Source of the DNA: Bryum argenteum
Taxonomy: Eukaryota > Streptophyta > Bryopsida > Bryales > Bryaceae
Direction: 5' to 3'
DNA: 64,000 nt
Assembly: GCA_037043015.1 (NCBI GenBank)
Contig: CM073330.1
Span: 6,962,012-7,026,011, forward strand
Shown here: piece after piece, positions 1 through 64,000 of the stretch
Numbering within the stretch: the first letter of the stretch is position 1
How the letters are laid out: each line of letters opens with the position of its first letter
Translations under genes and position numbers: made by a program
Notes under the pieces: model-generated
Seen by the model: only the letters and a program-made list of their open reading frames with translations
Told to the model about the DNA's origin: nothing
The model's database searches: none

Positions 1-552
1 CACCATATATTTATACGTAACTTCAACAACTTAGTTACGATTCCAAATTTTTACAAATTATTTATCATTACTTCATCGTGGATTAATACTAATCAAAGCT
101 TTCCAAAATTCAATATCATTATATATACATATGGAATGGTATACACGACATAATTTTCTAAAAGACCACTGTCCAAAGTATCCACCAACCTACCAACATA
201 CAAACCTACCAACTTAAATAATTACGAACCTACATACCATTCTAAGAACCTTTTTTTAGATATTTCCAAATCATGCATTTCAAATAAAAAATAAACAAAT
301 AAAAAGAATAAACAAGATGATTAAAATAACATCGTGCGCATATATACAAATAATAAACATAACATCGTTCAACGGGTATCTTACTAATAAAAACATATCA
401 TATAATCAAAAAGATACATTGTATAACATCCAGCCTAGCACTTATCTCCCAACTTTCAGTTCACAAATAAAATAAAGTAAATGGATATAACCAACACACC
501 AACGTCTTTCTAAAACTTGATTCCGCTTACTCTAATCTTCTTCCATTGTACT
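1..552. other. AT-rich spacer, no gene seen
   Basis: Strongly AT-rich sequence with short homopolymers and no coding run, RNA gene or repeat that I can recognise. It lies downstream of the stop codon of the minus-strand gene that ends at 553. Confidence 0.6.
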
Positions 553-1857
553 TTAGATTTTTTTTAGATGGTACCAGCTCCGACATTTCTCCTTTGTCTT
601 ATTTGCAATACATAGATCTTCGATCCTTGCATTTAAGAACCTCTCCTCTTCTACGAGCACAAGTAACTTTTTGACCAACTCCTCAGTTGTTTCATTGCGC
701 TGTGAACTTTGACCCTCTTCTGCAATATCCACGGTTCCATCTATTCTATTGAGGACTAACTTTTCCTTGTTCCCCTTCAATCTTATTGATGCTAGGTTCA
801 CCCTTTCGATCTCAGCTCTCAAGGCATCGCATGCCGAAATGAGTTCCTTTAGCTCCTTCTCAAAATGACCTTGGTCCTTGGCTCCTTCAACCATAAAATC
901 CTTCTTGCGACCCCAATCATTGACCACAAACCATTCGTCGACGCGCTTGTATCTCCTATGCACATCCTCGAAATGTTTCTTCTTCTTTATGAGCTCTTCC
1001 TCATAATCGACCTGATCTGATGCAACCGTGAGCCGGGAGAACATTCGTCGCCTCCTCTTGGATCTTCTTTTTTGCATCCTTGATTACCTCTATGTCATGT
1101 TGGAGTTCAACACACTTTGCCCGTTCGTATGACAAAGCATGAAACAAATATTCATAATTCTCAAAAGCCTTGTTCAACAACTTCATCCACGAATCATCGT
1201 TTTCATTCGGGCGTTTCGCTTTGAAGACTACTTGAACTTCCTTCTCCAGCTCTACTTCTTCATTTCCTTCTCTTTCTGGCTGTTCAATCGTTTCCATTGG
1301 ATATTCTAGAGTCCCATCCTCTACGCTAACATTTGTTTGAGGAGAGGCGCTCATAACAGGCCGAACTATAACTTCGGGTGTTCCCAAAGTACAAGCACCA
1401 AACATTGCTTCAACCTCCATGTATTCAATGCCATCCGCTTCTCCTTCTGTTCGTAGGTCCTCGATGTGCTTCACAGGTGCATCAATCACATCCAAATCTT
1501 GTACGCTTGTTTCACCCACATGAAAGTGTTCAACGCCACCAATAGAACCTTCTACAAGAGGAGTATGATGCTCCCTCTCCTTAACCTCTTCTTCATCAGA
1601 ATTAGGATTTACCCAAACATACACATCATCAGCATCCCCATCTTTCCGATGCCTTGCTGCCGTAAGTCCTTCTCGTGGGTTTTCTCTCAATGGGGCTCTT
1701 GGAATATCTTGCTTGGTTGGAAGGAAGAATTGAGGCGATTTTTTCATTGAGCTCCAATCCACCACTTTCTCCAATATTACCTCTGCATACACCATTTGAG
1801 CAATATGATACGAAACCTCGTTCTTGGTGACATTCTTGCCTTTATAAAGGAACCTCC
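553..1857 (-). pseudogene. 3' part of family member C, split by an LTR insertion
   Basis: The minus-strand frame from 1857 continues a gene whose 5' part is at 7327-7032; the 1858-7031 LTR separates them. The first residues (FLYKGKNVTKNEV, then AQMVYAEVILEKVVDW) align with members A (9380-10705) and B (19610-17282), for example NEVP.FLA..VYAEV.LGK.VDW, so this is a third member of one local family. The rest is acidic linker and a predicted coiled coil (KCVELQHDIEVIKDAKKK, then EELIKKKKHFEDVHRRYKR) ending at 553. The frame changes once near 1030-1060, so the 3' part is broken by a small indel. The family has no domain I recognise; function is unknown. The LTR terminus happens to supply an in-frame ATG (1870) to this half. 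Confidence 0.8.
1853..1857. repeat. 5-bp target-site duplication (CCTCC), left
   Basis: CCTCC directly before the LTR start TGTCAAACC is repeated directly after the LTR end at 7032-7036. This is the 5-bp duplication expected of Ty3-type integration, and it fixes the element as 1858-7031. Confidence 0.9.
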
Positions 1858-2648
1858 TGTCAAACCTCATTTTTTTCGTTTTTGCCCCAATTTGGTCCGG
1901 ATAGTGCTTAGTAGTAGTTAAATAGGATAAATAACGCCCTGGTAACCGGCTATCCGGGTAATAACCGGGTAGGGTTAGCTTAGCCAGGGACCTGCCTGTC
2001 CGGGAGCATCCTAAAGCTTAGTGGGCAGGATAGGATAGCGGAATTTCTAACCCGCCTTTTGCTTCGTAACCTTTGCTTTTAAAACTCGTGCACGGACTCA
2101 CCGTGCCTAGCCCGAGCACTGAGCGCCCGGGTAGGGCTTAGCCGACCAGTCTCGGGTCTGCCTCAAACCGGGAAGGCATATACTGACCCGGGATGCACCG
2201 ATCGGGCATGTGCCGACCGGGCATGAGAGGCCCGGGTACGATCTGTCCGGGCACGACCCGGACAGTCATTGCCCGGCCCGGCTATGGCCCGACCGAACAT
2301 AGACCGACCGGTTATAACCCGGCCGGTTATCAATGGCCGGAGAGGCCGCCGGGTGGAAGGACGGTCCGGGCGGTATAACCACCGGCGGCGCCGACAACCC
2401 GGGCTGACAGGCCCGTGATTAAGGCCGCGCCGCCAAAAGGTACCGCCACCTCCCCCACTCTCTTTTGTCGTTAATGGCACGGGGAAGGCCGTTGTCCTTC
2501 CCTTTTTGATTTTCCCCCCCCCCTCTCTTCTCTCTCCTCCTCGTTTTGCGTGCGCCATTGCCGGCCGTGCTGCTTCCCCGATTTTCGCACGAACCTGTAC
2601 ACGCGGCCGCCCTGCACACCATAGCCCGGAGAGGAGGAGTACGGAGAC

Positions 2649-5600
2649 ATGGCCGGGGAGAGAGCTTCGCGGGTGAGGAGCAAGATTATCCAGGCTGGCA
2701 TTCCAATCGCGGTGGATGCCAGGGCGCAGTTGGTGCAGGACTTGACGCGGATGGGGTGTGTGGGATTGTACTGGGTGCCCTGGAATGTGGAGGATGCAGG
2801 GATTATCGAGGAGGCCGTGTCCGGACAGGATCCACCGACTTTCGCCGACAACCCTGTCCGGGCCAAGCCGCACTTTTGGCAGGAGGCGTGCTGGAGGGCG
2901 ACGTATGGTTATCCGGATTCCTCCACCGGGTACATCCAGGTGAGGAACGACCCCTCCCTTGGAGGAATGTTTCACAATCCCGCGCATGAGCACGACGGCC
3001 ACCGGGTAGAGGATTGCGCAAATGCTCGGGAGAGGCGTCTGCTGAGGTTCCTGGCACCGATCCTCAACCCGGAAAAGCCCCAGTTTGTGTCAAACCGACT
3101 CCTGAAGGCAATCATGGAGTCCTACCTGGGACGGAAGCGCGTAGGATGGGGGCACATCCTCGAGGAGGTGGTCGTCCGGGCCTCGAAGAAGGCCACCAGT
3201 GTGAAGGGCTGTCCCCTGGCACCGTACGTGTACCACCTGTACGCGCATTACGAGTGCCTCAATCCGGGTGAGATCACCCTCCTCAGGATGCTCATGGAGG
3301 GCAGACAGGACATGTTTCCCGGGGAGCAGATCCCCGAGGTGGGAGTCCCTGCTGCGGCCAAGCTGCTCCCCAGGGTGCCCGCCCCCGGAGTAGGGGCACT
3401 CCCACCTCCTCCACCTCCTGCACCACCCGGACCGCCGGGCCCAGGAGAGCAGAGGCCTCGAAGAACAGGAGATGAGGCACCCCGGCCAGGAGATGGAGGA
3501 GCGCCAGGACCCGGTGCAGGAGGAGCAGCCATCCTCCGGCAGAGGGAAGTCGCTCCGCAGCCCCGTCCAGAGGGAGCCACCACACCCCGGCCAGCCCCCA
3601 GCCACCGCATGGCGACCCGGAGTGGAGCTGCAGCCGGATCAAGCCACCAAAGCCCGATCCTACCCGGGTTGGAGGAGAGTTCCCCTGTAGCAATGGCGTC
3701 CCCTCCGACTGCGGCAACCCCTCCGACTGCTGTGACAGCCTCTCCACCACCCCTTAGGCCGGTGCAGGGGAATGACAGCGAGGGAGAAGAGGCTCCCGTC
3801 CTGCACCGGAGGAAGTCGGGGAGGGCCCTGAGGTTTGTAGAGAGCGAGTCGGTCTCCTTGCCCGGAGACCAGGGGGTGGAAGCCTCGGCCCCGCCAGGAG
3901 CGACCGAGGCCGGGGAAGCTCCACAGCAAGGAGATCCTACCCCGGAAGTGCAGACCCCTACCCGGGGGGTGGCGGTGGGGGACGTACCTACTGAGGTTCT
4001 CCTCCTGGCGGATAGCCCAGCAGAAGGTCCCGGACAGCCTACGGCCACGGGAGAGATAGAGTGGGGAGATCCGCAGTACGCGAAGAAGAGGAAGGCGGAC
4101 CTCCCCGCCGAGAGCCCTCGCCCACGCGTCCGGAGAAAGATCACGAAGCTTAGAGCGGATACTTCGCCAACTCCGGCCGCTTCTCCTGTTACCCGGGCCA
4201 ATCCCCCTGAACCGGTAGTCCGAGCAATCCCAGCAGTTCAGCGGATTTCACCTCCCGGGGAGAGGGAGATCCGGAGGAAGGGAAAGAGGGTGCTGGAGGA
4301 GTCCTCCGAGTCAGAGGAGGAGGAGATCCCCGCGCCGCATTCGCCCGCCCACGCTACCCGGGTACAGACAGAGGCGGCACCCTCCAATGCTACCCGGGTG
4401 CCAGGATGGGAGGACTTCACCCCGAGGAGGACGGAGTTCGACCCCAGCCTTCCTGTACCCCCATTCCGGATAACAGAAGAGCATCCGCTGCAGCCAATTG
4501 CGCATGCATTACAGGTATGCACGCAGGAACACTTGCAGATGCACAAGGCCCTGCGCGGTATATCCGTGGCTCTCCGAACCGGCCAAGTAGAGAGGTTCCC
4601 CGACATGGTGCGGGAGCTAGTCCAGGAGAATGCGGCGGCCCGGGCAAGTAGCAACGAGGGGTCCCTCATCATCCTTCGGCAAGCCCGGGAAATCCAGCAG
4701 TTGGAGGAGGAACTGTCTAAGCAGCAGGGGTACGCTCGGCAACACCTTTTCGGGCTCAGGAGATTCCTGTATGCACTCGGAGAGGCACAGCTGAAGGCTC
4801 AGCTGCTCGACGCCCAATTCCAGGCATCGGGATCGGACCTCCCAACCCGGATGGCGGCTTACATGAAGAAGGCCGCAGAGAGGATGGAGGGAGCCCTCCA
4901 GGAGATGAGGACCCTCATTGGGGAAATGGCTAAGGCTTTTCCCGGAGAAGCACTCCCACCGGAGGTAGTTGAAAACCCTCCTCTGCCGGGGGCATCCGAG
5001 TCTGTGGAGGCTGTCCGAGCGAGAAGAAGAGTCCGCCGACCCGCGACTATGGAGGTGCCCATTCCTCCGCCCGTCCGCAGACCGGAGAAGGTTCCGGCCG
5101 GGCAAGCGCACCGCCACTCCTCCCGAGGATAATCCCATCCGGGCGACCCCGGTGATCGAGGATGTCAGGGCCGAGGAGGAGGAGCCCACCGCACCCGCGG
5201 TAATGGAGGAACCGGTTCCGCCCACGAGCCTGAGCCCGGAGAAGACCCCGAAGGAGACAGGGACTTCACATCCCCTCAGCAGCGACTTACCGGAGAGCAC
5301 CGAGGTAGAGGCTTCCCGGGTAGTCGAGGCAGAGGCTTCCCGGGTAGTCGAGGCAGTTCCCCGGGCAGGGGAGGAGGTCTCCCGAACAGCAGAGGAGGAT
5401 ACCAGGGTAAGAAATCCCTCTCCCATTCCCCCGGACCGGACCGTGGACCCCGACAGCAGGAGTCCTAACCCTGCTACGGAGGCCACGATCCAACCAGGAC
5501 CGGAAAAGGAAGTCGGCACTGCAACCCGGATCGGGCATAGAGATCTGCAGCACCCCCCGCCCGGATCCGGTCGTCCCATTGGAGCCATCTGATCTCGGGG

Positions 5601-5863
5601 CCCTCCCCGAGAAGGCACTGCCCGCGGAGATCATCCCCCTCATCCACGAGGACTTGATCGAGGTCCCGGAGATCGGGGAGGCCCTCCCGGACACCTCAGC
5701 CCCGATGCCTTCTGGAGACACTGAGATCCTTGGGAGTGAAGAGACCGCTCCAGTGCTCCAGGAGACGGGGAACGAGGAGGAGGAGGTCACCTCCCAACCC
5801 GGGTTGGGAGCGCAGAAGGTCGCGACTACCGAGACTGCCGAGGCTTCCGAGGCTGCGAAGTAG
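2649..5863 (+). CDS. Long LTR-encoded protein (two apparent frameshifts)
   Basis: ATG at 2649 (context GACATGGCC) opens a frame of 827 codons to 5132. The coding signal continues in a second frame to about 5570 and a third (5579-5863, ending SEAAK), so the intact product would be about 1070 residues. Residues 1-215 look globular (CPLAPYVYHLYAHYECL, GWGHILEEVVVRA) and faintly recall N-terminal regions of plant retroelement ORF1 or plant-transposon proteins; that is a weak guess. Residues about 240-600 are Pro/Ala/Glu-rich and disordered, followed by a helical segment (REIQQLEEELSKQQ, QLKAQLLDAQFQ) and a second acidic tail. The other LTRs keep only the last ~500 bp (22562-23065), where the tail reads in one frame, so the frameshifts here are local defects or errors. 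Function unknown. Confidence 0.6.
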
Positions 5864-6870
5864 GATGGGCGGGACAGGAAGAACCAAGGCCGAGTCGATT
5901 GAGGGCGGATGCAGCTGGCCGAAGATAGGGTTAGATTTCGGTGCCTTTATGGCAGTAGGAGAATGACGGCGCTAGAGTGTTAGAGGCTAGATTTAGAAAG
6001 ATTCCCTGGCACAGGGTTTTGTCCTCTCTGGGATGCCAGGGAGGATCCGCTACTTAGCCGAGGGAAGGATACTCCCTCGGGGTCTTTTTGTGATTCTGCA
6101 ATACCCTAATCCAGTGCAAGCCCGCCTCTTTCTCATCTCCCTCGTGTGTGTGCGTGTGTGTCTGATTGTGTGTCCTTCTCCTTTTCCTGTCTTGTCTGCT
6201 GGGTCGGGGTGTTTGCAGAGTCCAGAGGACCCTTGCTATCCGGGCAAGAGAGAGAGCGGTTCCGTCCTTGAACGGAGAGTAGTACGGGAGGTAGAGAAGC
6301 TGACAGGGGAGGAGTGCGGCTAGCGAACGGCACTTGCCACTTAGGGTTCGGTCCGGTCTGTCCGTGTAGCGTCTGGGATTACAGCGGCCAGGAAGGGATT
6401 CCGGCCGCTCAACCGACTCCCAAGAACACCATCGGTTGAGTCCCCTAGATTCTTTGAAGTCCGGGTAGGCGGGTTTGTGCGTAGGTGATAGCGGTGAACT
6501 CGGGCGATCGCACCATCCCCTGATCCGAAGAACCCGGATCTACTAACCCGGGTAGTAAGTTGTGATAACCGGACCATAGGAGAACCGGATACCAACCTTT
6601 GTGACATGCGTGTGGATTTAGAGTCCAAGCGTAGAGGGAGGTATAAGGGAAGTTCCTAACAGGGTAAGGAGAGAGAGAGTCTCGGTGACCTTTCCGGTCA
6701 CGTTAATCAACGGGAGAAGTGGCCTAATCCCCCCACTTATCTAAGTCCGGGAAAATCCCTCTGAGGTGAATACAGAGGCTAAATTAAACCACAAAGACTA
6801 AACACCCTCTCCTCTCCTGTCCGGGCAGCTCTTCCAGGACAGGATATAGGGCACAGAGGGGATAGGATAG

Positions 6871-6895
6871 AACCCGGATAGCACAAATCCGGGTT
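6871..6895. other. Short perfect stem-loop near the LTR 3' end
   Basis: AACCCGGA and TCCGGGTT form an 8-bp perfect inverted repeat around a 9-base loop. The same hairpin occurs near the 3' end of each of the other three LTRs. Its role, for example in RNA 3' processing, is unproven. Confidence 0.4.
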
Positions 6896-7031
6896 AGCTA
6901 ACTGGTGGAAACTGTTGCGTTTGCACTTCACAGGATCTCCGTGGAACGAATACTCGGGTTCTTGTTTAGGAAACCTCTTTTACCGTGAAAAAGGGTTATC
7001 CGGGCACGAATCGGGAAAGCACGTTACGACA

Positions 7032-7327
7032 CCTCCACACTTCAATACATCGTTGCACGAATTCGTCCTGCTTACAATAGTGCAGATTTGCAGCATTTAA
7101 TTTCAAGTGCGTCTCATGTCGAAAGTGTGGAAACAACTTGCTGATGTGGCACCGGGCGATGTAATTCTTCATCAAGTGTTGTCGACTCCACACACCTCTT
7201 CGGTCTCCCACCCCGGAAAAGCGCGTTGAGTGGCATCTTGGAGAATACAGTGATTCCTCTTCTGTGTTTTTCCTCTCTTCTTGCGTCGCTCCCCAAGTAC
7301 TATTTTACGTTCCGCAATTGTAGTCAT
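7032..7327 (-). pseudogene. 5' part of family member C
   Basis: ATG at 7327-7325 opens a basic N-terminus (ERRKKRGKTQKRNH) followed by AFPGWETEEV, matching AFRGWEEERG of member A and AFRGWEDEPD of member B. A CA/TG dinucleotide run at about 7190-7195 shifts the frame by two bases; after it the family core resumes (CHISKLFPHFRHETH, then QRCIEVW) up to the LTR insertion. Joining 7032 to 1857 with one copy of CCTCC keeps this core in frame, which shows the LTR landed inside a formerly continuous gene. The start is chosen because it aligns with the starts of A and B and lies 200 bp downstream of a repeat-array promoter. Confidence 0.78.
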
Positions 7328-7509
7328 TGTTACCTCCGATCACGGAAATGCCGCTATGATGTGATGTTAGATACAAAACACCAAAAATGGTGCGATCCCA
7401 CGTTGGCCTCCAATCGAGCAAGCAAGTGGCAACTTTGAGTCGACACCAGACAATGCGCAATTCCACGGCACGTGGACTGAAAAGTGACGACTACGGCCTA
7501 TTACGATTG

Positions 7510-7517
7510 TATTTAAC
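7510..7517 (-). promoter_or_regulatory. TATA-like box of member C (TTAAATAC on minus)
   Basis: An AT-rich box between the repeat array (7527-7690) and the member C start at 7327. The equivalent positions for member B and the kinase gene hold clearer TATATA boxes. Weak match. Confidence 0.3.
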
Positions 7518-7526
7518 CTCCTGTGG

Positions 7527-7690
7527 CAGGGCGACCGGCGGTGTCCCGGCGACATCGTTAGGGCGACCGCCGGTCCAGTGTTTCTTGCAAGACTCGCTCC
7601 AGGGCGACCGCCGGTGCAGCTTCAGAAGAGTTTTAATCCAGCCTCAGCGGAGCGCTTCGGGGCGACCGGCACTCTGCAGGGGCGACTTCG
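7527..7690. repeat. GC-rich short-repeat array 1 (GGGCGACCGCCGGTCCAG units)
   Basis: Several degenerate copies of GGGCGACCGCCGGTCCAG and GGGCGACCGGCGGTG separated by 15-30 bases. They sit 200 bp upstream of the member C start codon. The same unit forms arrays at 8989-9235, 19754-20128 and 40415-40690. The core CGACCGNCGGTCG is nearly palindromic, as expected of a binding site for a dimeric protein; that role is inference. Confidence 0.7.
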
Positions 7691-7699
7691 CGAGAGCTC

Positions 7700-8988
7700 C
7701 CGATCTTTTTCTTGGATCCTCTTTATGCAATATTCAAATTCTGAATTAACCGATTCAAGCATCTCCCCCATTCCCTCCTTCAATCCCCCTCATCCCCCCT
7801 CATTCCCTCTCATTCCCACTCACTTCTTCCTATATCTCATTCACAATTGAAAATGATTCTCATGGTCATGGGCATTTTGCCAAGAGCGGTGACCATGATA
7901 CATGAAAAATGATTTTATTCTCATTGGATACTCTTGTGGTGTAATATGGATTTAGATCGATACAAGTTTAATCACAATTTACAAAATTATAATTTTCAAC
8001 ATTCTCAGAATTCTCAACATAAAATACTCATCAAATATTGGTTCCAAAAGTACGCTCAATGAATGGGTTGATAAGAATGTCCGCAAATCATTAGTCTTCT
8101 TCACTTCAAATATTTACCTTTATATACTGGTCACTCATTTTTTCTCCAAACATATAATATGTCATGATATATCACCTTTTAATTTGGTAAGCAACTATTT
8201 CTCTTAGTGCTTTCTAGGGTATATGCACTAATTCCATTCACTTAATTGTATTTCAAGACCTTATTTTTGACTTGCCAAAATTTTCAAATTCCTCCCCCCA
8301 CTCAATTTAACCAATTTCATAATGTTATGAGCCCATAAACTCATTGCAAGGATAATCTATCAGTCGGATATTATATACGGAGATCTTATAATATATTAAA
8401 GGCTCCACTGATATAAAAAGAAACTAGAAATTGTTCTTGAATGTGATGTTAAAATATGAGGTGCAGTTTTGTACAGAAATGGTATCTTATTTAGATGCTA
8501 GGAATTGACTACCTAGGATTACATGCTTAGATTGTAGGTATTGAATGGTTAGATTCATTAAAGTGTTTTCATGCATTGAAGAGGCTGATGCTCTATAAAT
8601 GATTTCACATTTTATCAATTATTATAACTGATTAGGCACGATATGACTTCTTAAAATATACACCATACAAAATAATATATACCATTCATGCCTACAAAGA
8701 GGACGAAAAACTCTCACCCCATCCTTCCTCCCATTCATTATTATCCATTTACACATCTCTTGTCCATTTCTTAGGAATTGAATGATCATAAAATGGGAAT
8801 TATGGGACCCACGATCCGAAATTCCTACCCTATGCATACATTCCTAATTTTTAAAATTAATACATTATAAACTAAAGGGCTCTTTTATTCCTCCCCCATC
8901 CAATATTCATCCTCATCTCATGATTCTCATCCTCGTAGGAGCTGCTATGAAACCTGATGCCCTCGCATTCAACATAAATAGGTGAAAT
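7700..8988. other. AT-rich spacer
   Basis: Low-complexity and AT-rich sequence, with a CATTCCC-type pyrimidine tract at about 7765-7835 and again near 8880-8930. I see no gene, terminal inverted repeats or RNA gene. Confidence 0.5.
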
Positions 8989-9235
8989 AGGGCGACCGCC
9001 GATTCAGCTCATGGGTGAACGTCGGTCGCTAGGGCGATCGGCGGTCCAGCTTTGGGCGATCGTCGGTCGCTAGGGCGACCGCCGGTCCAGCTTTGGGCGA
9101 ACGTCGGTCGCTAGGGCGACCGCCGGTCCAGTTCATGGGCGAACGTCGGTCGCTGGGGCGATCGGCGGTCCAGATAGGGCGATAGCTGGACCAGCGGGCG
9201 ACCGGCGGTGCACATTTTGTAGACCGCCGGTCGCC
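8989..9235. repeat. GC-rich short-repeat array 2, upstream of member A
   Basis: Alternating units GGGCGACCGCCGGTCCAGC and GGGCGAACGTCGGTCGCT, about 41-43 bp per pair, repeated about five times. The array ends about 145 bp before the ATG at 9380. The two half-units are related by an imperfect inversion, giving repeated CGACCG/CGGTCG dyads. Confidence 0.75.
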
Positions 9236-9379
9236 TTATCACTGTGCTTAAGAACGCGACGGGCAGTCCATTTTCACACTTTGCGAGTTCCTCCTTTTCG
9301 CGCATTGACTAGTATCGACTTCAGAGTTGCTGCTTGCTTGCTCGTAGAGGGACTTTGCGTTTTTCTACGAATTTTTCTT

Positions 9380-10705
9380 ATGGAGGCACTACCCGTTGTA
9401 GCGGGCACATCCATGGTGCGCCATGAGCGAGGTCAGATTGCGAAGAAGCGCAGAGCTATCTTGAAGAATCCAAAGTTAGTAGCGTTTAGAGGATGGGAGG
9501 AAGAGAGGGGGCCGTGGTCTTTTGCCATATGTGAGAAATATGTGGAGTGGTGCCACATCAACAAGCTCTTTCCTCTACATTGGCACAATATTCATCGGCA
9601 CAAGAATGAAGCTAACCTCCGAGAGTGCCATCATTACGATTTCAAAGCGAGATGCATCTATGCTTGGCATATGATATACGGTAACAACCATATTTTTAAA
9701 TATGAGGTTCCCTACTTTTTGGCACAAATGGCATATGCGGAAATGATTCTCGGGAAGAACGTGCATTGGTGGACGCATCCACGTTTGCCTATACAAGAGA
9801 AGACCGAACCAATAGAGGTTGGAGAGACATCAAAGACTATTGAAGGAGATGGAATTGGAACGGTACCTATGAGTCCTAAGGCCGACGCGGAATTTTACAC
9901 AGCAGGGTCTTCTTCTGAATCCTCGGAGGATGAACACACACACGAATACGAGCTCGATGAACCAACTGGTCCTCCAATGCATTGGATTGAAGGAATATCC
10001 TTTGAGGTAAATCCATTCCGAAAAGTGGGTGGAAGATTATCCAAAGCCATGGATACTTTTATCATTTTGCACAATTTAAGTATAGGAAAAGGCATGGAAT
10101 TGGATTTAGTACTGCAGAATAGAAAGGAATTGGAAGCCCTCAAAGAAAGAGCCCTTTCTACACCATACGATGTACAAGAAGAATGTCGGGAGGTTTTCGA
10201 AAAAGCTCTAGACTGCATAGCTGACATGGAGACCATGCTTGTGCTACGAAAAGAGGCTAAGGAGAAGTTTTTCGAGAAGAAAAATTCAAACAGCCTTTCC
10301 GTAGAAGACTACGTAGAGTTTTGGACAGCTAAACATAATTACCTGAAAGGGGTTCTAGCTGAGAGGAGGGATAAGTTGACGGATATTGAAGAATCTATTG
10401 CTCTAGAGGTAGATAAAGAGATGCTACGCATTTGGGATTTGGCATTAGCCGATAAGTATGGCAAGACTCCAGAGGAAGTTGACAAATTAAAGAGGCTGGT
10501 GAAATGGAGTGAAGACCAGAATGTAAAACTCGCAAAGCAACTACGTGTAGCTGAGGAGAATGCTCGATTTGAGGACGCATGGGCAGAGTGGGCTCATCGT
10601 AAAAGTAACGCAAAAGATGACATCAACATAAACGCAATCGACGTTGATTTGGAACCGCAACGATCACTTTTTTCAAAGGGCAAGGAAAAAGTTGAAGATT
10701 CTTAA
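9380..10705 (+). CDS. Family member A, unknown protein with coiled coil
   Basis: An uninterrupted frame of 441 residues from ATG 9380 (an alternative ATG is at 9413). Residues about 30-130 form the family core: AFRGWEEERGPW, EWCHINKLFPLHWH, RCIYAWHMIYG, YEVPYFLAQMAYAEM and ILGKNVHWW. Conserved Trp, Cys and His residues suggest a small folded domain that I cannot name. Residues 150-215 are acidic and Ser-rich. From about 215 to the end the protein is largely helical, with likely coiled coils (LRKEAKEKFFEKKN, VKLAKQLRVAEENARFEDAW). It is the only member here without a visible frameshift. No signal peptide or membrane segment is seen. It may be a single-exon gene. The repeat-array promoter just upstream links it to B, C and the kinase gene. 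Confidence 0.72.
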   Translation: MEALPVVAGTSMVRHERGQIAKKRRAILKNPKLVAFRGWEEERGPWSFAICEKYVEWCHINKLFPLHWHNIHRHKNEANLRECHHYDFKARCIYAWHMIYGNNHIFKYEVPYFLAQMAYAEMILGKNVHWWTHPRLPIQEKTEPIEVGETSKTIEGDGIGTVPMSPKADAEFYTAGSSSESSEDEHTHEYELDEPTGPPMHWIEGISFEVNPFRKVGGRLSKAMDTFIILHNLSIGKGMELDLVLQNRKELEALKERALSTPYDVQEECREVFEKALDCIADMETMLVLRKEAKEKFFEKKNSNSLSVEDYVEFWTAKHNYLKGVLAERRDKLTDIEESIALEVDKEMLRIWDLALADKYGKTPEEVDKLKRLVKWSEDQNVKLAKQLRVAEENARFEDAWAEWAHRKSNAKDDININAIDVDLEPQRSLFSKGKEKVEDS

Positions 10706-11106
10706 CGTAGAGGCGATGGACTTACAACCCCAACATTCACCAAACAATATTTGATTTACGTTATTTAGGTGTAGGGAAAGTGTACGTAATTTCTTCTATG
10801 TACTTTTTCGCATACTCTTTATATATGGAAGTTTGTTTTTACCTTTCATCATGCGTAAGTACGTGTTTGTGCATTGGTACAAGGGGTTGGGCGGGTTATA
10901 TGGACTATGAAGATGTAAGATACAATAAAAGTTGACAAAGTACAATCGATAGACCACAAGCAAAGGAGCGAACCAAATACATACCATTGATTTAATCGAT
11001 GCAAAAAGTAGTACAATAGGAAATGAGATACATTGTTGCGCAAAAAGCTACCACTCGATAATACTATAATGGAATATAGTCCTATATAGCTAAAACCATA
11101 CGCTAT
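10706..11106. other. 3' flank of member A, AT-rich
   Basis: Spacer between member A and chromovirus 1. It ends with GCTAT at 11102-11106, the left copy of the 5-bp target duplication. No gene seen. Confidence 0.5.
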
Positions 11107-11124
11107 TGTCACGGACATACACAA

Positions 11125-11145
11125 GAAGTTTCTAGAAGGTTCTTC
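11125..11145 (+). promoter_or_regulatory. Heat-shock element cluster, proximal to LTR start
   Basis: Four perfect alternating 5-bp subunits (GAA..TTC..GAA..TTC with two-base spacers), which is the HSF trimer-binding consensus nGAAnnTTCn. Repeated in the 3' LTR. Confidence 0.7.
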
Positions 11146-11225
11146 TAAAATATTCTCTGAAGATTCCCTAAAAGATTCCTTGAAGATTCCCTGTGTCACG
11201 GCCACGTACTAGGTAGACAACTTAG

Positions 11226-11375
11226 GAAGGTTCTAGAAGGTTCTAGAAGCTTCCGGAAACTTCTGGAAGTTCCTGGAAGTCTCTGGAAGTTTTTGGAAGG
11301 TCCTTGAAGTTTCCGGAAGGCCCTGGAAGCTTCTGGAAGGTCTTGGAAGTTCTTGGAAGGTCCTAGAAGGTCCTA
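11226..11375 (+). promoter_or_regulatory. Heat-shock element array, 15 x 10 bp
   Basis: GAA recurs every 10 bp for 15 consecutive units; in many units TTC occupies the alternate 5-bp position (GAAGGTTCTA, GAAGCTTCCG, GAAACTTCTG), giving extended nTTCnnGAAn sites. The run ends about 40 bp before the TATA box. This is the layout of a heat-inducible promoter; heat-driven LTRs are known in plants from ONSEN/ATCOPIA78. The 3' LTR copy is 16888-17037. Confidence 0.75.
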
Positions 11376-11413
11376 GGTTGAGGAAGGTTCTGGAGAACCT
11401 TCTTCTTAGCTAG

Positions 11414-11446
11414 TATATATAGGAGTCGAGGCTGAGGGCAACCTCA
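11414..11446 (+). promoter_or_regulatory. TATA box and predicted transcription start of chromovirus 1
   Basis: TATATATA at 11414-11421. The predicted start at 11446 lies 32 bp downstream, the usual plant TATA-to-start distance, and coincides with the first base of AGTCTCGACAA, which is complementary to the primer site. Confidence 0.65.
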
Positions 11447-11584
11447 GTCTCGACAACGCATCTCTTGGAGCTCTAGCTCATCTCTCTTGTTGTTGTTCGT
11501 GTACTCTTCTTGTTAATTCAAGCTCCTGTCAGTTCTTGTTAGTTTCCACATATTCTTATCATCTGTTTCCGTGTCCCTGACAGT

Positions 11585-11595
11585 TTGTCGAGACT
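11585..11595 (+). other. Primer-binding site complementary to the element's own 5' RNA end
   Basis: TTGTCGAGACT, two bases after the LTR, is the exact reverse complement of 11446-11456 at the predicted RNA start. I see no match to the usual initiator-Met tRNA site TGGTATCAGAGC. An 11-base self-complement at the RNA 5' end is the arrangement known from Tf1 self-priming. Confidence 0.65.
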
Positions 11596-11758
11596 ACCTT
11601 CTCACAAATATTAGAGTTAGTCCCTTCTTGTTAGAGAGTGGATTACTCCTCTTCTCGAAGGTGTGCTAGTGCTTTAGAGGTTGCGGATTACCCTCCTCTA
11701 AACCAATATTGTTCTCTTGTCAAATTTTTTCTTTTCTTTCGTAGATCAAGACGTTAGT

Positions 11759-12720
11759 ATGGCTGAAAATTTGGAATCCAAATTGGACGCCATCATGAGT
11801 GCTCTTGCTGCATTATCACATAGACAAGCGGAGATAGAAGGAGCCATGGCAAGACTTCACAATGACGGAGCATCCGGGATAACATCATCCAGGATTCACC
11901 AGTCTCAAGCAACTACACCGGAGGAGGCGACTACACCTTTGGTTCAACAAAACCCAATGATTCAACAACGGAAGGAGCCTAGAGTTAGTCTTCCTGACAA
12001 GTTCGACGGAACCCGTTCCAAGTTTCGAGGTTTTGTCAACCAAATCAAGTTGATAACGCTTTCTGACTGAAACGATATCCGACGGAGGAGGCGCGTGTTG
12101 GACTTGTTGGAACTCTGCTTACAGGGCAAACTTTGTCGTGGTTTGCCCCCTTGTTCGAGAAACGATCGCCAATTCTGAGCAACTTTGAGACGTTCTTGGA
12201 GGCATTTGCAGAAGCATTTGGCGAACATGACAAGGTCCGATGGGCTACAACAAAGATCCGATCACTACGACAAGGAATGCGCCCGCATCGCCCTACGATC
12301 GGATTTTAGACAATCAAGCAGCGACATCAATCAAAGGCGAAGAAGCATTGGTGAGTCGGTTTATTGGGGTTTGAGGATGATGTGAAGGACCTATTTTTAT
12401 CTCTTCCCCGATCCGCAAACGCTCAACGGCCATTAGCCAAGCTATAAAGTGCGACAACCGTTTATTCCAAATCGTCAAAGACCAAATACCAAAATACCAA
12501 ACGAGTCGCTACACCACGAGTATGTTGGCAAACAATTTGAGTTCTCATTCGGAGGCGAAGCCATGCAAATCGACGCGCACGTGTCGAGCTCTTACTCGAG
12601 GAAGAGAAGAAACGGCGTATGGAAGAAGGACTCTGTTTGTATGCATGGAGAAGAAGGCCACAAGGTTGGAAATTGCCCCAAGAAGCGAACAGGCGCATTG
12701 TTAAGACTAGGAGTGCGGTG
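11759..12720 (+). pseudogene. gag: gag of chromovirus 1 (frameshifted)
   Basis: ATG 11759 starts MAENLESKLDAIMSAL, a helical N-terminus, then PRVSLPDKFDGTRSKFRGF, a common entry into Ty3 capsid domains. A stop at 12068-12070 follows a small frameshift; the capsid resumes as YPTEEARVGLVGTLL and SWFAPLFE to about 12290. A degenerate zinc knuckle (CMHGEEGHKVGNC, second Cys replaced) is at about 12640-12680. The product would form the virus-like particle; this copy cannot encode it in one frame. Confidence 0.75.
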
Positions 12721-12729
12721 ATCCCGGAA

Positions 12730-14712
12730 AAACGACGATGCCCACTCTGATGGGAACCATGCGGCCGACGATTCAATGCCACAACAACAATCGTGTTCCT
12801 CTTTCTCTCATCCAACTCCGCCCGTTGTTTTACAATTCCTTGTCTCTTGGTCCTCAAAAACACAAAACTTTAGCTCTATTAGATTCGGGAGCATCTACTT
12901 GTTTTTTAGATGAAGAATTTGCTAAGCGCCACAAGATTCGTCTAGTACGTAAGTCCAAACTCATTTTATGTAGAGGTGATAGATGGACGACCTTTATTGT
13001 CCGGCGAAAGTCACCCATGAATCGGTACCTATAGAGGTGGCGTTTAAGGACCATAGTAGTTACGTCGTTTTTAATGTCATTAGAACCCCGTCAAAAACCT
13101 GTCATCCTAGGTCTCTCTTGGTTAGAACAACATAACCCTACCATAGATTGGAAGTTGCGGAAAATGACTTTTTCCAAAGAACATTCCAAGAGCCAACCTA
13201 GTAGACATCCCAAGATAGGGAAACCATTGTTTATTGGAGCAAGGGCGTTAAATACGATCATCCAAAGAAGCGACTGTTTTTGTCATCTATCTATGCAAAT
13301 TTCAACTAGCACGGAGAAGAGTTCGACGGCAAGCATACCAGAGCAATACAAGGATTTTGAGGACGTGTTTCAGAAGAAGAACGCGGACATACTACCGGAG
13401 CATCGGCCATACGACTGCGCCATAGACCTGCAAGAAGGAGCACAACCGCCTTTTGGCCCAATCTACAATCTCTCAAACGGAGTTAGCGGAGTCATGAAAG
13501 TACATTGACGAGAATCTAGCGAAGAACTTCATTCGTCATTCAAAGTCGCCAGCTGGGGCACCGATCTTGTTTGTAAAGAAGAAGGATGGCTCCTTACGAA
13601 TGTGCGTGGACTATCGAGGCCTCAACAAGGTAACTAAGAAAAATCGTTACCCGTTACCCTTGATTTCTGGTCTCTTGGAGCAGCTCGGGCGTGCAAAGAT
13701 CTTTACAAAAATTGATCTGAGGGGAGCTTACAACCTCGTACGGATCAAGGAAGGAGACGAGTGGAAGACAGCGTTCCGTACAAGGTATGGTCATTTTGAA
13801 TATAATGTCATGCCTTTTGGCCTTACGAATGCTCCGGCTGTTTTCCAACACATGATGAATGACATCTTTCGGGAGCACCTTGACGACTTTGTTGTCATCT
13901 ATCTGGATGAGATCCTGATATTTTCCAAAAACGAAAAAGAGCACGAGAAGCACGTTCGTTTGGTCCTTGAGAAACTACGAGAACGAGGACTCTACGCCAA
14001 GTTGGAGAAATGCCTATTCCATCAAACCGAGATGGAGTTTTTAGGGTTCATTGCAACTACAGACGGCTTGAAGATGGACCCTAAGAAGGTGAAAGCAATT
14101 GTATCATGGGAGGTTCCGAAGACGGTTAGAGACGTACAATGTTTTCTTGGATTTGCTAACTTCTATCGAATCTTCATCAAGAATTATTCTCGAGTCGCTG
14201 CTCCACTCACTCGGTTGACTTATAAGGACAAGCTCGAATGGGGACCTCAAGCAGAAAAGGCATTCCAAGACCTCAAGATGGCATTTATCACAGCTCCAAT
14301 CTTGATACATCCTGACTTTACAAAGGCCTTCTATTTGGAGACCGATGCTTCTGATTTTGCTTTGGGAGCCGTACTTTCACAGATGGACGTGGACGGGAAG
14401 CTTCATCCAGTGGCGTTCTATTCTCGAAAGTTTTCTGCTGCTGAAATCAATTATGAAATCCACGATAAGGAACTTTTTGCCATAGTAGATTCCTTCCAAG
14501 AGTGGCGACACTTTCTCGAAGGCGCTGCACATCCAGTGACCGTATACGCGGATCACAAGAATTTGGAGTACTTTATGTCGGCTCGAGTCTTGAATCGACG
14601 TCAAGCTCGGTGGAATATGTCGTTGTCACGATTTGACTTTGTTATTACCTATCGGCCTGGGAAGCAACAAGGACTATCCGATGCCTTATCGAGAGATCGT
14701 ATCCGCGCCTAA
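12730..14712 (+). pseudogene. pol: Protease, reverse transcriptase and RNase H of chromovirus 1
   Basis: The protease active site LLDSGAST is at about 12880-12900, with frame changes near 13030, 13070 and 13500. Reverse transcriptase (from about 13390; one frame 13567-14712) shows [32 protein letters not shown] and [13 protein letters not shown]. The catalytic box reads YLDE at 13900-13911 instead of YLDD, so a catalytic aspartate is replaced. RNase H follows ([26 protein letters not shown]) and ends at 14712. Confidence 0.85.
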
Positions 14713-16239
14713 AGTGGAGAAGCGGCGTTTGATCAACAATGTACCACATTGCTTTGAAACCGAGCATTTTAGAATTTGCGCTCTTTCATGCCAATCGATA
14801 CGGACTTCCTTAACTTAGAATCGTCTGCGACAATTGAAGATTCTCAGTAGCCCTCGAGATCAAGAAGCGTGCTGATAATGACAAGTTCAAGGTGGAGGGA
14901 GATCTTTTGTACTTTGAAGAGCGACTGTATATTCCTAAGGGACGAACACGACTTCGAGTCCTCCAATCACGCCATGACTTTCCAGCTGCAGGACATTTTG
15001 GATTACAACAAGACATTGGAGCTTATTTCGCGAGACTTCTGGTGGCCCCAAATGTGGAAGGATGTGAAGGAGTTTGTTCTTTCTTGTGATATTTGTTCAA
15101 GGTCGAAGAACCCTCGGCATCGCCCCTATGGACTTTTGCAGCCATTGCCTATCCCGCATCGACCATGGTCTTCAGTTTCCATGGATTTCATTACGGACCT
15201 GCCGCCTTCAAACTCGTTTGACAGCATCTTTGTTGTGGTAGATCGGCTGACGAAGATGGCGCATTTTGTTACTTGCAAGAAGACATCGTCGAGCGAAGAT
15301 ACAGCAAGACTCTTTCTTGATAATGTATATCGTTATCACGGCTTGCCAGATGATATTGTGTCGGATCGCGGAACCCAGTTCGTCTCCAAGTTCTGGAAAT
15401 CTCTATTTGAGATATTGAAGGTGGATATCAAGCTTTCTTTGGCATTTCATCCTCAAACCGACGGACAGACGGAACGGGTGAATCAAGTATTGGAGCAGTA
15501 TCTACGTTGCACCATCAACTATCAGCAAGACGATTGGATCGAGTATCTACCGCTTGCCGAGTTCGCCTACAACAACACTATTCATGCGTCGACCCAACAA
15601 ACACCATTCTTTGCCAACTACGGATACCACCCGAAGCTTGATTTATGGAATTCAGTGGCCAATAACAACCCAACAGCAGAAGATTTTGCGAAGCAGCTAT
15701 CGGAACTTCAAGCAACGCTGAGACTTCAATTGCAAACTGCCCAAGAGTTGTACAAGGCGTCCGCAGATAAATTTCGGAATGAGGCACCTACTTTCAAGAT
15801 CGGAGATAAAGTATGGCTGCTTCGACGGAATATCAAGACCAAGCGGCCGTGTGATAAGTTGGACTATCGAAGATTGGGACCATTTGCCATCCAGAAACAA
15901 ATCAATCCAGTGGCGTATCGGTTGGAGTTACCAGCTACTATGAAGGTACATCCAGTCTTCCACGTGTCTTTATTGGAACCTTATCGAGAGTCGACTTTTC
16001 CGGGAAGAGTGCGAGGGCCGCCACCTAGTATCGAAATTGAGAACCACGAGGAATATGAGGTGGATAAGGTACTGGATTCACGGCGCAGAAGGGGAAACTT
16101 GGAGTATTTTGTGCATTGGAGCGGATACGACATCAATGAAAGAACGTGGGAACATGCCGAAAATCTTGTAAATGCGCCGGAAAAGGTACAGGAATTTCAT
16201 CAACGATATCCTCATAAACCTAAGCCTTTCCGACGATAA
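14713..16239 (+). CDS. pol: Integrase and chromodomain of chromovirus 1
   Basis: One frame covers 14869-16239 after a short frame break; the zinc-binding histidines (HDFPAAGHFG, about 14970-15000) lie in another frame from the cysteines CDICSRSK. The catalytic triad is visible: Asp in SMDFITDL, Asp in VSDRGTQF, Glu in DGQTERVNQ. A GPF-type C-terminal domain (RRLGPFAIQKQI, HPVFHVSLLEPY) is followed by a chromodomain at about 16049-16200 (EYEVDKVLDSRRRRGNLEYF, HWSGYDINERTWE), which probably steers integration to particular chromatin marks. The end at 16239 is clean. Confidence 0.88.
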
Positions 16240-16366
16240 CTTCTCTCTGACGCTTGCCCACTCAGGAGAATAAAAGGGGGAGAGTGAACACAACCTTGAT
16301 TCACATTTGATTTACATATTTTGTTCTAGATAGAATTTCTCTATAGTCATAGTTTGGTTTTTAGTC

Positions 16367-16718
16367 ATGGATAGTCAAGAGATAGATAGCATACTAGTTA
16401 TGCCATCTCAACCAACCAACTCTCGAAGGCGACCCAGAGATGAAGAACCGCCTACGCCACGACGCCGACGGAGGATTCCGAGCAATCGATCGCTGGTGAT
16501 TGTATTTGAGGTCGAGCCCCTTTCAATGGTCTCGCCAAGGTGTGTTTTTGCGACAATTCCATAACGAAGTCACAGAAGTTCACGCTTGGTCAGAAGTGGA
16601 AGGCGTTGGCCACTATCGTTGGCTTCAAGGACCGATGAACCACTTGCCTCGTGAACAACAATTGGAGTTTATTGCAGATGTCATGCGGCAGATTTTCATT
16701 TTCCTGCGTTGGTATTGA
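16367..16718 (+). CDS. Small extra frame after integrase (one frameshift)
   Basis: ATG 16367 encodes a basic, Arg/Pro-rich start (NSRRRPRDEEPPTPRRRRR), then with one shift near 16498 a more globular stretch (PFQWSRQGVFLRQFHNE, HYRWLQGPMNHLPREQQ) to a stop at 16718. It lies between the chromodomain frame and the polypurine tract, where Ty3 elements normally have little coding. It may be an extra gene, an antisense remnant or chance. No homology recognised. Confidence 0.4.
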
Positions 16719-16754
16719 CTAACAACAACGTTGCTTCTCGGAGACCTCGAAGCT

Positions 16755-16768
16755 AGAAGGGGAGGTGA
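16755..16768 (+). other. Polypurine tract of chromovirus 1
   Basis: AGAAGGGGAGGTGA directly precedes the 3' LTR, as expected for the plus-strand DNA primer. Confidence 0.75.
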
Positions 16769-17243
16769 TGTCACGGACATACACAAGAAGTTTCTAGAAG
16801 GTTCTTCTAAAATATTCTCTGAAGATTCCCTAAAAGATTCCTTGAAGATTCCCTGTGTCACGGCCACGTACTAGGTAGACAACTTAGGAAGGTTCTAGAA
16901 GGTTCTAGAAGCTTCCGGAAACTTCTGGAAGTTCCTGGAAGTCTCTGGAAGTTTTTGGAAGGTCCTTGAAGTTTCCGGAAGGCCCTGGAAGCTTCTGGAA
17001 GGTCTTGGAAGTTCTTGGAAGGTCCTAGAAGGTCCTAGGTTGAGGAAGGTTACGAGAACCTTCTTCTTAGCTAGTATATATAGGAGTCGAGGCTGAGGGC
17101 AACCTCAGTCTCGACAACGCATCTCTTGGAGCTCTAGCTCATCTCTCTTGTTGTTGTTCGTGTACTCTTCTTGTTAATTCAAGCTCCTGTCAGTTCTTGT
17201 TAGTTTCCACATATTCTTATCATCTGTTTCCGTGTCCCTGACA
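16769..17243 (+). repeat. 3' LTR of chromovirus 1
   Basis: Near-identical to 11107-11582, including both heat-shock-element clusters, the TATA box and TG...CA ends. Followed by GCTAT, the right target duplication. Confidence 0.92.
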
Positions 17244-17281
17244 GCTATGCTCGAGTGTATGGATTCACAATATCGTAATTA

Positions 17282-19610
17282 TCATTCACTAGGCTGAGGG
17301 TTGGAGCATTCTCCAACAAGAAGTTTGCGCTTTGCACGATTTCGATTGAATGGACCATCTGCATTTAAGATCAGATCTAAAACTCTAGAGTCTTTCAAGT
17401 CCTGCAGAGTCCTTCTTGTGAGGGGACTATGTACATCCAGTAAATAGTCTAGAGCTTGAGACTTGTATCGTGGCCCCCAAGTAGACTCAGCATATTGACA
17501 CTCTTCCAAATCTTCCATGGAGGCACGACCTTCACCGTCGGTTACTCTCTTCCCATATTGATTCCATCGATGTCCCATTGGATGGGGCCCCACTTGAATG
17601 TATTAGAGCTCACATCAAAATAGCCTCCAAGGCATTGGAAGAAGAACATCCGATTACCCTCATGTTGTGGACCGTGTCCGGCAAGTATTGGAGCAACTCT
17701 TAGAATCTCGTTTGGGTCAGTCTCCCAATTCAATTGGGAGCTAGGAGTACTCTTCTCGAGATCATGTTCACCTCTACGCCAACTCCAAATAAGGTCTTTA
17801 CCCCAGAATCGAACCTCGTCAGTAGTCTCAGCATTGTGTTCCCAAGAAGGCGGCATATAAGTTCTTAGATTGAACATCTCGTAGAACCGCTCGTGAAAAG
17901 GTGCTTTGCATATAGCACAACGACTTTGAGTCAAACAATGAACTAAAAGACACTGCGGATGATACATATGGACACAAGAGCCTAAAGCCCATCCACCCTC
18001 AGGTCCAAATGGATTTAGGCATATGGGACACGTAGAGTGATCCAATACAAACTGCGGAGGGTTGGGCCACAATAATGTCCTGGATTCTACATCAACATGT
18101 GCCGACATGTGGTGTTTGAAATTCCACCCGGCCTTGCTCCAATCTACAACCTCTGTAGAAGTGTCATCTTGCATCTTGATGTCCATCATAGGAAGATTAT
18201 CAAACAATGTATCCACACTCGGCCACGAGGTCATACCAAACGTTCGCCGACCAGCTCCACTAGTAAGATTCTTATCGATCTTCTCCAGCTCCGCTGCAAC
18301 TTGTCTCCCTCTATCCACCGAAAGTATACATGCCACCTTCCAATGGTAGTAAGTGGCAGACAACTGCTCCAAACGGGCTTGCAGTTGTAGCTTTTCCTTT
18401 AATAAGGAGTTGTATCCATCAGACGACATGAAAGGGGATTACGAATAGGGGAACAAAGTAAAGATAAAGAATCCTGAGAATCACATCGTACATCTTCTTC
18501 TCGTTCGAGGCCCGACATATTAACAACACATGGCTGAGCTTTCACAGGACGGCGCAATGTAGGGCGTTGCGGTGACATTTCTCCAAATGCCAAGTCCTCT
18601 GTAAGGTTGAAGACAACTCTATCAACATCCGCCATGTCAGATTTCTCTACATCTCCACGAATGTTACGTGCGTGAGATAGTTCTTGCATCTTCTCGCGCA
18701 TGCGTGCATATTCCACGGAAAGCTGCTCCCCTTCTTTCACCTTCTCCTCATACATTGCTCGTGTTTTTTCGAGATCCGCTTCCAATCTTGCTATGACGTC
18801 GTCTTTACTCTTCTGAAGAGCTTTGAGATCAGAAGATGAGTCAAGTTCTTCCAATGGTAAGATGCAAGTACCATGGGGCTCTACTACGGGTGGATGATTA
18901 CTTGCTATTGGAGGGCGAGAGCCACCTATTTCAGGAACGCGGCCACGTAAATTACGACGATGATCCGCATCAATCACAACGCTGGCGGGAGGAAGAGGTT
19001 GTCGAACTTGACGCACCGCCTTACGAGGCCACAAACCATTCGAGTCATTGTCCTCTTCCGATGTAGCACTATGATAGGCAGCCTCTTCCATAGCCTTGGT
19101 AATAGACCTCATCACCGCCATGCCACCATTAGGAGCGTCAGGGAATCTTAGAATGCCTGTCGGAATGTCACTCGTTGAAGGTCGTGTTACATGCTTCCCC
19201 TCTTTGATAGTTGTCCAATCCACTCGTTTACCAAGAGCAACCTCGGCGTATACTCCACGAGCAAGAAACAATGGAACCTCGTTGCGCTCCACACATGGCA
19301 TGCCATACAGGACTTGGTAAACCTCAATGCATCGTTGCTTGAAGTTTGGGCATTCGCAAAACTTAAGATTTGCCTTGTTGGTGCACCGGTGAAAATAGTG
19401 ACGAGATAGAGGGAATTTCTTGTCAATGTGACACCATTCAATGAACGATTCGCAAGTGGCCATCGTCCACATATCTGGTTCATCTTCCCAACCTCTGAAG
19501 GCAAGCTTATTTGGATTTAGAAGCACGTGTAATCTTTTCCGTTGTGGAGCGCCCTTCCTCTTCCTCTTCTTGTCGTTATCTTCCTTCCGAAGTTGGCCAA
19601 GAGTAGCCAT
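17282..19610 (-). pseudogene. Family member B, with RING-H2 finger (two frameshifts)
   Basis: ATG 19610-19608 starts MATLGQLRKEDNDKKRKRKG, then the family core (LAFRGWEDEPDMW, EWCHIDKKFPLSRH, RCIEVYQVLYG, NEVPLFLARGVYAEVALGKR), an acidic linker and a coiled coil (ARLEADLEKTRAMYEEK). That frame stops at 18399. A second frame (ATG 18429, MSSDGYNSLLKEK) runs to 17542 and carries a RING-H2 finger at about 18030-17900: CPIC, then C-V-H-M-Y-H, then C, then CAIC (C3H2C3). A third frame (17593-17282) carries further coding sequence. One gene with two indels is most likely; two overlapping genes are possible. A RING-H2 would suggest a ubiquitin ligase, but members A and C show no RING. Confidence 0.7.
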
Positions 19611-19736
19611 GGATGAAATAGCCAAAAATGGCAAATAGTTATTACCTACCCCGCACGAGCATGCAGCCAATTCAATGGATGTAAGACAACGCGCTAGGCC
19701 AGTAAACCCAAATAACAAGTTTAGGTACTATGGGGG

Positions 19737-19744
19737 AATATATA
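19737..19744 (-). promoter_or_regulatory. TATA box of member B
   Basis: TATATATT on the minus strand, between the repeat array and the member B start 127 bp further on. Confidence 0.5.
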
Positions 19745-19753
19745 CGCGGGGGC

Positions 19754-20128
19754 GACCAGAAATCCAAGGCGACCGGCGGTCCAGATAGAGGTATCGCGTT
19801 GCGTGGCGACCGCCGGTCCGGTGAGAGCGCGACCGCCGGTGCAGCTAATCGCGACAGCGGGAGGCAGGGCGACCGCCGATGCAGCTGTTCGCGACAGCGG
19901 GACGTAGGGCGACCGCCGGTCCAGCTGTTCGCGACAGCGGGACGTAGGGCGACCGGCGGTGCAGCTGTTCGCGACAGCGGGACGCAGGGCGACCGCCGGT
20001 CCAGCTGTCGCGACTGCGGGACGTAGGGCGACCGCCGGTGCAGCTGTCGCGACAGCGGGACCTGGGGCGACCGCCGGTGGGCGACTGTAGGGCGACCGCC
20101 GGTGGGCGACTGTAGGGCGACCGCCGGT
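19754..20128. repeat. GC-rich short-repeat array 3, two-way promoter core
   Basis: About ten units of GGGCGACCGCCGGTCCAGC alternating with CTGTTCGCGACAGCGGGACG, period about 40-50 bp, then two units spaced 20 bp (GGCGACCGCCGGTGGGCGAC). It separates divergent genes: member B (ATG 144 bp to the left) and the kinase gene (ATG 196 bp to the right), each with its own TATA box. Confidence 0.78.
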
Positions 20129-20137
20129 CTCCAAGGA

Positions 20138-20145
20138 TATATAAA
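20138..20145 (+). promoter_or_regulatory. TATA box of the kinase gene
   Basis: TATATAAA ten bases after the last repeat unit, about 180 bp before the ATG at 20324. Confidence 0.55.
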
Positions 20146-20323
20146 CCCCAACGCGCGGGTTTGTTATTACTTTTCCCCAAACCGCTACCGAATTCTCTTC
20201 CGCCCTGTGTCTTTGCTCGTCTTAATGATGCGCACTGCCGGGTCGTCTGAGGAGTTTTTGGGGTTTGGTGCACATTGATAGCAGGGGGGAGATTTTTTGC
20301 CGATTTTTTCAAGATTTTCAACA

Positions 20324-21877
20324 ATGACTAAATCCAAAAAGCATGGGAAGGGACAACGAGCATGGGATCTGGATGCCCCCGAAACATTTGCACCAGACCT
20401 TGGAGGGGAACAACCTAGTGGAAGTGGAGGCCATAAGAGGAAGAGGAGACACCCAAAAGAAGACAGACCCGGATTCCCAACAACAGATTATACTAAGTTT
20501 GCGGAAAAAGCATGCATGGATTGGTATGAGGAAACGGAGGCTCAATTCCTAGAGCACAACTACCTCAGGAATGTTAGCACGGGCAAAGAGAGACTGAAGA
20601 AGAAATTGGCGGCAGTAATTTTGAAGGCCATGGAGGAAACGGATAAATACCAAGATGTGGATTATTATTCGCAATACGAGTTGTGGATGGATAATACAGT
20701 TGAACAATGCATCTTCAATGTAAAGGAGTTGTGGAAGAAGCGATTTGGAACGAGGCGTCTAACACAAGAAGAGGACCAGTTCAAACGCAAGATGGATTGA
20801 TGGATACACACAATCCAAAAGCTTAGTAAGAATAAAACCCGAGGGAAGTCATGGGAAAAAACCGCTTTGCTCGCCACATTTGAACGAGACACAGCGTCGG
20901 GGGTGGTGTGGATTCCTCAAGACGCTACGATAGAAGCTCTATCAGGCCGCAATATGGAGGGAGGCTATGGACTAGTGCGGAAGGTGAAGATACTTGGAGT
21001 AGACCACGTTCCAGAAAATGTCGAGTTTGCGAAAAAAGCTTTCCAAGAATATGAATCTTGAAGAGAGAGGATAGAGATAGAGGCTGCAGAAGCTCTTGTA
21101 TGTCCTTTGAATCATCCAGAATTATCAAGTTTTGGGCGTTGCATACAAGGACATTCGAAGCTTACTCATATTGGTGGAATGGGGGATCACTACACGAGAT
21201 GTTGAAGTTGGATGAGAAGGTCGGGGACAAACATCTTCACTGGTCGAAAGTGAAGGAAGTTCCGAGTCTCACTCCAGAGGAGGCTTTCAGAATTACCCTT
21301 TTCCGTCAGCACAGGATGAAATTAGCTTGGGGTTTAATGTACATCATGAATCTCGTGCATAAGACAGGAGTTCTTCACAACGACCTATCCCCCTCGAACA
21401 TACTATTGCATTTCCCAACTTTCGGAGGAACCAAGATTTGTATTGGAGTGTGTGACTGGGGGATGGCATCTCGTATAGTAGAACAACAGCCTTCACGTTA
21501 CGGATATCAGACGACCGAAAAAAAAAAAAAAAGATATGACACGTCGATGGTGGGTGGCGCCCGAGTTGTTCTATACTTATGGACCTGAAGGTTCTGATAC
21601 AAATTTGAACGTCCAGGAACTTCGACATCCAACCACGGTAGCATCAGATTCGTATGCGGTTGGCAAGCTCATCCAGCTGATTGGTGTGTATAACAAATTC
21701 GACGAAGAATTATTACCGAATTCGACGGTGCGAGATTCATTCCTAACGAAGGTGTTCTCAATGACCAGGCATGAATTAAATGAGAGAATGACCTGTTCGG
21801 AGGTGGTGAACCGCTTGATGGCGAAACCATATCATATGCTTCCACCGGAGCTTGTATTTAGAGAGGACAGTTATTAG
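20324..21877 (+). pseudogene. Protein-kinase-like gene (broken reading frame)
   Basis: ATG 20324 (MTKSKKHGKG) opens a basic N-terminal region of 158 residues ending in an in-frame TGA at 20798-20800. The same frame continues with a glycine loop (EGGYGLVRKVKILG) and a Lys-containing strand (VEFAKKAF), then a second TGA at 21059-21061. After a frame change near 21118 come the catalytic loop HNDLSPSNILL (about 21376), the metal-binding DWG (CDWGMAS, about 21450), and, after another change at a 14-base A run (21520-21533), the APE motif (WWVAPELF, about 21550). The kinase landmarks are in the right order and spacing. HND for HRD and DWG for DFG are variants, so substrate class is unclear. Stops could be true decay, introns or base-call errors; the A run favours error for one. 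Confidence 0.72.
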
Positions 21878-22233
21878 TTTATAATATCAGTATATCTTCT
21901 TGCAATTCATAGACTCCTTTGGATGACCATCTCACGTCATTGAGTGCTCATTTAGCCATGTAATTCACATTTCATACTTGCAATATATACAATCTACTTT
22001 TTGACATATTGTTCAAAATCTAATAGATTTTTGCAACTCTTATAATTATGTTCCCTTTTTACACTAGTCACGTATGTATGTCACCACATTTTGTGTTACA
22101 TGAGTTTCAAACCTCATGGTAGATGTTAGCCTTTTCTTCAGGGGTTTGTGGATTGTTGTAATTTGTTTCATCTTGAATTCTTAATGCTTCATCTATGTTT
22201 AAAAACGTGAACGGAAGAATTTTGGATAATGTG
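21878..22233. other. AT-rich 3' flank of the kinase gene
   Basis: No gene seen. Ends with ATGTG (22229-22233), the left target duplication of the tandem LTR array; the matching copy is 40327-40331. Confidence 0.55.
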
Positions 22234-24232
22234 TGTCAAACCTCATTTTTTCGTTTTTGCCCCAATTTGGTCCGGATAGTAATTAGTAGTAGTTAAATAG
22301 AATAAATAACGCCCTGGTAACCGGCTATCCGGGTAGTAACCGGGTAGGGTTAGCTTGGCCAGGGACCTGCCTGCCCGGGGACATCCTAAAGCTTAGTGGG
22401 CAGGATAGGATAGCGGAATTTCTAACCCGCCTTTTGCTTCCTAGTCTTTGCTTTTAAAACTCGGGCACGGACTCACCGTACTTAGTCCGACCACTGAGTG
22501 CCCGGGTAGAGCTTAGCCGACCAGTCTCGGGTCTACCTCAAACCGGGGAGGCATAACCTCGGTGGAAGGAGAGGCTTCTCGGATAGCAGAGGAGGATAAC
22601 CGGGTAAGGAATCCATCCCCCATTCCACCGGACCGGACTGTGGACCCCGCGGATAGGAGTCCTATTCCTGCCCTAGAGGCCACGATCCAACCAGGACAGG
22701 AGGGGGAGGCTGATACCCGGCCACCCGGACTGGTAACCGAGGAGCCACAGATGCCTCGCTGTCCGGGTTCAACCAATCCGTCGGAGCCCTCTGACGGCGA
22801 GGCCCTCCCAGAGAAGGTGCTGACCGCGGAGGTCGCCCCCCTCATCCCCGAGGACTTGATCGATGTCCCGGAGATCGGAGAGGCACTCCCGGACACCTCA
22901 GCCCCGATGCCTTCAGGGGACACTGAGATCCTTGGGAGTGAAGAGACTGCTCCAGTGCTCCAGGAGACGGGGAACGAGGAGGAGGAGGTCACCTCCCAAC
23001 CCGGGTTGGGAGCGCAGAAGGTTGAGACCGCCGAGACTGCCGAGACTGCCGAGGCTGCGAAGTAGGATGAGCGCGACAGGAAGGACTAGGGCCGAGTTGA
23101 TTGATGGCGGGTGCACCTGGCCGAGGATAGGGTTAGATTTTAGTGCCTTTATGGCGAGTAGGAGGATGACGGCGCTAGAGTGTCAGAGGCTAGATTTAGA
23201 AAGATTCCCTGGCACAGGATTTTGTCCTCTCTGGGATGCCAGAGAGGATCTGCTACTTAGCCGAGGGGAGGATACTCCCTCGGGGTCTTTTTGTGATTCT
23301 GCAATACCCTAATCCAGTGCAAGCACGCCTCGTTCTCATCTCCCTCGTGTGTGTGCGTGTGTGCGATTGCGATTGTGCGTCCTTCTCCTTTTCCCCGTCT
23401 TGTCTGCATTGGTCGGGGTGTTTGCGAGTCCGGAGGACCCTTGCTATCCGGGCAAGAGAGAGAGCGGTTCCGTCCTTGAACGGAGAGTAGTACGGGAGGT
23501 AGAGAAGGCGACGGGGAGGAGGCTGCGGCTAGCGAACGGCACTTGCCACTTAGGGTTCGGACCGTCTGTCCGTGTAGCGTCAGGATTACGGCGGCCGGGG
23601 AAGGGATTCCGGCCGCTCAACCGACTCCCGAGAACACCATCGGTTGAGTCCCCTAGATCGCCAAGTCCGGGTAGGCGGGTTTGTCAGTAGGTGATAGCGG
23701 TGAACTCCGGGCGATCGCACCATCCCCAAGATCCGAAACCGGGATCTACTAACCCGGGTAGTAAGTTGTGATAACCGGACCATAGGAGAACCGGATACCA
23801 ACCTTTGTGACATGCGTGTGGATTTAGAGTCCAAGCGTAGAGGGAGGTATAAGGGAAGTTCCTAACAGGGTAAGGAGAGAGAGTCTCGGTGACCTTTCCG
23901 GTCACGTTAATCAACGGGAGAAGTGGCCTAATCCCCCACTTATCTAAGTCCGGGAAAATCCCTCCGAGGTGAATACAGAGGCTAAATTAAACCACAAAGA
24001 CTAAACACCCTCTCCTCTCCGTCCGGGCGCTCTTCCCGGGACGGGATATAGGGCACAGAGGGGATAGGATAGAACCCGGATAGCACAAATCCGGGTTAGC
24101 TAATCAGTGAAATCGTTGCGTTTGCACTTCACAGGATCTCCGTGGAACGAATACTCGGGTTCTTGTTTAGGAAACCTCTTTTACCGTGAAAAAGGGTTAT
24201 CCGGGCACGAATCGGGAAAGCACGTTACGACA
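22234..24232 (+). repeat. LTR 1 of the array
   Basis: TGTCAAACCTCA...TTACGACA. Aligns with the solo LTR except for a missing middle of about 3.2 kb; the junction is near 22550. Confidence 0.9.
22562..23065 (+). pseudogene. Residual 3' end of the LTR-encoded protein
   Basis: An open frame of 167 codons with no ATG (first codon GTG) matches the acidic tail of the solo-LTR protein (RNPSPIPPDRTVDP, VPEIGEALPDTSAP, GSEETAPVLQETGNEEEE) and ends at the equivalent stop. It reads through positions where the solo LTR changes frame, so it shows the original frame. Equivalent, more damaged fragments are at about 30630-31122 and 38665-39160. Confidence 0.65.
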
Positions 24233-24242
24233 CGATTACTTT

Positions 24243-24260
24243 TGGCGCCGCTGCCTGGGA
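24243..24260 (+). other. Primer-binding site, tRNA-Asp type
   Basis: TGGCGCCGCTGCCTGGGA starts 11 bases after the LTR. It resembles the Asp-tRNA primer site of plant Athila/Tat elements (TGGCGCCGTTGCCGGGGA, from memory) with two mismatches. Confidence 0.65.
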
Positions 24261-24427
24261 TCCTAAAGCTGCAAGTTCGACATTTCTGCCAGGAGAGAAG
24301 GAGATTCGCGCTGGAGGTTCTGGTGACGAGATTGAAGCTCACTCACCTCGTCTTGCAGGAAGGAGTTGCAAGTGCGAGCCAACCACAAGTCTAGAAGCCG
24401 CCGGAGGTATACCTGGTGTACTGCTTC

Positions 24428-26062
24428 ATGACTCGAGGGCAGACGGGTGAGCCAAGTGGAAGTCGAGTTACCCGGGCAGCCAGGAGAAGAGCTACAGCCG
24501 AGATCGAGCAGCTCGCACAAGCTCGCGAATTTGCTTACGAAGAGGAGGATATCCACTACGCATCCCCTCTTGAGGAGGTAGTCGTCCCGGTTGCGGTAGG
24601 GGTGATTCCAGTACCAGCACCCCCATCCGAGAGCGACGCACCGAGCTCCCCTCCGGGAAGCGAAGGACCGCCCAGTCCGGGCCGAGTCAACCCCGGACCC
24701 ATGGACCCTAACCCCATCCTTCCGTTGCGTCGCGCTCCACTCACCCGGTTAAAAATACGGCCGCTTCGCGGTGATGGTGGTGGCAAGGACGCGTGGGCGA
24801 TTGGGTCGAGGAGTTCGTGGCCACCGCGATGCTAACTGAAGATCCGGAGTCCGGACTCCGTGTCTTTTCCGGGTTGCTAAAGGAAAGCGTTGAAGTGGTA
24901 CAATGATGTACTGCGGATGTGAAGGCTAATCGGGATCACCGAGGATAGCCTTCCTACATGCTTTCCGGGAAGCCGGAGGAGAGGCTCGGGCTCTGATGCA
25001 ACTCGGGAAAGTCCGGAAGCGCGAGTACGAGTCCGTCAGGAAGTACGGGCAGAGGGTGAAAGCCCTCATGAACAAGGTGGCCTTCGACATCGCCCCTATG
25101 GTAGCCGTCCGGTGGTACGTGGGAGGGCTACCGGAGGATATGTCCTTCCGCATCCGGAGAAGCAAACCGGAAACGCTCCGAAGAAGCCATGGATGCCGCC
25201 CGGATTACGAGGACTCCGCTCAAGCCCTCCGTAGCAGCCGCAGGAAGGGGAAGGATAAGAAGAAGGAGAAGGGTAAGAAGAAGAAGGACACTGACTCGGA
25301 CAGTTCCGCGGGTAGCGACGACCCGGACTCGAACGACCCGGATAGCTCGGAGAGCGGGAGGAGAGCCAAACCGGAGAAGGCCAAGAGTTCAAAGAAATCT
25401 AGTTCGCCACGGTCAAGGTGAAGGTTGAGAAGGAAGATGGTCTCAAGAAAGTCCTGCGGAGCTCGGGCTATCAAGGTGAACATGGCCGAACTCCGAGTGG
25501 CCGCAAAAATCCTCCGACGCAGAGGGCTAACGTGTGGTGCTCCAAGTGCAAGGAGTACGGACACAACCCCACGGAGTGCCCCAATACGTCTACCCGGAGA
25601 TCCTCGAAATGGATCACCCCGGGCCGGGTCGATACGTGTTGGCCGAGGAGGAAGAGGAACCGGAAGAGGAGGATGTGGTTACCTGTGCCTGTGTTCATGC
25701 GGGATATGGGCGTGGCCGAGTGTCACCCCGCGTTCAGAGGCGGGTCGTACCCGGCCGCCCCTGAAAGTCTCTACCCGGGCAATCATCCGGGCAGCCCCTC
25801 ACCGCACCTACCGACTACGCTCATCCATTACCGATGCGGGAGAAGAGGGCATTATGCCAGTGGCTGCGACGTACCTGACGTCGAGCCCGGTGCCCCGAAG
25901 AACTTACCCTGTCAGGGTTGCCACGAATACGGACATAACCTCGAGGGTTGTCCGAAGAAGCCCCCTCCGAAGGTCATCTACAAGTCTGTGCAGACCCCTC
26001 CGCGTTCTCAGTCCGGCCTCAACTACGGTTCCACGGCCGGCATAGAGAACCCGGATAAATGA
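24428..26062 (+). pseudogene. gag: gag, internal copy 1 (frameshifted)
   Basis: ATG 24428 begins MTRGQTGEPSGSRVTR, then a Pro/Ser-rich region (to about 24770). The capsid-like part (LGKVRKREYESVRKYGQRV and KVAFDIAPMVAVRW, frame 24996-25421) follows after frame changes. A Lys/Ser/Asp-rich linker (about 25240-25410) leads to three zinc knuckles: CSKCKEYGHNPTEC, a copy missing the first Cys (YRCGRRGHYASGC) and CQGCHEYGHNLEGC, ending at 26062. The knuckles would bind genomic RNA. At least three frame shifts prevent a single product. Confidence 0.75.
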
Positions 26063-26071
26063 GGGTGCGAG

Positions 26072-28524
26072 GTGGAGCTACCCGGCGAACAGGAGGCCGC
26101 AGTCAATAAAGTCTCCACGCGTAGCTCCACCCAGGAAAAGAACAACACAGGCTCGAGGCGACAGAAGAAGGCGATCCGGGAGGCAAACCGGAAAGCACAA
26201 GAAGATGAGGAACCCGGGCAGGAAGAGGAAGACGAAGAGCCTACCCGGGTAGAGCTCCCAACACCACCCCTGGCAGACGCTGAAAAAGGGGTGGAACCCA
26301 CCAAGCTTGATCGTGACATCAGTGACGAGGTCAGGGCGGACCTTGCCGCAACCCGGGCAGACCCGGACCGCAGGGTTGTCCATTTCCAGGACAACCCTGT
26401 CGTGATCAAACCCGGACCCCAAGTGAGGGTTGATGAGTATGATATCCTGCAAGACATCAAGGACACGCAGGCCAATGTGACTATCGGGCAGCTTCTCCAT
26501 GATAATGCCAATTATCAGAAGACTGTCCGAGAAGCCTGGATTCAACGACGAAAGAAGAGATATAAGCTTCCCTCGGTGGCTGTGAACTTTGCGCAAGTTG
26601 AAGATTTCGGCGCACCCGAGCTGCAGGTGGAGGTGGATGGCTGCATCATCCACGATGTACCAGTGGATGGTGGGTCCGGGGTTAACCTGATGTTAGAGGA
26701 CACGGCCCACGACCTTGGATACACTACCCTAGAAACCACCCAGTTGGTCCTTCGCATGGCTGACCAATCCCGGGTAGCCCCGGTGGGGAGGCTTTCCAGG
26801 GTTCCCACCATCATAGGGGGAGTAACTTACCCCCTGAACTTTGTCATTATCCGGGTAGCAACCGGGCGACCCTTCCGAATGCTTCTAGGTCGGCCCTGGC
26901 TCTACATGGCCCGGGTAATAGTGGACTGGGGCGAGAAAGAATTCCGGGTGGGAAAGCGGCCAACCCTCATCATCCCCTGGATGCATTCCGCCCACGAAGG
27001 CGAGACACACGAATCCGACGGCTACACCACAGGGTGGTCGGACACGGAGGAATCCAACACGCAGGCCAGCTACCTGGTGGGTGAATTCTCCGGCCTGGTA
27101 GAGAGGGACTTTGAATTCCCGGATTCTGTGACGGAGGAAGGGCGGGAGCTTGCTGCGGATGAGGAGGTCGAGGATAGGGCGGAGATGGACGACAGATCCC
27201 TTGGGGAATCATGCGTGGCCCTATCCGAGAAATGGATACGAAAGCAGCTCACCGACCCCGCTGGACAGCCCTGTCGCCTCAACGGGGGAGGAGTTATTCC
27301 CTGGGGAAACCTTGGGATAACTCCGGAGGAGGCGGAGCCCGAGCGGATCAAAGGTGTCGTCTCACCTAAGGATTTTGAGGAGATCGAGGCTAAACCCGGA
27401 AAGAAGTTTTTCCTGGGCAAGACCCTGACTGCCCGGGAAAAGGGCGAGTACAGCACCTTGCTGACCGGGTTTGCCGATGTGTTCGCTTGGGCACCCACGG
27501 ACCTTCGGGGGATACCTCCGCAACTAGGAGAGCACCAAATCGACCTAGTCGAGGGAGCTAGCCCGGTTCGCCAGCGACAGTATCGGCTTAACCCGAAGTA
27601 CTCCCTGATGGTGAAGGAGGAGATCGACCGGCTACTGGAGGCCGGATTCATCTACCCGGTTAATAACACGGAGTGGGTGTCCCCGATTGTGGTGGTACCG
27701 AAGAAGACCGGGGCGGACGGGAAGGTGAAGATCCGGGTTTGCCAGGACTTCCGTAAGCTCAACGCCGCCACCAAGAAGGATTACTTCCCGCTCCCGTTTA
27801 CCGACATTATCCTGGATCATGTGGCCGGGCAGGAGCTTTACAGTTTCCTGGACGGGTTCTCCGGGTACAACCAGGTCTCCATCCGCGAAAGTGACCAGCT
27901 TAAAACGACTTTCACTACGGAATGGGGGACCTACGCGTTCAACCGGATGCCGTTCGGGTTGTGTAACGCCCCGGGCACCTTCCAGCTCGGCTCATGATGG
28001 ATATCTTCAAGGACTTTCTTCGGCATTTCCTAGAAGTATTCATTGATGATTTCGCAGTGTTCGGAAAGCGGGAGAATCACCTGGAGCACTTGCGGAAAAC
28101 CTTCCAGCGCTGTAGGGAGACCAACCTCAAGCTCCATCCCGGGAAATGTTTTTTCGGAATGGAGACCGGGTTGCTACTCGGGCACGTGGTGAGCCGGAGA
28201 GGACTGCAGGTGGATACGGACAAGGTCAGTGCTATCCTGACACTAGCCCCACCGCGGACGGTTAAGGAGGTTCGCGGATTCCTGGGATGCGTGGGATATT
28301 ACCGGCGATTCATCGACGGATATGCCCGGAAGGCTGCCCCGTTAACGGCCTTGCTCAAAAAGGATGAGCCCTTCCCGAAACCGGAGAGGCAAGCCGCTTT
28401 CGAGGACCTGGCGCGGCTAACCCGGGCACCTATCCTGGCACCACCTCCGGATTGGACCCGGGAATTCCATGTTACCCTGGACGCCTCGGGGTGGTGCCTA
28501 GGAGCCATCCCCGGCGGCGGATGA
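26072..28524 (+). pseudogene. pol: Protease and reverse transcriptase, internal copy 1
   Basis: One frame runs 26072-27997: a charged linker, a retropepsin-like domain with active-site VDGGSGVNLM (about 26663) and LLGRPWLY, then reverse transcriptase (FIYPVNNTEWVSPIVVVPKK, VCQDFRKLNAATKKDYFPLP, MPFGLCNAPGTFQ). An extra two bases at about 27986 (CAGCTCGG here, CAGCGG in copy 2) shift the frame; the polymerase resumes at 27994 with catalytic FIDDF (about 28039-28053) and the start of RNase H (VTLDASGWCLGA) to 28524. The two halves together keep the catalytic residues. Confidence 0.85.
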
Positions 28525-30293
28525 GCGAAGCGGGAGAGAGGCCTATCTACTACGCCACCGACGAATGATGAGTTCAAGGAAAAGGAATTACACCACCACC
28601 GAACGCGAGGCCCCGGGCCGTAGTCTATGCCCAAGAAGTTTCGGCACTATCTACTCGGATACCGGGTGGTCTTCCATACGGATCACGATTCGCTCAAATA
28701 TCCGGTGAATAAGCCGGACCTTTCCTGGACGGATAGCCCGTGGATTCTCCTGTTCACAGAGTTTACCTACGAGGTGATCGTCAAACCGGGTAGGGCAAAT
28801 GCCAATGCCGACTACTTGTCCAGGGATGCGAGGCGAGCCGCCCTGGAAGACATTTCCTCCCTGTTCCCCGACGAATTCCCGGATAGCCGGGTAGACCGGA
28901 AGTTCTTTGTCTTTGCAAGTGGAAGGCGAGGCCCCTTCCGAATTCAGCAGATCCGAGATTACCTCCCGACCCAGCCGCTACCCCCGAGACATGAACCGGG
29001 AAGAAAAGAGCGTCTTCCAACACCGTGTGGCTCCATACACTTTAATCAACGGAGTCCTGTTCGGATGGGAGCCGATGACAGTCGCGCCGCCGTGTTTGGA
29101 ACCCGGAGAGCGGAGGCGGCGGTGATGGAGGCTTTACACGCGGGAGATTCCGGAGGGCACCTAGCCGCCATGAGTACGGTTAACCGTATTAAGAGCGCAG
29201 GTATTGGTGGCCCTTCGTAATCCGGGATGTCCGCAATACGTCCAGTACGCGACCAATGCCAACGGACGGAGACAACCGGGTTTCGAACCACCGCCCCTCG
29301 ACTCCGATTTTTCCCTGCCCCTTTTGTCAAATGGGGAATCGACTTTGTCGGTCCGACGCCCCTATTACCAAAAACCGAAGCGCTACATCATACTCGCGAC
29401 CGACTACGCCACGAAGTGGGTAGAAGCCCGAGCAACCCGGGGAAATGACGCCAGGACAGCGGCATCGTTCCTGTTCGAGGAGATCATGATGCGGTTCGGC
29501 CATCCCCTGGAACTGGTCAGTGATCGAGGAGCGCACTTCATCAATGAGGTCATCGAGGACATCACCACCAAGTATGCGATCCGACACCGCAAGACAACCC
29601 CGTACAATCCCAAGGCCAACGGTCGAGCGGTCAAACGGCACCATCGGTAAAATGTTAAACAAGATGGTGTCCGCCCATAAGACTGATTGGGACCGGAAGC
29701 TTGCCTCCGCAGTCCACGCGTACAACACAGCGGAGAAAGCAACCACCGGAAAGACCCCGTACTTCATGGTCTTCGGCCAGGAGGCCATTCACGGAGTTGA
29801 GCTGGCGGTAGAAACTCACCGGGTTATGGCAACGAGGCTCGGAGAAGAGGGAGACGGCCAACCGGAGAGGTTACAAGCCATCGACGCCTTGGAGGAGGGC
29901 CGGGCAGAAGGTGTGGAGAGAAACCGGAAAGTGCAGGAGGATCGGAAGGAGAAGTATGATACAAGACTTCCCGGGGACCACGGAATCCGAGAAGGCGGCC
30001 TTGTGCTCCTGTACGACAGCCGCCATCAAAACTTCCCGGGTAAGCTACACACCCGCTGGATGGGCCCTTACCGGGTAGCCCAAGTGTTTCCCAACGGATC
30101 CCTCCAGTTGGAGGATTTACAGGGTAACCGCATGGATACGCGCGTGAACGGGTCGAGGGTGAAACAGTACCACCCAGAGGAGTTAACGGATGAGGAGGTT
30201 CTCGTCGAGGAGGAGGACGAACCTCCACAAAGACGAGTCCGAGTAATCATCGCGTTACGGGGTCCGAGTGTTCGCGAGGACGCTCAAAGATGA
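28525..30293 (+). pseudogene. pol: RNase H end and integrase, internal copy 1
   Basis: Fragments in several frames: RNase H end (HYLLGYRVVFHTDHDSLKY, NANADYLSRD), zinc-binding part (HAGDSGGHLA and DQCQR, about 29130-29270), core Asp in GIDFVGP (other frame) and Asp in VSDRGAHF (about 29518). The segment that should carry the catalytic Glu has lost 5 bases at about 29624 (GGTCGAGCGG against GGTCAGACTGAGCGG in copy 2). The C-terminal part reads openly to 30293 (TRWMGPYRVAQVFPNGS). No chromodomain follows. Confidence 0.8.
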
Positions 30294-30301
30294 AAAAGGG
30301 G
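30292..30301 (+). other. Polypurine tract, internal copy 1
   Basis: GAAAAAGGGG four bases before LTR 2 (30305); the same tract precedes LTR 3. Confidence 0.6.
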
Positions 30302-30304
30302 TAA

Positions 30305-32284
30305 TGTCAAACCTCATTTTTTCGTTTTTGCCCCAATTTGGTCCGGATAGTAATTAGTAGTAGTTAAATAGAATAAATAACGCCCAGTAACCGGCTATCC
30401 GGTAGTAACCGGGTAGGGTTAGCTTGGCCGAGGACCCGCCGCCCGGGACATCCTAAAGCTTAGTGGGCGGGGATAGGATAGCGGAATTTCTAACCCGCCT
30501 TTTGCTTCCTAGTCTTTGCTTTTAAAACTCGGGCACGGACTCACCGTCTTTAGTCCGACCACCGAGTGCCCGGGTAGAGCTTAGCCGACCAGCCTCTCGG
30601 GTCTACCTCAAACCGGGAGGCATAACCTCGGTGGAAGGAGAGGCTTCTGGATAGCGAGAGGAGGATAACCGGGTAAGGAATCCTCCCCCATTCCACCGGA
30701 CCGGACTGTGGACCCCGCGGATAGGAGTCCTATTCTCGCCCTAGAGGCCACGATCCAACCAGACAGAGGGGAGGTCGATACCCGGCCACCCGGACTGGTA
30801 ACCGAGAGCCACGATGCCTCGTTGTCCGGGTTCAACCAATCCGTCGGAGCCCTCTCGGCGGCGAGGCCCTCCTGAGAAGGTGCTGACCGCGGAGGCCCCC
30901 TCATCCCCGAGGACTTGATCGATGTCCCGGAGATCGGAGAGGCACTCCCGGACACCTCGGCCCGATGCCTTGAGGGACACCGAGATCCTTGGGAGTGAAG
31001 AGACCGCTCCAGTGCTCCAGGAGACGGGGAACGAGGAGGAGGAGGTCACCTCCCAACCCGGGTTGGGAGCGCAGAAGGTTGAGACCGCCGAGACTGCCGA
31101 GACTGCCGAGGCTGCGAAGTAGGATGAGCGCGACAGGAAGGACTAGGGCCGAGTTGATTGATGGCGGGTGCACCTGGCCGAGGATAGGGTTAGATTTTAG
31201 TGCCTTTATGGCGAGTAGGAGGATGACGGCGCTAGAGTGTCGAGGGCTAGATTTAGAAAGATTCCCGGCACAGATTTTGTCCTCTCTGGGATGCCGAGAG
31301 GATCACTACTTTAGCCGAGGGGAGGATACTCCCTCGGGGTCTTTTTGTGATTCTCGCAATACCTAATCCAAAGTGCAAGCACGCCTCGTTCTCATCTCCC
31401 TCGTGTGTGTGCGTGTGTGTGCGATTGTGCGTCCTTCTCCTTTTCCCCGTCTTGTCTGGGTGGTGGGTGTTTGCGAGTCCGAGGACCCTTGCTATCCGGG
31501 CAAGAGAGAGAGCGGTTCCGTCCTTGAACGGAGAGTAGTACGGGAGGTAGAGAAGGCGACGGGGAGGAGTGCGGCTAGCGAAACGGCACTTGCCACTTAG
31601 GGTTCGGACCGGTCTGTCCGTGTAGCGTGGGGATTACAGCGGCCGTGAAGGGATTCCGGCCGCTCAACCGACTCCCGAGAACACCATCGGTTGAGTCCCC
31701 TAGATCGCCAAGTCCGGGTAGGCGGTTTGTCTCGTAGGTGATAGCGGTGAACTCCGGGCCGCGCACCATCCCCTGGGCTCCGATAACCCGGGATCTACTA
31801 ACCCGGGTAGTAAGTTGTGATAACCGGACCATAGGAGAACCGGATACCAACCTTTGTGACATGCGTGTGGATTTAGAGTCCAAGCGTAGAGGAGGTATAA
31901 GGGAAGTTCCTAACAGGGTAAGGAGAGAGAGAGTCTCGGTGACCTTTCCGGTCACGTTAATCAACGGGAGAAGTGGCCTAATCCCCCACTTATCTAAGTC
32001 CGGGAAAATCCCTCCGAGGTGAATACAGAGGCTAAATTAAACCACAAAGACTAAACACCCTCTCCTCTCCCCGTCCGGGCGCTCTCTTCCAGGACGGGAT
32101 ATAGGGCACAGAGGGGATAGGATAGAACCCGGATAGCACAAATCCGGGTTAGCTAATCAGGAAATCTGCTGCGTTTGCACTTCACAGATCTCCGTGGAAC
32201 GAATACTGGGGTTCTTGTTTAGGAAACCTCTTTTACCGTGAAAAAGGGTTATCCGGGCACGAATCGGGAAAGCACGTTACGACA
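30305..32284 (+). repeat. LTR 2 of the array (middle LTR)
   Basis: Same termini and internal deletion as LTR 1, with many one- or two-base differences, often at CNG or GG/CC sites. It serves as 3' LTR of copy 1 and 5' LTR of copy 2; no target duplication flanks it. Confidence 0.88.
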
Positions 32285-32294
32285 CGATTACTTT

Positions 32295-32312
32295 TGGCGC
32301 CACGCTCGGGAT
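32295..32312 (+). other. Primer-binding site of internal copy 2 (damaged)
   Basis: Equivalent to 24243-24260 but reads TGGCGCCACGCTCGGGAT, with several changes that would weaken Asp-tRNA pairing. Confidence 0.5.
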
Positions 32313-32479
32313 CCTAAAGTCGCAAGTTCGACATTTCGCCAGGAGAGAAGGAGATTCGCTACCGGAGGTTCTCAAAGTGACGAGATTGAAGCTCACTCAC
32401 CTCGTCTTGCGGGAAGGAGTTGCAAGTGCGAGCCAACCACAAGTCTAGAAGCCGCCGAGGTATACCCGTGTCTTGCTTC

Positions 32480-34099
32480 ATGACTCGAGGCGCGACAGGT
32501 GAGCCAAGTGGAAGTCGAGTTACCCGGCAAACCGGAGAAGAGCTACAAACGAGATCGAGCGGCTCGCACAAGCTCGCGAATTTGCTTACGAAGAGGAGGA
32601 TATCCACTACGCATCCCCTCTTGAGGAGGTAGTCGTCCCGGTTGCGGTAGGGGTGATTCCAAGATGCAGACACCCCATCCGAGAGCGACGCACCGAGCTC
32701 CCCTCCGGGAAGCGAAGGACCGCCCGATCCGGGCCGAGTCAACCCGACCCATGGACCCTAACCCTGTCCTTCCGTTGCGTCGCTCCCACTCACCCGGTTA
32801 AAAAATGCGGCCGCTTCGCGCAGTGATGGTGGCAAGGACGTGGGCGATTGGGTCGAGGAGTTCGTGGCCACCACGATGCTAACTGAAGATCCGGAGTCCG
32901 ACTCCGTGTCTTTTCCGGGTTGCTAAAGGGAAGCGTTGAAGTGGTACAATGATGTACCGCGGATGTGAAGGCTAATCGGATCACCGAGGATAGCCTTCCT
33001 ACATGCTTTCCGGGAAGCCGGAGGAGAGGCTCGGGCTCGATGCAACTCGGGAAAGTCCGGAAGCGCGAAAGTACGAGTCCGTCGGGAAATGCGGGCAGGG
33101 GTGAAAGCCCTCATGAACAAGGTGGCCTTCGACATCGCCCCTATGGTAGCCGTCCGGTGGGTACGTGGGAGGCTACCGGAGGATATGTCCTTCCGATCCG
33201 GAGAAGCAAACCGAAACGCTCCGGGAAGCCATGGATGCTGCCCTGGATTACGAGGACTCCGCTCAAGCCCTCCGTAGCAGCCGCAGGAAGGGGAAGGATA
33301 AGAAGAAGGAGAAGGGTAAGAAGAAGAAGGAGGACACCGACTCGGACGATTCCGCTGGTAGCGACGACCGGACTCGAACGACCCGGATAGCTCGGAGAGC
33401 GGGGAGGAGGCCAAACCGGAGAAGGCCAAGAGTTCAAAGAAATCTAGTTCGCGCGGGTCAAGGTGAAGGTTGAGAAGGAAGATGGTCTCAAGAAAGTCCT
33501 GGCAGAGCTCGAAGCTATCAAGGTGAACATGGCCGAACTCCAGAGTGGCCGCAAAAATCCTCCGACGCAGAGGGCTAACGTGTGGTGCTCCAAGTGCAAG
33601 GAGTACGGACACAACCCCACGGAGTGCCCCAATACGTCTACCCGGAGATCCTCGAAATGGATCGACCGGACATCGGGGTCGATACGTGTTGGCCGAGGAG
33701 GAAGAGGAACCGGAAGAGGAGGATGTGGTTACCACATACCGTGTTCATGCGGGATATGGGCGTGGCCGAGGTGTCACCCCGCGTTCAGGAGGCAGGTCGT
33801 ACCCAGCCGCCCCAGGAAGGAGTCTACCCGGACAGTCATCCGGGCAGCCCCTCACTGGCACCTACCTGGACTACGTCATCTGTTACCGATGCGGGAGAAG
33901 AGGGCATTATGCCAGTGGCTGCGACGTACCTGACGTCGAGCCCGGTGCCCAAGAACTTACCCCGCTGCGGGGTTGCCACGAATACGGACATAACCTCGAG
34001 GTTGTCCGAAGAAGCCCCCTCCGAAGGTCATCTACAAGTCTCATGCGGACCCCTCCGCGTTCTCGATCCGGCCTCAACTACGGTTCCACGGCCGCATAG
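32480..34099 (+). pseudogene. gag: gag, internal copy 2 (heavily frameshifted)
   Basis: Parallel to 24428-26062 from ATG 32480. The same landmarks occur in scattered frames: Pro-rich N-terminus, KVAFDIAPMVAVRW, Lys/Asp linker, CSKCKEYGHNPTEC and a Cys-Gly-Arg-Arg-Gly-His knuckle. It has more single-base gaps than copy 1, concentrated in this half. Confidence 0.7.
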
Positions 34100-36600
34100 A
34101 GAACCCGGATAAATGAGGGTGCGAGGTGGAGCTACCCGGCGAACAGAGAGGCGCGCATCAATAAAGTCTCCACGCGTAGCTCCACCCAGAAAAAAGAACA
34201 ACACAGGCTCGAGGCGACGAAGAAGAAGGCGATCCGGGAGGCAAACCGGAAAGCACAAGAAGATGAGGAACCCGGGCAGAAGAGAGAAGACGAAGAGCCT
34301 ACCCGGTAGAGCTCCCAACACCACCCCCGGCAGACGCCGAAAAGGGGTGGAACCCACCAAGCTTGATCGTGACATCGGTGACGAGGTCGGGGCGGACCTT
34401 GCCGCAACCCGGCAGAGACCGGACCGCAGGTTGTCCATTTCCGAGACAACCCTGCCGTGATCAAACCCGGACCCCAAGTGAGGTTGATGAGTATGATATC
34501 CTGCAAGACATCAAGGACACGCAGGCCAATGTGACTATCGGGCGCCTTCTCCATGATAATGCCAATTATCGAAGACCGTCCGAGAAGCCTGGATTCAACG
34601 ACGAAAGAAGAGATATAAGCTTCCCTCGGTGGTCGTGAACTTTGCGCAAGTTTGAAGATTTCGCGCACCCGAGCCGCAGTGGAGGTGGATGGTCGCATCA
34701 TCCACGATGTACCAATGGATGGTGGGTCCGGGTTTAACTCGATGTTAGAGGACACGGCCCACGACCTTGGATACACTACCCTAGAAACCACCCAGTTGGT
34801 CCTTCGCATGGCCGACCAATCCCGGTAGCCCCGTGGGGAGGCTTTCCAGGTTCCCACCATCATAGGGGAGTAACTTACCCCCGAACTTTGTCATTATCCG
34901 GGTAGCAACCGGGCGACCCTTCCGAATGCTTTCTAGGTCGGCCCGGCTCTACATGGCCCGGTAATAGTGGATCAGGCGAGAAAGAATTCCGGGTGGGAAA
35001 GCGGCCAACCTCATCATCCCCGGATGCATTCCGCCCACGAAGGCGAGACACACGAATCCGACGGCTACACCACAGGGTGGTCGGACACGGAGGAATCCAA
35101 CACGCAGCCGCCTACCAGTGGGTGAATTCTCCGGCCTGGTAGAGAGGACTTTGAATTCCCGGATTCTCGCGACGGAGGAAGGGGGGAGCTTGTCGCGGAT
35201 GAGGAGGTCGAGGATAGGGCGGAGATGGACGACAGATCCCTTGGGGAATCATGCGTGGCCCTATCCGAGAAATGGATACGAAAGCAAACTCACCGACCCA
35301 TTTGGGGATGTACTGTCGCCTCAACGGGGGAGGAGTTATTCCCTGGGGAAACCTTGGGATAACTCCGGAGGAGGCGGAGCCCGAGCGGATCAAAGGTGTC
35401 GTCTCACCTAAGGATTTTGAGGAGATCGAGGCTAAACCCGGAAAGAAGTTTTTCCTGGGCAAGACCCTGACTGCCCGGGAAAAGGGCGAGTACAGCACCT
35501 TGCTGACCGGGTTTGCCGATGTGTTCGCTTGGGCACCCACGGACCTTCGGGGGATACCTCCGCAACTAGGAGAGCACCAAATCGACCTAGTCGAGGGAGC
35601 TAGCCCGGTTCGCCAGCGACAGTATCGGCTTAACCCGAAGTACTCCCTGATGGTGAAGGAGGAGATCGACCGGCTACTGGAGGCCGGATTCATCTACCCG
35701 GTTAATAACACGGAGTGGGTGTCCCCGATTGTGGTGGTACCGAAGAAGACCGGGGCGGACGGGAAGGTGAAGATCCGGGTTTGCCAGGACTTCCGTAAGC
35801 TCAACGCCGCCACCAAGAAGGATTACTTCCCGCTCCCGTTTACCGACATTATCCTGGATCATGTGGCCGGGCAGGAGCTTTACGCTTTCTGGGGACGGTT
35901 CTCTCCGGTACAACCAGTCTCCATCCGCGAAAGTGACCACTTTTAAAACGACTTTCACTACGGAATGGGGGACCTACGCGTTCAACCGGATGCCGTTCGG
36001 GTTGTGTAACGCCCCGGGCACCTTCCAGCGGCTCATGATGGATATCTTCAAGGACTTTCTTCGGCATTTCCTAGAAGTATTCATTGATGATTTCGCAGTG
36101 TTCGGAAAGCGGGAGAATCACCTGGAGCACTTGCGGAAAACCTTCCAGCGCTGTAGGGAGACCAACCTCAAGCTCCATCCCGGGAAATGTTTTTTTGGAA
36201 TGGAGACCGGGTTGCTACTCGGGCACGTGGTGAGCCGGAGAGGACTGCAGGTGGATACGGACAAGGTCAGTGCTATCCTGACACTAGCCCCACCGCGGAC
36301 GGTTAAGGAGGTTCGCGGATTCCTGGATGCGTGGGATATTACCGCGATTCATCGACGGATATGCCCGGAAGGCTGCCCGTTAACGGCCTTGCTCAAAAAG
36401 GATGAGCCCTTCCTGCGGAAAACCGGAGAGGCAAGCCGCTTTCGAGGACCGGCGGCGGCCTAACCCGGCACCTATCCTGCACCTCCGGATTGGACCCGGA
36501 ATTCCATGTTACCCTGGACGCCTCGGGGTGGTGCCTAGGAGCCATCCCGTGGCGGCGGATGAGCGAAGCGGGAGAGGCCTATCTACTACGCCACCCGCGA
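34100..36600 (+). pseudogene. pol: Protease and reverse transcriptase, internal copy 2
   Basis: The protease region (34100-35300) is broken by many small indels relative to copy 1. From about 35320 to 35880 it is essentially identical to copy 1 (open frame 35251-35946). A 60-base patch at 35883-35945 is scrambled, then identity resumes to about 36300 and includes FIDDF; here FQRLMMDIFKDF is continuous where copy 1 is shifted. Indels return after 36320, including the RNase H start. Confidence 0.8.
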
Positions 36601-38300
36601 GATGAGTTCGGCGAAAGGAATTACACCACCACCGAACGCGAGGCCCTGGGCGTAGTCTATGCCTGCAAGAAGTTTCGGCACTATCTACTCGGATACCGGG
36701 TGGTCTTCCATACGGATCACGATTCGCTCAAATATCTCGGTGAATAAGCCGGACCTTTCCGGACGGATAGCCCGGTGGATTCTCCTGCATCGACGAGAGT
36801 TTACCTACGAGGTGATCGTCAAACCGGGTAGGGCAAATGCCAATGCCGACTACTTGTCCAGATGCGAGGCGAGCCGGCCCCGAAGACATTTCCTCCCTGT
36901 TCCCCGACGAATTCCCGGATAGCCAGGGTAGACCGGAAGTTGTCACTTTGCAAGTGGAAGGCGAGGCCCCTTCCGAATTCCAAAGAGATCCGAGATTACC
37001 TCTCGACCCAGCCGCTACCCCGCAGACATGAACCGGGAAGAAAAGAGCGTCTTCCAACACCGTGTGGCTCCATACACTTTAATCAACGGAGTCCTGTTCG
37101 GATGGGAGCCGATGACAGAGTCGCGCCGTGTTTGGAACCCGGAGAGCGGAGGCAGTGATGGAGGCTTTACACGCGGGAGATTCCGGAGGGCACCTAGCCG
37201 CCATGAGTACGGTTAACCGTATTAAGAGCGCAGGTATTGGTGGCCCTTCGTAATCCGGGATGTCCGCAATACGTCCAGCCACCGACCAATGCCAACGGAC
37301 AGACAACCGGGTTCGTGAACCACCGCCCTCGACTCCGATTTTTCCCCGGCCCCTTTTGTCAAATGGGGAATCGACTTTGTCGGTCCGACGCCCCTATTAC
37401 CAAAAACCGGAAGCGCTACATCATACTTCGCGACCGACTCGCGCCACCAAGTGGGTAGAAGCCCGAGCAACCCGGGAAATGACGCCAGAGACGGCATCGT
37501 TCTGCTCGAGGAGATCATGATGCGGTTCGCCATCCCCTGAATCGGTCGCTGATCGAGGAGCGCACTTCATCAATGAGGTCATCGAGGACATCACCACCAA
37601 GTATGCGATCCGACACCGCAAGACAACCCCGTACAATCCCAAGGCCAACGGTCAGACTGAGCGGTCAAACGGCACCATCGGTAAAATGTTAAACAAGATG
37701 GTGTCCGCCCATAAGACTGATTGGGACCGGAAGCTTGCCTCCGCACCCACGCGCGTAACACAAATGGAGAAAGCAACCACCGGAAAGACCCCGTACTTCA
37801 TGGTCTTCGGCCAGGAGGCCATTCACGGAGTTGAGCTGGCGGTAGAAACTCACCGGGTTATGGCAACGAGGCTCGGAGAAGAGGGAGACGGCCAACCGGA
37901 GAGGTTACAAGCCATCGACGCCTTGGAGGAGGGCCGGGCAGAAGGTGTGGAGAGAAACCGGAAAGTGCAGGAGGATCGGAAGGAGAAGTATGATACAAGA
38001 CTTCCCGGGGACCACGGAATCCGAGAAGGCGGCCTTGTGCTCCTGTACGACAGCCGCCATCAAAACTTCCCGGGTAAGCTACACACCCGCTGGATGGGCC
38101 CTTACCGGGTAGCCCAAGTGTTTCCCAACGGATCCCTCCGATTGGAGGATTTACTGAGGTAACCGCATGGATACGCCGCGCGTGAACGGGTCGAGGGTGA
38201 AACAGTACCACCCGGAGGAGTTAACGGATGAGGAGGTTCTGTCAGAGGAGGACGAACCTCCACAGCACGAGTCCGAGTAACTGCGGTTACGGGGGGCTGA
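36601..38300 (+). pseudogene. pol: RNase H end and integrase, internal copy 2
   Basis: RNase H motifs NYTTTEREALGVVYACKKF and HTDHDSLKY, then a broken zinc-binding and core region (36750-37560). From about 37565 the sequence is again nearly identical to copy 1 and keeps GQTERSNGTIG with the catalytic Glu that copy 1 has lost. The C-terminal frame (37686-38162) ends in a shift near 38155. Confidence 0.78.
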
Positions 38301-38324
38301 GTGTTCGCGAGGACGCTCAAAGAT

Positions 38325-38334
38325 GAAAAAGGGG
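38325..38334 (+). other. Polypurine tract, internal copy 2
   Basis: GAAAAAGGGG just before LTR 3 at 38338. Confidence 0.6.
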
Positions 38335-38337
38335 TAA

Positions 38338-40326
38338 TGTCAAACCTCATTTTTTCGTTTTTGCCCCAATTTGGTCCGGATAGTAATTAGTAGTAGTTAA
38401 ATAGAATAAATAACGCCCAGTAACCGGCTATCCGGGTAGTAACCGGTAGGGGTTAGCTTGGCCGGGGACCCGCCGCCCGGGACATCCTAAAGCTTAGTGG
38501 GCAGGATAGGATAGCGGAATTTCTAACCCGCCTTTTGCTTCCTAGTCTTTGCTTTTAAAACTCGGGCACGGACTCACCGTACTTAGTCCGACCACTGAGT
38601 GCCCGGGTAGAGCTTAGCCGACCAGTCTCGGGTCTACCTCAAACCGGGGAGGCATAACCTCGGTGGAAGGAGAGGCTTCTCGGATAGCAGAGGAGGATAA
38701 CCGGGTAAGGAATCCATCCCCATTCCACCGGACCGACCGTGGACCCCGCGGATAGGAGTCCTATTCCCGCCCTAGAGGCCACGATCCAACCAGACAGGAG
38801 GGGGAGGCTGATACCCGGCCACCCGGACTGGTAACCGAGGAGCCACAGATGCCTCGCTGTCCGGGTTCAACCAATCCGTCGGAGCCCTCTGACGGCGAGG
38901 CCCTCCCAGAGAAGGTGCTGACCGCGGAGGTCGCCCCCCTCATCCCCGAGGACTTGATCGATGTCCCGGAGATCGGAGAGGCACTCCCGGACACCTCACC
39001 CGATGCCTTCGGGGACACCGAGATCCTTGGGAGTGAAGAGACCGCTCCAGTGTTCCGGAGACGGGGAACGAGGAGGAGGAGGTCACCTCCCAACCCGGGT
39101 TGGGAGCGCGAAGGTTGAGACCGCCGAGATCGCGAGATCGCGAGGCTGCGAAGTAGGATGAGCGCGGACAGGAAGGACTAGGGCCGAGTTGATTGATGGC
39201 GGGTGCACTGGCCGAGGATAGGGTTAGATTTTAGTGCCTTTATGGCGAGTAGGAGGATGACGGCGCTAGAGTGTCGAGGCTAGATTTAGAAAGATTCCCG
39301 GCACAGATTTTGTCCTCTCCGGGATGCCGAGAGGATCTCACTATTTAGCCGAGGGGAGGATACTCCCTCGGGGTCTTTTTGTGATTCTCGCAATACCCTA
39401 ATCCAAAGGCAAGCACGCCTCGTTCTCATCTCCCTCGTGTGTGTGCGTGTGTGTCGATTGTGCGTCCTTCTCCTTTTTCTGTCTTTCTTGTCTCATTGGG
39501 TCGGGGTGTTTGCGAGTCGCAGGACCCTTGCTATCCGGGCAAGAGAGAGAGCGGTTCCGTCCTTGAACGGAGAGTAGTACGGGAGGTAGAGAAGCCGACG
39601 GGGAGGAGTGCGGCTAGCGAACGGCACTTGCCACTTAGGGTTCGGACCGGTCCTGTCCGTGTAGCGTCAGGGATTACAGCGGCCGGGAAGGGATTCCGGC
39701 CGCTCAACCGACTCCCGAGAACACCATCGGTTGAGTCCCCTAGATCGCCAAGTCCGGGTAGGCGTTTTGTCTCAGTAGGTGATAGCGGTGAACTCCGGGC
39801 GGTCGTACCATCCCCGATCCGAAGAACCCGGATCTACTAACCCGGGTAGTAAGTTGTGATAACCGGACCATAGGAGAACCGGATACCAACCTTTGTGACA
39901 TGCGTGTGGATTTAGAGTCCAGCGCGTAGGGAGGTATAAGGGAAGTTCCTAACAGGTAAGGAGAGAGAGAGTCTCGGTGACCTTTCCGGTCACGTTAATC
40001 AACGGGAGAAGTGGCCTAATCCCCCACTTATCTAAGTCCGGGAAAATCCCTCCGAGATGAATACAGAGGCTAAATTAAACCACAAAGACTAAACACCCTC
40101 TCCCCTCCCCGTCCGGGCAGCTCTTCCCGGGACGGGATATAGGGCACGAGAGGGGATAGGATAGAACCCGGATAGCACAAATCCGGGTTAGCTAATCAGT
40201 GAAATCTGTGCGCGTTTGCACTTCACAGATCTCTCCGTGGAACGAATACTGGGTTCTTGTTTAGGAAACCTCTTTTACCGTGAAAAAGGGTTATCCGGGC
40301 ACGAATCGGGAAAGCACGTTACGACA
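38338..40326 (+). repeat. LTR 3 of the array
   Basis: TGTCAAACC...TTACGACA, followed by ATGTG at 40327-40331, the partner of 22229-22233. It shares the same internal deletion as LTRs 1 and 2. Confidence 0.9.
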
Positions 40327-40331
40327 ATGTG
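40327..40331. repeat. 5-bp target-site duplication (ATGTG), right
   Basis: Matches 22229-22233 and closes the 18 kb array. Before insertion, 22233 would have adjoined 40332. Confidence 0.88.
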
Positions 40332-40414
40332 GGATAAAAAAATTTTCTTATTCTACTCGGGGGAAGCCTCCAATGCAAGGCCAGCCTAGGCGTCCACCGG
40401 TCCAGGGGCCAGAA

Positions 40415-40690
40415 TAGGCGACCGCCGGTCCAGCGAGACCGCCGGTCGCCATGGGCGATCGTCGGTCGCTCATGGGCGATCGTCGGTCGCTCATGGGCGA
40501 TCGTCGGTCGACCATGGGCGATCGTCGGTCGACCATGGGCGATCGTCGGTCGACATGGGCGATCGTCGGTCGCTAAGGCGACCGCCGGTCCAGCCAAGCC
40601 GACCGCCGGTCCAGCCAAGGTGACCGCCGGTCCAGCCAAGGCGACCGCCGGTCTAGATGACGCGACCGCCGGTCCAGTCCTACGTGGCGC
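40415..40690. repeat. GC-rich short-repeat array 4 (orphan)
   Basis: GGCGACCGCCGGTCCAGC units at both edges and a central run of about six 20-bp units CATGGGCGATCGTCGGTCGA. Without the LTR array it would lie about 450 bp beyond the end of the kinase gene. No intact gene starts next to it on either side. A CCACGTGG G-box follows at about 40722-40728. Confidence 0.7.
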
Positions 40691-41050
40691 GGTCGCGAAC
40701 CGTATTGCTGAGCTGTACATGCCACGTGGCAGCCACGTAGGATGCAACGTGGACAGGGTAAATCCAGGGTAAAAAAAAGATTCTGTAGATTCTATTAGAC
40801 ATTCTGAGGCTCAATGTCTGTCTGACATGTCGTGTCTGTCTGACGTCTGTCTGTGTCTAGCAAGACAACCCTGGTATGCCATAGAGCACGCAATTCGGTG
40901 ATCATAGGTTGAAGATAAGTGTTCATGTCTTTCACTTTCTTCTTTCCTGGGAATACATAATATTAAATTGTTAAATAGTATAAGCAGAGGAAAAAACTAA
41001 TATTTTTTAGGAAAAAATAGAAGAAAAGAAAAAATGAAAAAATTAACGCA
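40691..41050. other. Spacer with TGTCTGTC-type simple repeats
   Basis: A run of GTCTGTCTGAC-like words at about 40815-40860, then AT-rich sequence. No gene seen. Confidence 0.45.
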
Positions 41051-43068
41051 TTAGGTCTTTATAGAAGGTGATTCACCTGGTACAATTGCCGACAACATGA
41101 TGTGACGTTTTTGAATGGCCAACCATGGTGGGAGATTGTATAGGACCAACATGATTGGCCATGTAGAATGACTTGCGGAATTATTGGAGTAGGGATTTAC
41201 TCCATCCATTGCGCAACCTAACCATACATTGCGAGGCTCCTCAGCCATACATGAAAATTTTGGGTTTTCCAAAGATTGTTTGCCATGCTCCACTATCCGC
41301 CGGAATTCTCATAACCCGCCATCGCTCACGTTTTGAGCATGCCACGTCATTAACGGTGCTAATTCCATGCTACGATAATGAGCAAGAAGTCTCGGTATGA
41401 CTGGAAAGTAAAACATTTTCTGCCACTCAAACAAGATACATTAAAACCAAGTACTAAATAATTATAGTTACAAAAATAAAAATTTCATTAAAATAAAACA
41501 AAATGATAAGTGTATCGCAAATACTTTACCTTTCGGGAACCGTGGTCTTCAATGTGGTATTGCCATAACGTGAAAGTTTACACTTAGGCGTAATGTAGCG
41601 TTCTCCAATAAACCAAAGTATAGTGTTTTATCACATGGGCAAGCGTGTATTACAAAGGTAATCAAGTCCAACATCCGTTATTACTTTTCGAGCTTCTTGT
41701 CTAGTACGAGGCATTTTAGAATTTAAATTCTTGGCAATAACCTCATCCGCAATTGTAGAAAAAATGTCATCCATAGCCAAGTTTGACCACCCATGACGAG
41801 CTTGAAGGTTTAGGAACTCAACAATGATTTTTAGTCCGCTTGATGTTGCGCCGTCGTACAATTTAGTTGAAGCTTCCTTCTCCAAATATGACATCTCGAA
41901 TCCGGGCCCTTCAAGAATGCACTCTTATGACGAAGGATCCTCGCCCCATGGTAGGCAAGCATATCCTCAAATGTGATGTCATCTTGCCATGCTGATTCTT
42001 CCATGTCTTCATTTAAAGGGTTGGTAGAAGGAATAGGCTTGGGCGATGTAGTTGGATTGTTTGACCCTATATCCGGTATAACGTCCCCAGGGCTTGCCCT
42101 TTTCGATTTCCTGCATTTGATCATCATACACAAACTGAATTCAAGGTGACGACCAAATTAGTTTAAAGTACGATCCACATACATCAAACAATGCTTATAA
42201 TTTGAAGCAATTGAATATCATAATTTTATATTGGGAATTCAGTAATACCTAATAATTAATAATTCCATCTACTCTAATTCTCTAAATACTTTGCACGTCT
42301 TTCATATAACTTCATATAACATAAAATGAAGTCAAGTTGGTTTACAATGATATCAAAATATAATAAGATATTATATCCAATATATGTGGGTTCACTTAAT
42401 AGTTTAATTTTTAATCTATGATGTAACTTTATTCATCACATCAGAAATTTATGGTACTACGGCTTCATTTCATAGTACATGTCACATTACCCATCACCTT
42501 TCAATTATGACCATCTTAACTCTTCAACTACCATATCAAATTCTGATTTGTAATCAAGCGTGTTCATTAGTGCTATCAGAAAACAAATATTAAAAATGAG
42601 ATTTTATAATAATTCTCCCGATCACAAATATAAACAAAGAAGCTATAAATTCTTCACATGTACATTATAGAATACTAACATTTTCTATAATATTCTTACA
42701 ATTTGAAACCTACTTGTATGACAAAATACTACTTAGGTGTATGAGTGGTGTAAAGAAATTAAAAGTTTTGATAACATATGAGGGAATTGAAATTTCACCT
42801 TCCATTTTGAGCCTACACCATATAGACCAATGTGCTCTTCACAAATGCGTAGAAGTCTCAATATGGGCTTTGAACGTGAGTCACATTTGAGACATGGGCA
42901 ATACATCTTAAATTCTTGTCCACGTTCTTGGTTTACATCTTGATATTTGGTTCTTCTTCTTTTCCTACTTGGCTCCTCACCATCGATTCCTTCTTGCAAT
43001 TCCCCTTCATTGAACAAAGCATCCACCGCTACAATATTTGATGCTTGCACTACTCTATGCGTCCTCAT
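41051..43068 (-). pseudogene. Decayed CACTA transposase (TNP2) remnant
   Basis: Minus-strand pieces in order: 43068-42805, transposase-associated domain (MYCPCLKCDSRSKPILR, EEHIGLYGVGSKW) ending at a likely donor; 42115-41631, acidic linker and TNP2 entry (KLYDGATSSGLKIIVEFLNL, then KMPRTRQEARKVITDVGLDY) with a frame change near 41890; 41293-41051, TNP2 core (AMDGVNPYSNNSASHSTWP, LYNLPPWLA). The middle of TNP2 and everything downstream are missing and I see no terminal repeats. It has no SET segment in the space between its first two exons, unlike the copy at 59360. Confidence 0.75.
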
Positions 43069-44633
43069 GTTGAACGGTAAAGGTTTAGGCCAATTCCTGA
43101 CAAAACAATTACTTTAGAGTACATACTGCAATACCCATGCATACCAAACAACTCACATATTTCTAGCATAAAGATAAATTTGTGCTTATCTTATGTTCTT
43201 AAATGCTAATCTAAAGAATATTGAGAAATATATGATAAAATTTTGTATGTATGGGTTGGGGGGCAAAATCTTTCGTCTAAAAAATTCCCACATGGCACTT
43301 GACGTGAGTGCAATGAAACTCCTGAGTCATGACTTATATAAGAAACCATCATTTATAGAAGATTTAGAACATGTCAAACAGAAAATTAGTGAATCTAAAG
43401 TTATTTTACTATATGGCCAAATTAACTTATTTACAATTATTGTAATTCTACCCTGCCAAAATTCACAAAAAACATACAAAATTATTAATAATTATGAATA
43501 CAACTTAACCATCCCATCATATTAAAAGCAGTCACCCTCTTCGAATTCGTTCATTTCCAGATCAACGCGGGAAAGAGATTTCAAAATTCCCTAATATGTC
43601 GGGCCCATCCTATATTTACGTGTTCAGCTTACACGTACAGATTACGTACATGGTGAAAGTCGTTTTTGAACATACTGGGTTTAGGGTTCGTACATGTCTT
43701 CCTCCACGCTCACTCTGGGAGGGGTCTCCTTCACGCTCTCACTTTGCTCATGCAGAATGCAGGTTTCTCACATCATTCTTCGTTCTTCCATCGCATTGTC
43801 TAGCCAGTGCAGTTTGAGCTCGCCATTGTTTACGTTTTTGTGCACCCCAACTCCCGCTGAGCAATCTTAGCGTTCGCCTACCTTCGTCATTCTGTTCACG
43901 TTTCTAAGCAACGGTCATTGATTTCTCCATTGGGTAGCCTTCGAGGGTTTGCACGCCATCGTATTACTCATTGCGCACTCCAGCACTTCCTGAGCTACCT
44001 TAGCGTCCTTCTCCATCTGCATTCTGCTCAGTTTTAGTTTGCATAGTTTTAGGTAGATAGCCGAGTTTTAGATAGACGAGCTTCTTTCTGGTCCGTTGGA
44101 GGTGGTTTTGTGTCGCAGTTTAGAATCGGGCTCAACTATCACAACTGGTCGCATTGGTTAGTTCTTAGGGCGCGAGCATGCTGTAAACTGCTCTTGTACC
44201 GATGTCGCCTTCTTGGACCTGTAACCAGTTGCATAGCGGAGTTAGTTTCTGAGCTGTCGAGAGGAGTGTAGAATGATCAAATGTTTAGAATGCAGAGCTG
44301 AGAGAGCGTCTTCTTCACCGATGTTGTAGCGCGTCAGTAAGGTTTGAGAAACATACTTACTCGTTGGTAGCCGACTAGTAGCGCATTGTGGGTGAGACTG
44401 TAGAAGGAACAGTTGATCATCTCATCCCTGTGTTTTGCACAGCCGCTGAGGGTTATATTTCTGAAACTATACGGGAAAGTCATCAGCCCGACACACAGGT
44501 CAGGCAATTCTCTCATCAATCTCTATTACCATTTCGACTAGAACTGTTAGTTATTGAAATTTGAGAAACTTGCAATTTTTTTGGTGCAGATGCCGTTCTC
44601 ACCGTTTGTTGGCTGCAGGTTGCACTCAGCAGT
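43069..44633. other. Upstream and leader region of the 44634 gene
   Basis: AT-rich to about 43520, then more balanced sequence with CT-rich stretches (43680-44100) that may be promoter and 5' leader. A short upstream frame starts at ATG 44590 and ends at 44637, overlapping the main start. No RNA gene or transposon seen. Confidence 0.4.
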
Positions 44634-45787
44634 ATGAAGAGAACCCGACTCACTTCGGACCAGGAGCTGAACGGGGAGCTGCTTCCCGGATTAGAAGATA
44701 CGGGACGGGGGAAGAAAGGAAAGCGCCTCCGAGGTGTAGAAGGTGGTGAGGCTTCGAGGGGGAAGAGACCTCAAGCACTTCCCGGGGATTCTCCTCACAG
44801 GAGGCGCAGGACGCTCTCTTCATTCGAAACCCCGAAGGCCGTTACACCAGAACGAGGATCGAACACAGCCTCTCGGAAGAAACGCAAGAGGGACCTCCAT
44901 CGACAATTCGATGCTGTCGCCAAGAACGTGAACGAGAATGACCAGGTCGATCTTGAGATCACAGCGCTCAACCACCAAATACGCCTAGTGATCACGTCGC
45001 CAGCAAAGAAGAAACGACCATCTTCAAAATCGAGAGGTCTCCTTCAGGATGAAGACCTGGAGTTGCCAACAGGGAGGCAAGGTCTGGTGCTGCGAGGCCT
45101 CGAGAGCGCTGAAGGGAGTTCTCGACCTCCGCAGAACCAGGAGAGCGCACCGCCGGGGCTGACGAAGGCTGACACCGTGCTGCTGTCAACGCAGCCAGCC
45201 CAACAGGATCCACAGTCTGCAGCCCTCCCAACAACAGGTGTCCAGATCGTAGGAGGTGAAGCTAATACAACGGGAGCAGATGCCTGTGCAGTTCAATCAG
45301 CAACGGAGGAGGTTAGAGTGGCTGTGGAAGAACCTGCAACAAAATCACGCGGTAGCAGCCCCGAGGAAACCGCTACAGTTCAAGCACCTCTCCCGCTGTC
45401 TTCTAGCATCGAAGGAAGTGGTGTTCCTACGGCGGCAGGTTCCCCTTCCTCTACTCTTTGTCCCAGCCCTCTACTCATCGGTAATGAAACAAGTTTGATT
45501 GTAGAACGAGATGTAGTTGATACTATCGGTAGTAGAGTACTGGAAACACCCTCTCTTCAACTGCATGAACACTCTGATAGTCACACACAAGTAAACGTCC
45601 TAGAACCCACTGCGTCACAGAAAAACCAACCTTCTCAGTCCGTCAGCTGTAGAGTTTCCAGGTTTCCCCGAGTTCGTCGAGTCTGAGGTTGCTGTAGAGA
45701 GCAGGTCGGAGTCAATTCTCAATACTACGTCGCCCACCTCAACACAGCCCGAACTTAGAACACCGGCATGTAAAGATAAGACCTATC
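44634..45787 (+). pseudogene. Unknown basic nuclear-type protein, split by two insertions (5' part)
   Basis: ATG 44634 opens a frame of 350 codons rich in Lys, Arg, Ser and Pro, with nuclear-localisation-like clusters (KKGKRLRG, RKKRKRDLHRQF, KKKRPSSK) and a short amphipathic stretch (NDQVDLEITALNHQIRLVI). The frame stops at 45686, but an overlapping frame (EFPGFPEFVESEVAVESRSE) stays open from about 45580 through 45787. Removing chromovirus 2 and one duplicate copy, it continues without a stop across 51351-51401, to the CACTA insertion. The gene was thus cut by both elements. No domain recognised. Confidence 0.6.
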
Positions 45788-45788
45788 A

Positions 45789-45992
45789 TGGGCCAAGGCC
45801 TCGTTGATAAGCTCGGATGTTCACTCGCTATTAATTTTATAAATAGAACTTCGGCAGTAGAGCTAAAGTATAGCCTCGGCAGTTGAGCCAAGAGATTAGT
45901 ATATAAGGGACTCTTATTCATTGTAAACCTAAGTCTTGGATCAATATATTTCTTTTGTAGTTTTTGCTTGTTTTGACAGCTTGACTCTTACA
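45789..45992 (+). repeat. 5' LTR of chromovirus 2
   Basis: TGGGCCAAGGCC...GACTCTTACA. Contains one full 25-bp CGGCAGTAGAGC... unit, a TATA box at 45900-45906 and the predicted RNA start at 45931. Confidence 0.85.
45900..45931 (+). promoter_or_regulatory. TATA box and predicted RNA start of chromovirus 2
   Basis: TATATAA at 45900-45906. AAGTCTTGGAT begins 31 bp later at 45931 and is the complement of the primer site, marking the likely RNA 5' end. Confidence 0.6.
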
Positions 45993-45994
45993 TA

Positions 45995-46005
45995 ATCCAA
46001 GACTT
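45995..46005 (+). other. Self-complementary primer-binding site of chromovirus 2
   Basis: ATCCAAGACTT, two bases after the LTR, is an exact 11-base reverse complement of 45931-45941. No Met-tRNA site is seen. Confidence 0.65.
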
Positions 46006-46186
46006 CTCTTGATTTTCTGAAGGGCTTTATCTTCCCTTGTTTTTTCAAACGACAAAAGTAGGACATTGATTAGATTGAGGAAATTATCCACCCTCGTGGT
46101 AGTGATTGAAGATAGCCACAGAACCGGGACGCATTTGAAGGCTTTGCGAAGCCTGAAGAGTTGATTGAGAGGTGTTGCTTTTTGAG

Positions 46187-47839
46187 ATGGAGAACGCTCA
46201 GATGATCGATGATGAGATCTTGCTGCAGCAGCAGCAGGCGCAAGGAGAAATTACGGCGGAAGACTATCAACAGGAGATCGTGAGGTTGCGCATACAACTT
46301 CAAGCTTCTCAGCAAGCTGAGAAGTTGGCTATCGAGCAGTTGGTTGCACAACATCGCGCAGTGGCTCCAAATGGCCCGGACAATTCACGAGTTTAGAGGT
46401 CCGTCTTCATCGCAGATGATGCCGCAATCGATGCAGCAACAGTATGGAGGAACTGCCGTCGCATTGCGCAAGCGATTGCCAGATATTTCAAAGTTTAACG
46501 GGAGTCGCAAGGGCTACCCGATATGGAAGGTCGAAGCGTATAACAAGCTTCAATTGATGGAGTCATGACTTGGTACACCTCAAGATCAAGCCGCATACTT
46601 GTTTTCGAGGATGGACGCTGGCGCGCAGATGATGGTAGTATCTTTCTACCAAAATCAACGTGGTTGCAATGCGGCGACTTTTATTCAACATCTTGACAAA
46701 TTTACATCGACCCGAATGCAAAGAAAGCAGCATTGAATCGGCTTCAAGCAATGAAGCAGGGTAGGGAGTCATTCGCAACATTCTTGCCCAAGTTTGAGAA
46801 GGAGCTTGGTGAGAGTCAACTTACCATGGTTCCGGATATGGTGAAGATAAGATATCTTCGCGGTGCTCTCAACTCAGAGATGCAACGCGCGATGATTGGA
46901 CCTGTGACGTACATCGATTATGGTATGTTTGTCCAAGCTTTGTTGGCGGTTGGCTCTCAACTTGATTGCTTGCAATATCAGAAGGGTCGTGCAGCTCCGA
47001 TCGCGACATCAAATTGCGTATGGTCAGATGGAGATGAGATGGATTGGATGCCTACAGTCCAAATAAGCAAGCTTCGGAGACGTCTGACTTTGGAGGAACA
47101 ACAACGGTGTCGCCAAGAGGTACGCTGTTTTTTATGTTTGAAGCGAGGCCACCGTGCAAATGACTGTTCATCCAAGCAAGGTGAAGGCAATGAGAAGAAG
47201 AAGAAAGAGAGTGCGGACAAAACTTCGATAGTGCGCGCAGTGAGAAAGAAGAGCAATGTCAAGATAGAGGAGGTCAAAGAGATGGAGAGTTGTGACTCTG
47301 ATGTAGAGTCGGAAAAACGAGCAGCTTCCGGCATAAGACTCAGTCGGAGGCGTGGAGGCAGGTTGTCAAAGTTGAAGAATCTAGGAGACAACTTAGACAC
47401 GGGTGGTATGTATGTTGATGTTTTAATAAACTCAACTATATCTACTCGTGCTTTGTGTGATTCTGGATGCCAATGCTTTGCAACTGTGTCTGAGCAATTT
47501 GTTCGACGGAGAGGGTTGGATGCGTCATCTATTCAACCTAGATCTTTGGAGCAAGTTACGACAATGAAGAAGCGGCCTATGATTTGCCAAATTGCAAATT
47601 TTATGGCCGATATTGATGGTATGGAGGAGAAGATTGTTGCCTATGTTATTCCAGGACAGATAGATGATATAATCTTGGGAAAAGGTTGGATGGAGCGACA
47701 TGATGCAAGTGTTCGACCTGCTAAAGAAGAGGTTTGCATTCGAAAACCTTTCAAGATGATTGTGAAGACTCGACCGATTACGTTGGAGCCAATGCAAGAG
47801 ATACGTGCATCAGTAATTCAAACTTTGCGGAAGCGGTGA
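46187..47839 (+). pseudogene. gag: gag and protease of chromovirus 2
   Basis: ATG 46187 (MENAQMIDDEILLQQQQAQG) begins a Gln-rich helical N-terminus. A frame change follows near 46380 and a stop at 46566-46568; the capsid continues in the frame 46733-47839 (FATFLPKFEKELGESQ, KIRYLRGALNSEM). A CCHC zinc knuckle CFLCLKRGHRANDC is at about 47128-47170, then a Lys/Glu-rich linker and a retropepsin (ALCDSGCQCFATVS at about 47450; IILGKGWMERHDAS). Confidence 0.78.
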
Positions 47840-47864
47840 ACCAGTAGAGGTTTTTAGTGTCAGC

Positions 47865-50800
47865 TTGGTTGACATCCAGAAGGCACTACAACAGAAGGTG
47901 TATAGGGACCCGGCACAACATGCTCCTGACTGGCTCATGCCAGTTATTGACGCTTTTAATCGACAAGATGCAAAGTCGTTGCCCCCGCATAGGAAAGGGG
48001 TTGATCACGAGATCAATCTTATTGAAGGGAAGACTAATGATGACATCCCTGCCATGCCGCTGACGATGTCCAAGGATCAATTATTAGTTTTGCGCAAGAC
48101 CCTTACGGAGTTGTTGGATAATGGATTTATTCGCGTAAGTAATTCACCCGCAGCAGCCGGTCCGGTCATATTTGTGAAGAAACCTGGCGGAGGATTGCGA
48201 TTACGTGTTGACTATCGGCGATTGAACGAGATGAGTCGGAAGGACAGCTATCCGATTCCGCGCATTGATGAGACGTTAAGATCCATTGCTTGCAGACCAA
48301 ATATATCTCCAAGGTTGATGTAATCTCTGCGTTTCATCGATATACGTGTGAAAGAAGGTGACGAGTAGAAGACGGCGTTCAAAACACGCTTTGGCTTATA
48401 TGAGTGGTTGGTCACACCGTTTGGACTGACGGGCGCACCTGCAACTTTTCAGCGATATATCAATTGGATACTTCGCGACGAATTGGATATATGTTGCTCC
48501 GCATATATTGATGACGTGGTGATCTATAGTGATACTCAAAAAGAACATCGTGATGCAGTTCTCAGGATCATCCGTAAGCTTGCTAACGCAGGGCTTCAAC
48601 TTGATTTTGATAAGAGCGAGTTTGAAACAGGCACTATTAAGTATCTTGGATATTTGGTGAAGACCGGTTGGGGTTTGCGGTGATCCAAAGAAAACTTGAG
48701 GCAATTCGTCAATGGGAGCCGCCAACAAAAGTGAAAGGAGTTCGTGGATTTTTAGGTTTTACGCAATTATTATCGACAATTCATAGATGGATATTCTAAC
48801 ATTGCGAACCTCTTACTCGACTAACGCGAAAGATCAACCTTTGCATTGGACATCGAAATGTCAACATGCCTTTGATCGATTGAAGGAGGCATTAATTCAT
48901 GCGCCGGTGCTCGTTAAATGGACTCCAGTTTGGAAACAACCATTGAATGTGATTCCTCCGGTTATCTTGTTGGTGGCACCTTAATGCAAAAGGTGGACGG
49001 ACTTTGGCATGCGGTTGCTTATTTCTCGAAGAAACACAAATCCGTGGAGTCCAATTATCCGATTCATGACAAGGAAATGCTAGCGATTGTACATTGCATC
49101 CGCGAGTGGCGTACATTACTTGTTGGCCAACATTTTGAAGTGAGTTCGATCATCGCAATTTGGCTTATTTTCGAAGAAGCAACATTTGAGCGAGAGGCAA
49201 ATGCGTTGGGCCTACGAGTTGAACGATTTTGACTTTGAGATCGCGCACAAGCCTGGCAAGGATCAAGTTCAATCGGATGCACTTTCTCGTCGGGAATAGG
49301 ATCTTCCCCAACACGCGATGATGATCGAATCATGAATCGATATCATCGACTTTTGGACGGAGATGATGATGGCGCTTTGAAGGTTGTCGCTAAATCCGCA
49401 TGGATCACGGATGGTGATGCGATTCGAGAGAAAGAGGCTCTCGCTCTGAGTCGATAATGACCCCGCGTCCCATATGTCCATTTATTGACACAGAGATGAT
49501 TGCATTATGGGATGTTGCCCTCGCAAACAAATCATCGTTATTGGAAGATGCGAAGGCGGTTATGGATGGTGAGCTCCGACTACCTAAAGAATGGGGCTTA
49601 CCTATCACGATTAGTGAGTGTTACAGTAGATTCAGTCATCGATTGCGTTGGCGTGGGCGAATATGGATTCCGCGCACGAACCTCTTCGGACGCGTTTGAT
49701 CCAATCTACTCATGATTCACCACTAGCGACATCCAGGCCGTGAGGGTGCGCGTGACTTGATTGCGTGAATATCGTGGCACAGGTTGACACAAGATGTTCG
49801 GAGATTTGTATGCGGGCGCAACGTGTGTGGAAAATCGAAGATTTGGCGGGAGCGAGAAGCAAGGTTGCTAAAACCTTTGCCAATTCCGCACGGATTTGGG
49901 TGAGCTCTCAATTGATTTTATTACCGGATTGGCACCAAGCGGCGATCGCATAAATATCATGGTTGTGACAGACCGTTTGTCCAAATCTATCATTCTTTGT
50001 GCCTATGAAGACAATTCGTGCACTTGATGTGGCTCACAAACTTTTAGAGCAAGTTTTTTTCAGATCACGGATTGCTGCGGCGATTGTGTCGGATTGTGGT
50101 AGTCAATTTGTTAGTCCGCTTTGGGCCAGTATGCGCAGATTGATGAAGATTACGCGTCGGTTGTCGGCGACTTTCCATCCGAGACAGATGGTGCAACAGA
50201 GAGGGCGAATCAAGAGCTTGAAACATATCTTCGTATTTTCATGACATTTGAGCAAGAAGATTGGGCTTTTCGATTGCCGATCGCGATGATGGCGTTGAAT
50301 AATAATCGTGTGTCGCGATCTATAGGTATGTCCGCATTTTTATGATTCACGGTTATCATCATTCGGTCATGAATATTACTATACCTGAGGAGGCAGGTTC
50401 TTCGTTGTCACCGGCGGAAAAAGGACGCAAGCTTGTTGAGCACTGGCGTAATTCAAGTGAACTGGCAATAACGGCAATGGCCATTGCGCAAGAGACTCAA
50501 GAACGCCCGATCAAATACACGACGCTTTCGGTGGCGAGGATTTTCGTCCGGGTGATCGTGTGTGGTTGAAGTTGAAGAACATCAACACGTCCCGGCAATC
50601 AAGAAGCTTGATTGGATTGCTCTTCCTTATCGTGTATTGGAGTGCGTAGGTACACATGCGGTTCGTTTGAATACACCGTCAGATATTCATCCTGTTTTTC
50701 ATGTGAGTTTAGTGAAGAAGGCGGTGAGGATCCGTTGCCTTCCCAACTACCTCATGATAATGAGCCCGGTGTTGTTTTGAGCAATCCCGCTTTGAGGCAT

Positions 50801-50930
50801 CCACTAGCGAGGACGAGTATCTTTGTTGAAAGAGTGTTGCAACATCGACGTCGTGGCGCGGTTGGCAACTACTTGTAAAGTGGACGAGGATGGCCGGAGC
50901 CTACTTGGGAACCCGGTTTGCCAATTACAA
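47865..50930 (+). pseudogene. pol: Reverse transcriptase, RNase H, integrase and chromodomain of chromovirus 2
   Basis: RT pieces: VIFVKKPGGGLRLRVDYRRL (about 48165-48230), TPFGLTGAPATFQRYINW, catalytic YIDDVVIYS (about 48508). RNase H: TIECDSSGYLVGGTL, NYPIHDKEMLAIVHCIREW. Integrase: SIDFITGLAPSG (about 49905), VSDCGSQFVS (about 50090), DGATERANQELETYL (about 50190). Chromodomain-like end (FVERVLQHRRRGAVGNYL at about 50820-50877), interrupted by a TAA, then WPEPTWEP. The domains are complete in order but at least six frame changes or stops separate them. Confidence 0.8.
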
Positions 50931-51062
50931 AATGTCATGGCCTTAGACGATTACGAGCGCTTGTTGCGCGCGTCTGGTACTGATATTCCTTGGGCACATT
51001 CTCTTCTATGACACTTGTTAATTCATCAGCACATGAGGAGGAGGAGGACGAGGCATTTGTCA

Positions 51063-51341
51063 TGGGCCAAGGCCTCGTTGATAAGCTCGGATGTTCACTC
51101 GCTATTAATTTTATAAATAGAACTTCGGCAGTAGAGCTAAAGTATAGCCTCGGCAGTAGAGCTAAAGTATAGCCTCGGCAGTAGAGCTAAAGTATAGCCT
51201 CGGAAGTAGAGCTAAAGTATAGCCTCGGCAGTTGAGCCAAGAGATTAGTATATAAGGGACTCTTATTCATTGTAAACCTAAGTCTTGGATCAATATATTT
51301 CTTTTGTAGTTTTTGCTTGTTTTGACAGCTTGACTCTTACA
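51063..51341 (+). repeat. 3' LTR of chromovirus 2, with 25-bp repeat expansion
   Basis: Same as the 5' LTR except for four tandem copies (51127-51226 region) of the 25-bp unit CGGCAGTAGAGCTAAAGTAT + AGCCT instead of one; the length difference of 75 bp is exactly three units. Confidence 0.85.
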
Positions 51342-51401
51342 AGACCTATCTTCAAAGTCCTGCATCCGAGCGTGTAAGACCGCAGAATCCCGAAGGTGAT
51401 G
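51342..51401 (+). pseudogene. Continuation of the 44634 gene between two insertions
   Basis: A 60-bp remnant: right target duplicate AGACCTATC (51342-51350) and then open coding sequence (SPASERVRPQNPEGD) in the frame that leaves the 5' part at 45787. It is cut at 51401 by the CACTA terminus. The 3' end of the gene would lie beyond the window. Confidence 0.55.
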
Positions 51402-51421
51402 CACTACTAGAAAAGGGTGTC
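51402..51421 (+). repeat. CACTA left terminal inverted repeat
   Basis: CACTACTAGAAAAGGGTGTC; the first 13 bases are the canonical plant CACTA end. The inverted partner is not in the window. Confidence 0.85.
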
Positions 51422-51459
51422 AATTCTGACCGGGTTTCTTGACGCAAAATCGACGTCTG

Positions 51460-52718
51460 ACTGCACCTGACGGCACTACATGTAGTCAGCCAACTAGTCG
51501 AGTACCTAGTCAGATCGGACACCCTTTTGGGATGACTACAGGCGTTCCCATAGGTTCGTTCCCGATGGAGTTTTTGAGACCTCGTTTGGGGGCTGCCCGG
51601 GCAGAGTGACGTGGCATAGTCATCGACTACGACGATCGTAAAACCCGTCGTCGCGATCACCATGTGAGGTGACGTGGAAATATGGCCACGTCAGCAGTGA
51701 CCAAATGAGGTGACGTGGAAATATGGCCACGTCAGCAGTGACCATGTGAGGTGACGTGGACATATGACTGTCTGTAGTCAGATTGGCTAGAATTGAGACA
51801 TGACTACTATTAGTCATAATATGCTGACAGTGTGTGACTAACCATAGTCACAATATAATATGAAACTGACTACATAGAGTCATCTTTGGTACGTATTCAT
51901 TGAAACGGTAGTCATGGGACTGACACCTTCTAGTCTTCACTTCGCATGTGAGGACTACTCATAGTCCACAGGATGACAATCTTTAGTCATCTTCTTGTGA
52001 ACTATGTTGTGTTTCCACGAATACCTGATGAGGTCTTTGATGCCTTCAATGACTATAAATAGTCGTGAATGTACATCTCAATAGTCAGTTAGTTAAGTAC
52101 TGCTAGTCAGTACTACGGGATGTTTAACTAGTAATTTATTTACATTTAGCACACAACACGACTACAGTTAGTCATATGATGGGTTCCAACTGTAGCTTAA
52201 AAGTTATCTTTTCGGAGCGAGAGTTGTGTCGCTGATGACTACGTGTAGACAGAGAGTTTCTAAATACTCTACAGAGGCTCACTACGAATAGTCATGTCAT
52301 CCAAAACATCTCTACAAATCCTGACTACATACAGTCATGGCAATGAAACAATGCAAGCTTTATGACTACATATAGTCATTCTCTCTGAATACAGTCACTA
52401 CGAATAGTCATGCATTCAACAACGGCACCAGCGGTATGAATATACCAAAACCATTACTTGTGTGGAAATGTTTGTGGACATTGACTAAGCATAGTCATAT
52501 CTACGAACACGAGACTATGTCATATGACTACAAATTGTCATATCCCTACATATACTGACTATGGTTAGTCATGGATTGCAAATATTGAGCTAGATAGGAT
52601 GACTATATGTCGTCACCGTTTCCGATTACAGTACTAGAGAGAATGACTATAGTCTACTAGTGATAGTCCGGTAGAATGGCTAGATATACGCCTGCGCACC
52701 TACGACTACACGAGAGCG
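51460..52718. repeat. CACTA subterminal repeat zone (TGACTANNNNTAGTCA)
   Basis: More than fifteen copies of GACTA and TAGTC arms around four or five variable bases (for example GACTACATATAGTC, GACTATGGTTAGTC), on average every 50-60 bp. Such clustered subterminal motifs are the binding sites of the element's own DNA-binding protein in En/Spm. A 41-42 bp tandem repeat with TGACGTGG and CCACGTCA arms is included at 51661-51770. Confidence 0.8.
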
Positions 52719-55383
52719 TCACGCCAGTTCGACAGCCTGGTTGAGGAATTCCAGAGGCCACAATATGTAGTTGTTTACTGCTTGCCCCATGTTTGTGATT
52801 GGAGGGTCGTCCATATTCACCGGTTCACAGAGCAGGTACGCATCGTTGTTGCTCTTTGTCACCTCCACGGTGGCCATTCCCTCCGGGATAGCCACACCAT
52901 GGAAATTGGATCCTTCCAGGTTAATAACCTTCCCAAAGCCGACTACCATAGCCTCTTCCCCTTCACCAACACCCTTGATTTCTACAACAGAGCCTCTGGT
53001 GATCCTCTCTCGCTGTGATGGGGCTTCCTCTTTTTGCCCGTCTGCCTGCATTCCATACAAACGTGATTACATATCATTAGACAAGCACGGACGATGACTA
53101 AAGATAGTCATACCGTCTCAAAACATGACTAGAGACCATCGCATTCCAGAGTCGCACATGACGTTTGACAAATGCAAACCTCATTACCACTGTTGTGCCC
53201 TTCTCGTCATGGGGCAGGACTTTCCACATCTCCGCCTCGGTACTGTCTTTCGCCACAATAGCTGGGTTCTTGAATCTCTTGGGCTTACTCCCCTTCTGTC
53301 GTGGCTGTTTCTCGAGGCCAACATCGGACCCCTTCTCTGTCGTCACCACCTGTTGCGCAGCAGCGGACGCCTTCTCCTTCCTTGTGTAAACTACCTTCTC
53401 TTTCTGTGAACGGTTCGTCTTGTGCTCACCCCCGCTAGTTTCGATTAGCTTTTGGACCTCGGTAGCCCTCTTCCTCTTCTCAGCGGCTGGACGAGTCTTC
53501 GGCGGAGAATTGGCAGTGTCGTCTGCTACCACTTCCTTCCCTTTCCTTCATTTAGTCTCGAGGACGTCGTCACTGTCTCCAGATTCCTGCTCATATCGGA
53601 AGAAAATAACCACATTGACTGTTGATAATCGAAAGGGGGGAGGGACATGTAAACTAATTTACTCATACTACGTGAAGTTGGTGACTGAAAATTGTCATTC
53701 AATGTGCGTGTATGACTACGATTAGTCATATCCCAAAAGTTTACCTCAAAGTTATTTCGTTCCTCCGATTGTTGTGTACTCAGCATCCCGCGGCGTGGCG
53801 TGGCGATGTTGTCGTCCTTGTCGTCCTGGTTTATATCTTCTACCATTTTTGTGTCCTCCTCTGCGACATGCTCCTATTCCCCCACACCGCCCAAGCACAC
53901 AAACCATGTTAGGGCAATCAGAAAGGAATAACATAAGTTCAACCTTCGTCACTTCTTCTTCACAAAATTCAATGGTAATATTAGAGTACTATGACTATGA
54001 CTACTTAGTACTACAGATGACTACGGATGACTATCCATAATCCTATGATGACTGTAGATACCTTCTCCGCGTCCGGTGCTAGAGTGGGCATGGCACTGAG
54101 TCCCTGCTGTAGAAGTGGAGGATGTGCAGATGCAACACTTGGAACCTTCAAATGTTCTAAGATCAATTTTAGGTTCGCCTCCATACCCTCCATGCGTGTC
54201 TCGATGTCCGGGTTACTTTGCTGCGCCACCTTTGACTGCTTCGAAGATGAAGAGCGATGTCTGCACATGCTTCCCATCTGGTCAGTTAGTTCGGGAGCCA
54301 AAGACTCCGAGTACGCCGCCTTCTTCGACGCCGCACGATTTCCCTTCAGCTTCTCCGCTTGCTTGATCTTTCCCTCTTCAGCAATCATCGTGGAGAGGTT
54401 GGCCCAATGCTCACTAGATATGTGCTGTGGCTTGCCCGTCCCCTTAAGCAATAATTTCTTCAATTCATATCGCTTCGTCTTCAACTGAGACCTCAATACT
54501 TGGTGAAAAGACTCCTCCGTGACATACCCAAGACCTCCCTCGTAATCAAAGGTGGAGTCCACCTTTTTCTTAATGGCAAGTAGCATCCGGGTGCTGTGAT
54601 GGTTGTAGTTGTCGACTGAGAAGTCCACATGCTGGGAATGACCTCGCAGGCAATCCAACCATTTCTTCTGGTGCTGACCGCAAGGCATGCCCTTCATGTC
54701 CACCTCGACTAGGTAGCGACGGCCACCATGGTCCTCTCGTTCGCGTGCCTCCTCCTCACAAGCTCGCTCTGCTGCTCGCCTCTTCTTGCGGTCCTGCGAA
54801 CAGGCCTTCGGGCGCTTACCGCTGAGGACTGCTTTCTGCTTCGCCTTCAGCTTCTTGATCTTCAGCGCAATGGCCAGTGCTACCATGTCGGGGTCCTCAT
54901 CTTCGGAGTCAAAGTCTGATGAAGACCGATTGGATACATTGGATGACGATGGCGGCGGAAAATGTGGTACAGGCTCCAACCAGTTGTGCTCCTCCCCATC
55001 ATCATAAAGCATTGCTGCCCGACTCATCTTCTTAGTTGCAGCAAGTGGATCGTCACGGGTTTTCTTCTTGCTGCCGCCCTTGGGGACCTTGAACCTCTTC
55101 GGAGATTCTGTATGCCGTTTCCCTTTCACCTGCCATTGGATGGGGTCCGTGGACTTCACCCTTTCCTGGTAGAGCATGACTAGCATTAGTGAGATTTTGT
55201 AAAAGGAATACTACAATTACTCACATTCTAGATTGGGAAAAGTGGCCTTTTCTGGATGCAGGATACACATGTACGAACCTTCGATTTTCGTTTCGAAGGG
55301 GCTGGACCTGCTGTTGCGTTGTCCAGCGCCTGTGTTGGTGCGGATTTCGGGGGAGGAGGACCCTTGGCGCTGGATTTCTGCAT
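52719..55383 (-). pseudogene. TNPA-like CACTA protein, five exons, one in-frame TGA
   Basis: Exons that keep frame with GT/AG borders: 55383-55279, 55165-54062, 53873-53745, 53586-53188 and 53045-52719, all introns phase 0, 687 codons. Exon 2 carries charged regions and a Transposase_24 (Ptta/En/Spm)-like segment (KKKVDSTFDYEGGLGYVTEE, HWANLSTMIAEEGK, KLKGNRAASKKAAYSES). Exon 5 ends with the domain usual at the C-terminus of plant CACTA second proteins (GVAIPEGMATVEV, AVNNYILWPLEFL; I believe catalogued as DUF8039). The likely role is binding the subterminal repeats. Exon 4 has an in-frame TGA at 53550-53548 where CGA would continue a basic run, so this copy may be inactive. An alternative start is ATG 55428. 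Confidence 0.72.
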
Positions 55384-55499
55384 CTCTCCGCAGAGAATCA
55401 GTAATGGCGTCTGCGCAACGGCAAACATTCTGCCATGGCCATAGAAGGCTTCGCAATGGTTGCCACCCCAGCTGCGGATGCGACTGTCTAAAGTTCTAG

Positions 55500-56041
55500 A
55501 GATAGTTCGTATACTACCTCTTAAGACATATGATGTGTTAAATGCCTATTACTAGTCAGATGCTTCGTGGAGATGACTAAATGTAGTAATTCAACGGGAA
55601 TCTATGACTAAACATAGTCATATGTGTAGCCTCACAGGACTGATTCGAGTACAAAATGGTTAGTATATGACTTTACTTAGTCATATAGAGAGAGTGATGA
55701 CTAGATGTAGTCCAATATTAAAAAGAAATTGCTCTCAATAGTCACGTTGGCAGGGTAGACGACTAAAGATAAAACAAGTCTAATGTGACTATACAATATC
55801 AGCTCGTAAAGACACGTTAGTAAAGCCTTGTCACAGAGTTATTAAAAACAACAAGCACGTATACGACAAGGCATGAGGGTATGTGATTGGAAACACGGAT
55901 TGTGCTGAAGTCAGAATAGTCAGGAAATCTGAGTAGTGATGGTCGGGTGTTAGGTCTAAAGTTAGGTTTTTGCAATATCGACGATAGGACTAGAAATTGT
56001 CATATGCGCGTTGTACATGACTGACGTAGTCACGAATTAAA
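55500..56041. other. Spacer between the two minus-strand CACTA genes
   Basis: No coding run. It holds further GACTA...TAGTC motifs (for example 55576-55590, 55603-55622, 55670-55684), so repeat sites continue between genes. Confidence 0.55.
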
Positions 56042-57849
56042 CTATTTCAAGACATCCGTGAGAGTGTTATCCTCCAACACAAGCCGACATTCCTCCTGCA
56101 GTTGAGCAGCCTTTTTCTGGATAGCAACGGACACTTCTAGCATTTCATGGAGCATGAACTGAATCTTAAAAACATTTATGTCTTTCTTTACTGCCCTCAT
56201 TTCCTCATCTACATTTGGCTCCATGTTACGTACCTTAGGTTTTGAGGGCGCTCTCTTTGCTGCTTCGACTGACTCTTTCTCGTCCACGTAAGAGTCAGAT
56301 GACGCCTCGTCCTCCTCAGATGACGTCGCCTCGTCCTCCTCAGATGACGTCGCCTCGTCCTCCGAAAGAAACTCTGCCTCCGTCTCCTCTTCTTCAGGCT
56401 CGGATTCGGACGCGTCCTTCTTGGACTCCCGATTCCTTCGAGCAGTACTTGTCGGCTGCTTCGATGTGATGCGACTAGACCTCCTCTGTGGACTCACAGC
56501 CTCCCTGGACTCTTGAAAAATGTCCGTTAATACTTTAGCCATCTCATGCAAGGCTACACCAGTGATTGGTGGCATTCTACCAATTCCTTGAAAAACCTCT
56601 TCTACGCAATTGTCAGGTAAATTTGCTACCATCCTCATTATCTTTTCTACCGAGGCACTATATTCAATGGTCATTGTTCCTGGAATTAGGCAAATATTAC
56701 TATTTACGTACGGGGAAGTAGTCTTCGGAGGAGATGTGGTGATTTCGGCAGCCGTAGTGAGGTTCTGAATACCCAACGACTTCAAAACGCGCTGGTTGAA
56801 CTCCACATTCTTATCGCGCGCGAGCTCGTACGGGTTAGGAGAGGGCGCCTTCTCCTTCTTTGTCTTCCCTCGCGCCTTCCTACGCTTTGCTGCAGAGTCG
56901 CTGTCGCTATCGGACAGGGACAGAATCTCCTCCTCCAGTGGCAGCGGAGTTTTTGAGCGGGAGGGCCTGACCGATAGCAGCACGCCAGGGACGACCTCCT
57001 TCTCCTTCGTTGCCGACCGCGTGGCTGGACGCCGTATCGGGGGCGTTTCGAGCGCCTTCTTCTTCTGTAAAATGAAAAAATTAGTCACATTCTAGATTGG
57101 GATGACTAACATTAGTCATACAAATACAAGCACATGGCTATGACAGGAAAGTACTTCGTGATCATTCAAACCCTAAGAGTACTTGAACTGTTCGGCGGGC
57201 AAAATTGTGGGCGGCCGGCGATGCAGGTTACACAGGTTACACGAACCTTTGAACTAGGCTTCAAAGGGGCTGGATGCGGTGCTGCTTCCTCGGCGCCGGT
57301 TGCTTCCTTCTCCGCGCCGCTAGATTCCTCCTCCTCCGACCCGCTTGCTTCCTTCTCCGCGCTTACTGCCTTCTCCTTCGACGTGCCCTTGTCTTCTTTC
57401 TCCGCCGCCTCTCCGTCGGATGCCTCCTCTTTGGACGCCTCCTCCTCCGACGCTACCTTCTCTTCAGACCCCTCCGCTGAAGTAGCGTTATCTGACGCTG
57501 CGTTCTCTTCGGACTCCTCTCCCGACTGCTCCTTCACCTCGTCCTCCTCATCCGATCCTTCCTTCGAGGCTGAGTTCTCCGATCCTTCCTCACTGGCTAA
57601 CTTCTCCGACACCCCTTCCTCCGAGCTATTGTCCGATCGTTCCTCCGCCTCGCTCTCCTTGTCCGACCCTTCTACCGATGCTGCCACCTCCGCGCCCTCT
57701 GCCACCTCCGTGCCCTCTGCCACCTCCGCGCCCTCTGCCACCTCCTTCTCCGTGTTGTTCCTCTTGTCACTCTTATCTTCCTCACTATCAGTCCTCTCAA
57801 TCTCTCGATCAGGTGGTGAAGGAAGGAGAGCAGACTTCCTAGGCGCCAT
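56042..57849 (-). CDS. Acidic CACTA-borne protein of unknown function, two exons
   Basis: Exon 1 57849-57247 (MAPRKSALLPSPPDREIERT, then a long Glu/Ser/Ala-rich acidic tract) and exon 2 57064-56042 join in phase 0 through GT/AG borders (AAG|GTTCGT, TTTACAG|AAG), giving 541 residues. Exon 2 has SDSDSDSAAKRRKARGKTKK-like nuclear signals, a short folded-looking part (KNVEFNQRVLKSLGIQNL, MRMVANLPDNCVEEVFQGI), a second acidic block and a helical C-terminus (MLHEMLEVSVAIQKKAAQLQ). No domain recognised. Exon 1's end and the flanking intron resemble those of the neighbouring TNPA-like gene, so the two may have arisen by local duplication. Confidence 0.65.
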
Positions 57850-59359
57850 AGCTCCACACAAGAGCTCTACAAATTACAGCAATTGAACAAGGGAGAATAG
57901 AAAACTCATTGGAGGCCATTTTGTCAACTTCGGGTTCTTCAAGGTATGTGGGTGGAGAGCTATCATGAATTTCCAACTTGATTAAGAGAGAGTGGCCTCG
58001 GTGATGCACAGGAGTGGAGAGGTTGTGCAATTGAGTGAGATATCATTTCGGACATGAAATTCAAAATTTGGCGGCTGGGTGCAATAAATGATCACCGCCG
58101 CCGTTTACTAGTCAGTCAATTTCTACTCATGACTAGTCCTAGTCATATCTTTGTCCAGATTTTTTCAATTGCTTTTTCTATTACTAAATATTTTATGTCA
58201 TCATCTCCTGGACAGCCATGTGACCGCTTATTTGCATCAAATCGAACAGGTGGAGTCCTTCACCTACGAGCAAAAGACATTCTTCAATCTTCAAGGGTCC
58301 GTGCTTTCTCAGGTAAACGCATAATTTTCTTTCACTACGTAAACAGTCTATTCAGAAAATGGATAGTTTTGTTTTCTAAAAAGAAAGACAATGAACTTTA
58401 ATATGTTCGCAGCCCTTTCATTGTAAAGATGAAGTTTGGTCCTTTTAGAATTTTGTCTGACCATTCATACCCATCTGCGTTTTTTTGTGATTGTATCAGA
58501 TATGAATTTTCTTTCTCATTCGTGATAGAGGTCATAAGCAAAACTGAACACATGGTTGGTTTTTTAGTCATGCTCTTTCAGGACAAGACTAATATTATCA
58601 TAGAATATACGTAACTTCGTAATCCATTTCGATGTCCCAGAAATTTTGATAGCTTTGGATTTCTATACTGTTCACAATGTGAGAGGCCGAATATTTCTGC
58701 GAGTCTGATGCTGGAATGAAGTACAAGTAGAAGGTCAAACTCTGGCGCACGTTTCCATTGCATAGACCAATAGGTTTGTTGTTATTCAGATGCAATTTTC
58801 TTTGTACATTCATGGTACAATTTTATTATATCTTAAAACACATGCGAGAATTTTTGGATTTAATAATTCCTAATATGATTGCATGTGAAACTGAATTGCA
58901 TAAGTTGCTATGATCAGGAGTGGCCTCGGTGATGCACAGCAGTGCAGTGGCCTCGGTGATGCAAAGAAGCAAAGTTTCTTACTTATAGCGATTCGCCCAT
59001 ATGTATAGCTTTCACCCATATGAATATCACGCATTAACCTCCTCTAACGCACCGGATATATGACTTACTATAGTCGTCACGTTTTTGTGCAAGACTATGG
59101 GTAGTCAGATAATGACTATGGGTAGTCAGATAATGACTACGAATGGTCCTATGCTACACGGATACGTCTAACTATAGTCAGAAGGATGCAAGACATTACT
59201 AAGTATAGTCACATGTTACGTGCAGATGACAGCCGCGGACTTAGATGCTTCGATGACATTCTTCCACTTCTTATGTTTTGTGTTCAGATTCTTTCACTAC
59301 AGTTACTGAGGTACGAAAAATATGTATGCATGCAGTATAGGCGGAGATCGCAAGTTCAT
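57850..59359. other. Divergent spacer between CACTA genes
   Basis: About 1.5 kb between the acidic gene (-) and the transposase gene (+), presumably holding both promoters. It contains three copies of GTGGCCTCGGTGATGCA (about 57989, 58921, 58946) and GACTA...TAGTC motifs at about 58110-58146 and 59055-59215. No convincing gene inside. Confidence 0.5.
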
Positions 59360-62300
59360 ATGGATCCAGCATCGCGTGAAGATCTTCTGCACTTGCAGTT
59401 GTGGGACATCGAAGAGAGAGAAGCGGACCTACGTGGTCTAGAAAGTTACCGTTGCCCATGTAAGAAATGCATGGGTGGAAGAGTGGTTTTTAGAAAAACC
59501 ATCCGAAGACACCTACGGAAGTACAAGCGCGATCCAGTTTTTAAGACATCCATTCTGGTACGGTACTCATGACTGTTCTTAATTGATGTTGGTGTCAAAT
59601 GTGTGGAGATCCATAATGATTGCATTACTCTTTTGATACGTTCGTGTAGGAAATACAAAGACCTGTTGTATTGGCCGCAGCAATTGCCGCATTAAAGTTC
59701 ATAATTTTGAATCCTCTCCCGCTTGCAACGAGCGGACAAGGTACTTCGTCTCCCAAGAACAAAGAGACTCGTCATATTGGTGGCACAGATGGAGCCACTC
59801 TGCAATTCAGCACAGGCCCCATCCCAAAGCTCCACGTCTTCACATTCTGGAAGAGGAAGTGGCAGGTGAGAGTGTCAACACATCCGCACATGGGATGGGG
59901 CCTGTATGCTATGGAGCCAGCAAAATTAGGCGAAGAGTTGTTGCCCTTTGTTGGGAATGTTTTCTCAGAGGCTGAGGTCCTTCAAAAGTGTGAGCAGGAC
60001 CCAAGATTTCTGAAATACGTAATACGCATGAAGAAAAACACGTACCTCGATGGAGATGTGTTGAAAGGAAATGTAGCAGGATTTATAAACAGTTCAATTG
60101 GACGAGAGCACATACAGAATGTGATTTGGGAATATGTATCCTTGCCTACCCCATGGAATCCGTATACTTGGGGGTATATCATGACTGTAGCAGCGCGTGA
60201 CATTGAAGTGGGGGAGGAACTTTTCACATCTTACCCTGTAAACTGATATGTCTTTCAGAGGTTGTTAATGAATAGGGTATCAGCACAGGAATTTGTACTC
60301 TTATACATCGTTTGATGACTCCTGGTATTGATCACACCTGAGTGAGTGAATGCACTCATATGTTTTGTACATCTGACCAGTCTCACAATGGTCATGTTCG
60401 TGATCTAAGTGTGCAACCACCACTTTTCTCGTCGATGACTACTTGTAGTCCTCCTTTTCATACATATGACTAAATTTAGTCATATTGCCTTAGACATCTG
60501 GACCGTTTGCCGACTAGGAATATTCAGTTGTTTATCATGTATGGCGTGGTTATGTTCTGCCCAAACCGATAAAATATAAGTCACGTTCGTAAGTGATGGG
60601 GAACAATTCCTCTACTCAAATCCATGGCTCTGACCATTACATCTGTTCCGAACAGCAGTAGATCCTTTTTACATCGATATATGTATGCCTTACAAACTCA
60701 TTCGAGTGTCTAAAATTTTATTGTGCAGTCTAGTGCTACAGGCGAGAGTGACGATGATCGTGAAGACCTTCACGAACCAAACGAAACTCACGAGGGCAAC
60801 ACAACAATGCCAACTGCTTCAGAACATTTCGACGTTGCCAGGATGATTACGGAGTGCCTTGGCAGATACGATTGTGTCCCTCCACCTGATGACGACTCTG
60901 CGGATGAGGACGAAGTTGACGTTGCTGTTGATGACGACAACCTCCCTGACATATACCCAGATGACTTCAATCACATATCAAGTGTTCCACTTTACGAAGG
61001 ATGTGAGACGAAGCTATTGGTGGCGGTGCTCCTAATTTTCAATTGTTTCACAGTACACGGTGTATCAAACACGTGTGCAGATGAACTATTGAACATTATC
61101 AGTGAACTTCTCCCAAAGGGCAACAAACTTCCCAAATCGCACTTGAAAGGGAATAAACTCATACGGACACTAGGGTTGAATTACAAGCTAATCCATACTT
61201 GCCGAAACGGTTGTTGTTTGTTCCGAGGGGACTTGGCCGAGGCGTTGACGTGCCCACTATGTGGACAACAACGATACGCATCGGAGAATAGTGGGCGGCC
61301 GGTGAAGATTTTGAGGCACTTCCCACTTATACCCCGACTACTGCGAATGTATCGATGTAAGCAGATAGCAGAGTTGAACAAGTGGCACACAACACGGAAA
61401 GACATATATGGCAATATGGAGTGTGTACCGGACTCAAAAGCTTGGAAACACATCAACGCTTTATATCCGGAATTCGCAGCTGACGAGAGGAATGTACGAT
61501 TAGCTCTGGCCACAGATGGAGTGAATCCTTTTTCAAACCAGTCACTCAGCCACTCAACGTGGCCAGTGATACTATTAAATTACAACCTACCTCCTTGGCT
61601 AGTAACGAAACGGTTCTTTCTAATGCTAGCTCTCCTCATCCCAGGTAAATAGTTGTCATGTCACTCCGACCACGTTGTTATTCACATTTCTGCAGTTAGG
61701 CGTATGGTGAAGTCAATTGATTTATATTAGTCGTACTCTTGAAACATATGCCTACGATTAGTCATATCTACAATGACAGTGACTAATAGTTGGTCATACC
61801 CTGAAACTAGAGTGACGACAAAATGTCATTTCCTGAAAGACCATGACTGAAAGTAGTTATACTCTGATTTAAGTTCCCCAACATTAGTTATATCTAGAAA
61901 TAACAAGACCAGCCGCAGTAGGATTATAACACAGCAGGACGAATGTTACACTTGTTCTTAAAGCAGTCGACAAACATTAGCAATTTTCTTAAAGCCGCAG
62001 GTTTTCTCTATCACTAAAGTTTATGATGCTTGCTTTCCTCATTCCAGGGAAGGAGAGTGTGACATCATCGAATATAGATGTGTATCTGGCCCCTCTTATC
62101 GAAGAGCTGCAGCAACTTTGGGAGGGTGTAAATGCCGTGGATGTCTCCGCCGACAGTCACAACACCAATTTCACACTCAGAGCAATGTTGATGTGGTGCA
62201 TCCACGATTACCCAGCATACGGTCTTGTTTCCGGGCAAGTGACAAAGGGGTACAAAGGCTGTCTTGAATGCGGCCCTAACGTTAGTACTCGTCGATCAGC

Positions 62301-63849
62301 TTCACTGGGAAAGAATGTTTACCTCGGACATCGGAGGTACTTGCAGAGGAATCATCCGTATCGGCGACTGAGAAGAGCATTTGATGGCACGGAGGAAATA
62401 AGAGCACCCCCAAGGTCTCTGAATGGACAAGATATTGTGCGCCATGCTAAAGCTAGGCAGAGGTGGCTAGCAGCCAGTGATGAAAATAGAGAAGGAGGCG
62501 AGAGTGATCCAGTGCACCAGAGCGGAGTGAAGAGGCTATCAGTTCTTTACAATCTTCCATATTGGCAAGTAAGCATGCTTACGCTGTAAACCACGTTTCT
62601 GTTGTTACTCATGATATGAAAATGTTTTTTCGTGGGGTAGTCAGATTTTGAGAACACAACGACTACCTGTTGTCATGTACTGATAGATCGTGACTAACAG
62701 TAGTCATACATTGAGACCATAGGACTAACAGCAGTCATATGCGGAGAACGCATGAGTAGGACTCCTCATTCTCAGCGAAAGCAGGACTAACAGTGGTCTT
62801 ACTCTGGAACATGCATGTTAGTAATATTAGTTATGTTCTGACGTAGGATGTGTTCTTCATCGCAGACTCTCATAATCAGGCATGTGCTGGATCCCATGCA
62901 CTGCGAAAAGAATCTCTGCGAAAACATCATGAGGACAATATGGGGATTGAAAGACACACTCAAAGTCCGTCTAGACATGAAGGAGGCCAATATACGCCCC
63001 GAACTGCACCCTCAACACGTCGGGAGTGATACCATTGTACTACCGGCTGCTCCTTACGTTCTTACGAAGGTGGAGAAGGCGACATTCATCAACACTATCC
63101 GGAACTTAAAGACTCCCAGCCATTACGTAGGGCAGTTATCGAAGAGGATCACCCCTGATGGAGACCTTCGTGGGCTTAAGTCACATGACTACCACATCAT
63201 GATGCAACAGGTCCTCCCTTTGTGTCTCCGGACATTACTAACAAAAGACGTTCGGGCAGCCATCATTCGGATATGCAGGGTGTTTGTGCGACTATGTGAG
63301 AAGTCTGTGGATCCGTCAACAATGTCCGATTTGGTGGAGGAAACAGCTGTGACCATGTGCATGATGGAAAAAGTATTTCCACCGTCATTTTTCGATGTCA
63401 TGTCACATCTTCCAATCCACCTAGTGCAACAATTAGCCATTTGTGGCCCGGTGCATACACGCTGGATGTACCCCGTGGAACGGTATCTCAAAACCTTAAA
63501 GGGATATGTACGGCAACGAGCGAAACCGGAGGGCTCGATGGCACGAGGGTATATCATGGAGGAGACGCTCGGATTCTGTACGGAGTACATGAAGAATTGG
63601 AGCATGACGACACGGCGTGTGTGGGACGACAAAGAGGAGCCTACTATGAATGATGAAGTTCTAGAGGGGAACGGGAGACGGCGCTTACTCTCTTCAGAAC
63701 TGCAGCAATGGATCCATGATTTTGTGATGAACAACGCTGAAATCATCGTAGACTACAGAGAGTATGCACCAAATCCTCTCTTGGAACTGCATGGAACTTA
63801 CGCTCACAGTACGGAAACAATTCTGTACAGGTTATCGTGCAAAAGATGA
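59360..63849 (+). CDS. CACTA transposase TNP2 fused to a SET-like domain
   Basis: Five exons keep one frame: 59360-59557, 59650-60237, 60729-61644, 62048-62568, 62866-63849, about 1069 residues. Exon 1 is a transposase-associated domain (ESYRCPCKKCMGG). Exon 2 is SET-like: VSTHPHMGWGLYAMEP (the GxG region), GNVAGFINSSIGREHIQNV (place of the NHSC motif, here NSS), VAARDIEVGEELFTSYP (place of the catalytic-Tyr motif). Exon 3 has an acidic linker and TNP2 (HTCRNGCCLFRGDLAEALTC, LALATDGVNPFSNQSLSHS with the first catalytic Asp, NYNLPPWL). Exon 4 gives CIHDYPAYGLVSGQ (second Asp) and exon 5 HVLDPMHCEKNLCEN and DUF4218-like GLKSHDYHIMMQQVLP, HTRWMYPVERYLKTLKGYVR. Introns 1, 2 and 4 are phase 0, intron 3 is phase 1. 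If intron 2 is retained, translation stops at 60246 after the SET part. Further exons beyond 63849 are possible. Confidence 0.82.
59867..60237 (+). other. SET-like domain segment within exon 2
   Basis: Spans the residues from VRVSTHPHMGWG to EELFTSYP, about 124 residues, the usual size of a core SET fold. The substrate-side NHSC is NSSI and the D/E-Y motif is S-Y, so catalytic competence is uncertain. No pre-SET or post-SET cysteine clusters are seen. Confidence 0.7.
61621..62052 (+). other. Intron 3 of the transposase with duplicated exon edge
   Basis: The last bases of exon 3 (ATGCTAGCTCTCCTCATCCC + AGGTAA) and the last bases of intron 3 plus exon 4 start (ATGCTTGCTTTCCTCATTCC + AGGGAA) are near-identical; both encode LA.LIPGK. 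The spliced message keeps only one copy. Confidence 0.7.
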
Positions 63850-64000
63850 CTACGCGTAGTCATTACTTGAAGGGGAACATCCATGCGTAGTCGTATTAGC
63901 CCCTAGTTTTATTTTGGAATGTGGTCATGCGTCGGCTAAGGAGTATGTCTGCACATAGTCATTCTTCCGCTGCGGAATGACTACGCATAGTCATAGGCCA
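63850..64000. repeat. Start of the right subterminal repeat zone
   Basis: Several GACTACGCGTAGTC- and GACTACGCATAGTC-type motifs within 150 bp after the transposase stop, up to the window edge. Confidence 0.65.

Follow-up and report, generated by a model that had tools for sequence, protein, structure and literature searches.

Conserved splice junctions support the reading that a CACTA element of Bryum argenteum carries a SET-domain module in frame within its TNP2 transposase. The fusion is further supported by profile and fold searches, by the phase-0 nature of those junctions, by the position of SET as an insertion relative to transposases without it, by the co-divergence of the two parts and by signs of purifying selection. 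The copy described here lies in the window, by which is meant the whole 64,000-nucleotide stretch analysed (C10:6962012-7026011), and copies were searched for in 25 contigs totalling 258.8 Mb. The coordinates of the features are collected in Table 1.

Table 1. Features of the CACTA element and its transposase gene, in window coordinates.
Feature	Position	Strand	Basis
Target-site duplication ATG, 3 bp	51399..51401; partner from 66577 (outside window)		sequence
Complete CACTA element, about 15.2 kb	51402-66576 (3' end beyond window)		aligned copies and terminal sequence
5' terminal inverted repeat CACTACTAGAAAAGGGTGTCAATTC	51402..51426	+	sequence
Three long ORFs within the element, candidates for its second gene	54011-55210, 56042-57091, 57166-57873	-	ORF list
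Exon 1: ATG and CxxC...H zinc-finger-like, Transpos_assoc-type segment, phase-0 donor	59360..59557	+	66 codons, GT at 59558
Intron 1, phase 0	59558..59649	+	GT...TAG borders
SET exon, 196 codons, symmetric phase 0-0	59650..60237	+	AG before, GT after
GWG motif, residues 82-84	59893..59901	+	alignment
GNVAGFINSS, corresponding to xxxRFINHS with Ser in place of His	60067..60096	+	alignment
Tyr195, the same in all 13 rows; corresponds to final Tyr in SET1 EELTYDY	60232..60234	+	alignment
Intron 2, phase 0	60238..60728	+	contains in-frame TGA 60244-60246
Exon 3: acidic linker and start of Transposase_21, phase-0 start	60729..61644	+	profile match
Exon 4: remainder of Transposase_21	62048..62568	+	profile match
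Exon 5: DUF4218; predicted phase-2 donor to exon at 64113	62866..63830	+	profile match
Predicted intron 5	63831 to 64112 (window part 63831..64000)	+	GT start, TGACTA palindromes, stop 63849
3' terminal inverted repeat GAATTGACACCCTTTTCTATTAGTG	ends 66576 (outside window)		sequence

The hallmarks of CACTA (En/Spm) elements are present, namely CACTA ends, a 3-bp duplication, a TNP2-type transposase above the profile cut-off and subterminal repeat motifs. The terminal sequences are inverted repeats with one mismatch, both beginning CACTA, and the ATG target-site duplication is established for the window copy. Two other copies (L011 and L019) have a 3' repeat identical or near-identical to that of the window element, set in different flanking sequence. 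Alignment of the copies carries the repeat unit far past 59360-63849, the interval stated in an earlier note on this DNA, and the element is much larger than that. The motif TGACTA/TAGTCA is dense at the element's two ends (15 and 22 per kb) and in introns 2-5 (5-22 per kb), is absent from intron 1 and occurs once in the exons, against a background of 0.27 per kb (window positions 1-51401); tandem units lie close to the 3' end of the element. The three opposite-strand ORFs, candidates for a TNPA-like second gene, gave no Pfam family above cut-off in a profile search.

Within the transposase gene, Transposase_21 was matched with E values of 6.2e-31 and 7.7e-45 and DUF4218 with 1.5e-39. The earlier description of exon 1 as transposase-associated holds in part: the CxxC...H segment is there, but the match to the Transpos_assoc profile falls under its cut-off (21.4 against 27.7 bits). 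GT/AG borders in phase 0 at either edge of the SET exon, as first noted, are read directly in the window copy (TAG^GAA and CCT^GTAAAC, ^ marking the exon border), and the stop at 60246, said to be avoided by splicing, does fall inside intron 2. The gene end placed at 63849 could not be kept. The TGA there belongs to a TGACTA-N4-TAGTCA palindrome, which itself sits in a predicted intron, and the donor at 63831, with an acceptor before 64113, leads to a further exon past the window. Parts of this exon turned up in all but one (L018) of the 14 loci tested. The two halves of this last exon are in different frames in the window copy and share one frame in at least seven others (L010, L015, L016, L017, L019, L021 and L025), so the C-terminus of the window copy is probably broken. 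The last exon may resemble DUF4216; that of copy L017 gave no Pfam match in a profile search.

The SET-like character claimed for the exon was borne out by HMM search. With the exon plus two extra codons preceding the stop as query, SET (PF00856) was matched over residues 82-195 with an E value of 5.7e-10, scoring 40 bits where the cut-off is 22.4, and the profile also scored above cut-off in four lineages of copies (A, B, C and D) and in copy L021. By sequence, the nearest solved structures are SET1/COMPASS, ASH1L, MLL1 and NSD. Two AlphaFold models reached low pLDDT values (51 for the first and 60.6 for the second), and a Foldseek search with the second placed MLL1 at the top; among the matches listed, 50 of 50 in each fold search with that model contain a SET enzyme according to their titles. 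The exon product resembles H3K4 and H3K36 enzymes too weakly for a substrate to be named.

Key residues were compared in an alignment of 13 selected open copies with 46-98% identity to the window exon. GWG, Tyr123, Asn141, Ser148, Ser149, Asn157 and Tyr195 are invariant in all 13 rows, each of which thus has both the GxG and the terminal catalytic-type tyrosine; the GWG at residues 82-84 is presumably of the SAM-binding type known from SET enzymes. The NHS(C) motif is altered throughout, with Ser for His in every one of the 13 rows (12 read NSS, L030 reads ISS) and no cysteine following. Copy L013, aligned separately, has GWS for GWG and Lys for Asn147, so that the Asn ahead of this Ser is changed in both L013 and L030. 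No Pre-SET profile match and no matching cysteine cluster were found ahead of SET, and the aligned copies contain no post-SET cysteines. A SUV39/G9a-type enzyme was rejected for want of the pre-SET zinc cluster. Methyltransferase activity of the exon product is plausible but unproven; it may have been lost, given the Ser in place of the NHS histidine and the missing pre-SET and post-SET.

The presence of SET in the transposase is more than a chance event, as the exon has 93 matches in the genome, merging into 73 loci, and nine copies besides that of the window are full or nearly full length, free of stops and 91-98% identical. Further SET-bearing copies, which the earlier note had proposed to look for, are present, and many of them have decayed. 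In the 24 loci examined (L009-L032, the window copy included), tblastn found exon 1 upstream of SET in 23 and exon 3 (TNP2) downstream in 22, with SET identity down to 46%. The exceptions are L020, which lacks both exons, and L031, in which TNP2 is mostly deleted and the start of exon 3 is still readable. Lineages C and D also include four decayed copies at further loci (L036-L039). From the other direction, 150 of 596 candidate Transposase_21 matches were scored, of which 21 have a same-strand SET match 0.8-1.2 kb upstream and 129 do not. The figure of 21 is a lower bound, since copies of lineage A, with introns within the TNP2 domain, are not among them and a single-sequence SET search may miss distant copies.

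Phase-0 GT/AG junctions flank the SET exon on both sides in all four lineages. Intron 1 has GT...TAG borders and phase 0 throughout. Intron 2 reads CCT^GTAAAC ... GCAG^TCT in lineage A, CAT^GTGAAT ... GTAG^AGG in B, CGA^GTAAAT ... GCAG^GAT in C, where the donor lies nine codons later than in A, and AGG^GTTGGG (or GTCGGG) ... TCAG^GAT in D, where the donor is weak. Its sequence in clade A did not align with that of the other lineages, and the phase has nonetheless been kept. Individual copies depart from this pattern: CT replaces the GT donor after SET in L021, which retains the acceptor; small changes have caused shifts in L019 and L028; and a deletion has removed most of intron 2 and the start of exon 3 in L012.

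Purifying selection on SET is supported by sequence comparison. Between clade A and L021, at a synonymous distance of about 1, SET has a dN/dS of 0.26 and exons 3-5 one of 0.14, each from 10 pairs that share one branch and are not independent. Inside clade A the median for SET, 0.57 (45 pairs), exceeds the 0.46 (44 pairs) of exons 3-5, and higher medians are to be expected there because copies decay once inserted. Most of the deeper pairs have reached saturation.

Three TNP2 genes that lack SET (L033-L035), hand-picked from the 129 such matches, have the CPCxxC...HL segment, the acidic linker and TNP2 in a single uninterrupted exon, for which reason SET is probably an insertion into a frame that existed before it. 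In BLASTP the L033 ORF aligns with residues 5-62 (E 1.5e-6) and 262-741 (E 3e-130) of the fusion, and that of L035 with residues 1-59 and 316-741, SET being skipped by both. Lineages A, B, C and D each form one group in the SET tree (23 rows) and in the TNP2 tree (22 SET-bearing and three non-SET rows), L021 falls with A in both, and in the latter the SET-bearing rows all lie to one side of L033-L035. A single origin of the SET acquisition is therefore favoured, though not proven, with three outgroup rows.

The explanation that we regard as on balance probable is that a CACTA lineage gained the symmetric SET exon, probably once, at the point in its TNP2 transposase where the N-terminal zinc-finger segment meets the acidic linker. 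Splicing of both introns would then give a zinc finger-SET-TNP2-DUF4218 fusion, whose transposase parts would most likely carry SET to the element ends, the introns and the target. There SET may methylate lysine on neighbouring histones or on the transposase itself, which would favour expression or mobility against silencing. The chromatin role of the module is, as in the earlier note, an inference. Weighing against the explanation are the Ser in the NHS motif and the missing pre-SET and post-SET, the lost donor of L021 and the weak one of lineage D, stops shortly after Tyr195 in the four lineages, the low confidence of the models, the higher clade A dN/dS of SET and the many decayed copies. 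If the transposase binds TGACTA/TAGTCA, the SET domain would be spread across the whole element. More tentatively, a single polypeptide could bind and cut the element and also methylate histones at its ends, intron motif arrays and target, making recognition and desilencing one act.

The gene might instead yield two products, intron 2 often being retained to give a zinc finger-SET protein of about 264 residues ending at 60246, with TNP2 arising from transcripts that skip the SET exon or by internal initiation. En/Spm elements have a two-protein scheme, which this arrangement would resemble. All four lineages have an in-frame stop 3 to 16 codons past Tyr195, so the short product would be possible; the 0-0 symmetry of the SET exon would let the frame survive skipping, and L021 is without a donor after SET. 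However, A, B and D have a GT one residue past Tyr195, and in C it comes nine codons further on; in every case a phase-0 acceptor follows, and the relatives without SET join zinc finger and TNP2 in one frame. Such a scheme, which could coexist with the fusion, seems rather unlikely to be the main account.

Loss of catalysis is the premise of another reading, also improbable in our view, in which SET would be a pseudo-enzyme. It would bind histone tails or some partner protein and guide integration or the assembly of a complex, with no methyl group transferred. The invariant NHS substitution and the absent post-SET cysteines would suit it, and catalytically inactive SET proteins such as SET-24 are described in an excerpt of PMC12886896. 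Against it, the GWG, Tyr123, Asn141 and Tyr195 are retained in all the aligned open copies over their whole range of identity (GWS in L013). Plant CACTA elements often capture host DNA, and many of the copies are decayed, as would befit a functionless passenger fragment. That account was already disfavoured and is very improbable, as four lineages share the identical place, phase and conserved residues and the dN/dS to L021 is low.

The element described here shares CACTA ends, the 3-bp duplication, Transposase_21, DUF4218 and dense subterminal repeats with known CACTA (En/Spm) TNP2 elements, and differs from them in having a SET exon, with introns around it, within the transposase frame. According to an excerpt of PMC12730594, which cites Kojima and Jurka (Repbase Reports, 2014), HarbingerS and MuDR elements of Phytophthora carry SET methyltransferase genes. 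These too are DNA transposons with a SET domain but belong to other superfamilies and hosts, and the excerpt describes them as SET genes, which may or may not be fused to the transposase. Membership of HarbingerS was rejected, as Transposase_21 and CACTA ends are found instead of a Harbinger-type transposase. SETMAR/Metnase, as described in an excerpt of PMC8616336, likewise has SET and transposase in one protein but is a host gene of primates in which SET is followed downstream by a mariner transposase, whereas here SET lies inside the transposase of a mobile, multicopy element; membership was rejected, the partner being Transposase_21 rather than a mariner transposase.

Fungal transposons including EnSpm encode TET/JBP, thought to evade silencing (excerpt of PMC12730594); they also carry an enzyme acting on epigenetic marks, although there it is a different enzyme whose target is DNA methylation. 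VANDAL anti-silencing proteins are mentioned in the same excerpt. These proteins are an element-coded counter to silencing, a role that may be shared. They have, to our knowledge, no SET domain. Full-text searches of open papers, judged by titles and abstract openings, yielded no recognisable in-frame SET-TNP2 fusion. SET-bearing transposons are thus already known, and the in-frame CACTA variant appears to be new within the open literature searched.

A second, unrelated SET-bearing repeat family was observed in the same genome, which hints that host defence may favour such acquisitions. In the present family, one conserved mobile protein would unite the enzyme that cuts the element with a domain of the type known to write histone marks, and this in one of the major superfamilies of plant-type transposons, and the chromatin where the transposase works might be edited by its own SET domain. 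With several lineages in one genome, a direct test would be possible of whether a transposon carries its own anti-silencing tool.

The transposase genes of the SET-bearing CACTA lineages differ in their introns. Copies in lineages B, C and D (e.g. loci L023, L027 and L030) lack intron 3 of the window lineage, exons 3 and 4 being separated by only about 7-10 bp in tblastn matches, and intron 4 is shorter in lineages B and C (e.g. L023, L027); together these differences suggest intron gain or loss within the transposase gene.

The palindrome TGACTA-N4-TAGTCA is dense in the non-coding parts of the element (in the window, 51402-64000), including introns 2-5 and the ends; the exons are almost free of it and it is rare outside the element. 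The three opposite-strand ORFs inside the element, which gave no family match above the cut-off, are possibly exons of a single second gene. Elsewhere in the window, ORFs judged by eye to be of Ty3 retrotransposon type lie at 13035-16239, with a chromodomain-like stretch at its end, and at 24930-30293.

Coordinates of features in the CACTA element and of an example of the second SET family
Feature	Location	Strand
Intron 3, window lineage	61645-62047	
Intron 4, window lineage	62569-62865	
Three opposite-strand ORFs	54011-57873	minus
Tandem units of ~115 bp near the element 3' end	65121-66230 in window coordinates, beyond the window (locus L009)	
Second SET family, example copy	L040:2317-3381, paired with L040:5269-6000	minus (5269-6000)

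A second repeated SET family, of G9a/SUV39 type with a pre-SET region, was also found in the genome (e.g. loci L040, L041 and L042). Among 150 scored PF00856 matches, 77 were 345-363 nt long, a set grouped by match length of which three members were read. Fifty-eight of these 77 have an unclassified, repeated ORF lying tail-to-tail with them, at most 6 kb away; for that ORF, 150 of 344 candidates were scored and 112 places used. This partner ORF appears transposase-like by eye (DFAENY, SDG) and had no match in Pfam or PDB. The family and its partner probably represent another SET-bearing transposon group.
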